A stretch of DNA of 64,000 nt from the NCBI RefSeq assembly GCF_001613805.1, contig NZ_LPVY01000012.1, positions 62,001 through 126,000 of the forward strand, given 5' to 3'. Position 1 is the first letter of the stretch. Every line of letters starts with the position of its first letter. A program made the translations under genes and the position numbers. Shown here piece after piece: positions 1 to 64,000 of this stretch. The notes beneath the pieces were generated by a model. That model was not told where the DNA came from, did not search any database, and saw only the letters and a list, made by a program, of their open reading frames with translations. This stretch comes from Thalassospira lucentensis (GTDB taxonomy: Bacteria > Pseudomonadota > Alphaproteobacteria > Rhodospirillales > Thalassospiraceae).

Positions 1-2
1 AC

Positions 3-314
3 TACTATATGACTTCGCGCGGCTATCATCCGCGTGCGGTCAACTCCGGCAATGCCTGGACGCAGACGACGCCGCTCAGCTTCATGAATATGCCGATCCT
101 GAGCTATATCGAGGAAATCTCACCGCGTCCGGTCTTGCTGATTCATGGCGAGAATGCCCATTCGCGCTATTTCAGCGAAACCGCCTATGAAGCAGCGGCC
201 GAGCCGAAAGAACTGCTGATCATTCCGGGGGCAAACCACACCGATCTTTATGATCAGCTTGATGTGATCCCGTTTGACCGGATCGAGGCATTCTTTGGTG
301 ATGCACTGGTTTGA
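3..314 (+). CDS. alpha/beta hydrolase, C-terminal part (gene begins before the window)
   Basis: The reading frame is open from the window edge, so only about the last 104 residues are present. The segment SPRPVLLIHGENAHSRYF followed by LLIIPGANHTDLYD is the C-terminal half of an alpha/beta-hydrolase fold. The Asp-bearing strand region is near HGENAH and the catalytic His is expected in GANHTDLYD. The NHTDLYD pattern resembles the YcjY/dienelactone-hydrolase-like group, whose substrates are mostly unknown. The nucleophile elbow lies upstream of the window, so activity cannot be judged. The next gene follows within 60 bases on the same strand. Confidence 0.75.
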   Translation, partial: YYMTSRGYHPRAVNSGNAWTQTTPLSFMNMPILSYIEEISPRPVLLIHGENAHSRYFSETAYEAAAEPKELLIIPGANHTDLYDQLDVIPFDRIEAFFGDALV

Positions 315-373
315 TCATGATGGGCGGTCGGGGCGATAAACCCCGACCGTATCTCTTGTCGTCAACATTCAGC

Positions 374-847
374 ATGAAAGGGGCGGGCGTGGTAAGTGCG
401 CACACATTCCTCACCACCCGACGTGGCTTTATTGCTGGTGCCACGGCGACACTACTGGCTACCAGACCGGCACTTGCACAATCGGGGGCAAAGCAGATGC
501 GTATCCGTTGCACCTTCTCCGATCAGGAATTCACCTATCTGCTTAATGATAACGCGACGACACGCGATTTCGTCTCCATGTTGTCGCTTGATCTGACAAT
601 CAGTGATTTTTCAACCAACGAAAAGATTGCCTACCTGCCACGGCGTCTCGATGAAGGCGGCCTGGTCAATTATAGCGACGAAGCACCCGGCGATCTGTGC
701 TATTTCCGCGGATGGGGCAATCTGGCGTTCTTTTACGACACCTATGAATATCGCGGTGACCTGATCCGGCTCGGAAAGATCGAGGGACCTTTGGATCCAT
801 TACAGGTCAAGGGGGAGTTCCCGCTGCGCATTGAATTGCTGACCTGA
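374..847 (+). CDS. Tat-exported cyclophilin-like fold protein
   Basis: A protein of about 157 residues. The N-terminus carries a twin-arginine signal (TTRRGFIAG, then a hydrophobic stretch ending in ALAQ), so export in folded form to the periplasm is expected. The mature part (MRIRCTFSDQEFTYLLNDNATTRDFVSMLSL, with the later SDEAPGDLCYFRGWGNLAFFY) matches the small bacterial cyclophilin-like family (Cyclophil_like). That family has the beta-barrel fold of cyclophilin, but prolyl-isomerase activity is not established. An ATG 21 codons further upstream is in frame, but only the ATG at 374 puts the signal close to the N-terminus. It ends 45 bases from the convergent dehydrogenase gene. The family call is from sequence pattern; substrate and role are unknown. 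Confidence 0.7.
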   Translation: MKGAGVVSAHTFLTTRRGFIAGATATLLATRPALAQSGAKQMRIRCTFSDQEFTYLLNDNATTRDFVSMLSLDLTISDFSTNEKIAYLPRRLDEGGLVNYSDEAPGDLCYFRGWGNLAFFYDTYEYRGDLIRLGKIEGPLDPLQVKGEFPLRIELLT

Positions 848-892
848 GGACGAGCGAAGGTCCTGTTTTGCAAAGTCGTGAGCAGGGGCTGA

Positions 893-3800
893 TCACGCCA
901 CGCGTTTCAGCAGATACTCCACCGGATGCCTGGGCTTCGTGCCTTCAAAGCGGGCGACCTGACAACGACACGAATAGCCGGTGACGAGCATGTTACCCAA
1001 GCCCGTCTGATCGACTTTCTTTTTCCAGCTTTGGTCATAAAGCGCGCGGGAGGTTTCCTGATGGCGGGTTTCGTGGCCGTAGACGCCGGCCATGCCGCAA
1101 CATCCGGTTTTCTCGGTCGCGAGTTTGATGCCAAAGGCCTCGAAAATCTTTTGCCATTTGACGCCGACATCGGGGATCGATGTTTTTTCCGTGCAATGCG
1201 GGAAGAGCGTTGCCGGGGCCGTACCCCCTGCATTCCCGCTGCTTGCGGGCAGGGTGAGGCGGCCTTCCGCGATCTCGGCGGCCAACCATTCATGGAACAG
1301 ATGCACGCGGTAATCCGGGCGGTCCGTGCCAAGGCGCTGGGCATATTCCTGCCGATAGGTGAGCGTCACACTGGCCTCGATCCCGATCAGGGGGACGCCG
1401 GTTTTGGCCAGTCGGCCATAGACGATATCGTTTTGCTTGGCCTGATAATCAAAGCGTTTGAGGAAGCCCTTTACATGCAATGCCTTGCCATTTGGGCGAT
1501 AGGGCGGCACGAAAACGCGGTAGCCAAGTTTTTGCAGAAGATCGATATGGGCGATGAAAACATCGATGTCATAGTGGCTGGTGAAGCAATCCTGCAAAAG
1601 CACCACGGATTTGGCGCGATCCGCATCGGAGAGTGCTTCAAGATCGGCCAGTTTGAACGGGCCGATGCCGCGTTTGCGCAGGGCCGAACTTACGCTTTGG
1701 CGGCTGAGTTTCGGCAGGTCGGTCAAGCCGATCAGGCTTTTGAAAATCCAGGGCATCGGCGGAACAGCTTGCAAGCCATTGAAAAGCAACGGGGCCTTTG
1801 CCATCAGCGGGGCGATGCTTTCAAGCTGCGCGATCACGTAATCCTTCACCGGCCGTTTGTAGCGGGTGTGATAGGCCTCCAGAAACCGTGATTTCATTTC
1901 CGGAATATCGACCTTGACCGGGCATTGCCCCGCACAGGCCTTGCACGACAGGCAACCGGCCATGGCATCGTAAACATCGTGCGAGAAATCGCGCGCATTG
2001 ATCACGGCGAGGTCCTGATTACGCGGATCGGTGCCGACCGAAAGCTGCCGGATCCATTCACGGACCAGTCCCGCCCGACCCTTGGGCGAATGAACGCGGT
2101 CGCGCGTGACCTTATAGGACGGGCACATCGCATCCATCAGGTCCCAGTTAAAGCAGGCCCCGTTGCCGTTGCACCGCGTCGCGTTGAGATATTCATCGCG
2201 TAGCCTGTCTTCGATCTGGCGGTCAAGCTGACCACGCATCGGGGCCGCGTCAATCGCGGTGATCGGGGTGTTTCTCGAATAGGGGGATGCGATCTTGCCG
2301 GGGTTTAATTGTCCTTCCGGATCAAAGGCTTCCTTGATGCGCTTGAGCACATCATAAAGTTCGGGGCCGAAATAGGTTGGCGAATATTCGCCGCGAAAAC
2401 CCTTGCCATGTTCGCCCCAGATCAGGCCGTTATATTTTTGGGTCAGGTCCACAACCCTGTCCGACACACGGCGCAGGCGCGCTTCGTCCTGCTCGTCACA
2501 CATGTCAAGCAGCGGTCGGACATGCAGACAGCCGACATCGACATGGCCAAACATGCCGTAATCAAGCCCCTCCGCATCCAGTAAAGCCCGGAATTCCGCG
2601 ATAAAATCGGCAAGGTTTTCCGGCGGGACGGCGGTATCCTCGACAAACGGGGTCGCACGGCGTTTGCCTTCAAGGTTGCCAAGCAAGCCAACGGATTTCG
2701 CCCGGATTGACCAGATGGCGGCGATCTGCGTCGGATCGGTGGCCTGGACAAAGCCGATGGGGGCGTAATCGGCATTCGGATTGGCCTCAAGATAGGTGCG
2801 CAGTTCCGCCTGTTTGGCACCGACCTCTTCGGCGGTTTCGCCAACAAATTCAACGACATTGAAGCCGCGTGTTGGCACGGTGCTATCCTCGGTCCCGAGC
2901 AGTTTGCCCAGCAGGTGCCAGCTTTCATCCTGCTTTGCCAGTTCCATGACCTTGTCATCGATGCTTTCGATGGCGACCGGGTCAAACTGCACAAGGGTGC
3001 CGACATGGCGAAGCGCACTATCAAAGCTGTCATAGCGCACCACCGTGACCGCCTTGTGCTTTGGCAGCGGAATGACGCGCAGCGTGATTTCCTTGACCAT
3101 GCCAAGGCTGCCTTCCGCCCCGGCGATCAGGAAGCTTAAATTCATATCCCCTTGATCCGAAACGGCTTCCTTGAGGTTATAGCCCGTAAGCCCGCGGTTC
3201 ATTTCCGGGAAAATCGCGTTGATCTGATCCCGGCGCGGCATGATTTCATCGTGGATTTTGCGGTAAAGCCGACCGGTGCGGTCATCGCGGTTCATGATTT
3301 CGGCGGCGTCCGCGGCACTCATTGCGTGGGTGCGGAAATCGGTGCCATCGATCAGAACCGTGGTCATGTCATTGATATAATGGCTTGTTTTGCCATAAAT
3401 CCGCGATCCCTTGCCGGAGCTATCGGACCCGATCATGCCGCCAATGGTCGCCCGGCTGGCGGTGGAAACGGCGGGCGGGAAGAAGAAACCATGCGGTTTC
3501 AGCCACGCGTTAAGCTGATCCAGCACCACGCCGGGCTCGACATGGACCAGCCCCTTTTCGGCATCAAAACCCAGTATGTTGTTGAGATGCTTGGATGTAT
3601 CGAGCGTAATGGTGTTGTTAAGCGACTGGCCATTGGTGCCGGTGCCACCACCCCGCGGGGTGATTTTGACCTCGCTGAATTCCTCGCGCCCGGCCAGTTC
3701 CATCACAACGTTGATATCATTGCGGTTTTTTGGCTGCAGGACGGCGGTTGGCATCACCTGATAGACGCTGTTATCTGTCGCATTGATCAGGCGGGACGGG

Positions 3801-3970
3801 AAATCGGCATGGATTTCACCGGCAAATTTCCCTTCTTTTTCAAGGGTTTTGAGGAAACCAAGTGTGAGACTGTCAAGCGACCGGTCCGGGGTCAGAACCG
3901 GCAGGCGGTTGAGCCGGGAAAAGCTGCGGCGGGCGGGGGTTGATCTGGCGGTCGGGGCGGGCGCGGTCAT
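893..3970 (-). CDS. ydiJ: YdiJ-type FAD-linked oxidoreductase with Fe-S domains (probable D-2-hydroxyglutarate dehydrogenase)
   Basis: A fused three-part dehydrogenase of about 1025 residues, near the E. coli YdiJ length. An N-terminal FAD-binding type-4 domain shows PRGGGTGTNG near residue 105. A C-terminal FAD-oxidase domain has GEHGKGFRGEYSPTYFG. A ferredoxin-like segment has CLSCKACAGQCPVKVD, and a CCG-type heterodisulfide-reductase-like end has GCCGMAGVYGH. E. coli YdiJ is reported to oxidise D-2-hydroxyglutarate to 2-oxoglutarate, passing electrons through FAD and Fe-S clusters; that specificity is inferred here. A frame extends 17 codons further upstream, but the ATG at 3970 has an AGAGAG-like ribosome site. 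A perfect inverted repeat lies about 95 bases upstream. Confidence 0.88.
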   Translation of the reverse strand: MTAPAPTARSTPARRSFSRLNRLPVLTPDRSLDSLTLGFLKTLEKEGKFAGEIHADFPSRLINATDNSVYQVMPTAVLQPKNRNDINVVMELAGREEFSEVKITPRGGGTGTNGQSLNNTITLDTSKHLNNILGFDAEKGLVHVEPGVVLDQLNAWLKPHGFFFPPAVSTASRATIGGMIGSDSSGKGSRIYGKTSHYINDMTTVLIDGTDFRTHAMSAADAAEIMNRDDRTGRLYRKIHDEIMPRRDQINAIFPEMNRGLTGYNLKEAVSDQGDMNLSFLIAGAEGSLGMVKEITLRVIPLPKHKAVTVVRYDSFDSALRHVGTLVQFDPVAIESIDDKVMELAKQDESWHLLGKLLGTEDSTVPTRGFNVVEFVGETAEEVGAKQAELRTYLEANPNADYAPIGFVQATDPTQIAAIWSIRAKSVGLLGNLEGKRRATPFVEDTAVPPENLADFIAEFRALLDAEGLDYGMFGHVDVGCLHVRPLLDMCDEQDEARLRRVSDRVVDLTQKYNGLIWGEHGKGFRGEYSPTYFGPELYDVLKRIKEAFDPEGQLNPGKIASPYSRNTPITAIDAAPMRGQLDRQIEDRLRDEYLNATRCNGNGACFNWDLMDAMCPSYKVTRDRVHSPKGRAGLVREWIRQLSVGTDPRNQDLAVINARDFSHDVYDAMAGCLSCKACAGQCPVKVDIPEMKSRFLEAYHTRYKRPVKDYVIAQLESIAPLMAKAPLLFNGLQAVPPMPWIFKSLIGLTDLPKLSRQSVSSALRKRGIGPFKLADLEALSDADRAKSVVLLQDCFTSHYDIDVFIAHIDLLQKLGYRVFVPPYRPNGKALHVKGFLKRFDYQAKQNDIVYGRLAKTGVPLIGIEASVTLTYRQEYAQRLGTDRPDYRVHLFHEWLAAEIAEGRLTLPASSGNAGGTAPATLFPHCTEKTSIPDVGVKWQKIFEAFGIKLATEKTGCCGMAGVYGHETRHQETSRALYDQSWKKKVDQTGLGNMLVTGYSCRCQVARFEGTKPRHPVEYLLKRVA

Positions 3971-4063
3971 GATGTCTCTCTGGTCTCTTGTTCGGCGCGC
4001 GGGCGGCGTCATTTGACCCATTTGACAGGAGGCGGATTAAATAGACAAATTTAAAATTCCGAA

Positions 4064-4090
4064 GGATTATTCATTTTTAGTGAATAATCC
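4064..4090. promoter_or_regulatory. perfect 10-bp inverted repeat upstream of ydiJ
   Basis: Arms GGATTATTCA and TGAATAATCC are exact reverse complements around a 7-base spacer. The repeat lies 94 bases before the ydiJ start in an AT-rich non-coding stretch. It could be a dimeric regulator's operator or an RNA hairpin. On the plus strand it is followed by a short T-run, so a terminator reading is possible, but no plus-strand gene ends here. Confidence 0.4.
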
Positions 4091-4361
4091 GATTTTTCAA
4101 CTCGGTCGGCAACCGCATGCCGACCGTGCCGAGGGGGCAAAAAAGGGCTCCGGGATCGGTTTTGTTAAAATCGTATCATATGATTAAAGTGAATTTTGTA
4201 TAAATTATACCGCCGTTTTAGCGCGCAAATGGTGCCGATCCACCAGGAAACCTGCGATGTTCAGAGCTTTGAGGCTCCGTCAGCGCGGAGAATCATAAAA
4301 GTATTATCATATGAGTTTTTTAATGCTGTCTGAGCCACATTTCCGTCCCGGTATTCGTCTG

Positions 4362-4518
4362 GGTCACGCCAATATCTGTTCCGGCGTATCGGCCCGCACA
4401 GATTCATCATGCATAAGCGACAGGATTGTCTTTTTGTAATGCATGAATTCCGGGGAGGTCCGGGTGTGAATTTTGGGGGCGGGGGATGTTGATGGTGAGC
4501 GACTGTTTGATTTTGCAT
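4362..4518 (-). pseudogene. decayed duplicate of the 3' end of the ABC ATPase gene at 6824
   Basis: Bases 4381-4450 match 6841-6910 at 67 of 70 positions, and weaker similarity continues to about 4518/6978. The matched stretch encodes the C-terminal end of the ATPase (residues around FMRYKKTILSLMHDESV). Between the two better-conserved blocks this copy is 2 bases shorter, which breaks the frame, and no upstream ATPase sequence precedes it. It is therefore a gene-end fragment in the same orientation as the intact gene, forming a direct repeat on the other side of the acyltransferase gene. Confidence 0.8.
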
Positions 4519-4649
4519 CAGCCTATCATTATGACATGTATTTAATCGCCCGGAGGGATATTCTTTTCATATTGTGGGTGGCGAAAAGAGCGGTTTTGCA
4601 CCGGCTTTATAACATGTTATCGGCCATAATGGTTATGTAGAACTTTGAT

Positions 4650-6638
4650 ATGAATGCTTATTACAAGTCTATAGATGGCCTTCGTGCAATCGCTATTCTT
4701 GGTGTTATTTTTTATCACTGCGGACTTGCGACTGTTTCCGGAGGGTATACCGGCGTCGACGTGTTTTTTGTGATATCGGGATATTTGATTGTTTCCAGTA
4801 TTGTCAGAAGACTGGAGAAAGATGAATTCTCGTTAAAGCAATATATGGAACGGCGATTCAGGAGAATCGTTCCGGTTATTGTTGTTATGCTTCTCGTCGT
4901 CTCCGTGGCATCTTTTTTCATCCTTCTTCCCGAAGATTTGGAATTTTATGGTTCGTCTCTTGTCGGAGTTTCTCTTTTTATTCCGAATTTTTTATTTGAG
5001 AAGGAATTTAATTATTTTGCTTCTTCTGGTTCCCCGCTAATTCATTTGTGGAGTATTGGCGTTGAGGTTCAGTTCTATGTCGGGGTTTCCTTATTTTTTG
5101 TCCTTTTGTGCAAAATAAAAAAAATCGATAAAAGTATACTTATAATATCTTTGATTTCTTTGGGGTCTTTTGGGGCGAGTGTTCTTCTTGTTGGAAAACA
5201 CTTAAACCCTGTTTTCTATCTCACTCCTTTCCGGCTCTGGGAGTTTGGTCTGGGGGCTCTGGTCTCGTTGGGGCTGGTGCCGTTCATTAGGCATAAGATA
5301 TCTGATAATGTCGTGAGCGTGACGGGATTGCTTCTCGTACTTGCCCCCATGTTTATCTATGACGCCACATGGTTGTTTCCCGGGTACTCCGCACTGCCAT
5401 CCTGTCTTGGAACGGCGATGCTTCTATACTGCGTCGATAGTGACGCGGTCGTTATAAAGTTTTTGCGCAATTCCGTTTTTTCATGGGTGGGGAAGACTTC
5501 TTACTCAACTTATATTTGGCATTGGCCGATTATTCTATTCTACGAATACAGTTTGAACAGATCTTTGATTGCAAGTGACGTGATCACTCTTCTGGTCTTG
5601 ATATTTTCAATTGGATGGCTGTCTTGGTGGTTTGTTGAAAACCCGTTCTATAAAAAGAAAATCATTTCCAATTCGAGGATTCTGTGGGGGGGGAGTTTTT
5701 GTTGTCTGCTTCTATTTCTTGTGGCTGGCAGTGTCTTTACCCACTTCAAAGGCTTTCCTGATCGCCTTCCAGATGAGGCGCTTACTGTGCTTGAGCAGTC
5801 TGAATACCGTATTCCAACCACATGTCCTGATTTTGGCTACGATATTATCCACCGAAGCCTCACGGATACTTATTGCATCATTGGAGACCAGGATGTTGCT
5901 CCTACATGGGCATTGTGGGGGGACAGCCACGCGCGGAGCTTAAGTGGACCGCTTTCTCAAAGCTTGAAGAAGAACAAAGCATCGGCGTTATTGCTGGGGC
6001 TGCACGGTTGTCCCGCGCTATTGAATGTAAATGTGACATTTTATCTATCGGGGACATGCAAAATCCATAATCAGCATGCTTTTGATCGGATCGCAAACAA
6101 TCCTGAGATCAAGCATGTGGTTATTCTCAGTCGGTACTCCATGTATCTGTACGGCACCTCTACCGGGGGCTTTGACGGGCAGAGGGAAATGATCCATTTG
6201 ATGGATGCAAACGGCCGTCGATTGAGCGAGCGGGAACGCGTTGAGTTATTCCGTAAGTCTTATGAGGAGACTATGGAGAAGGTCGTGAGCCTCGGGAAAG
6301 ATGTACATATTGTCATGCCCATTCCTGAAGCCTCATTTTATATCCCTGGCGTGGTCGCGCAGAACATTTGGAAAGGGGACAGCAAAAATGCGGTCAAAAT
6401 CTCGGAAGACTCTTACCAGAGCCTGAATGAAGCGGTTTTAGGCGCCATGTATCAGGTGGAGAAAAAACATCCAGGTAAAATAAAATGGATTAATCCGCAA
6501 GATATCTACTGCGATGATGGGGCGTGTGAAGTGATGCGTGACGGTTATATACTTTATAAGGACAGCAATCATCCAAATGCATTTTCTGCGAATATTTTAT
6601 TGGAATCGATCAATCTGGAGATGAAAACGCAGAATTAG
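4650..6638 (+). CDS. membrane O-acyltransferase with C-terminal SGNH domain (OafA/YrhL type)
   Basis: 662 residues. The N-terminal half is an acyltransferase-3 domain with about ten membrane helices, the start motif YKSIDGLRAIAILGVIFYHC (His23) and GYTGVDVFFVISGY. The C-terminal part is a periplasmic SGNH domain with GDSHARS (Asp425, Ser426) and the late D-x-x-H (Asp638, His641). Such fusions transfer acetyl groups to periplasmic glycans such as O-antigen, exopolysaccharide or peptidoglycan; the acceptor here is unknown. Base composition and codon use are much more AT-rich than the flanks, and the gene sits alone between two copies of a neighbouring gene's 3' end, so acquisition by transfer is likely. 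No clear Shine-Dalgarno is seen before the ATG. Confidence 0.88.
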   Translation: MNAYYKSIDGLRAIAILGVIFYHCGLATVSGGYTGVDVFFVISGYLIVSSIVRRLEKDEFSLKQYMERRFRRIVPVIVVMLLVVSVASFFILLPEDLEFYGSSLVGVSLFIPNFLFEKEFNYFASSGSPLIHLWSIGVEVQFYVGVSLFFVLLCKIKKIDKSILIISLISLGSFGASVLLVGKHLNPVFYLTPFRLWEFGLGALVSLGLVPFIRHKISDNVVSVTGLLLVLAPMFIYDATWLFPGYSALPSCLGTAMLLYCVDSDAVVIKFLRNSVFSWVGKTSYSTYIWHWPIILFYEYSLNRSLIASDVITLLVLIFSIGWLSWWFVENPFYKKKIISNSRILWGGSFCCLLLFLVAGSVFTHFKGFPDRLPDEALTVLEQSEYRIPTTCPDFGYDIIHRSLTDTYCIIGDQDVAPTWALWGDSHARSLSGPLSQSLKKNKASALLLGLHGCPALLNVNVTFYLSGTCKIHNQHAFDRIANNPEIKHVVILSRYSMYLYGTSTGGFDGQREMIHLMDANGRRLSERERVELFRKSYEETMEKVVSLGKDVHIVMPIPEASFYIPGVVAQNIWKGDSKNAVKISEDSYQSLNEAVLGAMYQVEKKHPGKIKWINPQDIYCDDGACEVMRDGYILYKDSNHPNAFSANILLESINLEMKTQN

Positions 6639-6760
6639 AAGAAATTCTGATGTTTTTGAAATAAGTCTTGAGAGTTCCAGCTTGGTATAGAAGACACCAG
6701 CAAAAAGTTACCCTTGCGGTGGCGCTCCGCGTTTCAGTTTCAACGTGTGACTGGAATGCG

Positions 6761-6790
6761 AAAGGCGCAGGGTTCCCTATCCGCGCCTTT
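6761..6790 (-). terminator. hairpin downstream of the ABC ATPase gene
   Basis: Arms AAAGGCGC and GCGCCTTT pair perfectly around a 14-base loop that itself contains a short GGG/CCC pairing. Read on the minus strand it lies about 35 bases after the ATPase stop and ends in TTT, fitting a weak intrinsic terminator of the importer operon. Confidence 0.5.
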
Positions 6791-6823
6791 GGTTCGTGTG
6801 CCGGAAATGTCCATTTGCGCTTG

Positions 6824-7618
6824 TCACGCCATCGCCGGTTCCGGCGTATCGGCCCGCACAGATTCATCATGCATCAGCGACAGGATGGTCTTTTTGTAAC
6901 GCATGAATTCGGACGAGGTCAGGGCATCTATGCTGCGCGGGCGGGGGATGTTGATGGCAAGCGATTGTTTGATCTTGCCCGGCCGCGCGGTCATGACATG
7001 GACCTCGTCGCCAAGGAAGATCGCCTCGTCAATGTCATGGGTGATGAACAGCACGGTTTTGCGGCGGCTTTGCCAGACATCAAGCAGCAGTTCCTGCATC
7101 AGCTGGCGGGTCTGGCTATCGAGCGCGCCAAAGGGTTCATCCATCAGAAGAATGCGCGGATCATTGGCAAGCGCACGCGCCAGTGCCACACGCTGGCGCA
7201 TGCCGCCCGAAAGTTCCTTGGGATATGATCCCTCGAACCCGGTCAGGTGCACCGCCCGGATCAGATCATCGGCAATGTCTTCGCATTCGGATTTCGGCAG
7301 TTTTTTAAGCTGCGGCCCGAACATGATGTTTTCGCGCACGGTCAGCCACGGAAACAGGGTGTAGCTTTGAAACACCATACCCCGGTCGGCCGATGGCCCG
7401 GCAATCGGCTGCCCATCAAGCGCCATCGTGCCCGACGTCGGGACCTCCAGCCCTGCTACCAGCCGCAACAGGGTTGATTTGCCACAGCCCGACGGGCCGA
7501 CAATCACCGAAAACGTATCATGGGCAACCGAAAGTGACACATCATCAAGGGCCAGAACCGGCGGCTTTCCCTTGGGCTCGAAACGGACCATGATATCGGA
7601 AAGGGTGAGCATGCTCAT
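6824..7618 (-). CDS. ABC transporter ATP-binding protein (nitrate/sulfonate/taurine type)
   Basis: 264 residues with Walker A GPSGCGKST, Q-loop VFQSYTLFPW, signature LSGGMRQRVALARAL, Walker B ILLMDEPFGAL and switch His in FITHDIDEA. The family is SsuB/TauB/NrtD. It should energise the permease encoded at 8201 with the binding protein at 9051. The ATG at 7618 is preceded by AAGGATAACATC. Unusually for such an operon, 582 bases of repeat-rich DNA separate it from the permease gene. Its 3' end also exists as a decayed copy at 4362-4518. Confidence 0.9.
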   Translation of the reverse strand: MSMLTLSDIMVRFEPKGKPPVLALDDVSLSVAHDTFSVIVGPSGCGKSTLLRLVAGLEVPTSGTMALDGQPIAGPSADRGMVFQSYTLFPWLTVRENIMFGPQLKKLPKSECEDIADDLIRAVHLTGFEGSYPKELSGGMRQRVALARALANDPRILLMDEPFGALDSQTRQLMQELLLDVWQSRRKTVLFITHDIDEAIFLGDEVHVMTARPGKIKQSLAINIPRPRSIDALTSSEFMRYKKTILSLMHDESVRADTPEPAMA

Positions 7619-8200
7619 GATGTTATCCTTGATGTGTTCGGGAACCGGGCACCCGGTTGCACGGGGCAGGGTAAAGGGGGGGGGGGGCTATCGCGTCGAC
7701 CTTGCAGGAGGCAGCGTATGGATGCCGACGGAGGTTTGGGGTTTGCGGACTGGGTCGCCGGGCGGAGGTTGTCGCGCCAGCCCTGCAATCGGCAGCGTAG
7801 AACGTTCGGCCAGGGTTTGGACCTTGCGGGATTGCTGGTGTTGCCGTTCCTGCCCGTGCCGTGGCCGCGTGGGGCGTTGGAACGGTGCGCGGGGCAACGT
7901 ATATCCGGGGTGTGTTTGTTGCGCGGGCTTTGCGGGAGGCAGCGTAGAATTCGCGGTCGCGGTTGGCGTGTTGCGGGTTTGGTCGCCGGGTGGGGGAGTG
8001 CTGCTTTCGCCCTGCAATCGGCAGCATAGATCCGGGCCGGGTTTGTTGTGTGGGCCTTGCGGGAGGCAGCGTATAACTCTTGGTCAAGGCTTGGGCGTTG
8101 CCGTGCTGCGGGTGGTTGCTGATGCCGTTTTGGGGGCATCTGCTGTGCGCGTTGCTGATGCATGTCACGGTGCATGTGAGCGTATCCGTCTTGCATGGTC
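7619..8200. repeat. degenerate repeat array inside the ABC operon
   Basis: No gene is convincing in this gap. The core GGCAGCGTA, with one-base variants, occurs six times at 7710, 7791, 7893, 7938, 8020 and 8065 on the plus strand. It is preceded either by TGCGGGA or by TGCAATC. Spacings are 81, 102, 45, 82 and 45, so the last four cores form two pairs 127 bases apart. The word GGTCGCCGGG recurs at about 7754 and 7981. A run of ten G lies at about 7678-7687. The minus strand is open in more than one frame through the array, but the translated products are proline/arginine-rich without family resemblance. Confidence 0.75.
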
Positions 8201-8995
8201 TTAAAAATCCGCAGACCAGGGCAGGAGCTTTTTGCGCAGCACCTTGAAAATGAAATCGGTGATCAGGCCCAGGATGCCGATGGTGAAGACACCCAGCAGG
8301 ATGACGTCGGTAAACAGGCCACGCATGGCGTTCAGGATCATATAGCCAAGGCCGGTATCGGCGGCGACCAGTTCGGCCACCACCAGATAGGTCCAGGCCC
8401 AACCCATGGTAACGCGCAGGTTATCCATCACGCCGGGCATGCAGGCCGGAACCAGAATGCGAAGCGCCACCTGTTTGCGGTTGGCACCGAGCGTATAGGC
8501 GCAGTCAATCAGATCCTTGGACACACGGGCCGAGACATCGGAAATCAGGATGAGCTGCTGAAAGAAGGTTCCGAGGAAAATCACCATGATTTTCTGTTCG
8601 ATGCCGATCCCGACCCAGAGGATCAGAAGCGGGATCAGGGCCGATACCGGGATGTAGCGCATGAAACCGGTCAGCGGTTCGACCAGCGCCTGAACGGCGC
8701 GGAAGCTTCCCATCAGGATGCCGATCGGAACGGCGAAGATGGAAGCAAGGATAAAGCCCGAGAGAATGACCGAGAGGCTGGCCCCGATATGATGAAACAG
8801 CGACAGATTGCCGATGCGCTTGATCGCGGCTTCGATCACCTCGTGCGGGGCGGCAAGGAAGTCCTTTGGCGTGATGCCGCCATAGGTGAGCAAACACCAG
8901 AGACCAAGGACAAGAGAAACCGAACAGAGCGACAATCCGATAAAGGCGGATTTCGGTATTTCGGTCTTGGGCGAAAACAGCGATCTGGTCCACAT
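8201..8995 (-). CDS. ABC transporter permease (nitrate/sulfonate/taurine type)
   Basis: 264 residues with about six membrane helices and the binding-protein-dependent permease loop DCAYTLGANRKQVALRILVP, which docks on the ATPase. Family SsuC/TauC/NrtB. The ATG at 8995 begins MWTRSLFSPKTEIP. It lies 55 bases after the binding-protein gene on the same strand and should be co-transcribed with it. The substrate is not readable from the permease; the upstream ureohydrolase gene suggests a guanidino or related nitrogen compound. Confidence 0.9.
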   Translation of the reverse strand: MWTRSLFSPKTEIPKSAFIGLSLCSVSLVLGLWCLLTYGGITPKDFLAAPHEVIEAAIKRIGNLSLFHHIGASLSVILSGFILASIFAVPIGILMGSFRAVQALVEPLTGFMRYIPVSALIPLLILWVGIGIEQKIMVIFLGTFFQQLILISDVSARVSKDLIDCAYTLGANRKQVALRILVPACMPGVMDNLRVTMGWAWTYLVVAELVAADTGLGYMILNAMRGLFTDVILLGVFTIGILGLITDFIFKVLRKKLLPWSADF

Positions 8996-9050
8996 GGTGC
9001 TTGCTCTTTTATGGTCGTCGGAAGGTGGCGATGTGACGGGAAAGTACTGC

Positions 9051-10031
9051 TTATTTCACGATGTCAGCGGCAATCAGGCTTGCCGGTTCGGCATCAATGG
9101 TAAACAGGCCGCCTTCTTCGCCAAGCACCTTGGCATTTTTGATCGTGCCGAGAATGCCGCCTTCGTTGGCCGGGTCCATGAAGGTCTTGTTCATCGCATC
9201 GTCATAGAAAACGATACCGGCACGGGTTTCGGCAAACACCGCCGGGTCTTCAAGCCAGCCGCCAACACCCTTTGCCATGATTTCATCGGCTTCTTCGACA
9301 TTGTCCTTCTGCCATGCAATCGCCTTGGACCATGCCCGATACAGGCCTTCCATTGCCGGGCGGTTTTTTTCAAGCATGTCATTGGTGGTGACCATGATGT
9401 CGGTGATCAGGCCCGGGGTTTTGGTGCTGTCGACCAGAACATGCCCATGATCGGTATCCTTGCCGCGCGTCAGCCACGGTTCCCACGTCACCGCCGCATC
9501 GACCTTCTGCGCGACAAAGGCCGCACCGGCATCGCCGGCCGACATATTAAGTGCGTTAACATCCGAAAGCTTCATCCCGGCGTCTTTCAGAAGGACGCTC
9601 AGGAAAAACTGCGAAACCGAGCCCTCGGTAAAGGCGATGGATTTGCCCTTGAGGTCGGCGATGGTTTTGATGTCCTTGCCCGCGACAATGCCGTCGCCGC
9701 CGCGTGAATCATCAAGCGCGAACAGATAGGATAACGGGTGTTCGGGGCTGTAGAAGGCCAGCACCGTATCAATGGTGGTGACGGCAACGTCAATTCGGCC
9801 GGCGGCCAGGGCCGGCATGCGGGTTTTGACGTCTTCCATCACGACCAGATCGACATCAAGGCCTTCTTCTTCGAAGAAACCCTTGTCACGTGCGATATAA
9901 AGCGGGCCATACCCGACCCATGTGGAATGGGCGATGGTAAGTTCCTGATTGGCCGATGCCGGGGCCGACAGGCCCAAAACCGTACCAAGGGCGATGGCCG
10001 ACAGGCACAGTCCTTTGAACAGATGTTTCAT
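9051..10031 (-). CDS. periplasmic substrate-binding protein of the ABC importer (NMT1/SsuA-like)
   Basis: 326 residues with a Sec signal peptide (MKHLFKGLCLSAIALGTVLG, ending in APASA before NQELTIA). The mature part shows the SsuA/TauA/NMT1 pattern: HSTWVGYGPLYIARDKGFFEEEG-type start, AGRIDVAVTTIDTVL, and AAVTWEPWLTRG in the second lobe. It delivers a small organic ligand to the permease at 8201. A GC-rich hairpin lies between it and the ureohydrolase gene. Ligands in this family include taurine, sulfonates, nitrate, pyrimidine precursors and guanidine, so homology alone does not fix the substrate. Confidence 0.9.
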   Translation of the reverse strand: MKHLFKGLCLSAIALGTVLGLSAPASANQELTIAHSTWVGYGPLYIARDKGFFEEEGLDVDLVVMEDVKTRMPALAAGRIDVAVTTIDTVLAFYSPEHPLSYLFALDDSRGGDGIVAGKDIKTIADLKGKSIAFTEGSVSQFFLSVLLKDAGMKLSDVNALNMSAGDAGAAFVAQKVDAAVTWEPWLTRGKDTDHGHVLVDSTKTPGLITDIMVTTNDMLEKNRPAMEGLYRAWSKAIAWQKDNVEEADEIMAKGVGGWLEDPAVFAETRAGIVFYDDAMNKTFMDPANEGGILGTIKNAKVLGEEGGLFTIDAEPASLIAADIVK

Positions 10032-10075
10032 TTCAAGTCTCCGCTGTGAAGTTCACTGATGATGTTTTTATGGAT

Positions 10076-10091
10076 GGGGGCTTTGGCCCCC
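10076..10091. other. intercistronic GC hairpin between ureohydrolase and binding-protein genes
   Basis: GGGGGC and GCCCCC are separated by four bases. On the minus strand, the direction of transcription, no T-run follows, so it is not a typical terminator. It may slow 3' decay and shift expression between the two genes, which is common between enzyme and binding-protein genes. Confidence 0.4.
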
Positions 10092-10103
10092 CTTTTATGG
10101 ACG

Positions 10104-11126
10104 TCATTTATTGTTAGGGTTGCGCGTTGCTGGTGACGTGGCCAGAACACAAAGCAGTTCAAACATGATCGAAATGCCAAGCCATGCGGTACCGCCCGAT
10201 GGATCAAAGGGCGGGGAGACCTCGACCAGATCGGCCCCGATCAGGTTAAGCCCATCCAGCGCACGCACCATGCGCTGTGCCTCCCGGCTGGTGAAGCCGC
10301 CGATTTCGGGGGTTCCGGTGCCCGGCGCAAAGGCGGGATCGATGCTGTCGATGTCAAAGCTGACATAGGTGGGTTTGTTGCCGACGATCTCGCGGGCCTC
10401 GGCCATCACGGCATCAATGCCGCGATCCTCGACTTCTTCCATGCGGATGATGCGGACCCCTTGGGCAAGGCCCCATTCGACATCCTCACCATCATACATG
10501 GTGCCGCGAATGCCGATCTGAACGACGCGTTTGGGATCAAGATAGCCGTCCTCAATCGCGCGGCGGAAGGGCGTTCCGTGGGTATAGCGATAGCCGTTGA
10601 AATAGCTGTCAAACAGGTCGGTATGGGCATCGAAATGCACCATGCCAAGCGGCTGATCCGCCCCCAGCGCCTTTAATATCGGATAGGACACCAGATGATC
10701 ACCGCCCGCCGAAAGGGGGGCGATGTTTTTGGCCTTGAGCGCGCCGATGAAAGCACAGACCTTATCGAGCGTATCCATGATGTCGGCCGGGTTGACCGGG
10801 CTATCACCCAGATCGGCGACATTGCGCGCGGCAAAGGGATTAAGCCCGGAAACCGGATGGCGCGGGCGGATCATGGTGGATAGGTCGCGCAACTGGCGCG
10901 GGCCGTGGCGCGGACCGGGGCGGTTGGTGGTGCCGCCATCCCATGGCACGCCCAGAATGGCGATATCGACCTGTTCAAGAGCGGTGTCGGACAGGCCCAG
11001 CAATGGCAGGCGCATGAAAGTCGGCACACCGGCAAAACGCGGGATTTCCATGGCCGATGGTGGCTCGAACGATTTGATGATGGGGCCGGTGTGGGGCTTT
11101 GCGGTGGGAATGGTGTCGCTTGGCAT
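10104..11126 (-). CDS. arginase-family ureohydrolase (agmatinase / guanidinobutyrase / guanidine hydrolase group)
   Basis: About 340 residues from the ATG at 11126, which has GGAG at good distance; in-frame codons further upstream lack this. Metal-binding motifs of the arginase/agmatinase fold are complete: [15 protein letters not shown] and [19 protein letters not shown]. These enzymes hold two Mn or Ni ions and release urea from guanidino groups. The loop [19 protein letters not shown] and the segment [17 protein letters not shown] belong to the agmatinase-like branch. It heads an operon with an ABC importer and is divergent from a LysR gene. No polyamine gene is adjacent, so an imported guanidino compound is a more natural substrate than internal agmatine; this is inference. 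Confidence 0.88.
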
Positions 11127-11153
11127 GTTTTTTCTCCGTGAAGCGATTGCATT

Positions 11154-11214
11154 CACGTTGCCACAGCGTAACGTGTCCAATAATATCGAACTTCAAGAGT
11201 AAACGTCGGAAGTT
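11154..11214. promoter_or_regulatory. LysR-type operator region between the divergent genes
   Basis: The 99-base divergent gap contains a perfect inverted repeat CACGTT-N10-AACGTG (11154-11175) and a second one, AACTTC-N14-GAAGTT (11189-11214). Two dyads in a divergent spacer are the usual arrangement for a LysR regulator controlling itself and its target operon. The gap is too short to hold a known guanidine riboswitch together with a promoter. Confidence 0.5.
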
Positions 11215-11225
11215 TCCAACCTATC

Positions 11226-12164
11226 ATGGCAGCCACCGTTCCCCCGTTAAGCGATGTTGATCTGCGGCAATTGCGGATTTTTCGCGCCATTGTCGAAAGC
11301 AACGGCTTTAGTGCCGCGCAGGAACAGCTTGGCCTGTCGCGCTCGACCATCAGTGCGCAGATGTCGGCCCTTGAAACGCGGCTGGGCGTTTCGCTGTGTC
11401 GGCGCGGGCGGTCCGGCTTTGCCTTAACCGAACATGGGCAGAAGATTTATAACGAGGCGATCAAGCTTTTTGCCGCCGAGGATAGTTTCAGGGCCGAGGT
11501 CGGCGCGATCCGTGGCAGCCTTGTCGGTGAATTGCGGGTTGGTGTTGTTGATGCGGTGGTGGAAAACCCCAATTGCGCGCTTGATCTGGCCTTGGCGGCG
11601 TTTAACGAACGCGCGCCCGATGTGCATGTCACACTTCTGATCGTGTCGCCCAACCAGATTGAAAATGCGTTGCTTAGCCGGCAGATGGAAGTGGCGATTG
11701 TGCCCAACCAGCCGATGAACAGTGCGGTGCAGATGCAGCAACTGTTTTACGAGGAACAGCGGCTTTATTGCGGCATGCGCCACCCGCTTTTTGAACGCGA
11801 TACCGCGAAAATGCCGATGGAAGACGTGGCGGAGCTTACCTTTGCCAGACGCGGCTATTCGGTGGCAACGGCGTTTCAATCGCTTTTCAAACATCCGCCG
11901 AGTGCGACGGCCTATGATATGGAGGGGCTGGCGCACCTGATTTTAAGCGGCCGGTTCGTCAGCTTCCTTCCGACCCATTTCGCCGCCCGGTGGGAAGAAC
12001 GCGGGGAAATGAAGGCGCTTCGCCCCGATTTCCTCAGCTTCAAGATCGGCATGTGCATGGCGCATTTCCCCAATACCGTGCTGTCGCGCATGGCGCGCGA
12101 ATTTTGCGACTGCCTGAGTGCGGTGCATCCGGTTTATGGCGGGGCGAAGAAGCGGGCGGGGTGA
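11226..12164 (+). CDS. LysR-family regulator of the ureohydrolase/ABC operon
   Basis: 312 residues. The N-terminal winged helix (LRQLRIFRAIVESNGFSAAQ, then LGLSRSTISAQMSALE) is followed by a type-2 periplasmic-binding-like effector domain from about residue 95 (GELRVGVVDAVVENP). Length is normal for the family. It is transcribed away from the ureohydrolase operon across a short spacer with two dyads, the classic layout for a pathway-specific activator. The co-inducer is probably the imported compound or a breakdown product. The 3' end runs into a palindromic repeat element. Confidence 0.85.
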   Translation: MAATVPPLSDVDLRQLRIFRAIVESNGFSAAQEQLGLSRSTISAQMSALETRLGVSLCRRGRSGFALTEHGQKIYNEAIKLFAAEDSFRAEVGAIRGSLVGELRVGVVDAVVENPNCALDLALAAFNERAPDVHVTLLIVSPNQIENALLSRQMEVAIVPNQPMNSAVQMQQLFYEEQRLYCGMRHPLFERDTAKMPMEDVAELTFARRGYSVATAFQSLFKHPPSATAYDMEGLAHLILSGRFVSFLPTHFAARWEERGEMKALRPDFLSFKIGMCMAHFPNTVLSRMAREFCDCLSAVHPVYGGAKKRAG

Positions 12165-12243
12165 GGCGGCGGTTTCTTCGGTTTTGCTGCCTCCTTTCGT
12201 CCCTTCCGCCGCTCATGAGCAAGGCCATACCCACCCCCATTTC

Positions 12244-12344
12244 CGTCACTCCCGCGCAGGCGGGAGTCCATCGCGCGGCGGGTTCGGTGGCGATTTTAGT
12301 CGATGCGGCACAAAGGACTGGATTCCCGCCTGCGCGGGAATGAC
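12244..12344. repeat. interspersed palindromic element, copy 1
   Basis: About 101 bases bounded by inverted ends: CGTCACTCCCGCGCAGGCGG on the left and TTCCCGCCTGCGCGGGAATG on the right, each itself palindromic. The middle includes CGGCACAAAGGACTGG. The same unit occurs near 14081, 18011, 18141 and 31537. It lies between the LysR gene and the convergent repeat-protein gene and may serve as a transcription end for both. Confidence 0.8.
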
Positions 12345-12373
12345 CGGGGTGGTGGGATTGACCGTGCCGCGCC

Positions 12374-13951
12374 TTACAGACGGAATCGGTTGCGCAGGCC
12401 AAGGCCAATCAGGAACAGGAAGATGAAACTGAGAACGCCTTGGGTGATCATGAGGGCATCGACGCATAGGCCGGGGTCTTTGCCGTAAAGCGCGGTTAGG
12501 GCATCCGTGCGCAAATCGCGTGATTGCGGCAGGAAGGGGAGGCTGTTGCTCGCCGATAAGATAAAGGCTTGTGTCCAATCCGCCCAACCATCGGTGACGA
12601 GTTTTGGTATCTGCTTGGCTTTGTAGGCAGACATACCGGCCGCAAATATGACACCGAGCGAGAGAGAGGGCCGCAATATACTCTGGCCGTAATTGCTGAA
12701 AAAACTAAAGGCCATGTCGAGAACCGATCCAAGCCACGCGGTTTCAATCCATCGTTTCGCTCTGTTTTCATCGGCGGAAAAACGTAACGCGGCCTGATGG
12801 TCCTTGTTGGTTTCGGCGATTTCTTTGAGGCGACGCAGTCGTGCGCTGTCTTGCGGGTCTTTTGCGACTTGCGAGAGTTTTATGGGCCAGCAGTGGTGTT
12901 TCCAAAAGCGGCGCAGTTTGTTGAAGTACTTCAGGCTTATCCGTTTTTTGGGAGCAAACTTGTATACAAGTCGCGAAATGATGCCGGTTTCCGAAACAGC
13001 TTTCACGCGCCATTGATCGGGTCGAAGACCGGGTTTCTGCCAACGGCGCTGTAGTTTGACGGTTAGCGCGCTGAGGTCAACTTGATGCGAATATCGGGTG
13101 GCGCGAAGGTCCGGGATGATCCCCAGATCGCCCGTAAGCGTGAGCGGTCCGTCAAAAGATGCGCTGTGTAAATTGAAGGATTTTAGTGCGGTGGCAGAAG
13201 GGGGAAGATCGAAAATAGCCCGGCCCTTGATGGACAATCCTTTTGCATCAATTTCGCTGGCTCCTATAGTTTTTGGATTAAAGTTTAAGTTTTCGATCCG
13301 CGACTGACTGAAGTTTATTTCGACGTCGCCAAAAACGGTATCCGAGAAGTCCACGTTGCCATCGCCGAAGGTGGTTTTCGAGAAGTTAATGTTGCCGTTA
13401 CCGAAAGTGGTATCTGAGAAGTCCACGTTACCTTCGCCAAAAGTGGTGCACGAGAAGTCAACGTTGCCGTTACCGAAAGTGGCATCCGAGAAGTCCACGT
13501 TACCTTTGCCAAAAGTGGTGCACGAGAAGTCTACCTCGCCGATGCCGAAAGTGGTATTCGAGAAGTCTACGTTACCATTGCCGAAAGTGGTGTAAAGGAA
13601 GGATACTCCGCTGCCGAACGTGGCTTGAGTGAATCTTAGATCGCCGTCGCCGAAAAAAGATTCTATGAATCTCACTGTACCGTTGCCAAAAGTCGCTCCA
13701 TGGAATTCCACGTAGCCGTTGCCGAAAGTGGAATAATCGAAGAATATAGCACCGTTGCCAAAATGATATCCCGCGAAGGACAGGTCTCCCTCAGCGTCTT
13801 GTTCATTTGAGAAATCGAATTTGTAAAAACTGATATCCCTGTCTGGATGGCGATCGATCCAACTGTTCCAAGCGTCCTGACCCCGACGCCATAGGTCAAG
13901 GACTGCTTCGCCTTCCAGAGTTGGTCTTTCCTGTTCAGTTTCTTCCGTCAT
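12374..13951 (-). CDS. membrane protein with 12-residue tandem repeats (pentapeptide-repeat-like)
   Basis: 525 residues. Residues about 62-216 hold some 13 tandem units of 12 residues with consensus TTFGNGNVDFSD; phenylalanines at positions 3 and 10 and the FGxG turn are nearly invariant. The DNA repeats with a 36-base period from about 13320 to 13600. The regular inward-facing aromatics suggest a beta-solenoid, but the period differs from the five-residue pentapeptide repeat. A basic middle region (about 285-400) follows. The C-terminus has two hydrophobic segments (about 415-435 and 499-520) around SASNSLPFLP, similar in layout to membrane-anchored pentapeptide proteins with a two-helix, pore-like end. 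Base composition is somewhat AT-rich. Function is unknown. Confidence 0.75.
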   Translation of the reverse strand: MTEETEQERPTLEGEAVLDLWRRGQDAWNSWIDRHPDRDISFYKFDFSNEQDAEGDLSFAGYHFGNGAIFFDYSTFGNGYVEFHGATFGNGTVRFIESFFGDGDLRFTQATFGSGVSFLYTTFGNGNVDFSNTTFGIGEVDFSCTTFGKGNVDFSDATFGNGNVDFSCTTFGEGNVDFSDTTFGNGNINFSKTTFGDGNVDFSDTVFGDVEINFSQSRIENLNFNPKTIGASEIDAKGLSIKGRAIFDLPPSATALKSFNLHSASFDGPLTLTGDLGIIPDLRATRYSHQVDLSALTVKLQRRWQKPGLRPDQWRVKAVSETGIISRLVYKFAPKKRISLKYFNKLRRFWKHHCWPIKLSQVAKDPQDSARLRRLKEIAETNKDHQAALRFSADENRAKRWIETAWLGSVLDMAFSFFSNYGQSILRPSLSLGVIFAAGMSAYKAKQIPKLVTDGWADWTQAFILSASNSLPFLPQSRDLRTDALTALYGKDPGLCVDALMITQGVLSFIFLFLIGLGLRNRFRL

Positions 13952-14350
13952 ATCCCTGAATTCATTCTTTGTTTTGCGCAGGTGAAGTCGCGCACCACAA
14001 TGCCCTTTAAAGTAGCGTTTGGCGATATAAAACCGAGCGTGGCGGGAGAGGTTTGTGGTGGGCAGGCCTGCGCCCTATCCGTCATTCCGGGCGAAGACCC
14101 GGAATCCATTGGGCGGCGGGTTCGGGGGGGATTTTTGTAGATGTGGCACCAAGGACTGGATTCCCGCCTGCGCGGGAATGACGGGGCGGTGGGAGCGATG
14201 CAGTCCGCTGCACCGGGCCGTTCTGTGATGTTGTGCCACGTGGTTTGGGGCGGTTTGGTGCGGGATGAGCGGGGCAGTGCAGGAAACGCTGCACAACGCG
14301 CAATTTACCCGTTAGTGTTGCAGTCCGGTCAATCAGTTAGCGGATGAAAC
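13952..14350. other. intergenic region with a palindromic element
   Basis: This 399-base divergent gap between the 12-residue-repeat gene and the LysR gene holds a copy of the interspersed element at 14081-14183 and presumably both promoters. Nothing else is recognised. Confidence 0.6.
14081..14183. repeat. interspersed palindromic element, copy 2
   Basis: Same organisation as the copy at 12244: GTCATTCCGGGCGAAGACCC at the left, a middle with GTGGCACCAAGGACTGG, and TTCCCGCCTGCGCGGGAATG at the right. The left arm has diverged (GGCGAAGACC in place of GCGCAGGC) and pairs less well. Confidence 0.75.
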
Positions 14351-15532
14351 ATGCTGTCTTCCATCAGTTTGCGCCATATGCGGGTTTTTGTGGCGGTCGC
14401 CGATCATGGCACCTTTACCGCCGCGGCGGAGGTTTTGGGGCTGACGCCATCGGGGCTGACGGCGACGATCCGCCAGTTCGAGGATGTGGCGGGGACGCCG
14501 CTTTTTGATCGCACGACGCGACAGGTGACCTTGAGCGCCACCGGGGCGCGGTTTTTACCCACGGCCCGCCGGTTGATCAGCGAATTTGAAGAGGCGCTTG
14601 GCGATCTTGATGCGCTGTCCAAGGGCATTGGCGGGACGATCCGTATTGCCGCTGCCCCCTCGGTCCTGACGCGCATTTTGCCCGGCGTGATCAGCCGGTT
14701 TGTCGATGAACATCCCGATGCACGGCTTCGCCTGGACGAGCTTAACGCGGGCGAGGTGCATGAGGCAGTGGCGCGCAACGAGGCGGATTTTGGCATTGCC
14801 GGGGAATGGCATGCCCTGCCCGATATTGCCTTCAGCCCGCTCTTTTCCGACCGGTTCGGGGTGCTGTGCCGCCCGACCCATGCCTTTGCCAGACGCAGCG
14901 CGATTGCGTGGTCGGAACTGGCCGATCAGGCCTTTGTCGGGCTGGGCCCGGAATCGGGCACGCGCGCGATAATGGCGGCACAGGGAAGCTTCGCCGGTGA
15001 GGCGGGGGGCGCTGCTGGTGCCGCTTATGCCGGTGTTGACCCGGCGGAGGTCGCGGCATCGCCTGCGGTGAAGCGGGCTGCGGCCCTTGGCCTGCCCGAG
15101 GCGCAAATGGCCTTGCGCCGGGCGAATGCCAGCGAACGGGCGATTGAACGGGTGGCGAAGGCCGCCCTTGCGAAGCGTGCGGAGGACGCCAAAAACGGGG
15201 GGCGTGCGGCGGACGGATCGGGCAGCACCATGATCGACCCGATCGCGCAATTGCGCCCGATTGTCGAAACATCCAACACGATCACGCTGGCCGCCATGGT
15301 GGCCGAAGGGGTGGGGATCACCGTCCTGCCGGAACTGGCCGCGCGCGTCGCCGACCTTGCCGCACCCGGAAAGCTGGTCTTCGTGCCGCTGTGCGAGCCG
15401 ATCCGCAAACGCCCGATTGGTATCATCACGCGGCAAAGCAGAAGCCTGTCCCCGATTGCGCGGATATTCCTTGCGATGGTGATCGAACAGGCGCCCAAAA
15501 TGGATCTGCCTGCGGCGATTGAGTGGGGGTGA
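14351..15532 (+). CDS. LysR-family regulator with an internal insertion
   Basis: 393 residues, about 90 longer than usual for the family. A normal winged helix (SLRHMRVFVAVADHGTFTAA, then LTPSGLTATIRQFE) and first effector lobe run to ESGTRAIM at residue 208. The expected next element, RPIVETSNTITLAAMVAEG, starts only at 302. The intervening stretch (about 212-295) is alanine- and charge-rich (AAGAAYAGVDPAEVAASP, then ERAIERVAKAALAKRAED) and does not look like effector-domain sequence. The frame and GC-rich codon use are continuous across it. No divergent target gene is obvious, and the regulated pathway is unknown. Confidence 0.85.
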   Translation: MLSSISLRHMRVFVAVADHGTFTAAAEVLGLTPSGLTATIRQFEDVAGTPLFDRTTRQVTLSATGARFLPTARRLISEFEEALGDLDALSKGIGGTIRIAAAPSVLTRILPGVISRFVDEHPDARLRLDELNAGEVHEAVARNEADFGIAGEWHALPDIAFSPLFSDRFGVLCRPTHAFARRSAIAWSELADQAFVGLGPESGTRAIMAAQGSFAGEAGGAAGAAYAGVDPAEVAASPAVKRAAALGLPEAQMALRRANASERAIERVAKAALAKRAEDAKNGGRAADGSGSTMIDPIAQLRPIVETSNTITLAAMVAEGVGITVLPELAARVADLAAPGKLVFVPLCEPIRKRPIGIITRQSRSLSPIARIFLAMVIEQAPKMDLPAAIEWG

Positions 15533-15537
15533 GGGAA

Positions 15538-16351
15538 CTATTCAAAGCGGGTGAGGTCGTCGAAATCTAGTTCTGCGGCCAAATCTTTTGCAAGATGTTC
15601 GTTGTCTGCTGGAAGCAACCAGTTTTTGGAGTATCCAGAGTGTTCCAGCTCGGCAAGAACCTTTGCTTTTTCTGATCGGGATAAGACAAACTCTATTAAT
15701 CTGTGGTTTTTTACGTCGTTCTCAAGGCCGAGCATATATGAGGGAAAAGCTTGTTTTTCTGTGTGGTAATCTTGAGTGCACAGCAAATAGCAGGCTTCCT
15801 GCCTTTGATGACGGACTGAGTGTTGGTGATCAGGGCTCCATACAATTAAGTTTGAATCGCCGGTCCATCCACTTCTCGTCTCGTCAAGCCCCGCATAAGC
15901 GTAGATGGATGCGTCAGAGCTTTTATTAATGTTATTTAGGGCAAAAAAAGCTGCGACGTTCCAGTTGCGGGTCCAATCAAGTATTGGTGATGGAAATTCA
16001 TTGTGGCGCAGCCAAATTGTCAAATCCATGAAGTTCTGCATTTGAATATTCGATGGATTTATATTTTTTTCATCGAAAAATTTAAATTCTTTTTGGGAAA
16101 TGTCATTTATCTGTTTTCTTTTTTTTGCATAAAAAATTGACATACTTACTTTGGAAAACAGGATGGTATTTCCTATCATTTTCAATGAAGTGCCTTTCCA
16201 GCGTTGACTGCAAATCCCATTTACTATCGGCTTGACCACGGAATATCCATTCTATGGGATCCCCTTCATCACTTGATTCAGTGGGGAGTTCTTTGACGCA
16301 TGATTTGAATTCCTCCCATGTCACGAAATACGTTTCGGGTGATTTTTTCAT
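15538..16351 (-). pseudogene. FRG-domain protein gene, split by a one-base frameshift
   Basis: Two overlapping frames together make one FRG-domain protein of about 270 residues. The upstream frame from the ATG at 16351 has IEWIFRGQADSKWDLQSTLE, the FRG motif that names the family, and stops after CKKKKTDK at 16103. The rest, with LRHNEFPSPILDWTRNWNVA, the Arg/Gln stretch SVRHQRQEACYLL and a normal C-terminus, continues in another frame to 15538. The switch falls in a run of eight A (minus strand, about 16115-16122); seven A would restore one frame. It may be a true mutation, slippage-based phase variation, or a sequencing error. The region is AT-rich compared with its neighbours. FRG proteins have no settled biochemical activity. 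Confidence 0.75.
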
Positions 16352-16533
16352 TCTCTTGAAATTTCGCTTTTGGGGATAGTTGTCTGGTTTCGGTTGCTCA
16401 TGAAATCATCCGAGACGCTTTGCGTGTCAAAGAAGCTGTCCCATAGCTGATCGGTTGGTGTGAGGTCACGCGAGGTGTCCGCCGCCTCAGTCTTACCACG
16501 CAGGGAAACGGATTTCGGGGGCTTTGGGGTCAT
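16348..16533 (-). CDS. small antitoxin-like protein upstream of the FRG gene
   Basis: 61 residues from the ATG at 16533, which has GGAGG seven bases upstream; an ATG five codons earlier lies on that GGAGG and is less likely. Its stop overlaps the FRG start as ATGA, so the two are probably translationally coupled. The C-terminal part LWDSFFDTQSVSDDFMSNRN resembles the toxin-binding tail of VapB-type (AbrB/MazE-fold) antitoxins, which end in patterns such as W-D-x-F-F ... D-F-M-x-x-R. No AbrB DNA-binding half is present: the first 30 residues are short, basic and probably unstructured. The resemblance is from memory of family patterns and is only suggestive. Confidence 0.55.
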   Translation of the reverse strand: MTPKPPKSVSLRGKTEAADTSRDLTPTDQLWDSFFDTQSVSDDFMSNRNQTTIPKSEISRE

Positions 16534-16625
16534 TGCGGGTGCCTCCATCTTTTTCGATCATGGGTTTATATTTTGGTGATGGGCGGCACGGGTCAAGTGC
16601 ATATGCGCGAAAGCGGAGCTTTTGG

Positions 16626-16656
16626 CGCGATGGACCCCCGCCTTCGCGGGGGTGAC
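16626..16656. repeat. half-copy of the interspersed palindromic element
   Basis: GACCCCCGCCTTCGCGGGGG followed by TGACGGGG is a variant right-hand arm of the element found in full at 12244. It lies in the 281-base gap between the antitoxin-like ORF and the patatin gene; no left arm is seen nearby. Confidence 0.6.
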
Positions 16657-16814
16657 GGGGAAGGGCGGATGCTGGGTCGCATATATTGGTGGACGGAGCG
16701 CGTTCCGCCAAAGCCACCATTTTCTTTTAACCCCTCCAAACTGGTAATTCTTCGCATGTGCAACATATCATGAGGGTGGGCGTGGCCCATGTGTGAGATG
16801 GCGCAGGAGTTGGC

Positions 16815-17900
16815 ATGAGCGAGAGTGCGAAGAAGTCGACGGCGAAGAGCAAGGCGAACGGGAGCGGCAACGGGAACGGCAAGGCCAAGAAGCCGCGCAA
16901 GCATATCAGTCTGGCGTTGCAGGGTGGTGGGTCGCATGGGGCGTTTACGTGGGGCGTTCTGGACCGGCTGCTGGAGGATGAGGAAATCACGGTTGAGGCG
17001 ATTTCCGGGACCTCGGCGGGGGCGATGAATGCCGCGGTGGTGACGTCGGGCTTTGCCAAGGGTGGTTATGAGGGCGCACGGATCGATCTTGAGACATTCT
17101 GGCGCGCGGTATCGGAAGCCGCCCGGTTCAGCCCGCTTCAGCGCAGCCCGATTGACATCCTGTTTGGCAACTGGTCGCTTGAAAACTCGCTGGCTTATAT
17201 GTGGCTTGATATGAGTGCGCGGGTGTTTTCGCCCTATGACCTGAACCCGGCGGGGGATAATCCGCTGGCCGCGATCTTGAACGAGGTTGTCGATTTCAGG
17301 GCGCTTAATGAAAGCCCGGCCAAGCTTTTTGTCACCGCGACCAATGTTGAAACCGGGCAGGGGCGGGTGTTTCGCAACCCCGATATCACGGTCGATGTGC
17401 TGCTGGCATCGGCCTGTCTGCCGACGATTTACAAGGCGATTGAAATTGACGGGGTGCCCTATTGGGACGGTGGATATTCCGGCAATCCGAGCCTTGGGCC
17501 GCTGGTGCGCGAATGCGGATCGGATGATACGGTTCTGGTGCAGATCAACCCGGTCAAACGGCCCGGTGTGCCGAAAACATCGCGCGAGATTGCCAATCGC
17601 CTGAACGAGGTATCGTTCAACAGCAGCCTGATGAAAGAGCTTCGGATGATTTCGATCCTCCGCAAGGACATGCCCGACCATGCGTGTGAAGCCAGCAAAT
17701 GGGGGGCGATGCGGATGCATTGCATCGCAAGCGATGTGATGCTGGAGCTTGATCAATCATCGAAACTCAATGCCGAATGGGATTTCATGACCATGCTGCG
17801 CGACAAGGGGCGCGAGGCGGCGGCGAAGTTTTTGCGCAAGCATCGGCGCGATATTGGCGAGCGGCCGACACTGGACCTTGATCTGTTTGCGCCGGATTGA
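16815..17900 (+). CDS. patatin-like phospholipase
   Basis: 361 residues. A low-complexity Ser/Lys/Gly/Asn N-terminus (about 28 residues) precedes the patatin domain. Visible motifs are the oxyanion loop GGGSHGAF (37-44), the nucleophile elbow GTSAG with Ser67, and the catalytic Asp218 in WDGGYSGN, so the Ser-Asp dyad is complete. Bacterial patatins release fatty acids from membrane lipids or neutral lipid, and some act as effectors or in defence; the role here is unknown. There is no signal peptide, so it is probably cytoplasmic or secreted by a dedicated route. The start at 16815 has AGGAG. It is flanked on both sides by palindromic repeats. Confidence 0.9.
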   Translation: MSESAKKSTAKSKANGSGNGNGKAKKPRKHISLALQGGGSHGAFTWGVLDRLLEDEEITVEAISGTSAGAMNAAVVTSGFAKGGYEGARIDLETFWRAVSEAARFSPLQRSPIDILFGNWSLENSLAYMWLDMSARVFSPYDLNPAGDNPLAAILNEVVDFRALNESPAKLFVTATNVETGQGRVFRNPDITVDVLLASACLPTIYKAIEIDGVPYWDGGYSGNPSLGPLVRECGSDDTVLVQINPVKRPGVPKTSREIANRLNEVSFNSSLMKELRMISILRKDMPDHACEASKWGAMRMHCIASDVMLELDQSSKLNAEWDFMTMLRDKGREAAAKFLRKHRRDIGERPTLDLDLFAPD

Positions 17901-17924
17901 CGGGGGAGGGTTTGCGGGTTTGGT

Positions 17925-18241
17925 GGCGGGGTTTGAGGATGTGGCACGAAGGACTGGATTCCCGCGTGCGCGGGAATGACGGTTTTTTGGGTATGGCTTT
18001 TCCACCCGTTCGTCACTCCCGCGGAGGCGGGAGTCCATGGGGCTGCGGGCTCGGTGATGGGTTTGAGGGTGCGGCACGAAGGACTGGATTCCCGCCTTCG
18101 CGGGAATGACGGTTTTTTTGGTATGGCTTTTCCATCCGTTCGTCACTCCCGCAGAGGCGGGAGTCCATGGGGCTGCGGGCTCGGTGGCGGGGTTTGAGGA
18201 TGTGGCACGAAGGACTGGATTCCCGCGTGCGCGGGAATGAC
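17925..18241. repeat. tandem array of the interspersed palindromic element
   Basis: Two and a half units lie head to tail: a right half (about 17925-17980), then full copies at 18011-18111 and 18141-18241, with a period of about 130 bases. Shared words are CTCCCGCNNAGGCGGGAG, TCCATGGGGCTGCGGGCTCG and GGCACGAAGGACTGGATTCC. Linkers such as GGTATGGCTTTTCCA are also repeated, so the array grew by tandem duplication and not by independent insertion. It fills most of the 471-base gap between the patatin gene and the next gene; nothing else is seen there. Confidence 0.85.
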
Positions 18242-18371
18242 GGGAGTGTGTGGTTTGGCGGGGCCGGAGGGTTCCTCTCGCGCTGCTCGCCAAGCTGTGA
18301 TCGGGGCTTGATTTCCGATTATCGTCAAAGCCGTTTACACCGGATGGAAAGATCAATCCGGAGAGAAGCAG

Positions 18372-18842
18372 ATGTTGAAATCGGTTGTTATGGGTGGCGG
18401 GATTGCGATGGTGGTGCTGGCGGGGTTTGCCGCCCCGTCGCAGGCCGCCCCGCAGGTTATCGAAATCACGCAGGTGCCCTGCCAGTTTCTGGAGCCCGAG
18501 GGCACCAACCATCATTACACCAGCACCAAGAAAGCCGATTGCGTCGCGATCAACAAGGAAAGCGGTGATCAGCGCGTGGAAAAGGCCGGCGAGATGACGC
18601 TGGCCCCCGGTGATTACATTTTCCGGGTGGCCAATGATGGTGTGCCCTATGAGGTCGGTTTCTGGCTGCGCGACAAGGATTATGACTGGACCGACAAGAT
18701 CCTGAGCCAGAAGATTTCGGTATCGGGCGGTGGCCTTTTGCAGGGCAAGACCAAGGATTATGCGGTGACGCTTGAGCCCGGTGAGTATCTTTATAGCTGC
18801 CCGCTTAATACCACGCCGAATTACAGGCTTGTGGTGAAGTAA
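18372..18842 (+). CDS. small exported protein, possibly cupredoxin-like
   Basis: 156 residues with a clear Sec signal peptide (MLKSVVMGGGIAMVVLAGFA, cut after PSQAA). The mature protein is mostly beta in pattern. A strand GDYIFRVANDGVPYEVGFWL and the ending LEPGEYLYSCPLNTTPNYRL recall cupredoxin-fold proteins, in which a Cys, a His and a Met bind copper. The full ligand set is not evident, so metal binding is a guess. AGAGAAG precedes the ATG. A strong terminator hairpin follows at 18941. I do not recognise a named family. Confidence 0.65.
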   Translation: MLKSVVMGGGIAMVVLAGFAAPSQAAPQVIEITQVPCQFLEPEGTNHHYTSTKKADCVAINKESGDQRVEKAGEMTLAPGDYIFRVANDGVPYEVGFWLRDKDYDWTDKILSQKISVSGGGLLQGKTKDYAVTLEPGEYLYSCPLNTTPNYRLVVK

Positions 18843-18940
18843 CGATTTTTTGCCTCCTCCCTGAAAAACTGATTGGCAGGTTTCCCGTCTCCCCCCTGAT
18901 CAGATGATCTGTGACGATCCATGGTGATCTGCCGACCTGA

Positions 18941-18976
18941 CCCGCATGTGCCCCCACACATGCGGGTTTCTTTTTG
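18941..18976 (+). terminator. intrinsic terminator after the exported-protein gene
   Basis: Ten-base perfect stem CCCGCATGTG / CACATGCGGG with a six-base loop, followed by TTTCTTTTT. Confidence 0.8.
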
Positions 18977-19071
18977 GGCGGGTTTCTTTTTTGCGGGTTT
19001 TCTTTGTTTGCGCGAGGTAAGGCGCAGGCGTAGTCTGAGCCCCGCCATCATCAACAACGCCCCGGATCGAG

Positions 19072-19626
19072 ATGCCCCAAAGCGAGCTTGAAAAAATGAA
19101 GGCAGGGCAGTGGTATAGCTGCCTTGACCCGGAACTGGACGCCATGCGCGCACGTGCCCATGAGGCGGTGCATGAACACAGCATCCTGCCGCCGTCTGAT
19201 CGCGGCAATATCGCGCCAAAGCTGCGTGCGCTGTTTGCGCAATGTGCCGAAGACGTGCGGATCGAAACGCGGTTTCATTGTGCCTATGGGGTCAATATCC
19301 ACCTTGGGCGCGATGTGTTCATCAATGTCGGCTGTACGATCCTTGATACGGCTTCGGTGATCATCGGTGATCATTCAATGCTGGGCCCGAATGTGCAGAT
19401 TTACTGCGCGCAGCATCACAAGGACCCGGAACTTCGAAAGCTGCATCTTGAAATTGCCCTGCCGGTGACGATTGGCCGGAATGTCTGGATCGGGGGCGGG
19501 GCCATCATCCTGGCCGGGGTCAGCATCGGCGATGATGCGATAGTCGGCGCGGGTGCGGTGGTGACCAAGAATGTCGCGCCGGGCACAACGGTTGTTGGCA
19601 ACCCGGCGCGGGTGATGGGCGGATAG
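19072..19626 (+). CDS. maa: maltose/galactoside O-acetyltransferase family protein
   Basis: 184 residues. An N-terminal Mac domain (SELEKMKAGQWYSCLDPELD) is followed by left-handed beta-helix hexapeptide repeats (FHCAYGVNIHLGRDVFINVG). The catalytic His is in IYCAQHHKDPELR, and the C-terminal NVWIGGGAIILAGVSIGDDA and GNPARVM are typical. The LacA/NodL/Maa group transfers acetyl from acetyl-CoA to sugar hydroxyls. It stands alone on its strand with a weak ribosome site, convergent with the NIPSNAP gene. Sugar specificity cannot be read from sequence. Confidence 0.88.
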   Translation: MPQSELEKMKAGQWYSCLDPELDAMRARAHEAVHEHSILPPSDRGNIAPKLRALFAQCAEDVRIETRFHCAYGVNIHLGRDVFINVGCTILDTASVIIGDHSMLGPNVQIYCAQHHKDPELRKLHLEIALPVTIGRNVWIGGGAIILAGVSIGDDAIVGAGAVVTKNVAPGTTVVGNPARVMGG

Positions 19627-19635
19627 GGGCAATCC

Positions 19636-20361
19636 CTATCGCAGGTGTGAGCGCGCGGTTGGCGCAAGGCGCAGGATTTCGCGCGGACGCCATAGCCATT
19701 GATCAAGTTCGGATGCCAGATGATTTTGCCAGTCCGGGTGGCTGGCAAGCTGATCGGAGAAGGTGGCGTAACCCGATGGGCTGTCAAAGCGGGCCAGCCA
19801 GACAAAGACGGTTTCGCCTTCGCGGACCGGCAGGCGGGGGAAGCTGTTGGGTGCGGTTTCGCTGATCAGTTCGGCCAGAATATCCGCCCCGCAATCGCGC
19901 AAGACAGGGCGTAGTTTTTCAGCAAAGAAAGCGGCGAATTCGGAAGCCCGGCCGGGGGCGAGTGCGCAGATGCTGGCCTCGACAAAGCCGGTTGCCGGGA
20001 TGCTTTCGATTATTGCCGGGCGGGGCTGTGCGGGGGTGGCAAAGCCGGTGGTGGCATTGGCCGGGCGCAAAAGCAGGACATTATCGGAATTGACCATGGT
20101 GCCATTGGCCGCGTCACAATGCTGCGCCCAGACAGGGCCGGAATAAAATGTGCCAAGGGCCTTGGCGCGGCCATCCATATCGGCAAAGCCGCGCAGCCAG
20201 GCGAAGCTGTTGGCGTCATCAAGATCGCGGAACTGACCGATGACGGACATGCCGCAGGCTTCCTGGCTTTCGATGAATTCACGATCAAACAAATCGATCA
20301 GGGCCTGCCGCGTGCCGGGTTTCAGGCGGTAACGGCGCAGTTCGATGATGCTGGTATGCAT
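19636..20361 (-). CDS. NIPSNAP-family protein
   Basis: 241 residues with two ferredoxin-like alpha/beta halves. The first starts IIELRRYRLKPGTRQALIDL and includes GQFRDLDDANSFAWLRGFAD, the NIPSNAP pattern; the second repeats it more loosely. Such small dimeric-barrel proteins often act in catabolic steps, but the reaction is unknown. It is divergent from a TetR gene; two strong dyads fill the spacer, the first overlapping this gene's promoter region. It is therefore the probable main target of that repressor. Confidence 0.8.
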   Translation of the reverse strand: MHTSIIELRRYRLKPGTRQALIDLFDREFIESQEACGMSVIGQFRDLDDANSFAWLRGFADMDGRAKALGTFYSGPVWAQHCDAANGTMVNSDNVLLLRPANATTGFATPAQPRPAIIESIPATGFVEASICALAPGRASEFAAFFAEKLRPVLRDCGADILAELISETAPNSFPRLPVREGETVFVWLARFDSPSGYATFSDQLASHPDWQNHLASELDQWLWRPREILRLAPTARSHLR

Positions 20362-20380
20362 GGTTTGGAACCTTGATTAC

Positions 20381-20428
20381 AAAACAGGATAAATGACCTG
20401 TTTTGATTAACAGGATGTTTGTCCTGTT
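20381..20428. promoter_or_regulatory. two TetR-type operators in the divergent spacer
   Basis: Site 1 is AAAACAGG-N8-CCTGTTTT (20381-20404). Site 2 is AACAGGA-N6-TCCTGTT (20409-20428). Both share the half-site ACAGG and lie 26 bases apart centre to centre. They sit between the NIPSNAP start (20361) and the TetR start (20465), fitting joint repression of both genes. Confidence 0.8.
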
Positions 20429-20464
20429 TTGTCAAGCTGCGATAGGATAGGAAGGCGGAAGGAT

Positions 20465-21109
20465 ATGCCCAAATCTGTCAGGAGATCACCGATGAGCGCG
20501 CCCAAGAGATCACCAGCAAGCCCGGTGCGTTCACGCAGCAATGACCCGGAAGGCATGCGCAACCGCATTCTGGATGCGGCGTTTGAGGCGTTTGTCACGC
20601 GGGGCTATCACGCGACCGCGATGAACGACATCCGCGATCTGGCCGGGGTGAGCGGCGGGGCATTCGCGCATCATTTTCCCAGCAAAAAGCAGCTTGGCCT
20701 TGCGGTTCTGAAGGAACGGGTTGCCGATGCGGTGATGCAAAGCTGGATCGCACCGGTGCAGCAGGCCGACACCACCAAGGAAGGTATCCTTGGGGTGATG
20801 ACGGCGATCATTGATGAACTGTCAGCCAGGGGCAATGTCACCGGTTGCCCGCTTAACAATCTTGCGCACGAGCTTTCGGGCGGGGATCGGGATTTTCAGG
20901 TGGCCTGTGCGGCGGTTTTTGATCGCTGGCAAGATGGGATTGCGAAGGCCCTGATGCGCGATGGTGCTGTGGATGAGGCGGCGGAAGCAGGGCGGCTTGC
21001 CGGGTTTGTCATCGCATCCTATTCCGGGGCGATGGCAATGGCCAAAAGCCGACAGGATACTGGCGCGCTTTGCGATTGCCGGGCGATGCTCGACCGGATG
21101 ATCTCCTGA
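20465..21109 (+). CDS. TetR/AcrR-family repressor
   Basis: About 214 residues from the ATG at 20465, placed after both operators with a GGAAGG-type ribosome site; ATG 20492 is an alternative. The helix-turn-helix is RNRILDAAFEAFVTRGYHAT, then DIRDLAGVSGGAFAHHFPSK. The ligand domain has CPLNNLAHELS, as in TetR proteins with a C-terminal TetR_C_16/YcnC-like domain. It is divergent from the NIPSNAP gene with two inverted repeats between. The basic, proline-rich N-terminal tail is longer than usual. Confidence 0.85.
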   Translation: MPKSVRRSPMSAPKRSPASPVRSRSNDPEGMRNRILDAAFEAFVTRGYHATAMNDIRDLAGVSGGAFAHHFPSKKQLGLAVLKERVADAVMQSWIAPVQQADTTKEGILGVMTAIIDELSARGNVTGCPLNNLAHELSGGDRDFQVACAAVFDRWQDGIAKALMRDGAVDEAAEAGRLAGFVIASYSGAMAMAKSRQDTGALCDCRAMLDRMIS

Positions 21110-21138
21110 ACCGTTGCGCTACTGGCCGGAAGCGATGA

Positions 21139-21753
21139 TCAGGCGCAGACGGTTGGCAGGTCATATTCACCGCGAATGCGGGTGAGCCCTTCGACGAGTT
21201 CGCGACGCCGGGCCTCGGCACCAGTGGTGTCATCGATTTTGGGATCGGCGGCGATGATGTCGGGGTAAAGGCCGCGTGCGGTGTCTTCCCGTGCCTGATC
21301 GGAATAGGTGATGGCTTCGAGCCACAGACCGGCAAGCGCGTAATCCGGGGTGGCGGATTTACGCGCGGTGGCGGCGTTTGACAGGGCGGTTGCGTGATCG
21401 CATTTGGCAAGGGCCGTCAATCCGGCAAAGGCATCATTGCCGATTTTGGCGCGGATGCGATCCTGCTTTTCCTGCTGGGCGGCCCTGAAGGTTTCTTCCT
21501 GTTGCGCATCGGCCGAGGCCCCCGAAATTGCCCCGGCGGTTGCCCCGGCAGCCACCCCGTAAACGGTGGACCGTGCCGCGGCCTCGACCGGGTTGCCGCC
21601 AAAGATCGCGGCGGTCACAAAGCCGCCGACCGCGCCCGAAATTGCGCCGACCCCGGCACCGCGCCCGGCATATTCCCCGGTTTTCCCCGTGCAGCCCGAA
21701 ACGGCAAAGGCAAGGACAAGGGCAGTTGCGGGGGCAAGAAAGGGAAAGCGCAT
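21139..21753 (-). CDS. lipoprotein with glycine-zipper segment
   Basis: About 204 residues from the ATG at 21753, with AGGAG seven bases upstream; an ATG six codons earlier overlaps that site. The signal peptide ends in a lipobox AVSGC (Cys21). A Gly/Ala-rich glycine zipper follows (GRGAGVGAISGAVGGFVTAA), which can span or insert into the outer membrane. The rest is soluble and probably helical (FRAAQQEKQDRIRAKIGNDA). Glycine-zipper lipoproteins are common envelope proteins of uncertain role. It converges on the TetR gene and is divergent from the LacI gene. Confidence 0.75.
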   Translation of the reverse strand: MRFPFLAPATALVLAFAVSGCTGKTGEYAGRGAGVGAISGAVGGFVTAAIFGGNPVEAAARSTVYGVAAGATAGAISGASADAQQEETFRAAQQEKQDRIRAKIGNDAFAGLTALAKCDHATALSNAATARKSATPDYALAGLWLEAITYSDQAREDTARGLYPDIIAADPKIDDTTGAEARRRELVEGLTRIRGEYDLPTVCA

Positions 21754-21921
21754 CCGGGGGCTCCTGATCATCGGAATTGTCTTGGCCGAGGTTACACCGG
21801 AAAACCGGGCAAGGGGAAGGCAAAGCGGGGAGGACGTGGCGTGGAAGCCCCGTTAACGGCAAGCCGATACGGGAAAATCCGGCGCAATCGGTCGATATGA
21901 GAAGTGGCAGTTTTCCGCCAA

Positions 21922-21936
21922 TGTAAACGTTTCAAA
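21922..21936. promoter_or_regulatory. possible LacI-type operator
   Basis: TGTAAACGTTTCA, with the palindromic core AAACGTTT, lies about 80 bases before the LacI-family gene. LacI proteins typically bind such A/T-flanked CG-centred palindromes, so self-regulation of the operon is plausible. Confidence 0.4.
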
Positions 21937-22015
21937 CATTCATAAAACGGAAACAAATGCGTTATCAGACTGACTTGTAATTTCCGTATGGTGGGGGCGT
22001 TGCAGGAGTTCTGGT

Positions 22016-23056
22016 ATGTCGTCAAAACCCACCATGCGCGATGTGGCGCGCAAGTCCGGTCTATCCATCGCGACGGTATCGCGCGTGATCAATTACCCCG
22101 GCGAGGTTCCGGCGGAGACGGCTGCCATCGTGACCGCAGCGATGCGGTATCTGAATTACCGGCCCAACATCAATGGCCGCCGGTTGAAGATGACCCATAC
22201 CCGCACGGTGGGCGTTCTGGTGCCGACCCTTGCCAACCCGGTTTTTGCGACATCGGTGCAAGGGATCGAGCAGGAAGCCAATCAAGAAGGGCTTACGGTT
22301 CTTCTGACATCCTCGAACTATGATCCCGAGCGCGAGATGGGGGCGGTTTCAGCGCTTTTGAACAATCGCGTCGATGGGTTGATCTTAACCCTTGCCAATG
22401 CGGACAACAATCCGGTGGTGGATTTGCTGCTGGCCGAGAAAATTCCGTTCGTGTTGCTGTTTAACCAGCCCGAACGCGCCGACATTGCCGCGATCAGTGT
22501 TGATAACGCCAAGTCCGCCTTTGACATCACCAATGCGATGATTGCCAAGGGGCACCGGTCGCTTGTGATGGTGGCGGGCCAGTTTGAAAGTTCGGACCGG
22601 TCGCGCCAGCGTTATGACGGATTTTGCCGGGCGCTGGATCAGGCCGGGATTGAGAAAAAGCATCTGGTGCAGGTGCGGTTTGGCGAGACCGATCTGGTGG
22701 AGCCATTACGCGATTTGCTGTTGGGGCCGGATGCGGTCACGGGGATTGTCTGTTCGACCGACATGCTGGCGATTGCCGCGATCAGCGCGTGCCGCACGCA
22801 TGGGTTATCCGTCCCCGGTGATGTTTCGGTTGGCGGTATTGACGGAATTTCGGTGGGTGGGCTGATCACGCCAAAGCTGTGTTCGGCAGTTCAACCCACC
22901 CAGGAGATGGGCCGGCAGGCGCTTGCATTCCTGCGCGGCCTGATCAAGGGGCAGACAAACCCGCAGAGTTTGTTGCTGCCTCATCATCTAAGCGACGGGG
23001 AATCCATTGGATCAATCCGTGGATCATCCCGACGCCGTTCATCAACCCGAGTATAG
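22016..23056 (+). CDS. LacI-family regulator
   Basis: 346 residues. The LacI headpiece MRDVARKSGLSIATVSRVIN is followed by the hinge region and a periplasmic-binding-like sensor domain (TVGVLVPTLANPVFATSVQG; DVSVGGIDGISVGGLITP). The ATG at 22016 has AGGAG. The next gene starts 11 bases after the stop, so it heads the importer operon and probably represses it. The ligand is unknown. The Arg/Ser-rich last 12 residues run into the next gene's ribosome site. Confidence 0.88.
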   Translation: MSSKPTMRDVARKSGLSIATVSRVINYPGEVPAETAAIVTAAMRYLNYRPNINGRRLKMTHTRTVGVLVPTLANPVFATSVQGIEQEANQEGLTVLLTSSNYDPEREMGAVSALLNNRVDGLILTLANADNNPVVDLLLAEKIPFVLLFNQPERADIAAISVDNAKSAFDITNAMIAKGHRSLVMVAGQFESSDRSRQRYDGFCRALDQAGIEKKHLVQVRFGETDLVEPLRDLLLGPDAVTGIVCSTDMLAIAAISACRTHGLSVPGDVSVGGIDGISVGGLITPKLCSAVQPTQEMGRQALAFLRGLIKGQTNPQSLLLPHHLSDGESIGSIRGSSRRRSSTRV

Positions 23057-23067
23057 GAAGATCAAAA

Positions 23068-24072
23068 GTGCGTTTCAAACAACTTGTCATGGGTGCGGCG
23101 TTTGCTGTTGCGGCTGCGCAGCCCGCCTTCGCCGAAGATGTTGCGATTTGCTATAACTGTCCGCCGGAATGGGCCGATTGGGGCGGGCAGCTTAAAAACA
23201 TTGCGCACGACCTTAAGATCGATGTGCCGCAGGACAACAAGAATTCCGGTCAGACTTTGTCGCAGCTTCTGGCGGAAAAGGATAATCCGGTTGCCGATGT
23301 TGCCTATTACGGGGTTTCGTTTGGCATCAAGGCCAAAGAGGAAGGCGTTGTTGCCGATTACAAACCGGCCAATTTCGACAAGATCCCGGACGGCCTGAAA
23401 GACCCGGAAGGCGCGTGGTTTGCCATTCATTCCGGCACGATTGGGCTTTTCGTGAATACCGAAGCCCTTGGCGGTGCGCCGGTTCCGCAAAGCTGGTCGG
23501 ACCTTCTGAAGCCGGAATACAAGGGCATGGTCGGCTATCTTGACCCGTCAAGCGCGTTTGTCGGTTATGCCGGGGCGGTTGCGATCAACCGGGCGATGGG
23601 CGGGTCGCTTGACGATTTCACGCCGGGGATCGAGTTTTTCAAGAAGCTGAAGGAAAACGATCCGATCGTGCCGAAACAGACCGCCTATGCGCGGGTTCTG
23701 TCGGGCGAAATTCCGATCCTGATCGATTATGATTTCAATGCGTATCGTGCGAAATACAAGGACGAGGCGAGTGTGGCCTTTGTCATCCCGACCGAGGGTA
23801 CGGTTGCGGTTCCCTATGTCATGAGCCTGGTTAAAAACGGGCCGCATGCGGACAATGGCAAGAAGGTTCTGGATTATGTGATGTCGGACGCGGGGCAGGC
23901 CCATTGGGCCAATGCGTTCCTGCGCCCGGTGATTGCATCGGCGATGTCGCCGGAAGCATCCGAAAAGTTCCTTCCGGCAGCGGAATATGAGCGTTCCCAG
24001 CCGGTCGATTACGCCAAGATGGCCGAAGTTCAGGCCGGTTTTGGCGAGCGTTATCTGTCCGAGGTGCGGTAA
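23068..24072 (+). CDS. ABC transporter substrate-binding protein (iron/spermidine/phosphonate type)
   Basis: About 334 residues from a GTG at 23068 with AGGAAG eight bases upstream; the frame is open earlier but that part belongs to the LacI gene region. Signal peptide MRFKQLVMGAAFAVAAAQPA ends in AFA. The mature protein has the class-II periplasmic-binding pattern (DVAYYGVSFGIKAKEEGVVA; GTIGLFVNTEALGG; PVPQSWSDLLKPEYKGMVGY) of the family for Fe(III), polyamines, thiamine and aminoethylphosphonate. It is followed directly by two permeases, an ATPase and a phosphodiesterase, which points to an organophosphorus ligand. Confidence 0.88.
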   Translation: MRFKQLVMGAAFAVAAAQPAFAEDVAICYNCPPEWADWGGQLKNIAHDLKIDVPQDNKNSGQTLSQLLAEKDNPVADVAYYGVSFGIKAKEEGVVADYKPANFDKIPDGLKDPEGAWFAIHSGTIGLFVNTEALGGAPVPQSWSDLLKPEYKGMVGYLDPSSAFVGYAGAVAINRAMGGSLDDFTPGIEFFKKLKENDPIVPKQTAYARVLSGEIPILIDYDFNAYRAKYKDEASVAFVIPTEGTVAVPYVMSLVKNGPHADNGKKVLDYVMSDAGQAHWANAFLRPVIASAMSPEASEKFLPAAEYERSQPVDYAKMAEVQAGFGERYLSEVR

Positions 24073-24993
24073 GTGTCGTCGGTTGAACATATCAAAGAGG
24101 GGCGTTCGCGCCCTTCTTTCCCATGGGCTTTGCCATCCTCTTTGTTCGGGCGGGCAACGCCGGGGGCGGGAAGCCCGGCCATTCTGGCATTGTTGATGTT
24201 GCCCGGCCTGATCATTGTCGCGGCGTTTTTCATCATTCCGATGGCGCTGGTGGCGATGCGGGTGGCCGATGGCCCCGACGGGCTTGCGACCTATTTCGTG
24301 ATCCTGACAAATGATCGGTATCTGGCAAGCCTGATCCAGACTCTTGTGATGTCGGCGGGCGTTACGGTGACGGCCCTTGTGCTGTGCGGGATTTGCGGGC
24401 TGTTTCTGGTGCGTAACCGGTTTGCCGGGCGCAATGTGATTACGGCCCTTTTGACCCTGCCGCTCTCGTTTCCGGGCACGGTGGTTGGCTTCATGGTGAT
24501 CATGCTGGCGGGACGGCAGGGCGTGATCGGGTCAATCAGTGATGCGCTTTGGGGCGAGAAGATCGTTTTTGCCTATGAGATCACCGGGTTGTTTGTCGGC
24601 TATCTTTATTTTTCGATCCCGCGGGTGATTTTGGCCGTCATGGCATCGGCCGAGAAGCTTGATCCGCAGCTTGAAGAAGCGGCCCGGTCGCTGGGCGCGC
24701 CGACATGGCGGGTGGTGAAGGATGTGATCCTGCCCGGTCTTATGCCCGGTCTTGTGTCGTCGGGTGCGATCTGTTTTGCGACCGCGATGGGGGCGTTTGG
24801 CACGGCCTTTACGCTGGCGACCGATATCGATGTGCTGCCGATGGTGATCTATACCGAATTTACCCGAAACGCCAATATCGCGGTGGCCGCAGCTCTTAGC
24901 ATCGCGTTGGGCGCGATGACATGGGCGGTTCTGGCAGCGGTGCGCGTTTTCGTTGGCAATGGTGCGACATCGGGCACCGGTGGGGGAGCGTGA
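24073..24993 (+). CDS. ABC transporter permease 1
   Basis: 306 residues starting at GTG 24073, immediately after the TAA of the binding-protein gene. About six membrane helices are present after a 40-residue cytoplasmic N-terminus. The EAA loop LEEAARSLGAPTWRVVKDVI docks the ATPase. Family: PotB/PhnU/CysT-type permeases. It forms a heterodimer with the protein from 24996. Confidence 0.88.
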   Translation: MSSVEHIKEGRSRPSFPWALPSSLFGRATPGAGSPAILALLMLPGLIIVAAFFIIPMALVAMRVADGPDGLATYFVILTNDRYLASLIQTLVMSAGVTVTALVLCGICGLFLVRNRFAGRNVITALLTLPLSFPGTVVGFMVIMLAGRQGVIGSISDALWGEKIVFAYEITGLFVGYLYFSIPRVILAVMASAEKLDPQLEEAARSLGAPTWRVVKDVILPGLMPGLVSSGAICFATAMGAFGTAFTLATDIDVLPMVIYTEFTRNANIAVAAALSIALGAMTWAVLAAVRVFVGNGATSGTGGGA

Positions 24994-24995
24994 TC

Positions 24996-25814
24996 ATGCG
25001 GCGTGACTGGAAATTTTACAGCCAGCTTGGCCTGACGATTGTGTTGTGCCTGTTTATCGTGGTGCCGGTGGTAATGTCGGCCCTGGCCGGGGTGACGGTC
25101 AATGTGTTCAAGGGGCTATCGTCGGGGCTGACCCTGCGCTGGGTGTTTGAGGTCTGGGACCTTTATGCGCAAAGCATCCTGCTGTCGCTTGGCATTGCGA
25201 TGGCGTGTCTTGTGGTGACACTGGTCGCCGGTGTGCCGCTGGCCTATGTGCTGGTGCGACGGCCCAGCCGGATGATGCGGCTGTTTGAGGAATTGCTGAC
25301 GCTGCCCGTGGCCATTCCGGGGTTGGCATTGGCGCTGGCGTTGCTGATTACCTATGGCGGGGTGAGTGGATACAGATCAAGCTGGCTTTTCATCCTGACC
25401 GGGCATGTTTTGTTCACCCTGCCATTCATGGTGCGCTCCGTCGCGGCTGTTATGGCGGCGATGGATATGAAGATGCTGGAAGAAGGGGCGGCAAGCCTTG
25501 GTGCAGGGTTCTGGCGGCGGTTCTTTGGTGTCATCGTGCCCAATGCCAAGCCGGGTATTCTGGCAGGGGCGCTTATGGTGGTGACGTTATCCATCGGGGA
25601 ATTCAACCTGACCTGGATGCTGCATACGCCGCTTACCAAGACATTGCCGGTCGGACTTGCCGATGCCTATGCATCGATGCGCCTTGAGATCGGCAGTGCC
25701 TATACCCTGATTTTCTTTGTTTTGATCATGCCGTTGCTGATTGCGATGCAGGCACTTGCCGACCGGGGCAAGCGCGCATCCAGACGCATCGATACGGCGG
25801 AGGATACGTTATGA
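24996..25814 (+). CDS. ABC transporter permease 2
   Basis: 272 residues from the ATG at 24996, two bases after the previous stop. About six helices, with the EAA-type loop MLEEGAASLGAGFWRRFFGV. Its stop overlaps the ATPase start as ATGA, so translation is coupled. It pairs with permease 1 (PotC/PhnV group). Confidence 0.88.
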   Translation: MRRDWKFYSQLGLTIVLCLFIVVPVVMSALAGVTVNVFKGLSSGLTLRWVFEVWDLYAQSILLSLGIAMACLVVTLVAGVPLAYVLVRRPSRMMRLFEELLTLPVAIPGLALALALLITYGGVSGYRSSWLFILTGHVLFTLPFMVRSVAAVMAAMDMKMLEEGAASLGAGFWRRFFGVIVPNAKPGILAGALMVVTLSIGEFNLTWMLHTPLTKTLPVGLADAYASMRLEIGSAYTLIFFVLIMPLLIAMQALADRGKRASRRIDTAEDTL

Positions 25815-26887
25815 GTACGCAGATCAGACTTCGCAATTGTGCGAAAACCTTTGCCGATGGTACGCGCGCCCTGGCGCCCTTTGACCTGACCATCGAGGGC
25901 GGGGAAACGATTGTTTTGCTGGGCCCGTCGGGATGCGGCAAGACGACGATTTTGCGCATGATTGCCGGGCTTGAATTCCCCGATGCGGGCGGTGTGATCA
26001 GCTTTGACGGGGATGATGTCACCCGCCAGTCGATTGAAAAACGCCGGGTCGGCATGGTGTTTCAGTCCTATGCGCTGTTTCCCAATATGACGGTGGCGGA
26101 AAACGTCGCCTATGGGCTTAAGGTGCATGGGGTACCCAGCGCGGAGCGTGATGCACGCGTCGATGCGATGCTGGAAATGATGCATATCGACATGCTGGCG
26201 GATCGGCGGATTGATCAGCTTTCGGGCGGGCAGCGCCAGCGGGTGGCATTGGCGCGCGCGATTGCGGTGCAGCCGCGCGTCCTGTTGCTCGACGAGCCAT
26301 TGACCGCACTGGATGCGAAACTGCGCGTAAGGTTGCGGACCGAGATCAATGCGCTTCTGCGCAAGCTTGGCATTACCGCGGTTTACGTCACCCATGATCA
26401 GGAAGAAGCCATGGCGCTGGGGGATCGGATTGTGGTGATGCAAAAGGGCGAGATCGCCCAGATCGGCACCCCGCGCGAGATTTACCGCAAGCCGCAAAAC
26501 CCGTTTGTTGCCGATTTCGTCGGCGCGGCCAACCGGATGACAGGGCAGATGCGCGACGGGCGATTGCATATTGGTGCCCATGTTTTTGATGCGGTCGATG
26601 CGTTTGATCCGCGCCACGGGGCGATTATCGATCAGGGCCCGGTGGAGCTTTATTTCCGGGCGGACGGGCTTTCGCCCTGTGACCTGAGCGAGGCGCATTT
26701 TACCGGCCGGGTCGAGGCGGTATCGTATCTGGGCGAACGGTTGCGTCTGACCGTGTCGGGGATCGGCCAGCAGGCGATCACGATGGATACCCATGCTGAT
26801 GACGTGATTGAAGCCGGGGCCGATGTGCATTGCCGGGTCAATGCCGACCGGCTGACGGTTTTTCCCGCTGTTGCGGCCCAGTCATAA
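25811..26887 (+). CDS. ABC transporter ATPase (PotA/FbpC/UgpC type)
   Basis: 358 residues. Walker A GPSGCGKTT, Q-loop MVFQSYALFPNMTVAENVAY, signature LSGGQRQRVALARAI, Walker B VLLLDEPLTALD, switch His in VTHDQEEAMALGD. The C-terminal regulatory TOBE-like domain runs from about residue 240. Length fits importer ATPases with a regulatory tail. ATGA overlap with permease 2. It drives uptake for the binding protein at 23068. Confidence 0.9.
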   Translation: MSTQIRLRNCAKTFADGTRALAPFDLTIEGGETIVLLGPSGCGKTTILRMIAGLEFPDAGGVISFDGDDVTRQSIEKRRVGMVFQSYALFPNMTVAENVAYGLKVHGVPSAERDARVDAMLEMMHIDMLADRRIDQLSGGQRQRVALARAIAVQPRVLLLDEPLTALDAKLRVRLRTEINALLRKLGITAVYVTHDQEEAMALGDRIVVMQKGEIAQIGTPREIYRKPQNPFVADFVGAANRMTGQMRDGRLHIGAHVFDAVDAFDPRHGAIIDQGPVELYFRADGLSPCDLSEAHFTGRVEAVSYLGERLRLTVSGIGQQAITMDTHADDVIEAGADVHCRVNADRLTVFPAVAAQS

Positions 26888-26911
26888 AACAAAAGAAAGA
26901 AATCAAAGAAA

Positions 26912-27742
26912 ATGCTGATTGCACAATTGACCGACCTGCATATCGGGGCGGGCCGCAGGCTTGCCTATCGCAAGGTGGATACCGCAGGCGCGCTTGAAAA
27001 GGCGGTTGCCCATGTGATGGCAATGGTGCCGCGCCCGGATGTGGTGCTGTTTACCGGCGATATTGGCGACCTTGGTGCGCCGGACGAGTATGCGCTGGTC
27101 GCCGAAATGCTGACCAAACTGACGATCCCCTATTTCATGGTGCCGGGGAACCATGATCGGCGTGGTCCGCTTCGTGCGGCTTTCCCCGATGCAACCCCGG
27201 TCAAAGGGACGACGGCATTCGTCAATTATGTTGTCGATGATTTTCCGTTGCGCTTGATCGCGCTTGATACGCTTGACGAGGGCAGGCCGGGTGGTGTTCT
27301 AGAGGCAGCGCAGCTTGACTGGCTGCGCGATGTGCTTCTGGACGGGACGGGGGGCGATTGCGCGATTTTCATGCATCATCCGCCGATCCGGACCGGTATT
27401 GCCCATATGGACGCGCAAAATCTGGGCGAAGGGGCGGAAGAACTCGCCGCAATCGTTTCGGTGCATCGCGACCGGATCAAGGCAATTTTCTGTGGGCATG
27501 TGCACCGCCCGATCCATACGATCTGGGCCGGGGTGCCCCTGATGATCGGGCCGTCGGTTGCCCATCAGGTGGCGTTTGATTTACGCGCCGATGGACCGTC
27601 GGCCTTTGTCATGGAGCCGCCCGCGATGCATCTGCATGTGTGGGATGCTGCGCAGCACAGCCTTATGACGCATCTGGCCTATCTTGACCGGTATGACGGA
27701 CCGCATCCGTTTTTCGGACCGGATGGGAAGCTGATTGTTTGA
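26912..27742 (+). CDS. class III cyclic-nucleotide/glycerol phosphodiesterase (GpdQ/CpdA-like metallophosphoesterase)
   Basis: 276 residues with all metal-binding motifs of the calcineurin-like fold: TDLHIG (Asp8, His10), FTGDIGD, PGNHDRRG, MHHPP and FCGHVHRP. This set is typical of GpdQ/CpdA enzymes, which cleave phosphodiesters such as glycerophosphodiesters or cAMP. It is the last gene of the LacI-importer operon, 24 bases after the ATPase. The natural reading is that the importer brings in a phosphodiester and this enzyme opens it; no signal peptide is present, so it acts in the cytoplasm. The substrate is inferred. Confidence 0.88.
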   Translation: MLIAQLTDLHIGAGRRLAYRKVDTAGALEKAVAHVMAMVPRPDVVLFTGDIGDLGAPDEYALVAEMLTKLTIPYFMVPGNHDRRGPLRAAFPDATPVKGTTAFVNYVVDDFPLRLIALDTLDEGRPGGVLEAAQLDWLRDVLLDGTGGDCAIFMHHPPIRTGIAHMDAQNLGEGAEELAAIVSVHRDRIKAIFCGHVHRPIHTIWAGVPLMIGPSVAHQVAFDLRADGPSAFVMEPPAMHLHVWDAAQHSLMTHLAYLDRYDGPHPFFGPDGKLIV

Positions 27743-27766
27743 ATGCTTGAACCGGGTGGGGCTAAG

Positions 27767-28957
27767 TTATTTCCCCACCCCGACCTTGATGGCCAGTTTG
27801 CGAAGCGGGCCGATGCGGTTGATGGCGGTGAGGCCCGCATAGCGCAGGTCGCGCAGCGTTCTGGGTTCGAACATGGATGCGCGGTTGAGCAGATCAATCC
27901 CGCCAACCCGTGCGAGCGTTTTGGGAAGCTGTTTGCGTTCGTAGGATTTGAGCAACGTGGTCGCGCCGATATCGTCGCCCTTGAGCTTGGCCTTTGCCAT
28001 CAGGTCGGCCAGGGTTTCGATGTCATGGAGGCTCATGTTAAGCCCCTGTGCGCCAATCGGCGGGACGACGTGGGCGGCTTCGGCCACCAGGGCCAAACGG
28101 GCCGAAATCAGGCGTGACGGGACCTGTGAGATCATCGGCCAGATCGCGCGCGGGCTTGCGACCGTAAGCGGGCCGAACATCGACATGGTGTCGTGGGTGA
28201 TTTCAGCCGAAAGGGTGGCGTCATCCATGTTGTAAAGCTGTCGGGCGCGGTCGGCGGGGGTCATCCAGACGACGGATGAGCAGGGCTTGCCATCAAGATC
28301 AGGCATGGGAACCAAGGTCAGCGGCCCGCCGGTGCGGTGGATTTCGGTCGAGATATTGTCATGCGGTTTGTCGTGGGTGACGACAAAGACCAGCGCACTT
28401 TGATCATAGGCCCAGCGGCGATGCTTGATTCCGGCAAACTCGCGAAGCGATGAATTGCGGCCATCCGCCGCCACGACCAGCTTGGCACGCACGGTTTCGC
28501 CGCCGGATAATGTTGCCTCGCCATAGCGGGCAGTGCCCATAAAGCCGGTGACGGTGGTGGAAAAGCGGAAATCGACATTGGGCAGCGTTTCAAGTTTCGC
28601 CATCAGCGAAACACGCGCGGCCTTGTTCGAGACGTTCCAGCCAAAGAAGCCCTGATTGGTTTCGGCCCCGTCAAAATCGGCGGTTTCGCGCGGGGTCATT
28701 TCATTGCCCCCGGCATCGACGATGCGCATGACGCGAAGTTCGGCACCCGTCGGTTTGATCGCGTCCCAGACACCGGCCTTTTTCAGGGTTTCGATGCCCG
28801 GTTGCAGGAAGGCGGTGGTGCGCAGATCGGTTCCTTCGCCAATGTCGGCGGGGGCGGGATCTACGATCATGATCCTGTGCCCGTCGGCGGCAAAGCGGGC
28901 CGCCGCACTCATGCCGGCGATGCCGCCGCCTGCAATCAGAATATCGGTTTCGATCAT
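27767..28957 (-). CDS. UbiH/UbiL-type FAD monooxygenase (ubiquinone biosynthesis)
   Basis: 396 residues. FAD dinucleotide motif ILIAGGGIAGMSAA (GGGIAG 10-15), DG motif VVAADGRNSSLRE, and a GD-like motif written AEAAHVVPPIGAQGLNMSLH. Alphaproteobacterial UbiH/UbiL homologues carry this EAAH variant in place of GDAAH. These flavoproteins hydroxylate the aromatic ring of the quinone precursor at the membrane. Which ring carbon is used cannot be told. It stands alone, convergent with the phosphodiesterase gene. Confidence 0.85.
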   Translation of the reverse strand: MIETDILIAGGGIAGMSAAARFAADGHRIMIVDPAPADIGEGTDLRTTAFLQPGIETLKKAGVWDAIKPTGAELRVMRIVDAGGNEMTPRETADFDGAETNQGFFGWNVSNKAARVSLMAKLETLPNVDFRFSTTVTGFMGTARYGEATLSGGETVRAKLVVAADGRNSSLREFAGIKHRRWAYDQSALVFVVTHDKPHDNISTEIHRTGGPLTLVPMPDLDGKPCSSVVWMTPADRARQLYNMDDATLSAEITHDTMSMFGPLTVASPRAIWPMISQVPSRLISARLALVAEAAHVVPPIGAQGLNMSLHDIETLADLMAKAKLKGDDIGATTLLKSYERKQLPKTLARVGGIDLLNRASMFEPRTLRDLRYAGLTAINRIGPLRKLAIKVGVGK

Positions 28958-29190
28958 GTCTTTATCCCTGTTTTATTCGGGCTTCAAATCCGGGCGCAGT
29001 GTCGCATGTTGGTGTACGGGCTGCAATGCGCCCGCAATGTGCCTTGAGGTGAGATTATACGCAATGGCTTTGGCGGGTGGTTTGATGCAGATCGGGGCAG
29101 GACGAAAATTATCGCGACGGATGGCTTGCCCCGCACGGCGGTTTTGGCCATTTTGGGCGCACAAAATCTTTGACCGTGAAAGGGTTGGTT

Positions 29191-29517
29191 ATGCTGGCAT
29201 GGGTTTATCTGTTGGGTGCGATCTGCCTTGAAGTGGTCGGGACGGTGTCGCTTAAACTGTCGAACGGGTTTACCGACTGGCGGTTTGCGGTTCTGACCCT
29301 GTCGCTTTATGGCGTCAGTTTCTGGGTGCTTTCGCTCACCCTTCGCACCCTGCCGGTCAGCACCGCCTATGCGGTGTGGTCGGGCCTTGGCACGGCGGCG
29401 GTCGCGGTGATTGGCGTGATGTTTTTCAAGGAACCGATGAGCGCGTTCAAGGCGGTATTCCTTTTGATGATCATTGCTGGTGTGATCGGGCTTAATGCGG
29501 TGGGCGGCAAGCATTAG
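29191..29517 (+). CDS. EmrE-like small multidrug resistance exporter
   Basis: 108 residues and four membrane helices. With the ATG at 29191 (AAGGG upstream) the key residues fall exactly at EmrE numbering: Glu14 in AICLEVVGTVSLKLSNGFT, Tyr60 and Trp63 in TAYAVWSGLGTAAVAV. The pattern LEVVGT fits the Qac branch (drug/H+ antiport) better than the guanidinium-exporting Gdx branch. It acts as an antiparallel dimer in the inner membrane. A TTG seven codons earlier is an inferior start. Confidence 0.9.
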   Translation: MLAWVYLLGAICLEVVGTVSLKLSNGFTDWRFAVLTLSLYGVSFWVLSLTLRTLPVSTAYAVWSGLGTAAVAVIGVMFFKEPMSAFKAVFLLMIIAGVIGLNAVGGKH

Positions 29518-29526
29518 GATTGCACA

Positions 29527-30489
29527 TCATGAGGCGACGGGCAGGGGTGCCGTTACCTCGACACAGCTTTGAAGATCGCGCGTGATATCGTTGTGGCGAG
29601 GTTGCCAGCCGAGTTCGCGGATCGCCTTTTGACTGGTCATGCGGTGGCTATGCGCCAGACCCCGCGCCCATTCGCCATATTCGCGGGCGATGTCATCGGG
29701 GCTGATATGCACGACCCCACAATCAGTCCGGCCAAAGGTCCGCGCGATCTGGCGGGCAAGATCGCCGGTTGCGATGCCTTCGATGCCAACCCCGATATAG
29801 CTTTGGCCGCGTTCGCCGTTTTCAAGCACCAGCCGGTACAGTTCGGCAAGATCATCGGCATGGATCAGCGGCCAGATGACCGAACCATCGCCGACAATCC
29901 GGACGCGGTTTTCATCGCGCGCCACGCGTGCCATGTCATGAAGCGCCCCGCCCGGCAGGGGCGGGCGTGTTCGAGACGGCGGATCGGTGCGGTAAACCGT
30001 GGCCGGATGGATCACCATGCCATGCAGGGCCGGATCGGACAGGATTTTGGTGAGCCCCGCGATCATCCATTCAAAGCCCGGCTGCGGGGCAAAGGGCGCG
30101 GTTTCATCATGGATGTGATCACCCGATTTGCTTGACGGGTAAAGCCAGCTTCCGCCGGTATAGATGAAGCGTGGCAGGGCGGGGGCCTTTGGCCCGGACT
30201 GGCGATGCAGGGTACGGAGCAGTTCGATCAGCATCCCGGCATCAACCCCGCCCATATCAGCCGAAAAATCACATGCGGCATGAATGACGGCATCGACGAC
30301 GGGCAGTTTATCGCACCATGGGCCGGGATTGTGGATATCGCCCCGGATCGGCCATGCGCCCATGACGGCAAGATTGGCGACACTGTTTTCGCTTCGTGCC
30401 AGCGCAAAAACATGATGCCCGGCCGAAACCAGATTGCGCACGATTGCCGCCCCGATCAGGCCGCTTCCACCCAGAATAAAAACACGCAT
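29527..30489 (-). CDS. NAD-dependent epimerase/dehydratase family protein
   Basis: About 320 residues from the ATG at 30489, seven bases after GGAG; earlier in-frame ATGs are badly spaced. Rossmann motif VFILGGSGLIGAAIVRNL at the N-terminus and GDIHNPG. The extended-SDR Tyr-x-x-x-Lys is not in its usual form (YPSSKSGD near residue 130 may stand in for it). WPLIHADDLAELYRLVLENG is the typical C-terminal contact. Substrate unknown. It is divergent from the ArsR/AHSA1 pair, with the promoters in a roughly 110-base gap. Confidence 0.8.
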   Translation of the reverse strand: MRVFILGGSGLIGAAIVRNLVSAGHHVFALARSENSVANLAVMGAWPIRGDIHNPGPWCDKLPVVDAVIHAACDFSADMGGVDAGMLIELLRTLHRQSGPKAPALPRFIYTGGSWLYPSSKSGDHIHDETAPFAPQPGFEWMIAGLTKILSDPALHGMVIHPATVYRTDPPSRTRPPLPGGALHDMARVARDENRVRIVGDGSVIWPLIHADDLAELYRLVLENGERGQSYIGVGIEGIATGDLARQIARTFGRTDCGVVHISPDDIAREYGEWARGLAHSHRMTSQKAIRELGWQPRHNDITRDLQSCVEVTAPLPVAS

Positions 30490-30599
30490 CGCCATTCTCC
30501 TGAATTCGTGATGCGTTCGTTCATAGAACCTCAAGTAAGGGTAAGGTCAAGTGGGAATTTTTAGGGAAAAATAGTTTGCCAAAAGGAGAACTGTTGGTT

Positions 30600-30962
30600 A
30601 TGGTTCGCCAAATGGAAAACTATCAATCATCCCTTGATGCGGCCTTTCATGCGCTTGCCGATCCGACACGCAGGGCGGTGCTGAGCCGACTGACGCAAGG
30701 ACCGGCATCGGTCAAGGAACTGGCGGAACCCTTTGACATGGGTTTGCCGTCTTTCATGAAGCATCTGCATGTTCTGGAAAGTGATGGCCTGATCCGTTCG
30801 GAAAAAGTCGGGCGTGTGCGCACGTGCCGGATCAATGCCGAGAGACTGGCCGCGGCCGAAGCATGGCTTTCAGAACAGCGGAGACATTGGCAGGCGCAGG
30901 CCGATCGCCTTGCCGATTATGTCGAAATCCAAATGATCGGGAGATCCGAAGATGGCAGTTAA
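30600..30962 (+). CDS. ArsR-family regulator
   Basis: About 120 residues: a winged helix LDAAFHALADPTRRAVLSRL, then ELAEPFDMGLPSFMKHLHVL. No metal-binding Cys pair is seen. The type MGLPSFMKHLxVLE is regularly found in front of AHSA1-domain genes, as here. The ATG at 30600 is eleven bases from AAGGAG; a TTG at 30594 is closer. The gene overlaps the next by 11 bases. Confidence 0.85.
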   Translation: MVRQMENYQSSLDAAFHALADPTRRAVLSRLTQGPASVKELAEPFDMGLPSFMKHLHVLESDGLIRSEKVGRVRTCRINAERLAAAEAWLSEQRRHWQAQADRLADYVEIQMIGRSEDGS

Positions 30963-31413
30963 TCAGTCCGAACTGACGGTCGAGCGTTTCATCAAGGCAT
31001 CGCCAGCAGCCGTCTGGAAAGCATGGAGCACGCCGGAGCATCTTGAAAAATGGTGGATACCGGCCCCGATGGAATGCAGGGTGATCAAGCTGAACCTGCG
31101 GGCCGGGGGCGGGTTCGAGACGCAGATGCGCCAGGGGGACGAAGATTTTCAGCCCCATGTCGAAGGCTGTTTTCTGGAAGCGGTTCCCGAAAGCCGGCTT
31201 GTCTGGACGACGGTCCTGCGCGAGGGATGGCGCCCCATCGAGCCGTGGCTGGCATTGACCGCGATCATCACCTTCACGCCAGAAGGCAACGGAACACGGT
31301 ACCGGGCGCATGTGCTGCACCGAAATACCGAAGATTCCCTGAAACATCAGGAAATGGGATTCTTTGATGGCTGGGGAGCCGTGATTGAACAGTTGGCAAA
31401 AACTGTCGAGTAA
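30952..31413 (+). CDS. SRPBCC / AHSA1-domain protein
   Basis: 153 residues. The START-like fold pattern VERFIKASPAAVWKAWSTPE, then EKWWIPAPMECRVIKLNLRA and the closing GWGAVIEQLAKTVE is that of AHSA1/Aha1-like bacterial proteins, which bind small hydrophobic ligands. Coupled by overlap with the ArsR gene, so the regulator probably controls its own partner. A strong terminator follows. Confidence 0.88.
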   Translation: MAVNQSELTVERFIKASPAAVWKAWSTPEHLEKWWIPAPMECRVIKLNLRAGGGFETQMRQGDEDFQPHVEGCFLEAVPESRLVWTTVLREGWRPIEPWLALTAIITFTPEGNGTRYRAHVLHRNTEDSLKHQEMGFFDGWGAVIEQLAKTVE

Positions 31414-31415
31414 CG

Positions 31416-31447
31416 AAAAAGCCGGGCATGTGCCCGGCTTAATTTTG
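31416..31447 (+). terminator. intrinsic terminator after the ArsR/AHSA1 operon
   Basis: AGCCGGGCA-T-GTGCCCGGCTT stem just after the stop, preceded by AAAA and followed by AATTTT; it can work on both strands. Confidence 0.75.
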
Positions 31448-31483
31448 GTCCGAAGCCACGATCCACAAAGCAGCATGGGATAT

Positions 31484-31640
31484 GGATTCCCGCTTTCGCG
31501 GGAATGACGGTTTTGGGCAGGGCGCTTTCCATCCGTTCGTCACTCCCGCGCAGGCGGGAGTTCATGGGGCTGCGGGTTCTGTCGCGGGGTTTGAGGTTGT
31601 GGCACAACTGACTGGATTCCCGCTTTCGCGGGAATGACGA
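31484..31640. repeat. interspersed palindromic element, copy with extra half
   Basis: A right half (TGGATTCCCGCTTTCGCGGG, 31484-31509) and one full unit (31537-31638) with CACTCCCGCGCAGGCGGGAG and the same right half again. The linker TTTCCATCCGTTCGTCACTC equals that in the array at 18121, so the two loci share a common source larger than one unit. Confidence 0.8.
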
Positions 31641-31667
31641 TTGTGGTTTGGCGGATGGATCGGGTCG

Positions 31668-32132
31668 TTATGCGACTTCGAAGATGCCGTCGATTTCGAC
31701 TGCAACGCCGAGCGGCAGGGACGCGACACCAACCGCAGAGCGGGCATGTTTGCCGGCATCGCCGAAAACTTCGACCATGGTGTCGGATGCGCCGTTGACG
31801 ACCTTGGGCTGATCGGTGAAGGCGGGGTCGGAATTGACAAACGCGTTCAGTTTGACGACGCGTTTGACGTTATCAAGATCGCCAATCGCGGCCCGGACCT
31901 GTGCGATCAGGTTGAGGGCGCAAAGCCGGGCGGCTTTCTGGCCGTCTTCGACCTGATAATCGCGGCCAAGTTTGCCGATGAATTTCAGTTCGCCGTTTTC
32001 CATGGTGATCTGACCCGAGACATGCACAAGATTGCCGGAACGGACATAGGGCACGTAATTGGCAACCGGGGCGTTTGCCTGGGGCAGGGTGATGCCGAGT
32101 TCGGCAAGGCGGGCGTCGATTTTTCCGGCCAT
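31668..32132 (-). CDS. RidA-family protein (YjgF/YER057c/UK114)
   Basis: About 154 residues from the ATG with an AGGA site; upstream in-frame codons have none. Pattern: YVPYVRSGNLVHVSGQITME at the start, and HARSAVGVASLPLGVAVEID at the end. This is the longer, non-archetypal RidA group, where SAVGVASLP replaces the RidA R-x-x-V-x-V-x-x-L. The Arg needed for imine deamination is present as HARSAVG. It removes reactive enamines/imines or a related metabolite. It stands alone after a palindromic repeat. Confidence 0.87.
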   Translation of the reverse strand: MAGKIDARLAELGITLPQANAPVANYVPYVRSGNLVHVSGQITMENGELKFIGKLGRDYQVEDGQKAARLCALNLIAQVRAAIGDLDNVKRVVKLNAFVNSDPAFTDQPKVVNGASDTMVEVFGDAGKHARSAVGVASLPLGVAVEIDGIFEVA

Positions 32133-32371
32133 GGATTTGATCCTCGTGATTTGGTGTGGCGAAAACGGTTCCAACTTATCGGCGTTGGCGCGCAAACAAA
32201 ACCATTTCTTTTGTGTGAAATGGCGTGGCCCGACGTGCCGGGGTGGCCGCCTTTCATAAGCAACGCTGATCGATTGATGAGAAATTTGGATTTGTCATGG
32301 ATCGCAATCCGTCGCACAAGAAAGCCAAGCCCGAAACGGGTGGCATAAAATAATCAGGGGACGCGGACGAA

Positions 32372-33274
32372 ATGGGATCAGGACGGTTTAAAATTGCCGA
32401 TTTGCACGGTGCGTGGCTTGTGCTGATCGGGGTTCTGATCATCAGTCCCGATGCGCTTCTGGTCAGGCTGGTCAAGGCCGATGATATGACGACCGCGTTC
32501 TGGCGGTTGCTGATCCTTGGGTCCACACTTGCCCTGATCGCATTCTGGCGCGGGGTGCGTCGCCGTCAGTCATTGCGCCATGCCATGATGCCGACCCGCG
32601 ATGAAATGCTGGCCGGGCTGTTTTATGGCGGCACAAGTGCGTGTTTCATCCTGTCGATCCGCAATACCGATGCGGCCAATACATTGGTGATCATTGCCGC
32701 CACCCCGTTGTTATCGGCCCTGATTGCGGTGTTTGTGTTCAAGCGCGTTCTGGCAGCCCGGACATGGATTGCATCACTTGTGGTGTTTGTCTCGCTTGCG
32801 GCGATTGTCGGGGCCGGGTTTGGCGGGGCCAATACGCTTGGTGATATCCTTGCCCTTGGCACGGCGATCTGCATGGCGTGTTATTTCAACGTGGTCGGCA
32901 CGCGCATTCATATTGATGCGGTGCGCGCGATGATGGTCGGTGCGTTTCTGGCGACGCTGATCATGGTGCCAAGTGCCAGCCCGATGGCCCTTCAGCCGCT
33001 TGATCCGGTGTGGCTGATCCTGCTGGGCTGTGTGGTGTTGCCGCTGTCGTTTCTGTTCATTACTGCCGGGGCCAAGAAAATTCCGGCGGCCGAGGCGGGC
33101 CTGATCATGCTGAACGAGGCGATTTTCGGATCGCTTCTGGTGTGGCTGGTGGTTGACGAGGTGCCAAGCAGCACGACATTGATTTGTGGATCAATCGTGA
33201 TCGCGACACTGGCGATACATAGCTATCTGGGGCTTCGGAACAGCCGCAGGCTCCGCGCGGCAGAGGCGCGTTAG
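32372..33274 (+). CDS. EamA-family (DMT) transporter
   Basis: 300 residues in ten hydrophobic segments arranged as two EamA repeats (ADDMTTAFWRLLILGSTLAL; PLSFLFITAGAKKIPAAEAG). Drug/metabolite exporters of this type move amino acids, nucleosides or other small molecules out of the cell; the substrate is unknown. A TetR gene with its own dyad follows on the same strand. Confidence 0.87.
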   Translation: MGSGRFKIADLHGAWLVLIGVLIISPDALLVRLVKADDMTTAFWRLLILGSTLALIAFWRGVRRRQSLRHAMMPTRDEMLAGLFYGGTSACFILSIRNTDAANTLVIIAATPLLSALIAVFVFKRVLAARTWIASLVVFVSLAAIVGAGFGGANTLGDILALGTAICMACYFNVVGTRIHIDAVRAMMVGAFLATLIMVPSASPMALQPLDPVWLILLGCVVLPLSFLFITAGAKKIPAAEAGLIMLNEAIFGSLLVWLVVDEVPSSTTLICGSIVIATLAIHSYLGLRNSRRLRAAEAR

Positions 33275-33320
33275 GGCAGCAGTCTGCACAGCAGGCAATT
33301 GACAGCAGTTGGTATCAGGG

Positions 33321-33355
33321 TTAATTGAGTTTACTCAGTGAGTGTGCTCAATTAA
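33321..33355. promoter_or_regulatory. nested palindrome in front of the TetR gene
   Basis: Outer arms TTAATTGAG (33321-33329) and CTCAATTAA (33347-33355) are exact reverse complements. Inside, ACTCA-G-TGAGT (33332-33342) is a second dyad; the half-site ACTCA/TGAG recurs in all four arms. It ends 14 bases before the start codon, so bound protein would block transcription of the gene itself. Confidence 0.75.
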
Positions 33356-33369
33356 ATAAGGGATGTCTT

Positions 33370-34002
33370 ATGCAGACCGGTGTGAACAGTCGGGCGGCCA
33401 AGCGCGAACAGACGCGCGAAAACATCCTTGAAGCCGCGCGGCAATGCTTTTGCGAGACCGGGTTTGACAAGACATCGACCCGGATGATTGCCGAGCGGGC
33501 CGGTGTGGCCGAGGGCACGATTTTCAGCCATTTCGAGACCAAGGAACAATTGCTGATCAGCTGTGTGGGCGAGCAGATGGCGGCAACGATCGCGCAGGCG
33601 CTTCATACCATGGACCCGGAATGGTGTTTTGTGGACAAGCTGATGCATATCGCAGCGCACCGCTTTGCCCAGATCGCGCTAAGACCCGGCATGTGGCAGG
33701 TTCTTTTGCAGCAGATGGTGTTTTCCCCGCGCAAGGGGGCGGTGCATGATCTGATGCGCACTAGTGGGTTGATTGCCGCGATCCGCGCCCTTGTCGAGGA
33801 CGCGCAGCTTGACGGTGAAATCAATCCGAACCTTGATCCCGACCAGATTTACAAAACCATGATGGCGCTGTTCCTGTTTACCGTGCACGAGCATGTCAGC
33901 GCGCAGAATTTCGATTGCGAGGATATGTGCGCAACCCTTCGCGAGATGCTTGAGGTCCAGGTGCGCGGCATCTGGATGCGTCGGCCGGAAATGGCGGCGT
34001 AA
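33370..34002 (+). CDS. TetR/AcrR-family regulator
   Basis: About 210 residues from the ATG at 33370; the earlier in-frame TTG lies inside the operator. DNA-binding part NILEAARQCFCETGFDKTST, then ERAGVAEGTIFSHFETKEQL. Autorepression is likely through the nested palindrome. Possible targets are itself and, by readthrough, nothing further, since the next gene is convergent. The ligand domain is not diagnostic. Confidence 0.87.
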   Translation: MQTGVNSRAAKREQTRENILEAARQCFCETGFDKTSTRMIAERAGVAEGTIFSHFETKEQLLISCVGEQMAATIAQALHTMDPEWCFVDKLMHIAAHRFAQIALRPGMWQVLLQQMVFSPRKGAVHDLMRTSGLIAAIRALVEDAQLDGEINPNLDPDQIYKTMMALFLFTVHEHVSAQNFDCEDMCATLREMLEVQVRGIWMRRPEMAA

Positions 34003-34028
34003 GGCGGCAAGCCGGGCTTATTCCCAAA

Positions 34029-34451
34029 TTATTCCCCGAGCAGATGCAGGATGATCTGGCGGCGGTGCGGGGCGTGGCGGTGTTCAAACAGATAGATGCC
34101 CTGCCAGGTGCCGAGAACCGCCCGACCGTTTGTGACCGGGATGGTGAGTGACACATCGGTCAGCGCAGCCCGGATGTGGGCGGGCATATCGTCGGGGCCT
34201 TCGGCGGTGTGGCGATAGAGGCTCGGGTTTTCTTCGACCAGTCTTGCAAAGAAGGTTTCAAGATCCAGAACCACATCGGGATCGGCATTTTCCTGTATCG
34301 TCAGGCTGGCCGAGGTATGGCGGCAATAGATTGTCACCTGACCGGTTTTGATGCCGGTTTGAAGGGTCCATGACTGGACCTGATCGGTGATTTCAACAAG
34401 GCCCTGTCCGGTGGTGCTGATTTCAAGCGTGGTCTGGTCTTGCGTAAGCAT
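34029..34451 (-). CDS. yjbQ: YjbQ-family protein (secondary thiamine-phosphate synthase enzyme family)
   Basis: 140 residues, the usual length. YjbQ/UPF0047 signatures: IYCRHTSASLTIQENADPDV, YRHTAEGPDDMPAHIRA, GTWQGIYLFEHR. The family is annotated from partial thiamine-phosphate synthase activity in E. coli; the main cellular role is uncertain. It is 42 bases from the dioxygenase-like gene on the same strand. Confidence 0.92.
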   Translation of the reverse strand: MLTQDQTTLEISTTGQGLVEITDQVQSWTLQTGIKTGQVTIYCRHTSASLTIQENADPDVVLDLETFFARLVEENPSLYRHTAEGPDDMPAHIRAALTDVSLTIPVTNGRAVLGTWQGIYLFEHRHAPHRRQIILHLLGE

Positions 34452-34493
34452 GGCATCCCGCTTTGTTTCGGGCGGCCAGAATGATCGGTGTGA

Positions 34494-35351
34494 TCAGGCC
34501 GCCGCAATGGCGCTTTGGGGATCGTAAAAGCGCAGGGCCGTCATGGCAAGGTTGCCGAATTCAAAACTGTCATGCAGAGTTTCGGGCACGAAGTCATCAC
34601 CCGCCGCCCCCACCGCAGCCCCAAGGGCAACATAAAACGGCATCAGGTGATCGTCTTCGGGGTGCGCCATGGCAGCGTGCGGGGCCTGTGCGCGGTAATC
34701 GAGCAGGGCTTCGATATCGTGACTGCCCAGTTTGCCAAGCATCCAGTTGGTAAATTCCTGCGCCCATGGATCAATCGGGCCCTCGTTACGGTCAAGGGCG
34801 CGCAGATTATGGGTCATCGCCCCGCTGCCAATCACCAGAACACCCAGATCACGCAAACCGCGCAGCTTTTTACCCAGTTCATAATGATCCGCCGGGCTGC
34901 CATGGCCCAGCATGGAGAGCTGAAACACCGGGATATCGCCGCCGGGGCGCGCAATGATCAACGGCATCCATGCGCCGTGATCAAGACCGCGTGCGGCATC
35001 GGTTTCTGCCGCGATCAGACCGGCGATTTCGGATGCCAGTGCGGGATCGCCCGCCACATCGTAATGCAGATCATAAAGCGGTTTGGGGAAGCCGTAAAAA
35101 TCGTGGATGGTTTCCGGGCGGGGCGCGGTCGAGATGGTCGGTGTCGCGGTCTGCCAATGGGCCGAGACGATCAGAATGGCGCGTGCGCCATCGAACAGAT
35201 CACCAAGATCGCGGGCAAAGAAATCAAAGGCCGGGGTGCTTTGGCGCGCAACCAGCATCGGCGATCCGTGCGAGATGAAGATCGGCGCGAGATTGCCCTG
35301 CGGGGCGGCAGAAACGGAGCTGGAAACAGAGGCGGCAACGGGACTGGTCAT
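34494..35351 (-). CDS. ygiD: class III extradiol dioxygenase (DODA / YgiD type)
   Basis: About 285 residues from the ATG at 35351, which has AGGTG. Metal ligands of the LigB-like fold are visible: PIFISHGSPM (His), LIVSAHWQT (His) and LDHGAWMPL (His). The rest (YGFPKPLYDLHYDVAGDPAL; HPEDDHLMPFYVALGA) is the DODA signature. Homologues open catechol rings such as L-DOPA at the 4,5 bond; the natural substrate in bacteria is not fixed. Probably co-transcribed with yjbQ downstream. Confidence 0.9.
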   Translation of the reverse strand: MTSPVAASVSSSVSAAPQGNLAPIFISHGSPMLVARQSTPAFDFFARDLGDLFDGARAILIVSAHWQTATPTISTAPRPETIHDFYGFPKPLYDLHYDVAGDPALASEIAGLIAAETDAARGLDHGAWMPLIIARPGGDIPVFQLSMLGHGSPADHYELGKKLRGLRDLGVLVIGSGAMTHNLRALDRNEGPIDPWAQEFTNWMLGKLGSHDIEALLDYRAQAPHAAMAHPEDDHLMPFYVALGAAVGAAGDDFVPETLHDSFEFGNLAMTALRFYDPQSAIAAA

Positions 35352-35499
35352 GGTGGGGCACCTCGACATTCACAAAACATGAATTGCGAATATGTGCCTG
35401 TTTGGGCCACCTGACCAGTCACCGTTCGTCAACAGTGTGTTGCCATTGCACGCGAAAGGGTGATTTGCGGAAACAATGGCAACAGGAAGACCGGGATGA

Positions 35500-35712
35500 T
35501 TAGCGGGCCTTGGCGCCAAACATCATCATGACAAAGCCACCAATGGCAGCCGCAGCACCACCAATCAGATACCAGACGGTTTCGTCGGTATAGCGGCCAA
35601 GGAAGGTTTCGGACAACTGATCGGCCGCACTTTCAGACGCGTTAAAGCCAACAACCAAAAGCGCGATGCCGATGATACAGATGACGATTCCTGCGATACG
35701 ACTGATAGGCAT
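35500..35712 (-). CDS. DUF3185 small membrane protein
   Basis: 70 residues with two membrane helices (IAGIVICIIGIALLVVGFNA; WYLIGGAAAAIGGFVMMMFG) joined by a polar loop ESAADQLSETFLGRYTDETV. This is the DUF3185 pattern; function unknown. The ATG at 35712 has AGGAG; longer in-frame starts are not supported. Confidence 0.85.
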   Translation of the reverse strand: MPISRIAGIVICIIGIALLVVGFNASESAADQLSETFLGRYTDETVWYLIGGAAAAIGGFVMMMFGAKAR

Positions 35713-35847
35713 GGGGGCTCCTGTTATTCTTGTTTGCGTTTGCTCGTGTCCCGAAAGCGGGACGTGTGTAACAGAGATCACAACGCGGCTTTGGCGAAGT
35801 TGTTCCCGCGGGTAAATAATTGATCTGGCTGGATGTATGGTGAAATG

Positions 35848-35878
35848 CAAAACCCCCGGCCTGTGACCGGGGGTTTTG
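35848..35878 (-). terminator. terminator of the autotransporter-type gene
   Basis: Twelve-base perfect stem CAAAACCCCCGG / CCGGGGGTTTTG with a seven-base loop, about 30 bases after the stop on the minus strand. Confidence 0.8.
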
Positions 35879-35908
35879 CGACTGTATCAGGCGGCTGGTC
35901 GCCAGAAA

Positions 35909-37756
35909 TCAGAAAGGCATCGACATGCGGATTTCGAGCCTGCTGGTGTCGGTATCATCATCATCGTTGGCAACCGACAGCATGTGGCTGAGTGCAAGTT
36001 CGCTGGTAAGCGGACCGGTATCAAAGCCAAGTCCGGTGCGGATGCGCTGATTGCCATATTCGTTGAGGTTGCTGGCAAAGAACGGTGTGACGATCCCAAG
36101 GGATCGGCCATCGTCCCCGGTCAGGGTAAAGCCATAGGTCACCGTGCCGCCGATGGTGTATTCGGTGTAATCTGAACGCCCGGCAAGATAGTTGCCTTCA
36201 AGGGCGGCATTCAGCCCGGTGATGGCATCGGATAACCGCACACCGCCGCCGATATTGAACGCGGTTTTGTCATTATTGATTTCATCGGTGAAATCATGGA
36301 TCAGGCCGGTTTCAATGAAAGGCGAGATGATCAGGCTTTGGGTCGGTGTGAAATCGTAGGCGGCCTCGATGGCTGGTTTGATCTGTCGGGTGTTGGATCG
36401 GGTGGTGGCATTGGCGGTGCCGTCGCTTTCGGTATAGGCATCGACCGTCTTGCGCGCGGCGATAAAGGCCAGTGACGGGGTCAGTGATGCCGCCATCATG
36501 GCTTTGATCGGATTGGTCCGATAAGAGGTGGTGAGGGCGGCATACCACATGTCTGATTCCGTATTGCCCGATACGACACCATTGTCGCGGGTGACATCAA
36601 TGTCACCCATGCCATATCCGGCTTCGCCCGAGATGGTCAGGTTTTCAATCGGGCGGTAGATGACATAGGGCGATGCGACCCAGCCGGTTTCCTGATAGCT
36701 GCCATTGTTAAAGGATGTGGTCAGGTCGGTATCGTTATAGCCAAGTGACAGGCCGGCAATCAGGGCATCGGCAAAACGGTAATCCAGCCCGACATTATAG
36801 CCCCACACATCGCCGTCATAGCGGTTGTCACTGGTGCCACTGACATGGTCGTTATCGACCGAGGTAAAGGAGCCATGCCCCCAAACCGTAAAGGGGGATG
36901 TGGTGGCGAAGGCCGCACGTCCATCAATGCCGCTGGCACCGCCGGTATCGCCCTGATCTGTCGGGCCAAGGCCCAGCATGTTCATGCCAAGGCCGGTGGA
37001 GCTATCGAAGCTTCCCATCATCGCCATGCGGCGCAGTGCGTCATCGCGGTCGGTGATGCTGTTGGTATTGCGATCATCATGGGGCGTTGTGTCGGTCGGG
37101 CTGGTGCGATGGGGGCCGGTTTCGACAATTGAGGCGGTTTGGGCGGGCACGTTATCGGTATTGGTATTGTTGGCAGTACTGATCACCGAGGAAATCCGCG
37201 CGCTGATATTCTGTTGAATGACGGTGGTTTGGGAGCGCGAGACGGCATTGATAACGGCGGACGAGGTGCTGGCGAAGGATGTTGATGCCGCGACCGGTGC
37301 CGATCCGGCAACGCAGGTCGCGGTTATGTTGTACGTCGCGCCAAGGGCCTTTATGAAAAGCTGGCCGTCTGTCGTATCGGCCGGGATTTGCAGGGTGAGG
37401 GTGACAGTGTCGCCGATAATGGTGCTGCCGGGCGTGGCCGCCCGTGAATTGGCGGCGTTATTGTTGTCGGTATAGGTGAAGGTATAGTTGTTTGGCGAAT
37501 TGCCGCTTTGATGTGTGAAGGTGACCTTGGCGACCTCCCACGCGTTATAAGAACCGGTGCCCGCAATGCCATCGTTGGTGCTTGTCAGGTTCCAATCACT
37601 GCAACCCAGGCTAATTGCGAGGGCGCCGTTGGCGAAGGGAAGTGACAGGCCGGTCAGGGCCAGCGCATAAAGCCCTTTTTTCACGACAGATTTGCACCCG
37701 GCGAGGTGCGAACGATCAGATCGTTCCGGTTTAAAGGTGCTTCTGATCTTATTCAT
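35909..37756 (-). CDS. autotransporter-type outer-membrane beta-barrel protein
   Basis: About 615 residues from the ATG at 37756 (MNKIRSTFKPERSDRSHLAG). An extended Sec signal ends near FANGALA. Residues about 50-250 form a Thr/Asn/Ser-rich region (NSPNNYTFTYTDNNNAANSR). From about 290 to the end is an autotransporter barrel with alternating aromatic strands (GYNVGLDYRFADALIAGLSL; WVASPYVIYRPIENLTISGE), closing in SMPF with the terminal Phe typical of outer-membrane proteins. The passenger is short and lacks the usual beta-helix repeats. Two Cys (mature about 5 and 115) may form a disulfide. The surface role is unknown; it stands alone. Confidence 0.85.
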   Translation of the reverse strand: MNKIRSTFKPERSDRSHLAGCKSVVKKGLYALALTGLSLPFANGALAISLGCSDWNLTSTNDGIAGTGSYNAWEVAKVTFTHQSGNSPNNYTFTYTDNNNAANSRAATPGSTIIGDTVTLTLQIPADTTDGQLFIKALGATYNITATCVAGSAPVAASTSFASTSSAVINAVSRSQTTVIQQNISARISSVISTANNTNTDNVPAQTASIVETGPHRTSPTDTTPHDDRNTNSITDRDDALRRMAMMGSFDSSTGLGMNMLGLGPTDQGDTGGASGIDGRAAFATTSPFTVWGHGSFTSVDNDHVSGTSDNRYDGDVWGYNVGLDYRFADALIAGLSLGYNDTDLTTSFNNGSYQETGWVASPYVIYRPIENLTISGEAGYGMGDIDVTRDNGVVSGNTESDMWYAALTTSYRTNPIKAMMAASLTPSLAFIAARKTVDAYTESDGTANATTRSNTRQIKPAIEAAYDFTPTQSLIISPFIETGLIHDFTDEINNDKTAFNIGGGVRLSDAITGLNAALEGNYLAGRSDYTEYTIGGTVTYGFTLTGDDGRSLGIVTPFFASNLNEYGNQRIRTGLGFDTGPLTSELALSHMLSVANDDDDTDTSRLEIRMSMPF

Positions 37757-37934
37757 TATTTGCCATGCCCATACCCTTTTTGCCCGGTGCCGATGCATCG
37801 GTCCGTTGCAAGAGCTTTAGGGGCGGCGTATGGGGAGGGCTACGCTTAAAGGGAGGGTTGTGTCGTTTTCTGACACTAAGTGGATAGGTGTTGCGCAAAG
37901 TGGATAGAGGGCCCGGTTTTCGGGCCGATTATCG

Positions 37935-38516
37935 TTACCGGGGCAGGGCGGCGATCACATCATCCGTTGTCGAAAGTGTGCAATATTCCGATCCCAGAAC
38001 CGCAGCAAACAGGTCAAACACGGTTTGCGCATCGTGACGGATACCCTTGGCGTCGGTGACGTCAATCGCGGTGGTGGCATCGAGCGGCAGGATGACATCA
38101 AAGCCCAGACAGTGCGCGACCCGGATCGAGGCATCCATCGAATTGTGGATCACGACACCGGTAAAGATCAGGCGCGTAATGCCATGATCGTGCAGGTATT
38201 TTTCAAGATCGGTGGCGATAAAGGCGCAATTGACGTTTTTGGCAATCACCGGTTCGCCGGGCAGCGGGGCGACTTCGGGTTTGATCGCATTGCCCGGACC
38301 ATCGGTATGATAGGTCGAGGCGGGATTGAGTTCGTCATGGCGGATATGGATCACCGGAAGGCTGGCTGCGCGAAAAGCGGCCAGCAGATCGACGATTTTA
38401 TCGACATAGCCGGGATTGTTTTTTGACGCCCATTTCGGATCGTCGATGGCCTTTTGCACATCAAGGACGATAAGGGCGGTATTGGCAGTGATCGGTGGCG
38501 TGATGGCGGCGGACAC
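37935..38516 (-). CDS. isochorismatase-like protein lacking the catalytic cysteine
   Basis: About 193 residues from a GTG at 38516 with GGAG seven bases upstream; a longer frame starting at GTG 38558 is possible. The fold pattern is clear: TALIVLDVQKAID (Asp) and IAKNVNCAFIATDLEKYL (Lys). Where cysteine hydrolases have T-x-x-C-V, this protein has GVVIHNSMDASIRVAHCLGF. A subfamily with N-N-S-V at this place is common, so this is not a point defect. The activity is unknown and may not be hydrolysis by a thiol. Single gene, convergent-free. Confidence 0.82.
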   Translation of the reverse strand: MSAAITPPITANTALIVLDVQKAIDDPKWASKNNPGYVDKIVDLLAAFRAASLPVIHIRHDELNPASTYHTDGPGNAIKPEVAPLPGEPVIAKNVNCAFIATDLEKYLHDHGITRLIFTGVVIHNSMDASIRVAHCLGFDVILPLDATTAIDVTDAKGIRHDAQTVFDLFAAVLGSEYCTLSTTDDVIAALPR

Positions 38517-38582
38517 GGGATACTCCGTTAATCGGGGCGATAACTGATTTATCGGCACAGATTAGGGGGAAGCCCAAGGAAT

Positions 38583-39500
38583 TCAAAGATTGGATTGTGT
38601 TCGTGCGAGTATTTCCCGGCGCAGCAGGCGGGCGGCGGGGCCCATTGTCTGATCGGTGCGATGGAGGAGATAGCAGTGCAGTAGCGTTTCGCCGTCCTTT
38701 CCGAAGGAGGCGGCGGGCACGCGGATCAGGCGGCCGTCTTCGAGGTCCTGCGATATGCGCCAGAACGGCATGCGGCCCCAGCCAAGCCCGGACAGAATAA
38801 GGCTGTGTTTGACATCCAGACTGCCGACACGCCAGGTGCCGGGCGATAAAACGCCGATATCGGTTCCGTCTGAAAGCGGGGTCGGGTCTTCGATGACGAT
38901 TTGCAGATGTTCGGCCAGGGCGGTTTGGGGCAGAAGGGTGTCGCCCCGAATGTCATGCGCCAGGGGATGTGTTGCGGCAACCACGGCAATCATCGCGGTT
39001 GTGCCGACGGCCTCTGCCTCGATATGCGGGTTGCGGAATTCCTCGCCGACCGTAATGGCGAGATCGCATTTCTTCTGATCAAGAGCAGAAACCGGACCGC
39101 CAAGCGGCAGGACCGAGAGATTGACCGAAACGGTGGGGAAGGCATTTCGCATCGCCAGAAGGGCCGCACCGATTTCGGGCAGGGGAAACAGCGTATCGAC
39201 CACGATGCGCAGTTCGAGTTCCACACCCTGTTCCATGCCGCGCGCGCGGGCGCGCAGCGCATCGGTTTTCAGAAGAACCGCACGGGCATCGGCAAGCAGG
39301 GTCTGGCCTTCGACGGTCAGGGTGGGGCGGTGCCCGGATCGGTCAAAAAGACAAATCCCCAGTTCGGTTTCAAGATTGCCGATGGCGTGGCTGATTGCAG
39401 ATTGCACGCGGCCAAGCCGCTTTGCCGCAGCCCGGAAGCTTCCGGTTTCGGCAACAGCGATCAAAACGCGCATCTGATCAAGGGTCAATCCATCCAGCAT
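38583..39500 (-). CDS. LysR-family regulator
   Basis: About 305 residues from the ATG at 39500 (MLDGLTLDQMRVLIAVAETG). Winged helix FRAAAKRLGRVQSAISHAIG, then a normal effector domain. It is divergent from the WrbA/MFS pair across a roughly 105-base spacer and is the likely regulator of that pair. Confidence 0.87.
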   Translation of the reverse strand: MLDGLTLDQMRVLIAVAETGSFRAAAKRLGRVQSAISHAIGNLETELGICLFDRSGHRPTLTVEGQTLLADARAVLLKTDALRARARGMEQGVELELRIVVDTLFPLPEIGAALLAMRNAFPTVSVNLSVLPLGGPVSALDQKKCDLAITVGEEFRNPHIEAEAVGTTAMIAVVAATHPLAHDIRGDTLLPQTALAEHLQIVIEDPTPLSDGTDIGVLSPGTWRVGSLDVKHSLILSGLGWGRMPFWRISQDLEDGRLIRVPAASFGKDGETLLHCYLLHRTDQTMGPAARLLRREILARTQSNL

Positions 39501-39604
39501 GATCGATATTTTAGAACATTTTGATCGTTCTTTTGCCACTTATTTCGAACGGATGGCTGTGCGATGCAAGGAACCCTGTCGCAACAATTTGAAAGAGACC
39601 GGTC

Positions 39605-40240
39605 ATGACAAGGGTTCTGGTGCTTTATTATTCGTCCTATGGCCATATGGAAATCATGGCCAATGCGGTTGCCGAGGGCGCGCGCAAAACCGGGGCGATT
39701 GTGGATATCAAACGCGTGCCCGAAATCGTGCCGGATGCCGTGGCGGAAAGTGCCGGATACAAACGGGATCAGGCCGCGCCAGTCGCGACGGTTTCCGATC
39801 TGGCCGATTATGACGCGATCATTTTTGGCACGCCGACCCGGTTTGGCAATATGGCAAGCCAGATGAAAAACTTCCTTGATCAGGCGGGCGGGATCTGGGC
39901 GCAGGACAAGCTTGTCGGCAAGGTTGGCAGTGTCTTTACATCGACCGGCAGCCAGCATGGCGGGCAGGAAACAACGATTTTATCGACCCATATCCCGTTA
40001 TTGCATTTCGGCATGGTGATTGTCGGACTGCCTTATACCTTCAAGGGGCAGGGGCGGATGGATGAAGTTACCGGCTGTTCGCCATACGGTGCATCGACCA
40101 TTGCCGATGATGGAGAGGGCGGGGATCGCAGCCCGTCGGAAAACGAGCTGGACGGCGCCCGGTTCCAGGGGGAGCATGTGGCCCGGACCGCAATTGCGCT
40201 TTCCGAAGGGCGGCATTTGCTTAAAGCCCGAAGTGCATGA
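39605..40240 (+). CDS. wrbA: NAD(P)H:quinone oxidoreductase, WrbA type
   Basis: 211 residues. Flavodoxin-like FMN site [40 protein letters not shown] and [15 protein letters not shown] are WrbA signatures. It reduces quinones by two electrons, avoiding semiquinones. Its stop overlaps the MFS start (ATGA), so both are made together, perhaps for quinone stress under LysR control. Confidence 0.92.
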
Positions 40241-41445
40241 TGAACATGATCGGTGACCGGCAGCAAACGGTGGCAATTGGCCGTTTCGTTGTGCCGGTGA
40301 TTGTCGGTGCGGGCATCGTATCGGCATTCCAGGTCGGCAAGGTGCCGGTTGTCATGACGGCCTTGCAGGATGACCTTGGCGTCGGGCTGGCGAGTGCGTC
40401 CTGGCTGTTATCGGCCTTTGCGCTTGTCGGCGCACTGGCGGCGGCACCGCTTGGCCTGCTGGTGGGGCGGTTTGGCGCAAAGGGCATGGCGTTGTCGGGG
40501 CTTCTGATGCAGGCGGTTGGATCGGCGATTGGCGGGGTGAGCCCTGTTTTCGATATCATCCTTGCATCAAGGGTTCTTGAGGGCATCGGTTTTCTGTTGC
40601 TGATTGTTGCCGCGCCGACATTGATCACAGCGGCCACGCGCGATGGCGGGCGCGAAAAAGCCATGGCCCTTTGGGCGACTTTCATGCCGGTTGGCATCTG
40701 TCTTGTCATGCTGGCGGCCCCGGTGCTGGGGCTGATCGGGTGGCGCGGATTGTGGCTTGGCAATGCTGTGCTTCTGGCGGGATATGCCGTTTTGTTGCGC
40801 GGATATATGCGCGCCATTCCCGATGCTGATCTGAGGGATGATTTTGATCATCGGGCGATTGGCGATGACCTTGGCTGGGCATTGCGGTCAGGCGCGCCGT
40901 GGATATTGGGCGGTATCTTTGCCGCCTATACGGCGTGCTATTTTGCCGTGTTCGGATTTTTGCCGATGCTTTTGTCCAAAGGCATGCAGATCGGGCCGGA
41001 ACTTTCGGGTGTTCTGGGCGCGGTGATTGTCTTGGCCGGGGCGGCAGGGAACATCGTTTGTGGTGTGATGCTGGCGCGGGGATATCAGGCGCAGCGTATC
41101 CTGATGACGGCATTTGCGGTCATGACGGTTTGCAGTGCCGGTATTCTGATCGACGGGATTTCGGTTCTGGTGCCGTTCCCTGCGGCCTTGATCTTTTCAT
41201 TCGTCGGCGGGTTCATCCCGGTTGTGGTTTTTGATGCCGCCGGGCGATCCGCACCGCGAAGCGCGCTTGTCGCGGTGACCATCGGCTTTGCCATGCAGGG
41301 CAATAATATCGGGTTGATGGTTGGCCCGGCGATTGCGGGATCCATGGCCGAGCAATTTGGTTGGGGCAGTATCGGCATTCTGATTGCCGGGATTGCCTGT
41401 GTCGCGGTTTTGCTTGGGCGGAGCCTTTTGGGGCGGATGCGGTAG
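40237..41445 (+). CDS. MFS transporter
   Basis: 402 residues with twelve hydrophobic segments. Conserved loop [12 protein letters not shown] after helix 2. It is coupled to wrbA by an ATGA overlap and ends before a strong terminator. The substrate may be a quinone-like or toxic aromatic compound, by context only. Confidence 0.87.
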
Positions 41446-41468
41446 GTTCCTATGCAAACGGGAAAAAC

Positions 41469-41504
41469 AAAACCGGCCGGGAAATCAATCCCGGCCGGTT
41501 TTTG
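41469..41504 (+). terminator. terminator after the wrbA/MFS operon
   Basis: AAACCGGCCGGGA / TCCCGGCCGGTTT perfect stem around a short loop, ending in TTTTTG; also suited to end nrdJ transcripts from the other strand. Confidence 0.85.
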
Positions 41505-41535
41505 TTAAGTCGGTTTTGCGGTGGTGCCGGGGCTC

Positions 41536-44500
41536 TTACGAGCAGCCCGTCGTGCTGCCACAAGAGTCGCATTTAAGGCAGGTGCCGTTGCGCACAAGGG
41601 TGAAGTTGCCGCATTCAGGGCATCCGTCACCTTCGTAGCCTTTCATGCGGGCTTCGCGGATGCGGTCGAGTTTGGCATCCGTTGCCGACATGACTTCTTC
41701 GCTGGCGTTCAGGATCGCGGTTTCGCTGCTGGTCGGGGCAGCGGTGGTTGCGATGCTGGCGGTTTCGGCCTGATGGCTGTGGCCATGATCATGCGAGTGG
41801 GCATGATCGGTGCCGGTTGCCTTCATGATCACGCGTTCTTCAACCGGCGCACCGCCATCGACAACGTAAAGGTTGCGACGGACGAAGCCGCTGGATGCGA
41901 CCTTGCGGATGGTTTCGATCGCGCGGTCTTCGGCCTTGGCTTCCTCGCCAAGGTCGCCCTCGGCCACACCCTTGCCAACGGCGTCCGGCAGAACGTCGGA
42001 CGGCTGGACATGGGCGAGGTCGTTACGACCCAGATAGGAAATCGCCAGTTCGCGGAACATGTAATCAAGGATCGAGGTTGCCATTTTGATGGCGTCGTTC
42101 CCGGAAACCATGCCCGACGGCTCGAAACGGGTGAAGGTGAAGGCTTCGACATATTCCTCAAGCGGCACGCCATACTGAAGGCCGATGGAAACCGCGATGG
42201 CGAAGTTGTTCATCAGCGAGCGGAAAGCAGCGCCTTCCTTGTGCATGTCGATGAAGATTTCGCCAAGTTTGCCGTCTTCATATTCACCGGTGCGCAGATA
42301 GACCTTGTGTCCGCCGACGGTGGCCTTCTGGGTGTAACCCTTGCGGCGTGACGGCAGGGAACGACGGTCGCCACGAATGACGCGTTCGATGATTTTTTCG
42401 ACGATCTGTTCGGAAACAGCGGCCGCCTTGGTTGCGGTCGGCTGATCGGCGTAATCGTCTTCTTCGACCAGCGCTGCGTTCAGCGGCTGGCTGAGTTTCG
42501 AGCCATCACGATAGAGCGCGTTCGCCTTGAGGCAGAGACGCCAGGACAGCATATAGGCGTCCTTGCAATCCTGGATCGAGGCATTGTTCGGCATGTTGAT
42601 GGTTTTCGAAATCGCACCCGAGATGAACGGCTGTGCCGCGGCCATCATGCGGATGTGGCTTTCAGCCGACAGGTAACGTTTGCCGATGCGGCCACACGGG
42701 TTGGCGCAATCGAATACCGGAAGGTCTTCGTCACGCAGATGCGGGGCCTGTTCAAGCGTCATCGCGCCGCAAACATAGGTGTTTGCCAGTTCGATCTGCT
42801 TTTTGTCGAAGCCAAGGGCGGCCAGCATGTCAAAGTCCATGCTGTTGAGCGCCTTGGCATCAAGGCCAAGCTGCTTGACGCAGTATTCTTCGCCAAAGGT
42901 GTATTTGTTGAAGACGAATTTGATGTCGAATGCGTTGGCAAGTGCGCCTTCGATTTTCGAAATCGCATCATCGTCAAAGCCCTTGGCCTTGAGATCGTCA
43001 TGGGTGATGGAGGGCGAACCCACCAGGGTGCCATGACCGACCGCGTATTTTTCAATGTCGCGGATCTGGCGTTCGGTATAGCCGAGCGTTGCCAGTGCGA
43101 CCGGAACGGTGCGGTTGATGATTTTGAAGTAACCGCCGCCGGCAAGCTTTTTGAACTTCACAAGGGCGAAGTCTGGCTCGATCCCGGTGGTGTCGCAATC
43201 CATGACCAGACCGATGGTGCCGGTCGGCGCGATAACGGTGGTCTGTGCGTTGCGGTAACCGTGCTTTTCGCCCAGTTCCAGTGCCTTGTCCCATGCGGCA
43301 CGTGCGGCAACCGGAAGTTCGGCATAAGGACTGTCGGCGGCAACCAGCGGAACCGGATTGATCGAAAGACCTTCGTAGCCTTCCTGTTCGCCGTGCGCGG
43401 CACGACGATGGTTGCGCATGACACGCAGCATTTGCTTGGCGTTATCGGCATAGCCCGGGAAGGCACCGAGTTCGGACGCCATTTCGGCCGAGGTCGCATA
43501 GGAAACGCCACACATGATTGCGGTCAGGGACGCGCCAATCGCACGGCCTTCGTCGCTGTCATAGGGGATGCCCATGCTCATGAGCAGGCCGCCAATGTTG
43601 GCATAGCCAAGGCCAAGCGTGCGGTAGCGATAGGACAGTTCGGCAATACGATCCGACGGGAACTGCGCCATCAGAACCGAGATTTCCAGAACGACGGTCC
43701 AGAGACGGACGGCATGTTCATATGCCGCGACATCAACGCCACCATCATCCGAACGGAAGTTCATCAGGTTCAGCGAGGCGAGGTTACAGGCCGTATCATC
43801 AAGGAACATATATTCCGAGCACGGGTTGGACGCATTGATGCGACCCGAATTCGGGCAGGTGTGCCATTCGTTGATCGTGGTGTCGTACTGGATGCCCGGA
43901 TCGGCACAGGCCCATGCGGCTTCGCCGACCTTGTCCCACAATTCGCGGGCGGCAAGGGTTTTGGAAACCTTGCCATCGGTACGGCGGATCAGTTCCCAGT
44001 CACCGTTATCAAGAACAGCCTGAAGGAAGTCGTTCGAGACGCGAACCGAGTTGTTCGAGTTCTGACCCGAAACGGTCAGGTATGCCTCGGAGTCCCAATC
44101 GGTGTCATAGGTCTTGAAGCTGATTTCGGTGAAGCCCTGACGGGCGAATTCGATGATCTTGTTGATATAGCTATCGGGGATCATCACCGCACGGGCGGCC
44201 AGCACGGCTTCTTTGAGCTGCGGGTTGGCACGCGGCAGGAAGCGATCCTCGGAATCGGCGGCACCGTCCCAGTTGGTGCAGGCCGCCAGAACCTCGGTCA
44301 GGTGCTTTTCGGCCAGTTTCGAACCGGCGACGAGGGCCGCGACCTTCTGTTCTTCGATGACTTTCCAGTCGATATAGTTTTCGATGTCCGGGTGGTTGAT
44401 ATCCACCACGACCATTTTGGCCGCACGGCGCGTGGTGCCGCCCGACTTGATGGCACCCGCTGCGCGGTCACCGATTTTAAGGAAGCTCATGAGGCCGGAA

Positions 44501-45252
44501 GAACGACCGCCACCCGAGAGCGTTTCGCCTTCGCCGCGCACATTCGAGAAGTTCGAACCGGTGCCGGAACCGAATTTGAACAGGCGTGCTTCACGGGTCC
44601 AGAGATCCATGATGCCGCCCTCGTTCACGAGGTCATCGGAAACCGACTGGATGAAGCAGGCATGGGGCTGCGGATGTTCGTACGCGCTGGCCGATTTGGT
44701 CAGTTCGCCGGTTTTGAAATCAACATAGGAGTGACCCTGCGCCGGGCCATCAATGCCGTAGGCCCAATGCAGACCGGTATTGAACCATTGCGGCGAGTTC
44801 GGCGCACCCATCTGGTGGGAAAGCTGATAGCGCATTTCATCGAAGAAAGCCTGCGCATCGGATTCGGCATCGAAATAGCCACCTTTCCAGCCCCAATAGG
44901 TCCAGGTGCCAGCCAGACGGTCAAAGACCTGGGTGGCGCTGGTTTCGCTGGTGTAGCGGCCTTCTTTTGGCATTTTTTCGAGCTTGGACTTGTCAGGCGC
45001 CTGACGCCAGAGCCAGGACGGAACGTCCTTTTCCTTGACCGGTTTCAGCGCGACCGGAACACCCGCCTTTCGGAAGTATTTCTGCGCAAGGACGTCGCTT
45101 GCCACCTGCGACCAGGAGGACGGGACGTCGATATCTTTCATTTCAAAAACAACCGAGCCGTCGGGGTTTTTGATAACGCAGGACGACTTACGAAAATCGA
45201 TGTCGGCGTATGGGCTGACACCTTCCTGGGTGAACTTTCTGCTGATCCGCAT
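41536..45252 (-). CDS. nrdJ: vitamin B12-dependent ribonucleoside-diphosphate reductase (class II)
   Basis: About 1238 residues from the ATG at 45252, eight bases after GGAG; an in-frame ATG 26 codons earlier is not supported. The alpha-subunit core shows [32 protein letters not shown] and the C-terminal zinc ribbon CPECGNF ... CLKCDSC. The long alphaproteobacterial NrdJ makes deoxynucleotides with adenosylcobalamin as radical source, with or without oxygen. Two NrdR-like boxes lie about 215 bases upstream. The leader shows no B12-box (GCCACTG), so repression is expected to be by NrdR and not by a cobalamin riboswitch. Confidence 0.95.
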
Positions 45253-45466
45253 GGTCTGCTCCGTTTTGGTCAGACTTGATGTCGTGCGCATAAGCACCAA
45301 CACGGCCTGAACATTATATAGTTTGCTCAACGCTCATACGCTGCCCCCTGGCCTTTATAAAATGGCCATGTTTGGGCGAACGGAAATCTGTAATCTGTGG
45401 TGGTGGTCCCCCCTTGGAACCATCCGGTCCGTGGCCAAGACTATAAGGCCAAAATTTCGGGGTAGT

Positions 45467-45514
45467 CCACCAAACTTTGTGGTTGACAGCGATTTTTATC
45501 ACTAGATGTAGTGT
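45467..45514 (-). promoter_or_regulatory. tandem NrdR-box-like sites upstream of nrdJ
   Basis: TCACTAGATGTAGTGT (45499-45514) and CCACCAAACTTTGTGG (45467-45482) both resemble the 16-base NrdR box. Their centres are 32 bases apart, the three-turn spacing typical of paired NrdR sites. A TTGAAA element lies next to the first box on the minus strand. Confidence 0.65.
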
Positions 45515-46199
45515 TTCAATCGATGTCGCGCATATCTGATGTTTGGAAAATCTCGTTAAGATTGTTTAAACGCCCCGCAAGCCCGCGGAATACTGCGCTT
45601 CTGGCGATGGTGCGGCCATCACAAGTCCATAAGACTCGGACTACATCTTGTGCCGGGACGAGATGACCCCCACAACGCAAAACAAAGCTAACGCCGTTTG
45701 CATTTGAAATCCAGCGCCAAGCACAGACAATGCCGTTTCGGAGATGTTTCTAGCACGGGGATGTCTGATAACATTTTGATATTTATATGAAAATCATTGT
45801 TTTTATCCGGCGCGAATTTTCAAGCCGGGCAGGGTATATGCAGGACCGATAACCTTGGAATGCTGTGGATAAACAGGTGGACAAGACCGCGTGACGATTG
45901 TGTTGCAATGAGTCGGGCATACACAAGTGGTTGTGGGTTGTTTTGGCGGTGTTTTCGCGGAGTCATACCCCATATTGTGTGTCTGCCCCGGCTTTGCGGG
46001 GGCCTGTGCGGGAAATGCGGTATCTGTACCTGTCTGAAACATTGACTTTGCAGCAACATCACGACATATAAGGTCCTTATTGACCGCCGGACACAGGCCG
46101 CAAAATCAGGGCCCGCCAGCAAACACCGCTTTGCAAATACGGGCCTTTTGTCTGCGCGCCACCAAAGGCGGAAGAACCAGATCTGGAGAGAGACCACAC
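45515..46199. other. intergenic region before the NDUFA12-like gene
   Basis: Together with the nrdJ leader this is about 950 bases without a gene. Short frames on both strands lack ribosome sites and family resemblance. The nrdJ leader contains two small hairpins (TGGCC/GGCCA near 45450 and GGCC/GGCC near 45365). A perfect DnaA-box-like TGTGGATAA is at 45864. No known structured RNA was recognised. Confidence 0.55.
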
Positions 46200-46562
46200 A
46201 TGGCCACCGTCGGGACCCGCATTTTTACCGCGCTGTATGGCAAACGCGTCGGCGAAGACCGTTTTGGAAATGTCTATTACACCGAAAAGAAAGCCGCCAA
46301 TGGTCGCCGTGCGAAACGCTGGGTGATTTATAAAGGTATTACCGAGGGTTCCAAGGTTCCGGCTGAATGGCATGCATGGCTGCATTACACGATTGATGCG
46401 CCGCTGTCGGAAAAGGCCGAAGACCGTTACGAGTGGCAGAAAGATCACCTGCCGAACCTGACCGGGACCAAGCATGCCTATCGCCCGAAAGGCCATGAAT
46501 ATAGTGGCGGCCAGCGCGCCAAGGCGACTGGCGACTATCAGGCATGGTCGCCGGAAGGCTGA
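46200..46562 (+). CDS. NDUFA12-like subunit of NADH:quinone oxidoreductase
   Basis: 120 residues, the normal length. NDUFA12 (17.2 kDa) signatures: GEDRFGNVYYTEKK, KRWVIYKGITEGSKVPAEWH and WLHYTIDAPLSEK. In alphaproteobacteria and mitochondria this accessory subunit helps assemble complex I at the Q-module/N-module joint. The ATG at 46200 follows CTGGAGAG. A hairpin terminator follows, then mlaD, an order common in alphaproteobacteria. Confidence 0.93.
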   Translation: MATVGTRIFTALYGKRVGEDRFGNVYYTEKKAANGRRAKRWVIYKGITEGSKVPAEWHAWLHYTIDAPLSEKAEDRYEWQKDHLPNLTGTKHAYRPKGHEYSGGQRAKATGDYQAWSPEG

Positions 46563-46582
46563 TCGGGAATCGTTATATTCTG

Positions 46583-46621
46583 CAACCGGGCGCGACAATA
46601 TGTTGGCGCCCGGTTGTGTTT
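46583..46621 (+). terminator. hairpin after the NDUFA12-like gene
   Basis: Eleven-base perfect stem CAACCGGGCGC / GCGCCCGGTTG, followed by TGTTTC. Confidence 0.7.
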
Positions 46622-46719
46622 CTACCGCGTTTTTGCACCGAAGTGCCCGAGCCGGTTGTTTTTTCGGCCCGCACGCGACAATATGCAGATCAACAAGATA
46701 GCAGATACGGATAAGGTCC

Positions 46720-47208
46720 ATGAGCAACAGACTGATCGAGAGCCTTGCAGGGGCAGCCGTAATCGCCGTGGCGGTGGGCTTTGCGTCCTATTCCTATTCC
46801 CGGGCGGGCATCGAGTCTGTTGACGGATACGAACTTTCGGCAAGCTTCAACCGCATTGATGGCCTGACGGTGGGCAATGATGTGCGGATTTCGGGCGTCA
46901 AGGTTGGCTCGGTCACGGCACAGGAACTGAACCCGAAGACCTATATGGCGGTGGTCAAGATGACGGTGCGTTCCGATGTTGAACTGCCTGCGGACAGTTC
47001 GGCCAAGATCGCATCCGACGGATTGCTGGGCGGTAAATTCGTATCGCTGGAGCCGGGCGGGGATATCGACATGCTGGCCCCGGGCGGCGAGATTGAATAT
47101 ACGCAAGGGTCGGTTAACCTCGAAGAACTGATCGGGCAGGTGATTTATTCGTCCGGTGGTGGTTCTGGTGGTAATTCTGGTGGCAGTTCTTCGGACAGCC
47201 CCGAATAG
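46720..47208 (+). CDS. mlaD: MlaD-like lipid-transport protein (MCE domain)
   Basis: 162 residues: one N-terminal membrane helix (AGAAVIAVAVGFASYSYS) then a single MCE domain (YELSASFNRIDGLTVGNDVR; SDGLLGGKFVSLEPGGD) and a Gly/Ser-rich end. MlaD hexamers in the inner membrane pass phospholipids between membranes with MlaFEB. The partner genes mlaE and mlaF are not in this window. Followed by a small unknown gene and the DUF2155 gene. Confidence 0.92.
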   Translation: MSNRLIESLAGAAVIAVAVGFASYSYSRAGIESVDGYELSASFNRIDGLTVGNDVRISGVKVGSVTAQELNPKTYMAVVKMTVRSDVELPADSSAKIASDGLLGGKFVSLEPGGDIDMLAPGGEIEYTQGSVNLEELIGQVIYSSGGGSGGNSGGSSSDSPE

Positions 47209-47258
47209 GCGTTGATCCGGGTGGCGAGTCTGGTGACCGGGCCGGAATGGCGGCTATG

Positions 47259-47284
47259 AAACCGGCCATGATTTTGCCGGTTTT
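47259..47284 (+). terminator. hairpin between mlaD and the next small gene
   Basis: AAACCGGC / GCCGGTTT with a nine-base loop; only a short T stretch follows, so termination may be partial. Confidence 0.5.
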
Positions 47285-47379
47285 ACCGGTCAGTTTGCCG
47301 CGAAGTATCTTTGAGAGCTTGCGTAACGTGATATCGACACCGATATCCTGATCAGATCGAAAGGCAGCGGAGCCGCTTG

Positions 47380-47625
47380 ATGAGCAAGTCCGATAGCGTG
47401 AACAGGAATTTTCCCACATGGCAGGACCCCGAAGGGGCACCGCTTTCGTGCGTGGAGAAGATCAAGGTTCTGAACGAGAATTTCGGCGAACTGCGCGAAA
47501 TGATGCAGGAAGCAATGGAAGACGCGTTGCTGATGGGTTGCGACGAGGAACAGTTCCGCCAGGTGATGCGCAGCGTTGTTGAAGAGCTGCACAATCCTTA
47601 TGGCAAGCCAGACGATCAGGACTGA
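47380..47625 (+). CDS. small conserved-looking protein between mlaD and the DUF2155 gene
   Basis: 81 residues from the ATG at 47380. Acidic and helical (KIKVLNENFGELREMMQEAM, then EEQFRQVMRSVVEELHNPYG), cytoplasmic, with a single conserved-looking Cys in CDEEQF. Codon use fits the neighbours and the next gene begins six bases after its stop, so it is likely real. I do not recognise a family. Confidence 0.7.
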   Translation: MSKSDSVNRNFPTWQDPEGAPLSCVEKIKVLNENFGELREMMQEAMEDALLMGCDEEQFRQVMRSVVEELHNPYGKPDDQD

Positions 47626-47631
47626 TTATTC

Positions 47632-48075
47632 ATGAAAACCAAGATAGTGTTTGGCGCTGCGGTTGCCGCGGTTGTTTCTGTGGCTTCTTTGACGTCTGCC
47701 TTTGCGCTGGATTATCGCCCGGCCGAGATTGCCCAGCTTCAGGGGCTGGATAAAATCACCGCCCGCATTTCGACCTTTGAGGTGCCGGTCGGCCAGACGG
47801 CGAAATTCGGCACCCTTACGATCCGGGTTGATGCATGCTATCGCACCCCGCCGGAAGAACGCCCGGAAAGTGCCGGTTTCCTTGAAATTTCCGACCAGCG
47901 TGAAGATGCCGAAAACACCGTTGCCGAACTGTTTTCGGGCTGGATGTTTGCGTCAACACCGGGTCTTTCGGGGCTTGAACATCCGGTTTATGACGTTTGG
48001 GTCAAGGAATGCATTGATCCGAATGATCAGGGATCAGGGGCCGTCGAACAGGGGCAACCCGCCCCCGCGGAATGA
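47632..48075 (+). CDS. DUF2155 exported protein
   Basis: 147 residues with a Sec signal peptide (MKTKIVFGAAVAAVVSVASL, cut near AFA). The DUF2155 signature is LDKITARISTFEVPVGQTAK, then LTIRVDACYRTPPEERPESA and PVYDVWVKEC. This periplasmic family is confined mainly to alphaproteobacteria and often follows ndufa12 and mlaD; the function is unknown. Two Cys may pair. Confidence 0.9.
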   Translation: MKTKIVFGAAVAAVVSVASLTSAFALDYRPAEIAQLQGLDKITARISTFEVPVGQTAKFGTLTIRVDACYRTPPEERPESAGFLEISDQREDAENTVAELFSGWMFASTPGLSGLEHPVYDVWVKECIDPNDQGSGAVEQGQPAPAE

Positions 48076-48453
48076 TATTCCCGACAAGATTGTTTCCAAA
48101 TGCAGGCCGATGCACAGTGCGTCGGCCGCAATTGTTTTGGGGAATGATTTGTGACGACGGGATATCAGATGATTTGACGTTACGTCATGCAGGGGATTCG
48201 CAATGGGAAAGATGCGCCTGTGCCCGGTAAACCGGGGATTTTGTAGGAAAGTATATCGATTTTGGTTCTGATATCAGTGCGTTCTCATTTTGGATAAAAT
48301 AAGGCGCAAACGGCGTTTATTGTTTCCTCTGGGGAAAATGAGTGTTGCGGGCTGTCCGGCTTGAGGCCAGGGGCATGTGCTGTCATCCTTTTTCCAGTTT
48401 TGTTGCGATGCGGCAATTCGCGTCGAACGATTTTTAAACAAGGGATGTGCATA
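48076..48453. other. intergenic region with a 13-bp palindrome
   Basis: No gene. TGACGT-T-ACGTCA at 48175-48187 is a perfect palindrome about 270 bases before the YceI gene and may be a regulator site. The rest is AT-richer and presumably holds the YceI promoter. Confidence 0.55.
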
Positions 48454-49047
48454 ATGTTTACGTCAATCAAGAAGGCCGGTTTCGTTCTGGCGATTGCAGC
48501 GGGTCTTTCCGGGGCTGCCGTTTCGGCACAGGCGGCCGAGAGCTATAAGCTTGATCCGACCCATACCAGCGTGATCTTCATCGTCAACCATCTTGGTTTT
48601 TCCAACTTCCAGGGCCGTTTTGGCGGCACGAGCGGCGAACTGACGCTTGATCGTGAAAACCCGGCGGCCTCGTCGGCGATCATTACGATTGACCTCAGCA
48701 AGGTCGATACCGGTGTCGAGGGCCTCGACAACCATATGAAAACCGCCGACTTCCTGAATGTTGAACAGAACCCGACCGCAACGTTCAAAAGCACCTCGAT
48801 CGAGATGACCGGCGATAAGACCGCCACCATCACCGGCAACCTGACCCTTCTGGGCCAGACCAAGCCACTGGTTCTGGACGTGACCCTGACCGGTGAAGGC
48901 GATCACCCGATGACCGGCGATCATGTTCTTGGTTTCGGCGCGACCGGCACCGTGACCCGTTCGGAATATGGCATGAACTATCTGGTTCCGGCTGTCAGCG
49001 ACGAAGTCGAACTGCAGATTTCGACCGAGTTCCTGCAGCAGAAATAA
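48454..49047 (+). CDS. yceI: YceI-family periplasmic protein 1
   Basis: 197 residues from the ATG at 48454 with AAGGGA at ten bases; MCI three codons earlier is too near the ribosome site. Signal peptide MFTSIKKAGFVLAIAAGLSG cut at AQA. YceI barrel pattern: YKLDPTHTSVIFIVNHLGFS, DLSKVDTGVEGLDNHMKTAD and GDHVLGFGATGTVTRSEYGM. These lipocalin-like barrels bind long isoprenoid/amphipathic ligands such as ubiquinone. It is the first of three genes with cytochrome b561 and a second YceI. Confidence 0.93.
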   Translation: MFTSIKKAGFVLAIAAGLSGAAVSAQAAESYKLDPTHTSVIFIVNHLGFSNFQGRFGGTSGELTLDRENPAASSAIITIDLSKVDTGVEGLDNHMKTADFLNVEQNPTATFKSTSIEMTGDKTATITGNLTLLGQTKPLVLDVTLTGEGDHPMTGDHVLGFGATGTVTRSEYGMNYLVPAVSDEVELQISTEFLQQK

Positions 49048-49056
49048 CGATACTGA

Positions 49057-49103
49057 CAAACCGGCGGCGGCATGTGATTGTCCCGCCGGTTTGGTGTTTT
49101 TTG
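49057..49103 (+). terminator. hairpin between YceI 1 and cytochrome b561 genes
   Basis: CAAACCGGCGG / CCGCCGGTTTG stem followed by GTGTTTTTTG. It may end most transcripts after the first gene and so lower the next two. Confidence 0.65.
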
Positions 49104-49120
49104 TCCTGAGAGGATCACAT

Positions 49121-49675
49121 ATGGCGCTTCGCAGCACGCAAACGGGCTTTGGTCCGGTGACCAAGAGTTTTCACTGGCTGATGGCGATCCTGTTTGCCAC
49201 GATGTTTGCGATTGGCTGGTATATGGATCTTTTGCCGCTGGGGCTGGAAAAGCTGGCATGGATTTCACGCCATAAATCGATTGGTGTTACCATCCTTTTC
49301 CTGGCGATTTTGCGCATTATCTGGCGTCTGGCCGAACAGACACCGGCGGGGCTCGGTGAAAAGGCATGGGAACGTCAGGCGGCGAAACTGGCGCATTTCG
49401 CGCTTTATGCCGTCATGCTGGCGATGCCGTTAAGCGGGTGGCTGATGTCGTCGGCGGCGAATTTTTCGGTCAGTGTCTTTGGCCTGTTCACGCTTCCTGA
49501 CCTCGTCGGGCCGGACAAGGTACTTTATGAACAGCTTCGCTTTACCCACTGGATATTGTCCTGGGTGATTGTCGGCCTTGTCGGGCTGCATGTGGCAGCG
49601 GCATTCAAACATCATTTCATCAATCGCGATGCGACGCTCCGCCGGATGCTTCCGGGGACGGGGAAAGGGAATTGA
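49121..49675 (+). CDS. cybB: cytochrome b561 1
   Basis: 184 residues with four helices and the haem His residues in TKSFHWLMAILFATMFAIGW, WISRHKSIGV, KLAHFALYAVMLAMPLSG and VGLHVAAAFKHHFINRD. It transfers electrons between quinone pool and periplasmic or membrane acceptors. The ATG at 49121 has AGAGGA. Sits between two YceI genes, a pairing often seen and thought to link quinone handling to this cytochrome. Confidence 0.93.
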   Translation: MALRSTQTGFGPVTKSFHWLMAILFATMFAIGWYMDLLPLGLEKLAWISRHKSIGVTILFLAILRIIWRLAEQTPAGLGEKAWERQAAKLAHFALYAVMLAMPLSGWLMSSAANFSVSVFGLFTLPDLVGPDKVLYEQLRFTHWILSWVIVGLVGLHVAAAFKHHFINRDATLRRMLPGTGKGN

Positions 49676-49677
49676 TC

Positions 49678-50253
49678 ATGACGTCTTTGTTTAAAAACAT
49701 TCTGCGTGCTTCGGCGATTGTACCGGCGATGGCCATTTGCAGCCCGGCCTTTGCCGCCGATCAGTGGCAGGTCAAAACCGATGACAGCGATATCGAATTT
49801 GCCGGCACCCAGCTTGGCGCGGATTTCGAGGGCGAGTTCAATAAATTCACCGCCGAAATCAGTTTTTCGCCGGATGATCTTGCCGGATCGAAAGTCAGCG
49901 TTCTGATTGATATCGCATCAGTTAATACCGAAAATGCCGATCGCGACAGCCAGATCATTTCAGCAGACTGGTTTGATGTCGCGCAGTGGCCGACCGCAAA
50001 GTTTGAAACCAAATCCTTCCGCGAAATCGCGCCGGGCCAGTATGAGGCGACGGCTGATCTGACGATCCGGGATGTGACCAAGGAAGTCGTTCTGCCCTTT
50101 ACGCTTGAGATCGAGGGCAACGAGGCGGAAGCCGAGGGGACGGTGACGATCAAGCGGACGGATTTCGGCGTCGGGCAGGGCCAGTGGAGCGACACCAGCC
50201 AGGTCGGTGATGATGTGACCATCCGCATTGATATTGATGCGACCCGGTCATGA
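49678..50253 (+). CDS. YceI-family periplasmic protein 2
   Basis: 191 residues. Signal peptide MTSLFKNILRASAIVPAMAI cut at AFA. YceI pattern WQVKTDDSDIEFAGTQLGAD, then IDIASVNTENADRDSQIISA and IKRTDFGVGQGQWSD. It is only distantly like the first YceI and belongs to the group commonly fused or linked to cytochrome b561. Starts two bases after the cytochrome gene stop. Confidence 0.92.
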   Translation: MTSLFKNILRASAIVPAMAICSPAFAADQWQVKTDDSDIEFAGTQLGADFEGEFNKFTAEISFSPDDLAGSKVSVLIDIASVNTENADRDSQIISADWFDVAQWPTAKFETKSFREIAPGQYEATADLTIRDVTKEVVLPFTLEIEGNEAEAEGTVTIKRTDFGVGQGQWSDTSQVGDDVTIRIDIDATRS

Positions 50254-50278
50254 TGCCGATAGCGCGATAGTCCGATGA

Positions 50279-50310
50279 ACAAAAAAACAGCCGCCCAACC
50301 GGGCGGCTGT
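50279..50310 (-). terminator. bidirectional terminator between YceI 2 and the chemoreceptor gene
   Basis: CAGCCGCCC / GGGCGGCTG stem; on the minus strand it is followed by seven T, so it ends the chemoreceptor gene strongly. Confidence 0.85.
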
Positions 50311-50335
50311 TCTCATTTCGGCGCGGCAGTCGATA

Positions 50336-52036
50336 TCAGGCGGCTGCGTTTTTGCGCAGTTCGGCAAGGAAGCTTTCGACGGCCTGATCCAGCGACACGG
50401 CTTCGGCGACGAGTTTCTCGGCTGTCTGGGCAAGCTGGGTCGTGCCTGATGAAACCTTGCCGGCATTGTCATTGACGGTTTCGATCCGCTCGGACACTTC
50501 GCGGGTGCCGTTGGCGGCTTCTTCTACGTTGCGTGCGATTTCGCCGATGGCAGCGTGCTGTTCCTCGACCGCAGCGGCAATCGCGGTTGAACTGTCGGCG
50601 ACTTTGGCGATGGTTTCGGAAATGCGGCGGATGGCGTCAACCGCCTCGCCGGTTTCGTTCTGGACCGAGGTGATCTGCTGATTGATTTCCTCGGTCGCCT
50701 TGGCGGTCTGGTTGGCAAGGTTTTTGACCTCGCTTGCAACCACGGCAAAGCCCTTGCCAGCATCGCCCGCGCGGGCGGCTTCGATGGTGGCGTTCAGGGC
50801 CAGAAGGTTGGTCTGTTCGGCAATGTCACCGATCAGTTTGGCGACATCGCCGATTTTCTGTGCCGCATCAGCAAGGCCGGTGACGGTTTCATTGGTGCGG
50901 GTGGCTTCGTCATTGGCCTGATTGGCAATGTCGGCAGATCGGGCGATCTGCTGGGCGATTTCATCGGACGAGGCGGTCAGTTGCTCGGTCGCGGCAGAGA
51001 CGGTTTGAACGTTGCCTGATGTCTGGGCGGTGGCGGTTGCAACGGCACCTGACAGCTTGCTGTTCATTTCGGTCGCGGACTGCATGTTTGCCGTCGCCTT
51101 TTTCATGTCCGAGATCGATGCCGAGATCGACTGGATCAGGCCCTTGACCCGATTTTCCAGACTGCTGGCCATTTCCAGAACGTCCTTGCGGCGTTTCTGT
51201 TCGGCTTCGGTTTCCATCTGTTTCTGGCGTTGCTGCAATTGCAGGTTTTCACGGGCCTGTTCGCGGAAGGCCACAACGGTGCGTGCCATATCGCCGACTT
51301 CGTCCCCGCGGTCCTGACCTTCGATATGACCGTCGAGATCGCCATTGGCAATGTAGGTCATGCGTTCGGAAAGCTTGCGCAGGCCATTGGTGATATCACG
51401 TCCGATCCAGAAACCGGTCAGCATCAGAAGGGCAATGATCGCCAAACTTAACGTGATGACCCAGATCGCGGAATCCCAGAAGGCGACGTCAACATCATCA
51501 ATATAGACGCCGGTGCCAAGAATGGCCCCCCATGGCAGGGGATGCGCAAAGGAGATTTTTTCAAATGTCAGTTCCTTTGGCTCGCCGGGTTTGGGCCAGT
51601 GATAGGATGAAAAACCGCCATTCGGGTTGCTGCCGGCTGCCACCAGATCACGAATGAAGTAAGCGCCGTTCGGGTCCTGGACAGAGGTGAAATCCTTGCC
51701 GACCAGTGCCGGGTTGGCCCCGTGCATGACCATGATATTGTCCTTGGTCAGGGCAAAGAAGTAACCGATATCGCCATCATATTTGCCTGCGGAAACGACC
51801 TTGTAGAATGCGTCGATTGCGGCCTGTTGATCAAGTTCGCCGGCCTTGACCTGCTTTTGAAAATCGTTGGCCTGCGACACCGCATATTCGGTGATGGCGC
51901 GGATTTTCTCCTTGCGGTCTTCAAGCAGGGTGGTGCGCAAACTCATAAGTTCGAAGGTTGAAATGACGATCAGGCCGAGCAGGGCCACGATGGACAAACC
52001 GGCGATCTTGTAGCCGATTTTGATTTTCTGCAGCAT
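50336..52036 (-). CDS. methyl-accepting chemotaxis protein with periplasmic Cache domain
   Basis: 566 residues: helix 1 ([20 protein letters not shown]), a periplasmic single Cache domain of the sCache_2 type (about 35-185; [40 protein letters not shown]), helix 2, HAMP (about 208-260), and a signalling domain with the conserved hairpin [20 protein letters not shown]. sCache_2 receptors often sense small organic acids; the ligand is not known here. The C-terminus lacks a CheR-docking pentapeptide. No chemotaxis genes are adjacent. Confidence 0.93.
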
Positions 52037-52075
52037 GTAATGATTTCTCCCGACCCACTCCGAATGTATAGATGC

Positions 52076-52096
52076 CCCGACAATATGATTGTCGGG
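52076..52096. promoter_or_regulatory. inverted repeat upstream of the chemoreceptor gene
   Basis: CCCGACAAT-ATG-ATTGTCGGG, a perfect nine-base dyad about 40 bases before the start codon; possible operator. Confidence 0.4.
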
Positions 52097-52188
52097 CTTT
52101 CTGCCGCTGTCCAGACAGATTTCCTATACTTTGGGATGGGCCGTTGGTCTTTCAATAAGGTGCAGAAAAAATCCTGTAACATCATATA

Positions 52189-52222
52189 CGAAAACACCTG
52201 CCTTCGATGTGAGGGCAGGTGT
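52189..52222 (-). terminator. terminator of the carboxylesterase gene
   Basis: ACACCTGCC / GGCAGGTGT stem followed on the minus strand by TTTTC, 30 bases after the stop. Confidence 0.75.
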
Positions 52223-52252
52223 CTGGCGGTGTGTCGGAATTGCCGGGCGTTT

Positions 52253-52951
52253 TCAGCCAAGATGCGATTGCAGGAATTTCATCGCCAGAAGAATGCCTTC
52301 CTCGTCGATGCCATGCTGAAGGCCGGGACGTTCGTGCAGTTCGGCGGCAAAGCCGTTGGCGGTCAGGATATCAAGTGCCTGTCGGGATGCCTCGATCGGG
52401 ACGACCGGATCAGCGGTGCCATGTACCAGCAGAACCGGCGGTCTGGTTTTGATCGCGCTTGCAAATGCCTCGTCACCCAGAAGCGCGCCCGAGAAACCGA
52501 CGACACCGGCCAGAGCCGGATCGCGACGCGGTGCGGTTTGCAGCGACATCATCGTGCCCTGCGAGAAGCCGATCAGGGCAAGTTTGTCTGCCGAAAGGTC
52601 ATGTTCGGCCAGAAGGGTATCGATGAAGCGGTCGATATAGGCGGAGTTTTTCGCTGCCCCCTCGGCCATGGCGCGCAGCGCGCCCGACATGGTTTCGGGC
52701 TGACGGCGGAGAAATTCCGGATCATATTCGGCCAGGCTGAACCATTGCCGCCCAAACGGCGACATTTCACACGGGAACGGGGCATTGGGCGAATAAAACG
52801 CGGTGTCGGGCAGGGCACGAGCAAAATGCGGTGCCAGCCCGATCAGGTCATTGCCATCGGCGCCATAGCCATGCAGCAGGATCACGATGCTTTTGGTCGT
52901 GCCCGATGCGGCCGGCAGCATCGGTCCGTTCAATGCGGTTTCGGCGGTCAT
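52253..52951 (-). CDS. phospholipase/carboxylesterase-family hydrolase
   Basis: About 232 residues from the ATG at 52951 with AAGGGA at seven bases. Catalytic triad visible: Ser130 in LIGFSQGTMM, Asp in VHGTADPVVPIEA, His in GLQHGIDEE. This is the small esterase group of acyl-protein-thioesterase type (YpfH-like), cytoplasmic. Substrate unknown. Alone between two terminators. Confidence 0.9.
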   Translation of the reverse strand: MTAETALNGPMLPAASGTTKSIVILLHGYGADGNDLIGLAPHFARALPDTAFYSPNAPFPCEMSPFGRQWFSLAEYDPEFLRRQPETMSGALRAMAEGAAKNSAYIDRFIDTLLAEHDLSADKLALIGFSQGTMMSLQTAPRRDPALAGVVGFSGALLGDEAFASAIKTRPPVLLVHGTADPVVPIEASRQALDILTANGFAAELHERPGLQHGIDEEGILLAMKFLQSHLG

Positions 52952-53628
52952 GTCAGATCCCTTCGTTTGTCTTTGTCCCTGATTAGCAATGCTGCGTCGC
53001 AACGGCCAGTCTTTTTATATCTGGCGGTTTTCAGTGGCAGCAATTTGATTGCGACACTGTTCCCTGATGAAGCGGTAAAGGATCGGTTTGCCCCGCATTG
53101 TATGGGGCCAAAGGAGAGATTGGTCGGACAAATACCCGGCGGGTGATGTATCGGGCAGGTAAATGACGGAACAGGGCCATGATCCACGTTGTGATATGGC
53201 CTGTAATATGACCTGTGGATAACTTTGTGGATGATTGGCCCGGTATAGCCAGAATTGATCAGGATTTCTGTCAATAAAGCATGATTTTGCGACGGCGAAC
53301 TATTCATTGGGATAGTATTTTGGGCAGCAATCATGGCCAAATGGTCGAAATTCCTGTCACAAATTTATTGCGATTTCACAGTCATTTGTCGGAAATTGTG
53401 AAAAAATCATGACATGAATTTGCGTGCCTGGCGGGTTTTGAGAGGGTCGGGCAGGCGGAGAAAAATCGCCTAAAGGGTGAATGAGGGGTGGATGGTATTC
53501 CACAATGTGGATTCTTTGATGCATAACAGTTCCAAAGGTGCCTTTTGCACCTGTGCAAACTGTGTCACAAGAAGTCCTCCGGATGATCCGGAATTCGCCC
53601 CATCCGAAGAAGATTTTCCGAGGCCCCG
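52952..53628. other. intergenic region before the MATE gene
   Basis: No credible gene in about 675 bases; short frames have unrelated composition. It has two DnaA-box-like words, TGTGGATAA (53214) and TGTGGATGA (53227), in the same direction, then an AT-rich stretch (about 53330-53420). The MATE promoter probably lies in the last 150 bases. Confidence 0.55.
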
Positions 53629-54990
53629 ATGAGTTCCCCGACGAGTTCCCGTCTGAGCCGTACGCGCCGCTGGGTCGGCAAGGGGGATCGACGCGTTCTG
53701 GCGTTGACCCTGCCGATTATCCTGTCCAATGCCACCGTTCCGTTGCTGGGTGCGGTTGATACCGCAGTGGTCGGCCATCTGGACAGTCCGCATTATATCG
53801 GGGCGGTCGCGGTCGGGGCGCTGATTTTTTCCTATGTGTTCTGGAGCTTTGGCTTTTTACGCATGGCGACCACCGGGCTTGCGGCACAGGCCTACGGGCG
53901 GCGTGATCCGAACGGGGTAAGGGCGGTTTTTGCTAGGGCGGCCCTGATTGCGGTGACGGCGGGGCTTGCGGTCATGGTGCTGCAATGGCCGATCATCGAG
54001 CTTGCAATGGCCTTGATCCAGCCGACCGCGGCGGTCGAGGCGGCAGCACGGGATTATTTCCATGTGCGCATCTGGGCATCGCCCGCGACATTGATGCAGT
54101 ACTGCATGCTGGGCTGGTTGCTGGCGATGCGCGACGCGCGCGCGGTGTTTATTTTCCAGGTGGTGTTAAACAGCCTGAACATGGTTCTGGATATCCTGTT
54201 TGTGCAGGGCTTTGGCTGGGACGTCAAAGGGGTTGCCGGGGCAACCGTGATTGCCGATTATTCCGGTGTGATGCTGGGCTGGTTCCTGATGCAGCCGCAT
54301 CTCAAACGGCTTGGCGGGACGTGGCGCGGGATCGGTATTTTTGATCGCACCCAACTGGCGCGCCTGATGAAAATCAATGGTGATATCTTTGTGCGCACCA
54401 TGGCGCTGACATCGGCCTTTGCAATTTTCACCAGTTTTTCCGCCCGCTTTGGCGAGGTGACGCTGGCAGCGAATGCGGTGTTGCAGAATTTCCTGATGTT
54501 CGGGTCATTCGCGCTGGACGGGTTTGCCCATGCGGCGGAAACGCTTGTCGGGCAGGCCTATGGGGCGGAACGGCGCAAACAGTTCCTGTGGGCGGTGCGA
54601 AAGACAACGATCTGGGCGATTGCATCGGCGGTGGTGATGGCGGCGATCTTTGGCCTTGCCGGGCCGTGGATCATTGATGGCCTGACGTCGATCCCGGAAG
54701 TGCGCGATGCATCTTACAGCTATTTGCTGTGGGCGGTGATGTTGCCGATTACCGGGGTGCTTGGTTTTCAGTTTGACGGGGTATTTCTGGGCGCGATGCA
54801 GACCAAGCACTGGCGCAACATGATGCTTTTGTCGGTTGCGATCTATGCCGGGATGGCGTGGGGGGCGGTGGTGGTGGACAGCAACCATCTGCTGTGGGCG
54901 TCGTTTAACGCGTTTTTCCTGCTGCGCGGGGTGACGCTTGCGGTGCTGTTTCCGACGATCATTCCCGATCGCCGGATTGCCACGGTTTAG
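53629..54990 (+). CDS. MATE-family efflux transporter (DinF type)
   Basis: 453 residues with twelve helices in two related halves. The first helix pair ALTLPIILSNATVPLLGAVD, then TAVVGHLDSPHYIGAVAVGA, and the later SFALDGFAHAAETLVGQAYG are the DinF-branch MATE signatures. It exports drugs or metabolites with Na+ or H+. The ATG at 53629 has GAGG at five bases. Not close to lexA, unlike E. coli dinF. Confidence 0.92.
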   Translation: MSSPTSSRLSRTRRWVGKGDRRVLALTLPIILSNATVPLLGAVDTAVVGHLDSPHYIGAVAVGALIFSYVFWSFGFLRMATTGLAAQAYGRRDPNGVRAVFARAALIAVTAGLAVMVLQWPIIELAMALIQPTAAVEAAARDYFHVRIWASPATLMQYCMLGWLLAMRDARAVFIFQVVLNSLNMVLDILFVQGFGWDVKGVAGATVIADYSGVMLGWFLMQPHLKRLGGTWRGIGIFDRTQLARLMKINGDIFVRTMALTSAFAIFTSFSARFGEVTLAANAVLQNFLMFGSFALDGFAHAAETLVGQAYGAERRKQFLWAVRKTTIWAIASAVVMAAIFGLAGPWIIDGLTSIPEVRDASYSYLLWAVMLPITGVLGFQFDGVFLGAMQTKHWRNMMLLSVAIYAGMAWGAVVVDSNHLLWASFNAFFLLRGVTLAVLFPTIIPDRRIATV

Positions 54991-55028
54991 GGCGGATTTC
55001 GGCCATATGCGCCGGAATATAGGGTGCC

Positions 55029-55505
55029 TTATGCCTCGGGTACGGGCAGGGTGGTGCTGTTTTTGACTTCGTGCAGGGTGAAGCTTGATTTGATATTGGC
55101 GACACCGGGCAGCTTCATCATGACTTCGGACAGGAAACGCTGATAGGCGGCCGGGTCCTGCACGACGATGCGCATCATGTAATCCTGATTGCCGACCATG
55201 GCGTAGCAGTCAACGATTTCCGGGTGGGACTGCACGGCGGTTTCAAAACGGCGCAGCGACGGTTCGTCATGCTGGGTCAGGGACACGGTGACAAAAACAT
55301 TCACTCCCAGACGCAGATGTGACGGGGCCAGCAGGGCGACATATTTACGGATCACGCCACTTTCTTCGAGCTTGCGCAGGCGACGCAGGCAGGGAGAGAC
55401 GGAAAGACCAACCTTGTCGGCCAGTTCGACCATCGAGATGCGCCCGTCTTCCTGAATTTCGCGAAGAATTTTGCGATCAATTGCGTCGAAACCGTTGCGC
55501 GCCAT
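55029..55505 (-). CDS. Lrp/AsnC-family regulator
   Basis: About 158 residues from the ATG at 55505. DNA-binding ARNGFDAIDRKILREIQEDG, then LADKVGLSVSPCLRRLRKLE; RAM ligand domain with DCYAMVGNQDYMMRIVVQD. It binds an amino acid and controls nearby or global genes. A longer in-frame start 25 codons upstream lacks a ribosome site. Confidence 0.92.
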   Translation of the reverse strand: MARNGFDAIDRKILREIQEDGRISMVELADKVGLSVSPCLRRLRKLEESGVIRKYVALLAPSHLRLGVNVFVTVSLTQHDEPSLRRFETAVQSHPEIVDCYAMVGNQDYMMRIVVQDPAAYQRFLSEVMMKLPGVANIKSSFTLHEVKNSTTLPVPEA

Positions 55506-55983
55506 GGCGTGCCCCACTCCTTGTACTCGATAGATATTATTGTGATCCGGGTTGATTTTGCAGCATTGCGGGCTTTGCATAAATTACCCGCCAGCGCAAA
55601 AATCATGCTGCGCGATAAGCCATGACTTCGCGTTCCTGTCAATCTTTGCGTGATCCGTGCGCGATGTTTTTACGGTAACAGATTGTGATTTCGAAGCCGG
55701 ACCAGAGGAAGGCGAAATTCCCGGTTGCGGAGCATGTCAGGATAGTCTGGTTTGCAGTGCCGAAAACGTTAGGACTTGCACAGAACAAATATCGGGGTTA
55801 GGTGGTTCAAATCCTTGCATTGCTTTGCTTTGTTCGCACCTGCGGCGGAACTTATCGTTGCCGCGCGTGGTAATGACAGTGTAGTATAATCGTACCAATT
55901 TACGTATTTTTACTATGGGTATTCTCCTGTCAGGAGCTGGGGGGTTGGGGTTTTGCCAACCTGCAGGACAAGAAAGGCATTAC
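55506..55983. other. intergenic region upstream of the GNAT/Rrf2 pair
   Basis: About 480 bases with no supported gene. A perfect TATAAT is at 55885-55890 in the direction of the GNAT gene, 94 bases before its chosen start, with no good -35. A cysteine-rich open frame at 55657-55884 lacks a ribosome site and is not called. Confidence 0.5.
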
Positions 55984-56484
55984 GTGGTGGACGCTGCGCA
56001 AGATACACCGGGATATAACCTGGTCACGATTGGCGAGCATAAAATCAATATTCGTCCGGCAGTCAAAGATGACCTTGCCAATGTTGTCGATCTTGATGAT
56101 CGCACAACGGGCCTTCGCAAGCCCGATTACTGGGATGATCTGTTCACCCGTTATGGCAACCGGAAAGATTCCCGGTTTTTCCTGATTGCCGAAGAAGGCG
56201 ATACGCTTCTGGGCTGCATTTTCGGTGAAGTCCGGTCGTGGGAATTCAACTCGGTCCCGTGCGGCTGGGTCGGTACCGTCAGTGTCGAGCCGAATTTGCG
56301 CATGGGCGGGATCGGCAGCATTCTTTACAAGGAAATCTGTCGCTGTTTCCGCAAGGCCGGCGTGACCAAGATCCGCACCATGATCCCGCGCGATGCGACT
56401 GACCTTATGTCGTTCTTCCGCGCGCAGGGCATGATGGCCGGACCCTTTATCCAGCTTGAAACCGATATGGACGAAGGGGTGTAA
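55984..56484 (+). CDS. GNAT-family N-acetyltransferase
   Basis: About 166 residues from a GTG at 55984 with AAAGG; an ATG at 55915 would add 23 unlikely residues and has no ribosome site. GNAT fold: INIRPAVKDDLANVVDLDDR at the start, acetyl-CoA loop VEPNLRMGGIGSILYKEICR. The acceptor is unknown. The Rrf2 gene follows after five bases, so the pair is an operon. Confidence 0.88.
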   Translation: MVDAAQDTPGYNLVTIGEHKINIRPAVKDDLANVVDLDDRTTGLRKPDYWDDLFTRYGNRKDSRFFLIAEEGDTLLGCIFGEVRSWEFNSVPCGWVGTVSVEPNLRMGGIGSILYKEICRCFRKAGVTKIRTMIPRDATDLMSFFRAQGMMAGPFIQLETDMDEGV

Positions 56485-56488
56485 CGCC

Positions 56489-56935
56489 ATGATGTCTTTG
56501 CAGAAGGCGACCCTGTTCGCATTATATGCCGTGCTGGAACTGGCCGAGGATACCGACCGGCAGCTTTCGGCATCCGAAATCGCCGAAAGATACAATATTT
56601 CGACCAACCATCTGGCAAAGGTCCTGCGCGATCTGGGCCGGGCGGGGCTGGTTGAATCGGTCCGCGGGGCCGGTGGCGGTTATCGTTTCTGTGGTAATGC
56701 CAAGCGCACGACGCTTCTGGATGTTGTCAGGCTGTTTGAAGAGGTCGGGGCAGGTCCGACAAGCGGCATTGTGCAGGAAACCAATGCCGGTGCAGCATTG
56801 TCATTGGTGATGGACGAGATCGAGGAAATCACCCATGCGACGCTGCTGTCGATTTCGATTGAAACCATGCTGAAACTGATGCGCAAGCGCCGCCCGGAAA
56901 AGCCGAGTTCGACCGGATTGTTCCGCGCGGTTTAA
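56489..56935 (+). CDS. Rrf2-family regulator without iron-sulfur cysteines
   Basis: 148 residues from ATG 56489 (or 56492). Winged helix ALYAVLELAEDTDRQLSASE, then AERYNISTNHLAKVLRDLGR; wing VRGAGGGYRFCGNAKRT. IscR, NsrR and RirA need three cysteines in the loop after the wing; here that loop (LFEEVGAGPTSGIVQETNAG) has none, so no Fe-S cluster of that type is expected. It probably senses another signal and may control the acetyltransferase operon. Confidence 0.9.
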   Translation: MMSLQKATLFALYAVLELAEDTDRQLSASEIAERYNISTNHLAKVLRDLGRAGLVESVRGAGGGYRFCGNAKRTTLLDVVRLFEEVGAGPTSGIVQETNAGAALSLVMDEIEEITHATLLSISIETMLKLMRKRRPEKPSSTGLFRAV

Positions 56936-56961
56936 GTGCCGTTTGCGATCATCGCATAAAC

Positions 56962-56996
56962 AAAAAGGCCGTCAGATTTCTCTGACGGCCTTTTTG
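56962..56996. terminator. bidirectional terminator between Rrf2 and helicase genes
   Basis: AAAAAGGCCGTCAGA / TCTGACGGCCTTTTT, a fifteen-base perfect stem with T-runs for both strands. Confidence 0.9.
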
Positions 56997-57026
56997 ATTT
57001 TCAGAACCCGGAAGGTTCCCGCAGCA

Positions 57027-58871
57027 TCAGCTTTCGCTGGTCACGGGATCGCTTTGCGCGGTGTCGGCATTTTCAGCCTTTTTCGCGGCGGGTTTTTTCG
57101 GAGCAGCCTTTTTGCGTGGACGACGGGCGGCCTTTGGCTTTTCTTCCTTGGCCGGGGCGTCTTCAGTTGCCGGAGCCGGAGTTGCCACTGGTGCAGAAGA
57201 TGCGACCGTTTCGTCCTTTGCCTCGGGTGCCGGGGCTTCTTTCTTGGCGGCGGCCCTGGACGTTCTGGTGCGGGCCGGTTTGGCGCGCGTGGCTTTTGCC
57301 GGTGATTTCCTGGCCGGTGCCTTCTTCTCGACCTCGTCGGCGCGTGGCTTGCCGAGGCTTGATGCCGGAACCGGGGTCAGCAGGAAGGCCGGAACGTGAT
57401 CGCCAAGACCGATCACCGGTTTGTCGTCACGGTCATAACGATCATCCCGGTCACGACGCGACGATGAACGTCCTGCATTGCGGTCGCGGTCCTGATAGGC
57501 CGGGCGGCTGGAACGATCATTGCGCGGCTTTGTATCGCGCTGTGGCGCATTTTCGCGCGGCGGCTGTGCCGGTGCATCCTGCTTTGGCTCGTTACGGGCA
57601 GGGGCAGCGGCTTTGGCGTCACGCTCAGCGCGGTCGTCACGGTTGCTGTTGCGTGCCGGACGATCATTGCGCGGGGAGGCGTCACGCACCGGTGCCTTGC
57701 GGCTTTTCTTCGTGCGGCGTTTTTTGCCGGTGAAGTCAAGTTCAAGGGTTTCGATGCCTTCAAGCTCGGTCAGGGGAATGTCCATGTTGATGGATTTGTT
57801 GATCGCAGCAACAAGTTTGCCGTCTTCGGGCACGGCCAGCATGAAGGCCTTGCCTGCGCGGCCGGCACGACCGGTACGACCGGTACGATGCACGTAATCC
57901 TCGGCGTTGAAGGGCACGTCGAAGTTAAAGACGTGCGAGACATCGGCAACGTCGATACCACGTGCGGCCACGTCCGAGCAGATCAGCAGGGTGATTTCGC
58001 CCGATTTGAATTTATCAAGCGTTTCGGTGCGTTCGCTCTGGACCAGATCGCCATGCATGCGACCGGCATTGAAGCCGTGCTTGGTCAGCGATTTGAACAG
58101 GATATCGACGTCTTTTTTGCGATTGCAGAACACGAAGGCGTTCTTGACGTTTTCCTGACGGACAAGTTTGCGAAGGGCTTCGCGTTTGTCCATTTCATCC
58201 ATGACAAGGAGTTTATGTTCCACCGTGGTCGCCATGGTCGAGGGCGGGGAAACGGTGATTTCCTTGGGGTTGGACAGGAATTTGTCGGCAAGGCGACGGA
58301 TTTCCTTGGGCATGGTCGCCGAGAAGAAAAGCGTCTGGCGCTGCTTGGGCAGCATATTGACGATTTTTTCAATGTCGGGAATGAAGCCCATATCAAGCAT
58401 GCGGTCGGCTTCGTCGATCACCAGCAGTTTGCAGTCCGACAGAAGCAGTTTGCCGCGTTCAAAGGTATCGATCAGGCGACCCGGGGTCGCGATGATGACG
58501 TCGGCACCCTTTTCAAGGATTTTCTGCTGTTCGACGAAGGATTCCCCGCCGATGATCAGCGCCTTGGACAACGACATGTATTTGCCGTAGGTGTCGAAGT
58601 TTGCTGCTACCTGGGTCGCGAGTTCGCGGGTCGGTTCGAGAATGATCGAACGGGGCATCCGCATGCGCGCACGGCCATGATGCAGAATATCGAGCATCGG
58701 CAGGGTAAAGCTGGCTGTCTTGCCCGTACCTGTCTGTGCACAGCCCAGAATGTCACGTGCCATCAGGACGGACGGAATGGCCTGGCTCTGAATGGGGGTC
58801 GGGGTATCATAGCCGGCGTCTGCGACGGCTTTGAGGATATCTTCGCTCAGACCGAGATCGGCGAAATTCAT
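57027..58871 (-). CDS. rhlE: DEAD-box RNA helicase (RhlE type)
   Basis: 614 residues. All helicase motifs are present: Q motif TPTPIQSQAI, AQTGTGKT, PTRELA, TPGRLID, DEAD in LLVIDEADRMLDMGF, FFSAT, and HRTGRTGRAGR. The core ends near residue 380. The long tail (about 385-614) is basic and low in complexity: first RNDRPARNSNRDDRAERDAK-type Arg/Asp repeats, then Lys/Ala/Pro-rich runs as in histone H1-like tails. Such tails bind RNA and often serve cold adaptation and ribosome assembly. Single gene. Confidence 0.92.
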   Translation of the reverse strand: MNFADLGLSEDILKAVADAGYDTPTPIQSQAIPSVLMARDILGCAQTGTGKTASFTLPMLDILHHGRARMRMPRSIILEPTRELATQVAANFDTYGKYMSLSKALIIGGESFVEQQKILEKGADVIIATPGRLIDTFERGKLLLSDCKLLVIDEADRMLDMGFIPDIEKIVNMLPKQRQTLFFSATMPKEIRRLADKFLSNPKEITVSPPSTMATTVEHKLLVMDEMDKREALRKLVRQENVKNAFVFCNRKKDVDILFKSLTKHGFNAGRMHGDLVQSERTETLDKFKSGEITLLICSDVAARGIDVADVSHVFNFDVPFNAEDYVHRTGRTGRAGRAGKAFMLAVPEDGKLVAAINKSINMDIPLTELEGIETLELDFTGKKRRTKKSRKAPVRDASPRNDRPARNSNRDDRAERDAKAAAPARNEPKQDAPAQPPRENAPQRDTKPRNDRSSRPAYQDRDRNAGRSSSRRDRDDRYDRDDKPVIGLGDHVPAFLLTPVPASSLGKPRADEVEKKAPARKSPAKATRAKPARTRTSRAAAKKEAPAPEAKDETVASSAPVATPAPATEDAPAKEEKPKAARRPRKKAAPKKPAAKKAENADTAQSDPVTSES

Positions 58872-59079
58872 ATGGTTCGTTTTCCCGCAATAGAATGCGT
58901 TATGATGTGATTATCGCTGCGATAAAGCAGCTTGCGTCGTAAAGCGAAGCCTTAATTAAGTCAAGAAAAACGCCTCAAAAAAGGGTTAAAGAGGCAATTT
59001 AACCCTGTGCGAGAGGCTTGTTTGCCACAGACCGGAAGCGTAATCTGGTGAAATACATAATGAAACAGGGAGAAAAACG

Positions 59080-59646
59080 GTGTTGATGGACGCATCACGT
59101 GCAAGTCTGGTGATTATCGATGTTCAGGAAAAGCTCTATCCGGCCTGTCAGGACCCTGACCAGACTGTCGAGAATTGCTGCTTTCTTGTCAAATGCGCCA
59201 ACCGTTTGAATGTTCCTGTCATTGTCACCGAACAATATCCCAAGGGGCTTGGCCATACGGCCCCCGCGATCCTTGATCTGATGATGAAGGCGTCCGATAC
59301 CGCCGATGGTGGCAATGTCGTTTCCAAGGTCAGTTTTTCAAGCGTGCCGGCCGACGGCTTCATGGAAAAGATCGAAGAAACACCGGGGCGTGATCAGATC
59401 GTCATTGCCGGGATGGAAACCCATGTGTGCGTGCTTCAGACCGTGATGGAACTGATTGATCGCGGGCGCGAGGTTTATGTGGTCGCCGATGCGGTGACAT
59501 CGCGCAGCATGCATGACAAGATTTTCGGGCTGGAACGGATGCGCGATGCCGGGGCGAAAATCGTGACGCGGGAAAGCGTTATGTTTGAATGGCTGCGCGT
59601 GGCAGGAACCCCGGAATTCAAGGAACTGAGCGCGCTGATCAAATGA
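59080..59646 (+). CDS. isochorismatase-family cysteine hydrolase (YcaC-like)
   Basis: 188 residues from a GTG at 59080 with AGGGAG; ATG 59086 is an alternative. The catalytic triad is intact: Asp14 in IIDVQEK, Lys83 in VVSKVSFS, Cys117 in GMETHVCVLQT. It hydrolyses an amide or related bond; substrate unknown. It overlaps the following hydrolase gene by ATGA. Confidence 0.9.
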   Translation: MLMDASRASLVIIDVQEKLYPACQDPDQTVENCCFLVKCANRLNVPVIVTEQYPKGLGHTAPAILDLMMKASDTADGGNVVSKVSFSSVPADGFMEKIEETPGRDQIVIAGMETHVCVLQTVMELIDRGREVYVVADAVTSRSMHDKIFGLERMRDAGAKIVTRESVMFEWLRVAGTPEFKELSALIK

Positions 59647-60380
59647 CGGCGGAGCCCAAACCGGTCATTCCGGTCGTCTTTCTGTCGGGCATGCTGGCCG
59701 ATCAGCGGATGTGGCAGCCGGTTATCGACCGGTTGGCCGCACGCAAAGGATTGATGCCATGCCCGGCAATCATGCCGATCATTCCCCCGCTTGATATGCA
59801 GGACAATGTGCTGGCGATGGCGCGATCCGTCCTTGATCAGGCGCCAGACCGGTTTGCGCTGGTGGGGATGTCGATGGGCGGGTATGTCGCGTTTGAAATC
59901 CTGCGCATGGCGCGCAGGCGCGTTTCGCATCTGATGCTGGTGAATACGCGGGCGACGAAAGACGACCCGGCGATGCGCAGGCGTCGCTTGTTACTCGCAC
60001 GGATTTCCGGTCGGAGCCTGCCGTTTCAGGGGGTGAATGACGCGATGCTTGATGACATGCTCCATCCCGATCATCGCCATGATGCGGAACTGATCGGCCT
60101 GCTTTCGGATATGGCAGAGGATTTTGGTGTTGATGTGTTCAGGCGCCAGATCACGGCGGTTGCCAACCGCCCGGACAGCATGGCGCTGTTATCGGAACTT
60201 GATATGCCCTGCACCGTGATGGTCGGGGAGGCTGATCGGGTGATCAGCCTGGCATCGCATCATGAAATGGCGGCATGTATTGCCGGTGCGACGATGATTG
60301 ATGTTGCCGGGGCAGGGCATTATGTCCCCCTGGAACAACCCGACATCTTTGCCGATGCCTTATGCGAACTTGTGACCTAG
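59643..60380 (+). CDS. alpha/beta hydrolase
   Basis: 245 residues from the ATG overlapping the previous stop. Nucleophile Ser77 in LVGMSMGGYVAF; Asp near VMVGEADRVISL; His in AGAGHYVPLEQPD. Similar to small esterases/hydrolases with a helical cap. Translational coupling to the isochorismatase-like enzyme suggests consecutive steps. The stop overlaps the convergent gene's stop. Confidence 0.87.
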   Translation: MTAEPKPVIPVVFLSGMLADQRMWQPVIDRLAARKGLMPCPAIMPIIPPLDMQDNVLAMARSVLDQAPDRFALVGMSMGGYVAFEILRMARRRVSHLMLVNTRATKDDPAMRRRRLLLARISGRSLPFQGVNDAMLDDMLHPDHRHDAELIGLLSDMAEDFGVDVFRRQITAVANRPDSMALLSELDMPCTVMVGEADRVISLASHHEMAACIAGATMIDVAGAGHYVPLEQPDIFADALCELVT

Positions 60381-61309
60381 GGTGTTGATATCCTGGTGTC
60401 GGACGGGACGAGCGTATCGCTTAGAACCATTTCGATGGTGTTTTCATCGGTCAGATACTGCGCATAGAGCTTTTCAAGTGCGCCGTTGCTGCGCTGTCTG
60501 GCGAGGTAGCTGTTAAAACGTCGTATCAGGCGAGCATTGACGGGGCTTGCCGGCAATGCAAGGCGATTGATCGTATTCATCAGCGGCGTGCGGTGGATCG
60601 ACAATGCGGCAATTTCATCATCGGTCAAATGGGTAACCTGCTTTAGCGATGCCTTTTGCGCGTAGCCGCAATAGATCAGTGCGACATCAACCCGCCCGGC
60701 AAGCAGCAGGGCAATCGATTGACGGATCGAGTTGAACCAGATGACGTCAAAGCGTCCCTCGTCGCGATGGCGGGCGAGTTGACCATGCAGTTGCAGGCCG
60801 CGCGCCATGGAGACCTGCAGGCCGTCAAGGTCGGCTGGGCGTTTGATCACCAGATCACGTTGTTTGAGGGTGATCGCATGCAGGCTTGTGGTGCTGATGC
60901 CGTCCGACAGGATGAAGGCACCGGTTTTGGTGTCTCCGGGAATGCCGATGAACCCGGTCGGGTTATTATGACTGTCTTCGAGTGCGCGTTTCAGCGGCAA
61001 ATTCTGGAAGGTCATGTCGATCTGTTGAAGTTTGCTGAAATCATGCAGCAGGTCGTAAAGCGCACCACTGGCATGGCCATTGACCTGATAGCTTTGCGGG
61101 AAGGCTTCCTGATCGGCAAGGATGGTCAGGCTCAGGTCATAAGCATTAACGGGATCGGGATGATTGTCATTGGCCTTCGCCGCCGAACCCGGCCCCGCGG
61201 CGCATGCCATGATCATGATAAATCCGGTGCAAACCATGCCACGCAGATATGGCAGGATCAGAGGCCACACAGACAGGACAGAAGACTTCAAGTTTACCCT
61301 GTTTTTCAT
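60377..61309 (-). CDS. family-3 solute-binding-like periplasmic protein
   Basis: About 310 residues if started at ATG 61309 (MKNRVNLKSSVLSVWPLILP); ATG 61375 is also possible. A hydrophobic export segment (about 14-45) is followed by a PBPb-type domain: LSLTILADQEAFPQSYQVNG, LKRALEDSHNNPTGFIGIPG, and late LIRRFNSYLARQRSNGALEK. There are no transporter genes beside it, so it may be an orphan receptor-like or scavenging protein. Stops overlap with the convergent hydrolase by four bases. Confidence 0.75.
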   Translation of the reverse strand: MKNRVNLKSSVLSVWPLILPYLRGMVCTGFIMIMACAAGPGSAAKANDNHPDPVNAYDLSLTILADQEAFPQSYQVNGHASGALYDLLHDFSKLQQIDMTFQNLPLKRALEDSHNNPTGFIGIPGDTKTGAFILSDGISTTSLHAITLKQRDLVIKRPADLDGLQVSMARGLQLHGQLARHRDEGRFDVIWFNSIRQSIALLLAGRVDVALIYCGYAQKASLKQVTHLTDDEIAALSIHRTPLMNTINRLALPASPVNARLIRRFNSYLARQRSNGALEKLYAQYLTDENTIEMVLSDTLVPSDTRISTP

Positions 61310-61540
61310 TTCAGGGTCGCCAGCCAGTGCCAAAGGCAACCAGATGGGCGCGCGCAATCCGCCATTACGTGCCATTTCTGGCAACGGTCATTCCCCATTC
61401 GAGTAGTCTTCCCTGTTTTTATCGGCATTTATTTTCATGCCTGATGCCTACCCTTGTGGGTAGTTGAAGACAGGTTGCCCGGAATGGAGAGCAAGAGCAA
61501 GTGTGATCCGGCGGGATTTATACCAATTGCTATTTTTGGT

Positions 61541-62155
61541 TTAGCAGTCCGCGCGCCTCATGCCGCATCGATGGTCATCGTCATCACGGATATAGCGGGG
61601 AAACAGTTGGTAGATAATTGTATCCCCGTTTTCGATAAGGTGTTGTTCGAATTCATCTTTTATGAAGTGCGCGCGGAGTTCGGAGATCGGGCTGTCACCC
61701 GCACAGAATGCAATCCGGACCGGGATACGGGTTGTGTCTGCGGGATAATCGGTAGTCTCGGGCGAGGTACACATTTTTTCGCCCATGGTTGTTTGCGATG
61801 GGCTGACGGCAACGACGACGCGATAGCCATCGCGCAGGGTCTGATTCGGGGCGAGATCACCGGCATCAGTAATGAAATCAAGACGTGGCGGATAACCGTG
61901 ATTGGACAGTGCAGATGCCCATGTTTCCGGGGTGACAAGGTTTTCCCTGTCATGAACTTCGACCATCATGATCCGGCTTGGCGCGCCATAGGTTTTGAAG
62001 CTTTCGACTTCGGCAACATGATAGTTCGGATATTCAACCACGGTCATGTTGCTGCACCCCGCCAGCAACAAGGCACTTCCCATAACGCCGCCCGCAAGCA
62101 CGCGCAAAATGGCGCGCGGAGACAATTGTTTCGAAGCGTTGGAAAGGGGGCTCAT
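61541..62155 (-). CDS. putative lipoprotein of unknown function
   Basis: 204 residues with an AAGGAG site and a signal peptide ending in LLLAGC (lipobox, Cys near 34). The mature part (SRIMMVEVHDRENLVTPETW; YRVVVAVSPSQTTMGEKMCT) matches no family I know. Three further Cys occur in the C-terminal half, two in the last seven residues. Divergent from the second cytochrome b561. Confidence 0.7.
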   Translation of the reverse strand: MSPLSNASKQLSPRAILRVLAGGVMGSALLLAGCSNMTVVEYPNYHVAEVESFKTYGAPSRIMMVEVHDRENLVTPETWASALSNHGYPPRLDFITDAGDLAPNQTLRDGYRVVVAVSPSQTTMGEKMCTSPETTDYPADTTRIPVRIAFCAGDSPISELRAHFIKDEFEQHLIENGDTIIYQLFPRYIRDDDDHRCGMRRADC

Positions 62156-62293
62156 GGGGGCTCCTTACGGGTGTGGGGCGATAAAATTCCGGTCTGCGAC
62201 AAATTGATACAGATGCGACAAACCCTTGCGAAACTTTGCACCTAAAGTTTGGGCGGGATCAGTTTCATCATATTGCGTCATGAGGGTACAATT

Positions 62294-62845
62294 ATGTCTG
62301 TTATCTCTGAAAGGCAAATTTCGCGATGGCCGCACTGGTCGGTTCCGGTATTGCACTGGATCATGGTGCTTCTGATCATCGGTGCCTTTGTCATTGGTCA
62401 GGTCATGGAGGATTTCCCGCGCTCTGAACGGGGGGCCATGATGGGATATCATGCCCTGCTGGGGATTTCGGTGCTGGTTCTTTTCCTGCCGCGCATTTGG
62501 GCGGTCTTGCGCCAATCCCCGGTGGCGGTGGGCGATGATCCGCGTATCGTTAAAATAATGGCACGCATCGCGCATGGTTTGCTGTATCTGGTGATGATTG
62601 CGATGCCGGTCACCGGGCTTTTGGCGGTGATGACATCGGGGCGCAGTTTTTCGGTCGCCGGATTGTTTTCATTACCCGATCTGGGGCGGATCGAATGGCT
62701 TCATGAAGGGGGCGAGGAAATTCACGAATTTTTTGTCCCGGTTCTGGTGACATTGGTCGCGTTGCATGTGATTGCCGCCATTTGGCATCACTTTATCCGC
62801 CATGATGAGGTTCTGGCGCGCTATGTGCCGTGGTTGCGGAAGTGA
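62294..62845 (+). CDS. cytochrome b561 2
   Basis: 183 residues from the ATG at 62294 with GAGGG. Four helices with haem ligands in VPVLHWIMVLLIIGAFVIGQ, MGYHALLGISV, IAHGLLYLVMIAMPVTG and VALHVIAAIWHHFIRHDE. It is related to the protein from 49121 but has no YceI partner next to it. A strong terminator follows. Confidence 0.92.
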   Translation: MSVISERQISRWPHWSVPVLHWIMVLLIIGAFVIGQVMEDFPRSERGAMMGYHALLGISVLVLFLPRIWAVLRQSPVAVGDDPRIVKIMARIAHGLLYLVMIAMPVTGLLAVMTSGRSFSVAGLFSLPDLGRIEWLHEGGEEIHEFFVPVLVTLVALHVIAAIWHHFIRHDEVLARYVPWLRK

Positions 62846-62861
62846 TAAACAGCCAGGCATC

Positions 62862-62899
62862 AATCTCAAAACCCGGCCAACATGTCGGGTTTTGAGATT
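62862..62899. terminator. bidirectional terminator
   Basis: Fourteen-base perfect stem AATCTCAAAACCCG / CGGGTTTTGAGATT with a ten-base loop between the convergent cytochrome b561 and TetR genes. Confidence 0.85.
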
Positions 62900-62901
62900 T
62901 G

Positions 62902-63462
62902 TTATTTGATGACTCGTGTTACCCATTCTCGCAAGGCCGTCCGGATGGCGTGATCGGCCGACTGATCACGCGTAAATGCCCACCATGTATGGGCACCTTG
63001 CCAGATGCTTGCCATTTGCCAGCCAAGCTGTTTGCCTTCTACTTGGTTGTCCGACAGGCGGCGGCCAAGTATTTCGGCAAGGCGGTGCCCCCATGCGGCC
63101 CCGCGTTCGCGCAGTATCGGATTGCGGATATCTTCACGCAGCAAAAGAAGGCCGTCAGTGGTATCGCGTTCTGCCGTTTCGGGCGGCATCAGGCGCATCA
63201 AAAGGGCGATGGCGCCGTCTGGCGTTAGTGGTTCCTGCATATCCGCAGTGGACGTTTCAGTATCAAGCTGGTCCCATGCGCGTAGCAGAATAGCCAAAAC
63301 GAGTGCATCACGATTGCCATATCGCTGTACCAGTGTTGCCGGGGACAGGCCGCATGATTTTGCCGCTCGTGCAAAAGTCAGCCCGGCCGGGCCGGTTTCC
63401 AGCAGGGTTTCAAAAAGGGTGTCGAGCACCTGGTCATCGGGAATCGTCTTGCTTCTTGCCAT
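62902..63462 (-). CDS. TetR-family regulator
   Basis: 186 residues. DNA-binding part VLDTLFETLLETGPAGLTFA, then RAAKSCGLSPATLVQRYGNR. The ligand domain is Trp-rich (WQMASIWQGAHTWWAFTRDQ). Divergent from the dihydrofolate-reductase-like gene, with one long perfect dyad in the 48-base spacer, so it should repress both. Confidence 0.88.
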   Translation of the reverse strand: MARSKTIPDDQVLDTLFETLLETGPAGLTFARAAKSCGLSPATLVQRYGNRDALVLAILLRAWDQLDTETSTADMQEPLTPDGAIALLMRLMPPETAERDTTDGLLLLREDIRNPILRERGAAWGHRLAEILGRRLSDNQVEGKQLGWQMASIWQGAHTWWAFTRDQSADHAIRTALREWVTRVIK

Positions 63463-63466
63463 AAAG

Positions 63467-63494
63467 ATTTATAAATGTATGTTCATTTATAAAT
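63467..63494. promoter_or_regulatory. TetR operator in the divergent spacer
   Basis: ATTTATAAATG-N6-CATTTATAAAT, an eleven-base perfect dyad beginning five bases from the TetR start and ending 16 bases before the other gene. Confidence 0.85.
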
Positions 63495-63510
63495 CAATGG
63501 AGAATTCATT

Positions 63511-64000
63511 GTGGCTAGAATTCTTGGATATATCGCCAGCAGTCTGGACGGAATGATTGCGGATCAGGATGACAACCTTGACTGGCTTTTTGCATATGAC
63601 GGCATGGAACTTGGTGATCATGATTATAACAAGTTTCTCAAGCGCATTCGTACCGTTGTGATGGGGCGGAGGACTTATGATTTCATTGCCCGACAGCCAT
63701 CAGACTGGGCATACGGTGCGCAACGAGTGATTGTTGTGACATCGCGTCCGATTGAGAATCCTGTTGCGGAAATTGAAGTGCGCAGTGATGTCGATGCCTT
63801 GATCAAGGAGCTTCGTGCGCTTGATGACGGGGATATCTGGATGTTGGGTGGTGGGCAACTGCAGATGGCATTTCTGGAACGCGGGGCGCTGGACGAAATC
63901 GAAATTTACGTCATGCCCGAAATGCTTGGCGGTGGAAGACAGCTTTTTCCAATGACGGGATTTCGCACCAGCCCGACGCTGATCAGTGTGCAGGCGCTTG
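63511..64000 (+). CDS. dihydrofolate-reductase-family protein, RibD C-terminal type (runs past the window end)
   Basis: The frame starts at GTG 63511 with GGAG eight bases upstream and is open to the window end; 163 codons are seen. The pattern MARILGYIASSLDGMIADQD, VVMGRRTYDFI, DIWMLGGGQLQMAFLERGAL and IYVMPEMLGGGRQLFP is that of YwjB/YyaP-type reductases, which share the DHFR/RibD fold and bind NADPH. The substrate is unknown. Under likely control of the divergent TetR. Confidence 0.88.
   Translation, partial: MARILGYIASSLDGMIADQDDNLDWLFAYDGMELGDHDYNKFLKRIRTVVMGRRTYDFIARQPSDWAYGAQRVIVVTSRPIENPVAEIEVRSDVDALIKELRALDDGDIWMLGGGQLQMAFLERGALDEIEIYVMPEMLGGGRQLFPMTGFRTSPTLISVQAL

Follow-up and report, generated by a model that had tools for sequence, protein, structure and literature searches.

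The acyltransferase gene that separates ydiJ from an ABC-transporter ATPase gene in Thalassospira lucentensis is probably one of several interchangeable cargoes of an integrase-free hotspot, where cargo would enter by recombination and earlier occupants would be displaced in succession. The locus lies in the 64,000-nt window analysed here (RefSeq assembly GCF_001613805.1, contig NZ_LPVY01000012.1, positions 62,001–126,000), to which all coordinates refer unless another contig or locus is named (Table 1).

Layout of the locus

Alignment, a search of the genome against itself and GC content (mostly 0.38–0.50 at 4501–6500, with ~0.55–0.60 in the flanks) all bear out a preliminary description of this DNA, which reported an AT-rich acyltransferase gene bracketed, in direct orientation, by a decayed and an intact ATPase 3′ end. 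That no integrase is visible, as the same description remarked, holds, from ydiJ to the ATPase gene (4022–6823), for ORFs of 80 aa or more, which were read by eye, the acyltransferase ORF being the one among those wholly inside this interval that was run against Pfam; no tRNA was found in positions 1–20000 of the window. The best NCBIfam match of the dehydrogenase on the left flank is YdiJ, slightly below the cut-off of that family, and the intact ATPase is 98% identical at the protein level to its counterparts in two other Thalassospira genomes, G025 and G009.

Table 1. Features of the ydiJ–ATPase locus and the adjoining ABC module (window coordinates)
Feature	Position	Strand	Basis
ydiJ-like D-2-hydroxyglutarate dehydrogenase, left flank	893..4021	-	Pfam FAD_binding_4/FAD-oxidase_C
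Native spacer upstream of ydiJ	4022..4349	.	Common to empty sites and genomes without the ABC module
Original 3′ end of the ABC-ATPase gene, displaced; non-coding owing to a 2-bp gap	4363..4516	-	Collinear with empty-site gene end
Strongly diverged continuation of the ATPase fragment, apparently of other age or origin	4517..4608	-	32/91 sites differ from live copy
AT3-SGNH acyltransferase, 662 aa	4650..6638	+	Pfam Acyl_transf_3 1.5e-32, SGNH 1e-43
3′-end relic of c14 cargo gene with hairpin (AAAGGCGCAGG...CGCGCCTTT)	6717..6793	+	82% over 77 bp, G060 L085:7767-7842
Intact ABC-transporter ATPase (SsuB/TauB-like), live 3′ end	6824..7618	-	ABC_tran 8.6e-34
ABC permease	8201..8995	-	Pfam BPD_transp_1
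Substrate-binding protein (NMT1/SsuA-like)	9051..10031	-	Pfam NMT1
Agmatinase/arginase family enzyme	10104..11180	-	Pfam Arginase 1.3e-89; agmatinase TIGR01230 above cut-off
LysR-type regulator (c5), end of ABC module	11226..12164	+	Pfam; present in 15/15 ABC-bearing loci

Two intergenic features lie near the islet. Upstream of ydiJ, at 4064–4090, lies a hairpin with a 12-pair stem (GGATTATTCA...TGAATAATCC), the core of which is kept in the aligned loci; possibly, it is an operator. The ATPase and permease genes are separated by 585 bp, occupied by a GC-rich array of imperfect ~40–80-nt repeats (7619–8200) that includes five GGCAGCRTA units; its 19-nt unit pattern was found twice in the genome, both times within the array. 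The corresponding gap measures 648 bp in G025, 371 bp in G009 and 13–18 bp in each of the 12 remaining genomes with the ABC module.

The ydiJ–ATPase interval is a turnover hotspot

ydiJ is present in all 29 Thalassospira genomes compared, and 15 of these carry an ATPase ortholog (≥85% identity) beside it, counting G024, though its ydiJ sits on another contig. For 13 of the 14 genomes lacking the ortholog, this was established by whole-genome searches, which returned distant ATPases only; the last, G060, which belongs to the same species as the window's genome (G000), was checked over 20 kb at ydiJ. The survey of the locus took in matches of at least 45% identity. The preliminary description had proposed looking for empty sites, with ydiJ directly beside the ATPase gene, and for other cargo at the same place. 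Both exist: six of the 15 ATPase-bearing genomes have empty sites, with ydiJ–ATPase gaps of 347, 369, 592, 714, 737 and 744 bp, and eight of the 14 loci other than that of the window hold other cargo. Sites in the relatives are hence empty or otherwise filled, rather than all carrying the same acyltransferase with the same flanks.

The nine filled sites contain at least five unrelated types of cargo. A two-gene, CdiB/CdiA-like two-partner unit occupies the site in G003, G007, G012, G016 and G017, whereas G006 carries genes for a TonB receptor and an iron-type transporter (iron uptake), G024 an efflux module, G022 the orphan gene c14 and G000 the acyltransferase. Pfam identifies the ShlB/POTRA partner in G016 and G007 and the TPS/DUF637 large protein in G016, G007 and G017; by sequence, the cargo genes of G003 and G012 cluster with those of G016. 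The large proteins of G007, G017 and G016 (loci L073, L074 and L076, respectively) have variable C-termini: that of G007 ends in an LHH nuclease and has a SUKH neighbour, and that of G017 has an Imm63 neighbour, with an IS200-like Y1 transposase gene also present. In G022 (L079), ydiJ matches in two pieces and, judging from these matches, may be broken or misassembled.

When seven states of the locus are mapped on the ydiJ protein tree (29 rows), at least 11 changes are needed, the least possible number being six; after shuffling, the mean is 14.0, and a value as low as 11 was reached in 1 of 200 shuffles. Given the empty sites, the varied cargo and this number of changes, the ydiJ–ATPase interval is a turnover hotspot, with states that are somewhat clustered. 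In one clade, the cargo tends to sit outside the gene, in the ydiJ–ATPase gap, with a conserved segment of ~234 bp, upstream of ydiJ, on one side and, on the other, an inverted repeat that follows the ATPase gene. That conserved flanks enclose either nothing or one of several unrelated cargoes is as expected of a hotspot without a mobile element.

The repeated ATPase gene end

Positions 4363–4485 repeat 6823–6945 directly, with 82% identity without gaps, and the similarity continues in register at 4477–4516 (90%) and 4575–4608 (79%), with a poorly aligning stretch in the left copy near 4451–4476. The preliminary description had counted 67 agreements over the first 70 bases, with similarity falling thereafter. 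The near-identity is confirmed from ~4379, where 69 of 72 bases agree, but does not extend to the first 16 bases, of which 11 agree; the later similarity is indeed weaker, but does not end at 4518, as the in-register alignment to the ATPase gene persists over 4529–4608 (score 63, compared with 42.5 for the best of 1000 shuffles). Differences between the copies in 4433–4608 number 14/59, 11/59 and 23/57 at the three codon positions, leaning to the third. A search of the genome with 4330–4660 returned two matches, the segment itself and the ATPase end (contig 68823–69071, 76%, E 4e-42), so that the fragment does not recur with ATPase genes at unrelated sites.

On the E value and the shuffle test, a chance repeat was rejected. 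The arrangement is seen in one assembly only, but that contig holds two copies with numerous differences between them, and the flanks are collinear with the empty sites; the probability of chance similarity or assembly error is very low.

Among the 15 ATPase-bearing loci, surveyed with ATPase matches above 80% identity, a torn gene end is found in the window's genome alone (1/15); none of the 14 others has one. Accordingly, we do not regard a torn gene end as typical of the hotspot, nor is this the usual route by which cargo enters here. The same survey bears on a possible origin of the islet by site-specific integration, with the gene 3′ end as the attachment site and the integrase since lost. 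Integrases typically land in the 3′ ends of genes and restore the end, and a ~70-bp repeat does flank the cargo. However, a repeated gene end, as a fixed attachment core would predict, is seen at none of the other 14 loci, the homology extends past the 70-bp block, unlike in an attachment core, the cargo of other members of the compared clade leaves the gene untouched and lies within the gap, and neither an integrase (among ORFs ≥80 aa) nor a tRNA accompanies the islet. Such an origin is thus disfavoured and appears very improbable.

Origin of the left copy

In G025 and G009, the closest relatives, whose sites are empty, the spacer (4022–4362) continues into the ATPase gene end, collinear with the fragment up to ~4516. 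In G060 (91%) and G015 (89%), both devoid of the ABC module, the match to the spacer stops at 4349, for which reason we place the old module edge at 4350. Changes private to the window amount to 15/322 in the spacer, 2/72 in 4379–4450 and 5/66 in 4451–4516, the counts for spacer and fragment coming from slightly different comparison sets with gapped columns left out; taken together, 4379–4516 (7/138) displays no excess over the spacer (Fisher P 0.82). The continuation, 4517–4608, has 26/91 private changes (P 1.5e-9 against the spacer), and the branch leading to 4451–4608 has a length of 0.85. No better-matching paralog for 4517–4608 was found in the 29 genomes. Over 4379–4450, the fragment agrees with the group of G000, G025 and G009 against G024 at all six informative sites, and at two more sites it agrees solely with the live copy of the window. 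Beside the spacer, the left copy opens with 16 bases that are closer to G025 than to the live copy. The live copy itself, in the two 50-column blocks next to the stop codon, is identical to G025 and G009 at 45–48 of 50 columns.

Given this collinearity with empty sites, 4363–4516 is the original gene end of the host, left in place and changing no faster than the adjacent spacer, whereas 4517–4608 seems too diverged to be native. The suggestion in the preliminary description that the divergent copy is an allele brought by the incoming DNA is therefore unsupported for 4363–4516, whereas 4517–4608 would fit incoming or older DNA with an ATPase end of its own. Alternatively, rapid change in the stretch upstream of the acyltransferase gene may have had a regulatory cause.

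Since the left copy is patchy, what looks like a junction could also be the product of gene conversion by the live copy. In its full form, such an explanation would posit an old local duplication of the ATPase end with insertion of the acyltransferase gene, decay of the left copy, and later overwriting of its ~70 stop-proximal bases by the live copy or by an empty-site strain. The two patches of high identity (4379–4450 and 4477–4516) in a worse background speak for this, as does one base (A in CACAGATTC) common to both copies in the window and absent from G025 and G009. However, with the first 16 bases closer to G025 than to the live copy, the conversion tract must begin inside the gene end, and none of the 14 relatives shows signs of an old duplication. 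We consider this scenario unlikely.

A relic of earlier cargo and the wider variable block

On the right side of the acyltransferase gene, 6717–6793 corresponds to the final codons of c14 in G060 and to the hairpin that follows them, in the gap between c14 and c44. Thirty-six bp of the hairpin also match G024; in G022, G006 and G014, c14 is without this hairpin in the sequences compared. By its similarity, the segment is a relic of earlier cargo of the c14 type, and since these codons and the hairpin remain, an earlier cargo was displaced.

Farther to the right, repeats with the core TGGATTCCCGCNNNCGCGGGAATG occur at 12244–12369, 14082–14207 and 17929–18319, and also at 31483–31636, with eight matches in the window and none expected. 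Homology to genomes without the module resumes at the first two (~12241 against G015 and 14183 against G060), which may mark, or be responsible for, the right boundary of the variable block. The 12374–13951 segment contains a gene for a pentapeptide-repeat protein with 36-bp DNA repeats, which is variably present at the hotspot and belongs to a cluster of 10 ORFs. A gene for an FRG-domain protein (15538–16239) lies between the LysR gene c0 and the patatin-like c3, which adjoin each other in several relatives.

Proposed history of the islet

We infer the following order of events, with homologous recombination as the agent and a donor that already possessed the islet. DNA carrying the acyltransferase gene and an intact ATPase end would have recombined into the site, anchored on the right by homology that lies within the ATPase gene or past it, and joined on the left within the resident ATPase 3′ end, at ~4517. 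The resident end (4363–4516) would thereby have been severed, staying beside ydiJ to decay, while the right-hand ATPase copy kept the transporter whole. The 4517–4608 segment would be an older relic of an ATPase end brought along with the acyltransferase gene; the islet would then probably have been put together earlier, in a different strain, replacing cargo of the c14 type there. No donor with the islet was found among the genomes compared. The incoming side of the left junction retains weak in-register homology near 4517, and the junction could be homologous or illegitimate.

A single crossover of the Campbell type, with a circle carrying the acyltransferase gene and a diverged ATPase 3′ end, would also yield a whole gene and a torn end. 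The direct repeats, one of them truncated and without the 5′ part, are as such integration predicts, and the left copy resembles the host near the stop codon and a donor further in. Yet, the diverged allele of the donor should then stand at the live stop codon, where the sequence instead matches G025 and G009, and on these grounds integration of a diverged circle is disfavoured. Furthermore, the presence of the c14 relic, with its hairpin, next to the live copy points to chromosomal cargo, and the best plasmid match of the acyltransferase is at ~33% identity. We accord this route little probability.

It is also conceivable, if quite unlikely, that the ATPase 3′ end serves as a reversible, integrase-free docking end: cargo would bring a spare end, leaving the transporter unbroken, and the two ends could recombine and drop the cargo. 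If so, recombination between the 69/72 blocks is predicted to release a circle of ~2.46 kb and to restore the empty site.

The acyltransferase

The protein encoded by the islet fuses an Acyl_transf_3 domain (residues 6–327) to a C-terminal SGNH domain (residues 406–650), as identified with Pfam. The R-X10-H (R12/H23) and RXXR motifs (R68, R69, R71 and R72, common to the relative from G011) are present as given for the AT3 part in PMC9833829, and the SGNH catalytic blocks, GDS at 424–426 and DxxH as DSNH at 638–641, as given in PMC7448272. With the domain fusion, both AT3 motifs, the catalytic serine and DxxH all in place, the protein belongs to the AT3-SGNH family and, by analogy with this family, probably O-acylates a surface glycan.

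At E 1e-30, matches are found in 5 of the 29 genomes, including that of the window; among the other four, only that of T. povalilytica (G011) is close (61%). Its gene resides in the same neighbourhood, two genes away from ydiJ, between the LysR gene c0 and c66. A scan of the genomes of 84,980 species with two short peptide patterns and a two-row alignment, by which relatives may be missed, yielded 22 loci, the best being that of T. povalilytica (61%) and the next best full-length match reaching 29%. Carriage by phages or plasmids was also considered and rejected: 65 phage and 356 plasmid records match, all below 60% identity, with 28–34% and 32–33%, respectively, among the matches listed.

Comparison with known systems

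The locus preserves a readable scar of the integrase-free entry of single surface-modifying genes, and a single genus offers for comparison an empty site, a filled site, a torn end and a remnant of the cargo that came before. The same hotspot also swaps CdiB/CdiA-like systems, with polymorphic toxin–immunity ends, as well as efflux and iron uptake genes. No description of a Thalassospira ydiJ–ATPase hotspot was found in the literature searched, but integrase-free recombination with successive displacement is a known kind of process.

Of the two closest precedents, one is provided by the hotspots renewed through flanking core genes described in 2017 (PMC5635113) which, as far as described there, similarly combine strain-specific cargo between conserved genes, absence of a recognizable mobile element and patchy turnover. 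Unlike those hotspots, the present case concerns one locus in one genus, with hotspot status derived from cargo content and a torn gene end visible. The second comes from the type VI secretion system (T6SS) arrays of Vibrio cholerae, where sequential displacement proceeds by homology-facilitated illegitimate recombination (Kirchberger et al., 2017, PMC5361080). The likeness to the account given there lies in cargo anchored on one homologous side and in remnants of earlier occupants adjoining it, here the c14 end and the ATPase end. The cargo, however, is no effector–immunity pair, the displaced piece is the end of a metabolic transporter gene, and the non-homologous join of that model is not directly visible. 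Small variable segments of bacterial genomes, as reported in PMC2884548, are likewise short, integrase-free DNA at a fixed locus, with direct repeats at the base of 10–18% of segments; the repeats reported are mostly <30 bp, whereas here ~70 bp are nearly identical and weaker similarity extends to ~245 bp. Finally, the cargo enzyme shares domain order, R-X10-H, the GDS serine and DxxH with the AT3-SGNH O-acyltransferases OafA and OafB, as these are presented in PMC7448272 and PMC9833829, a likeness by sequence, in an enzyme whose close relative (61%) was found only in T. povalilytica.
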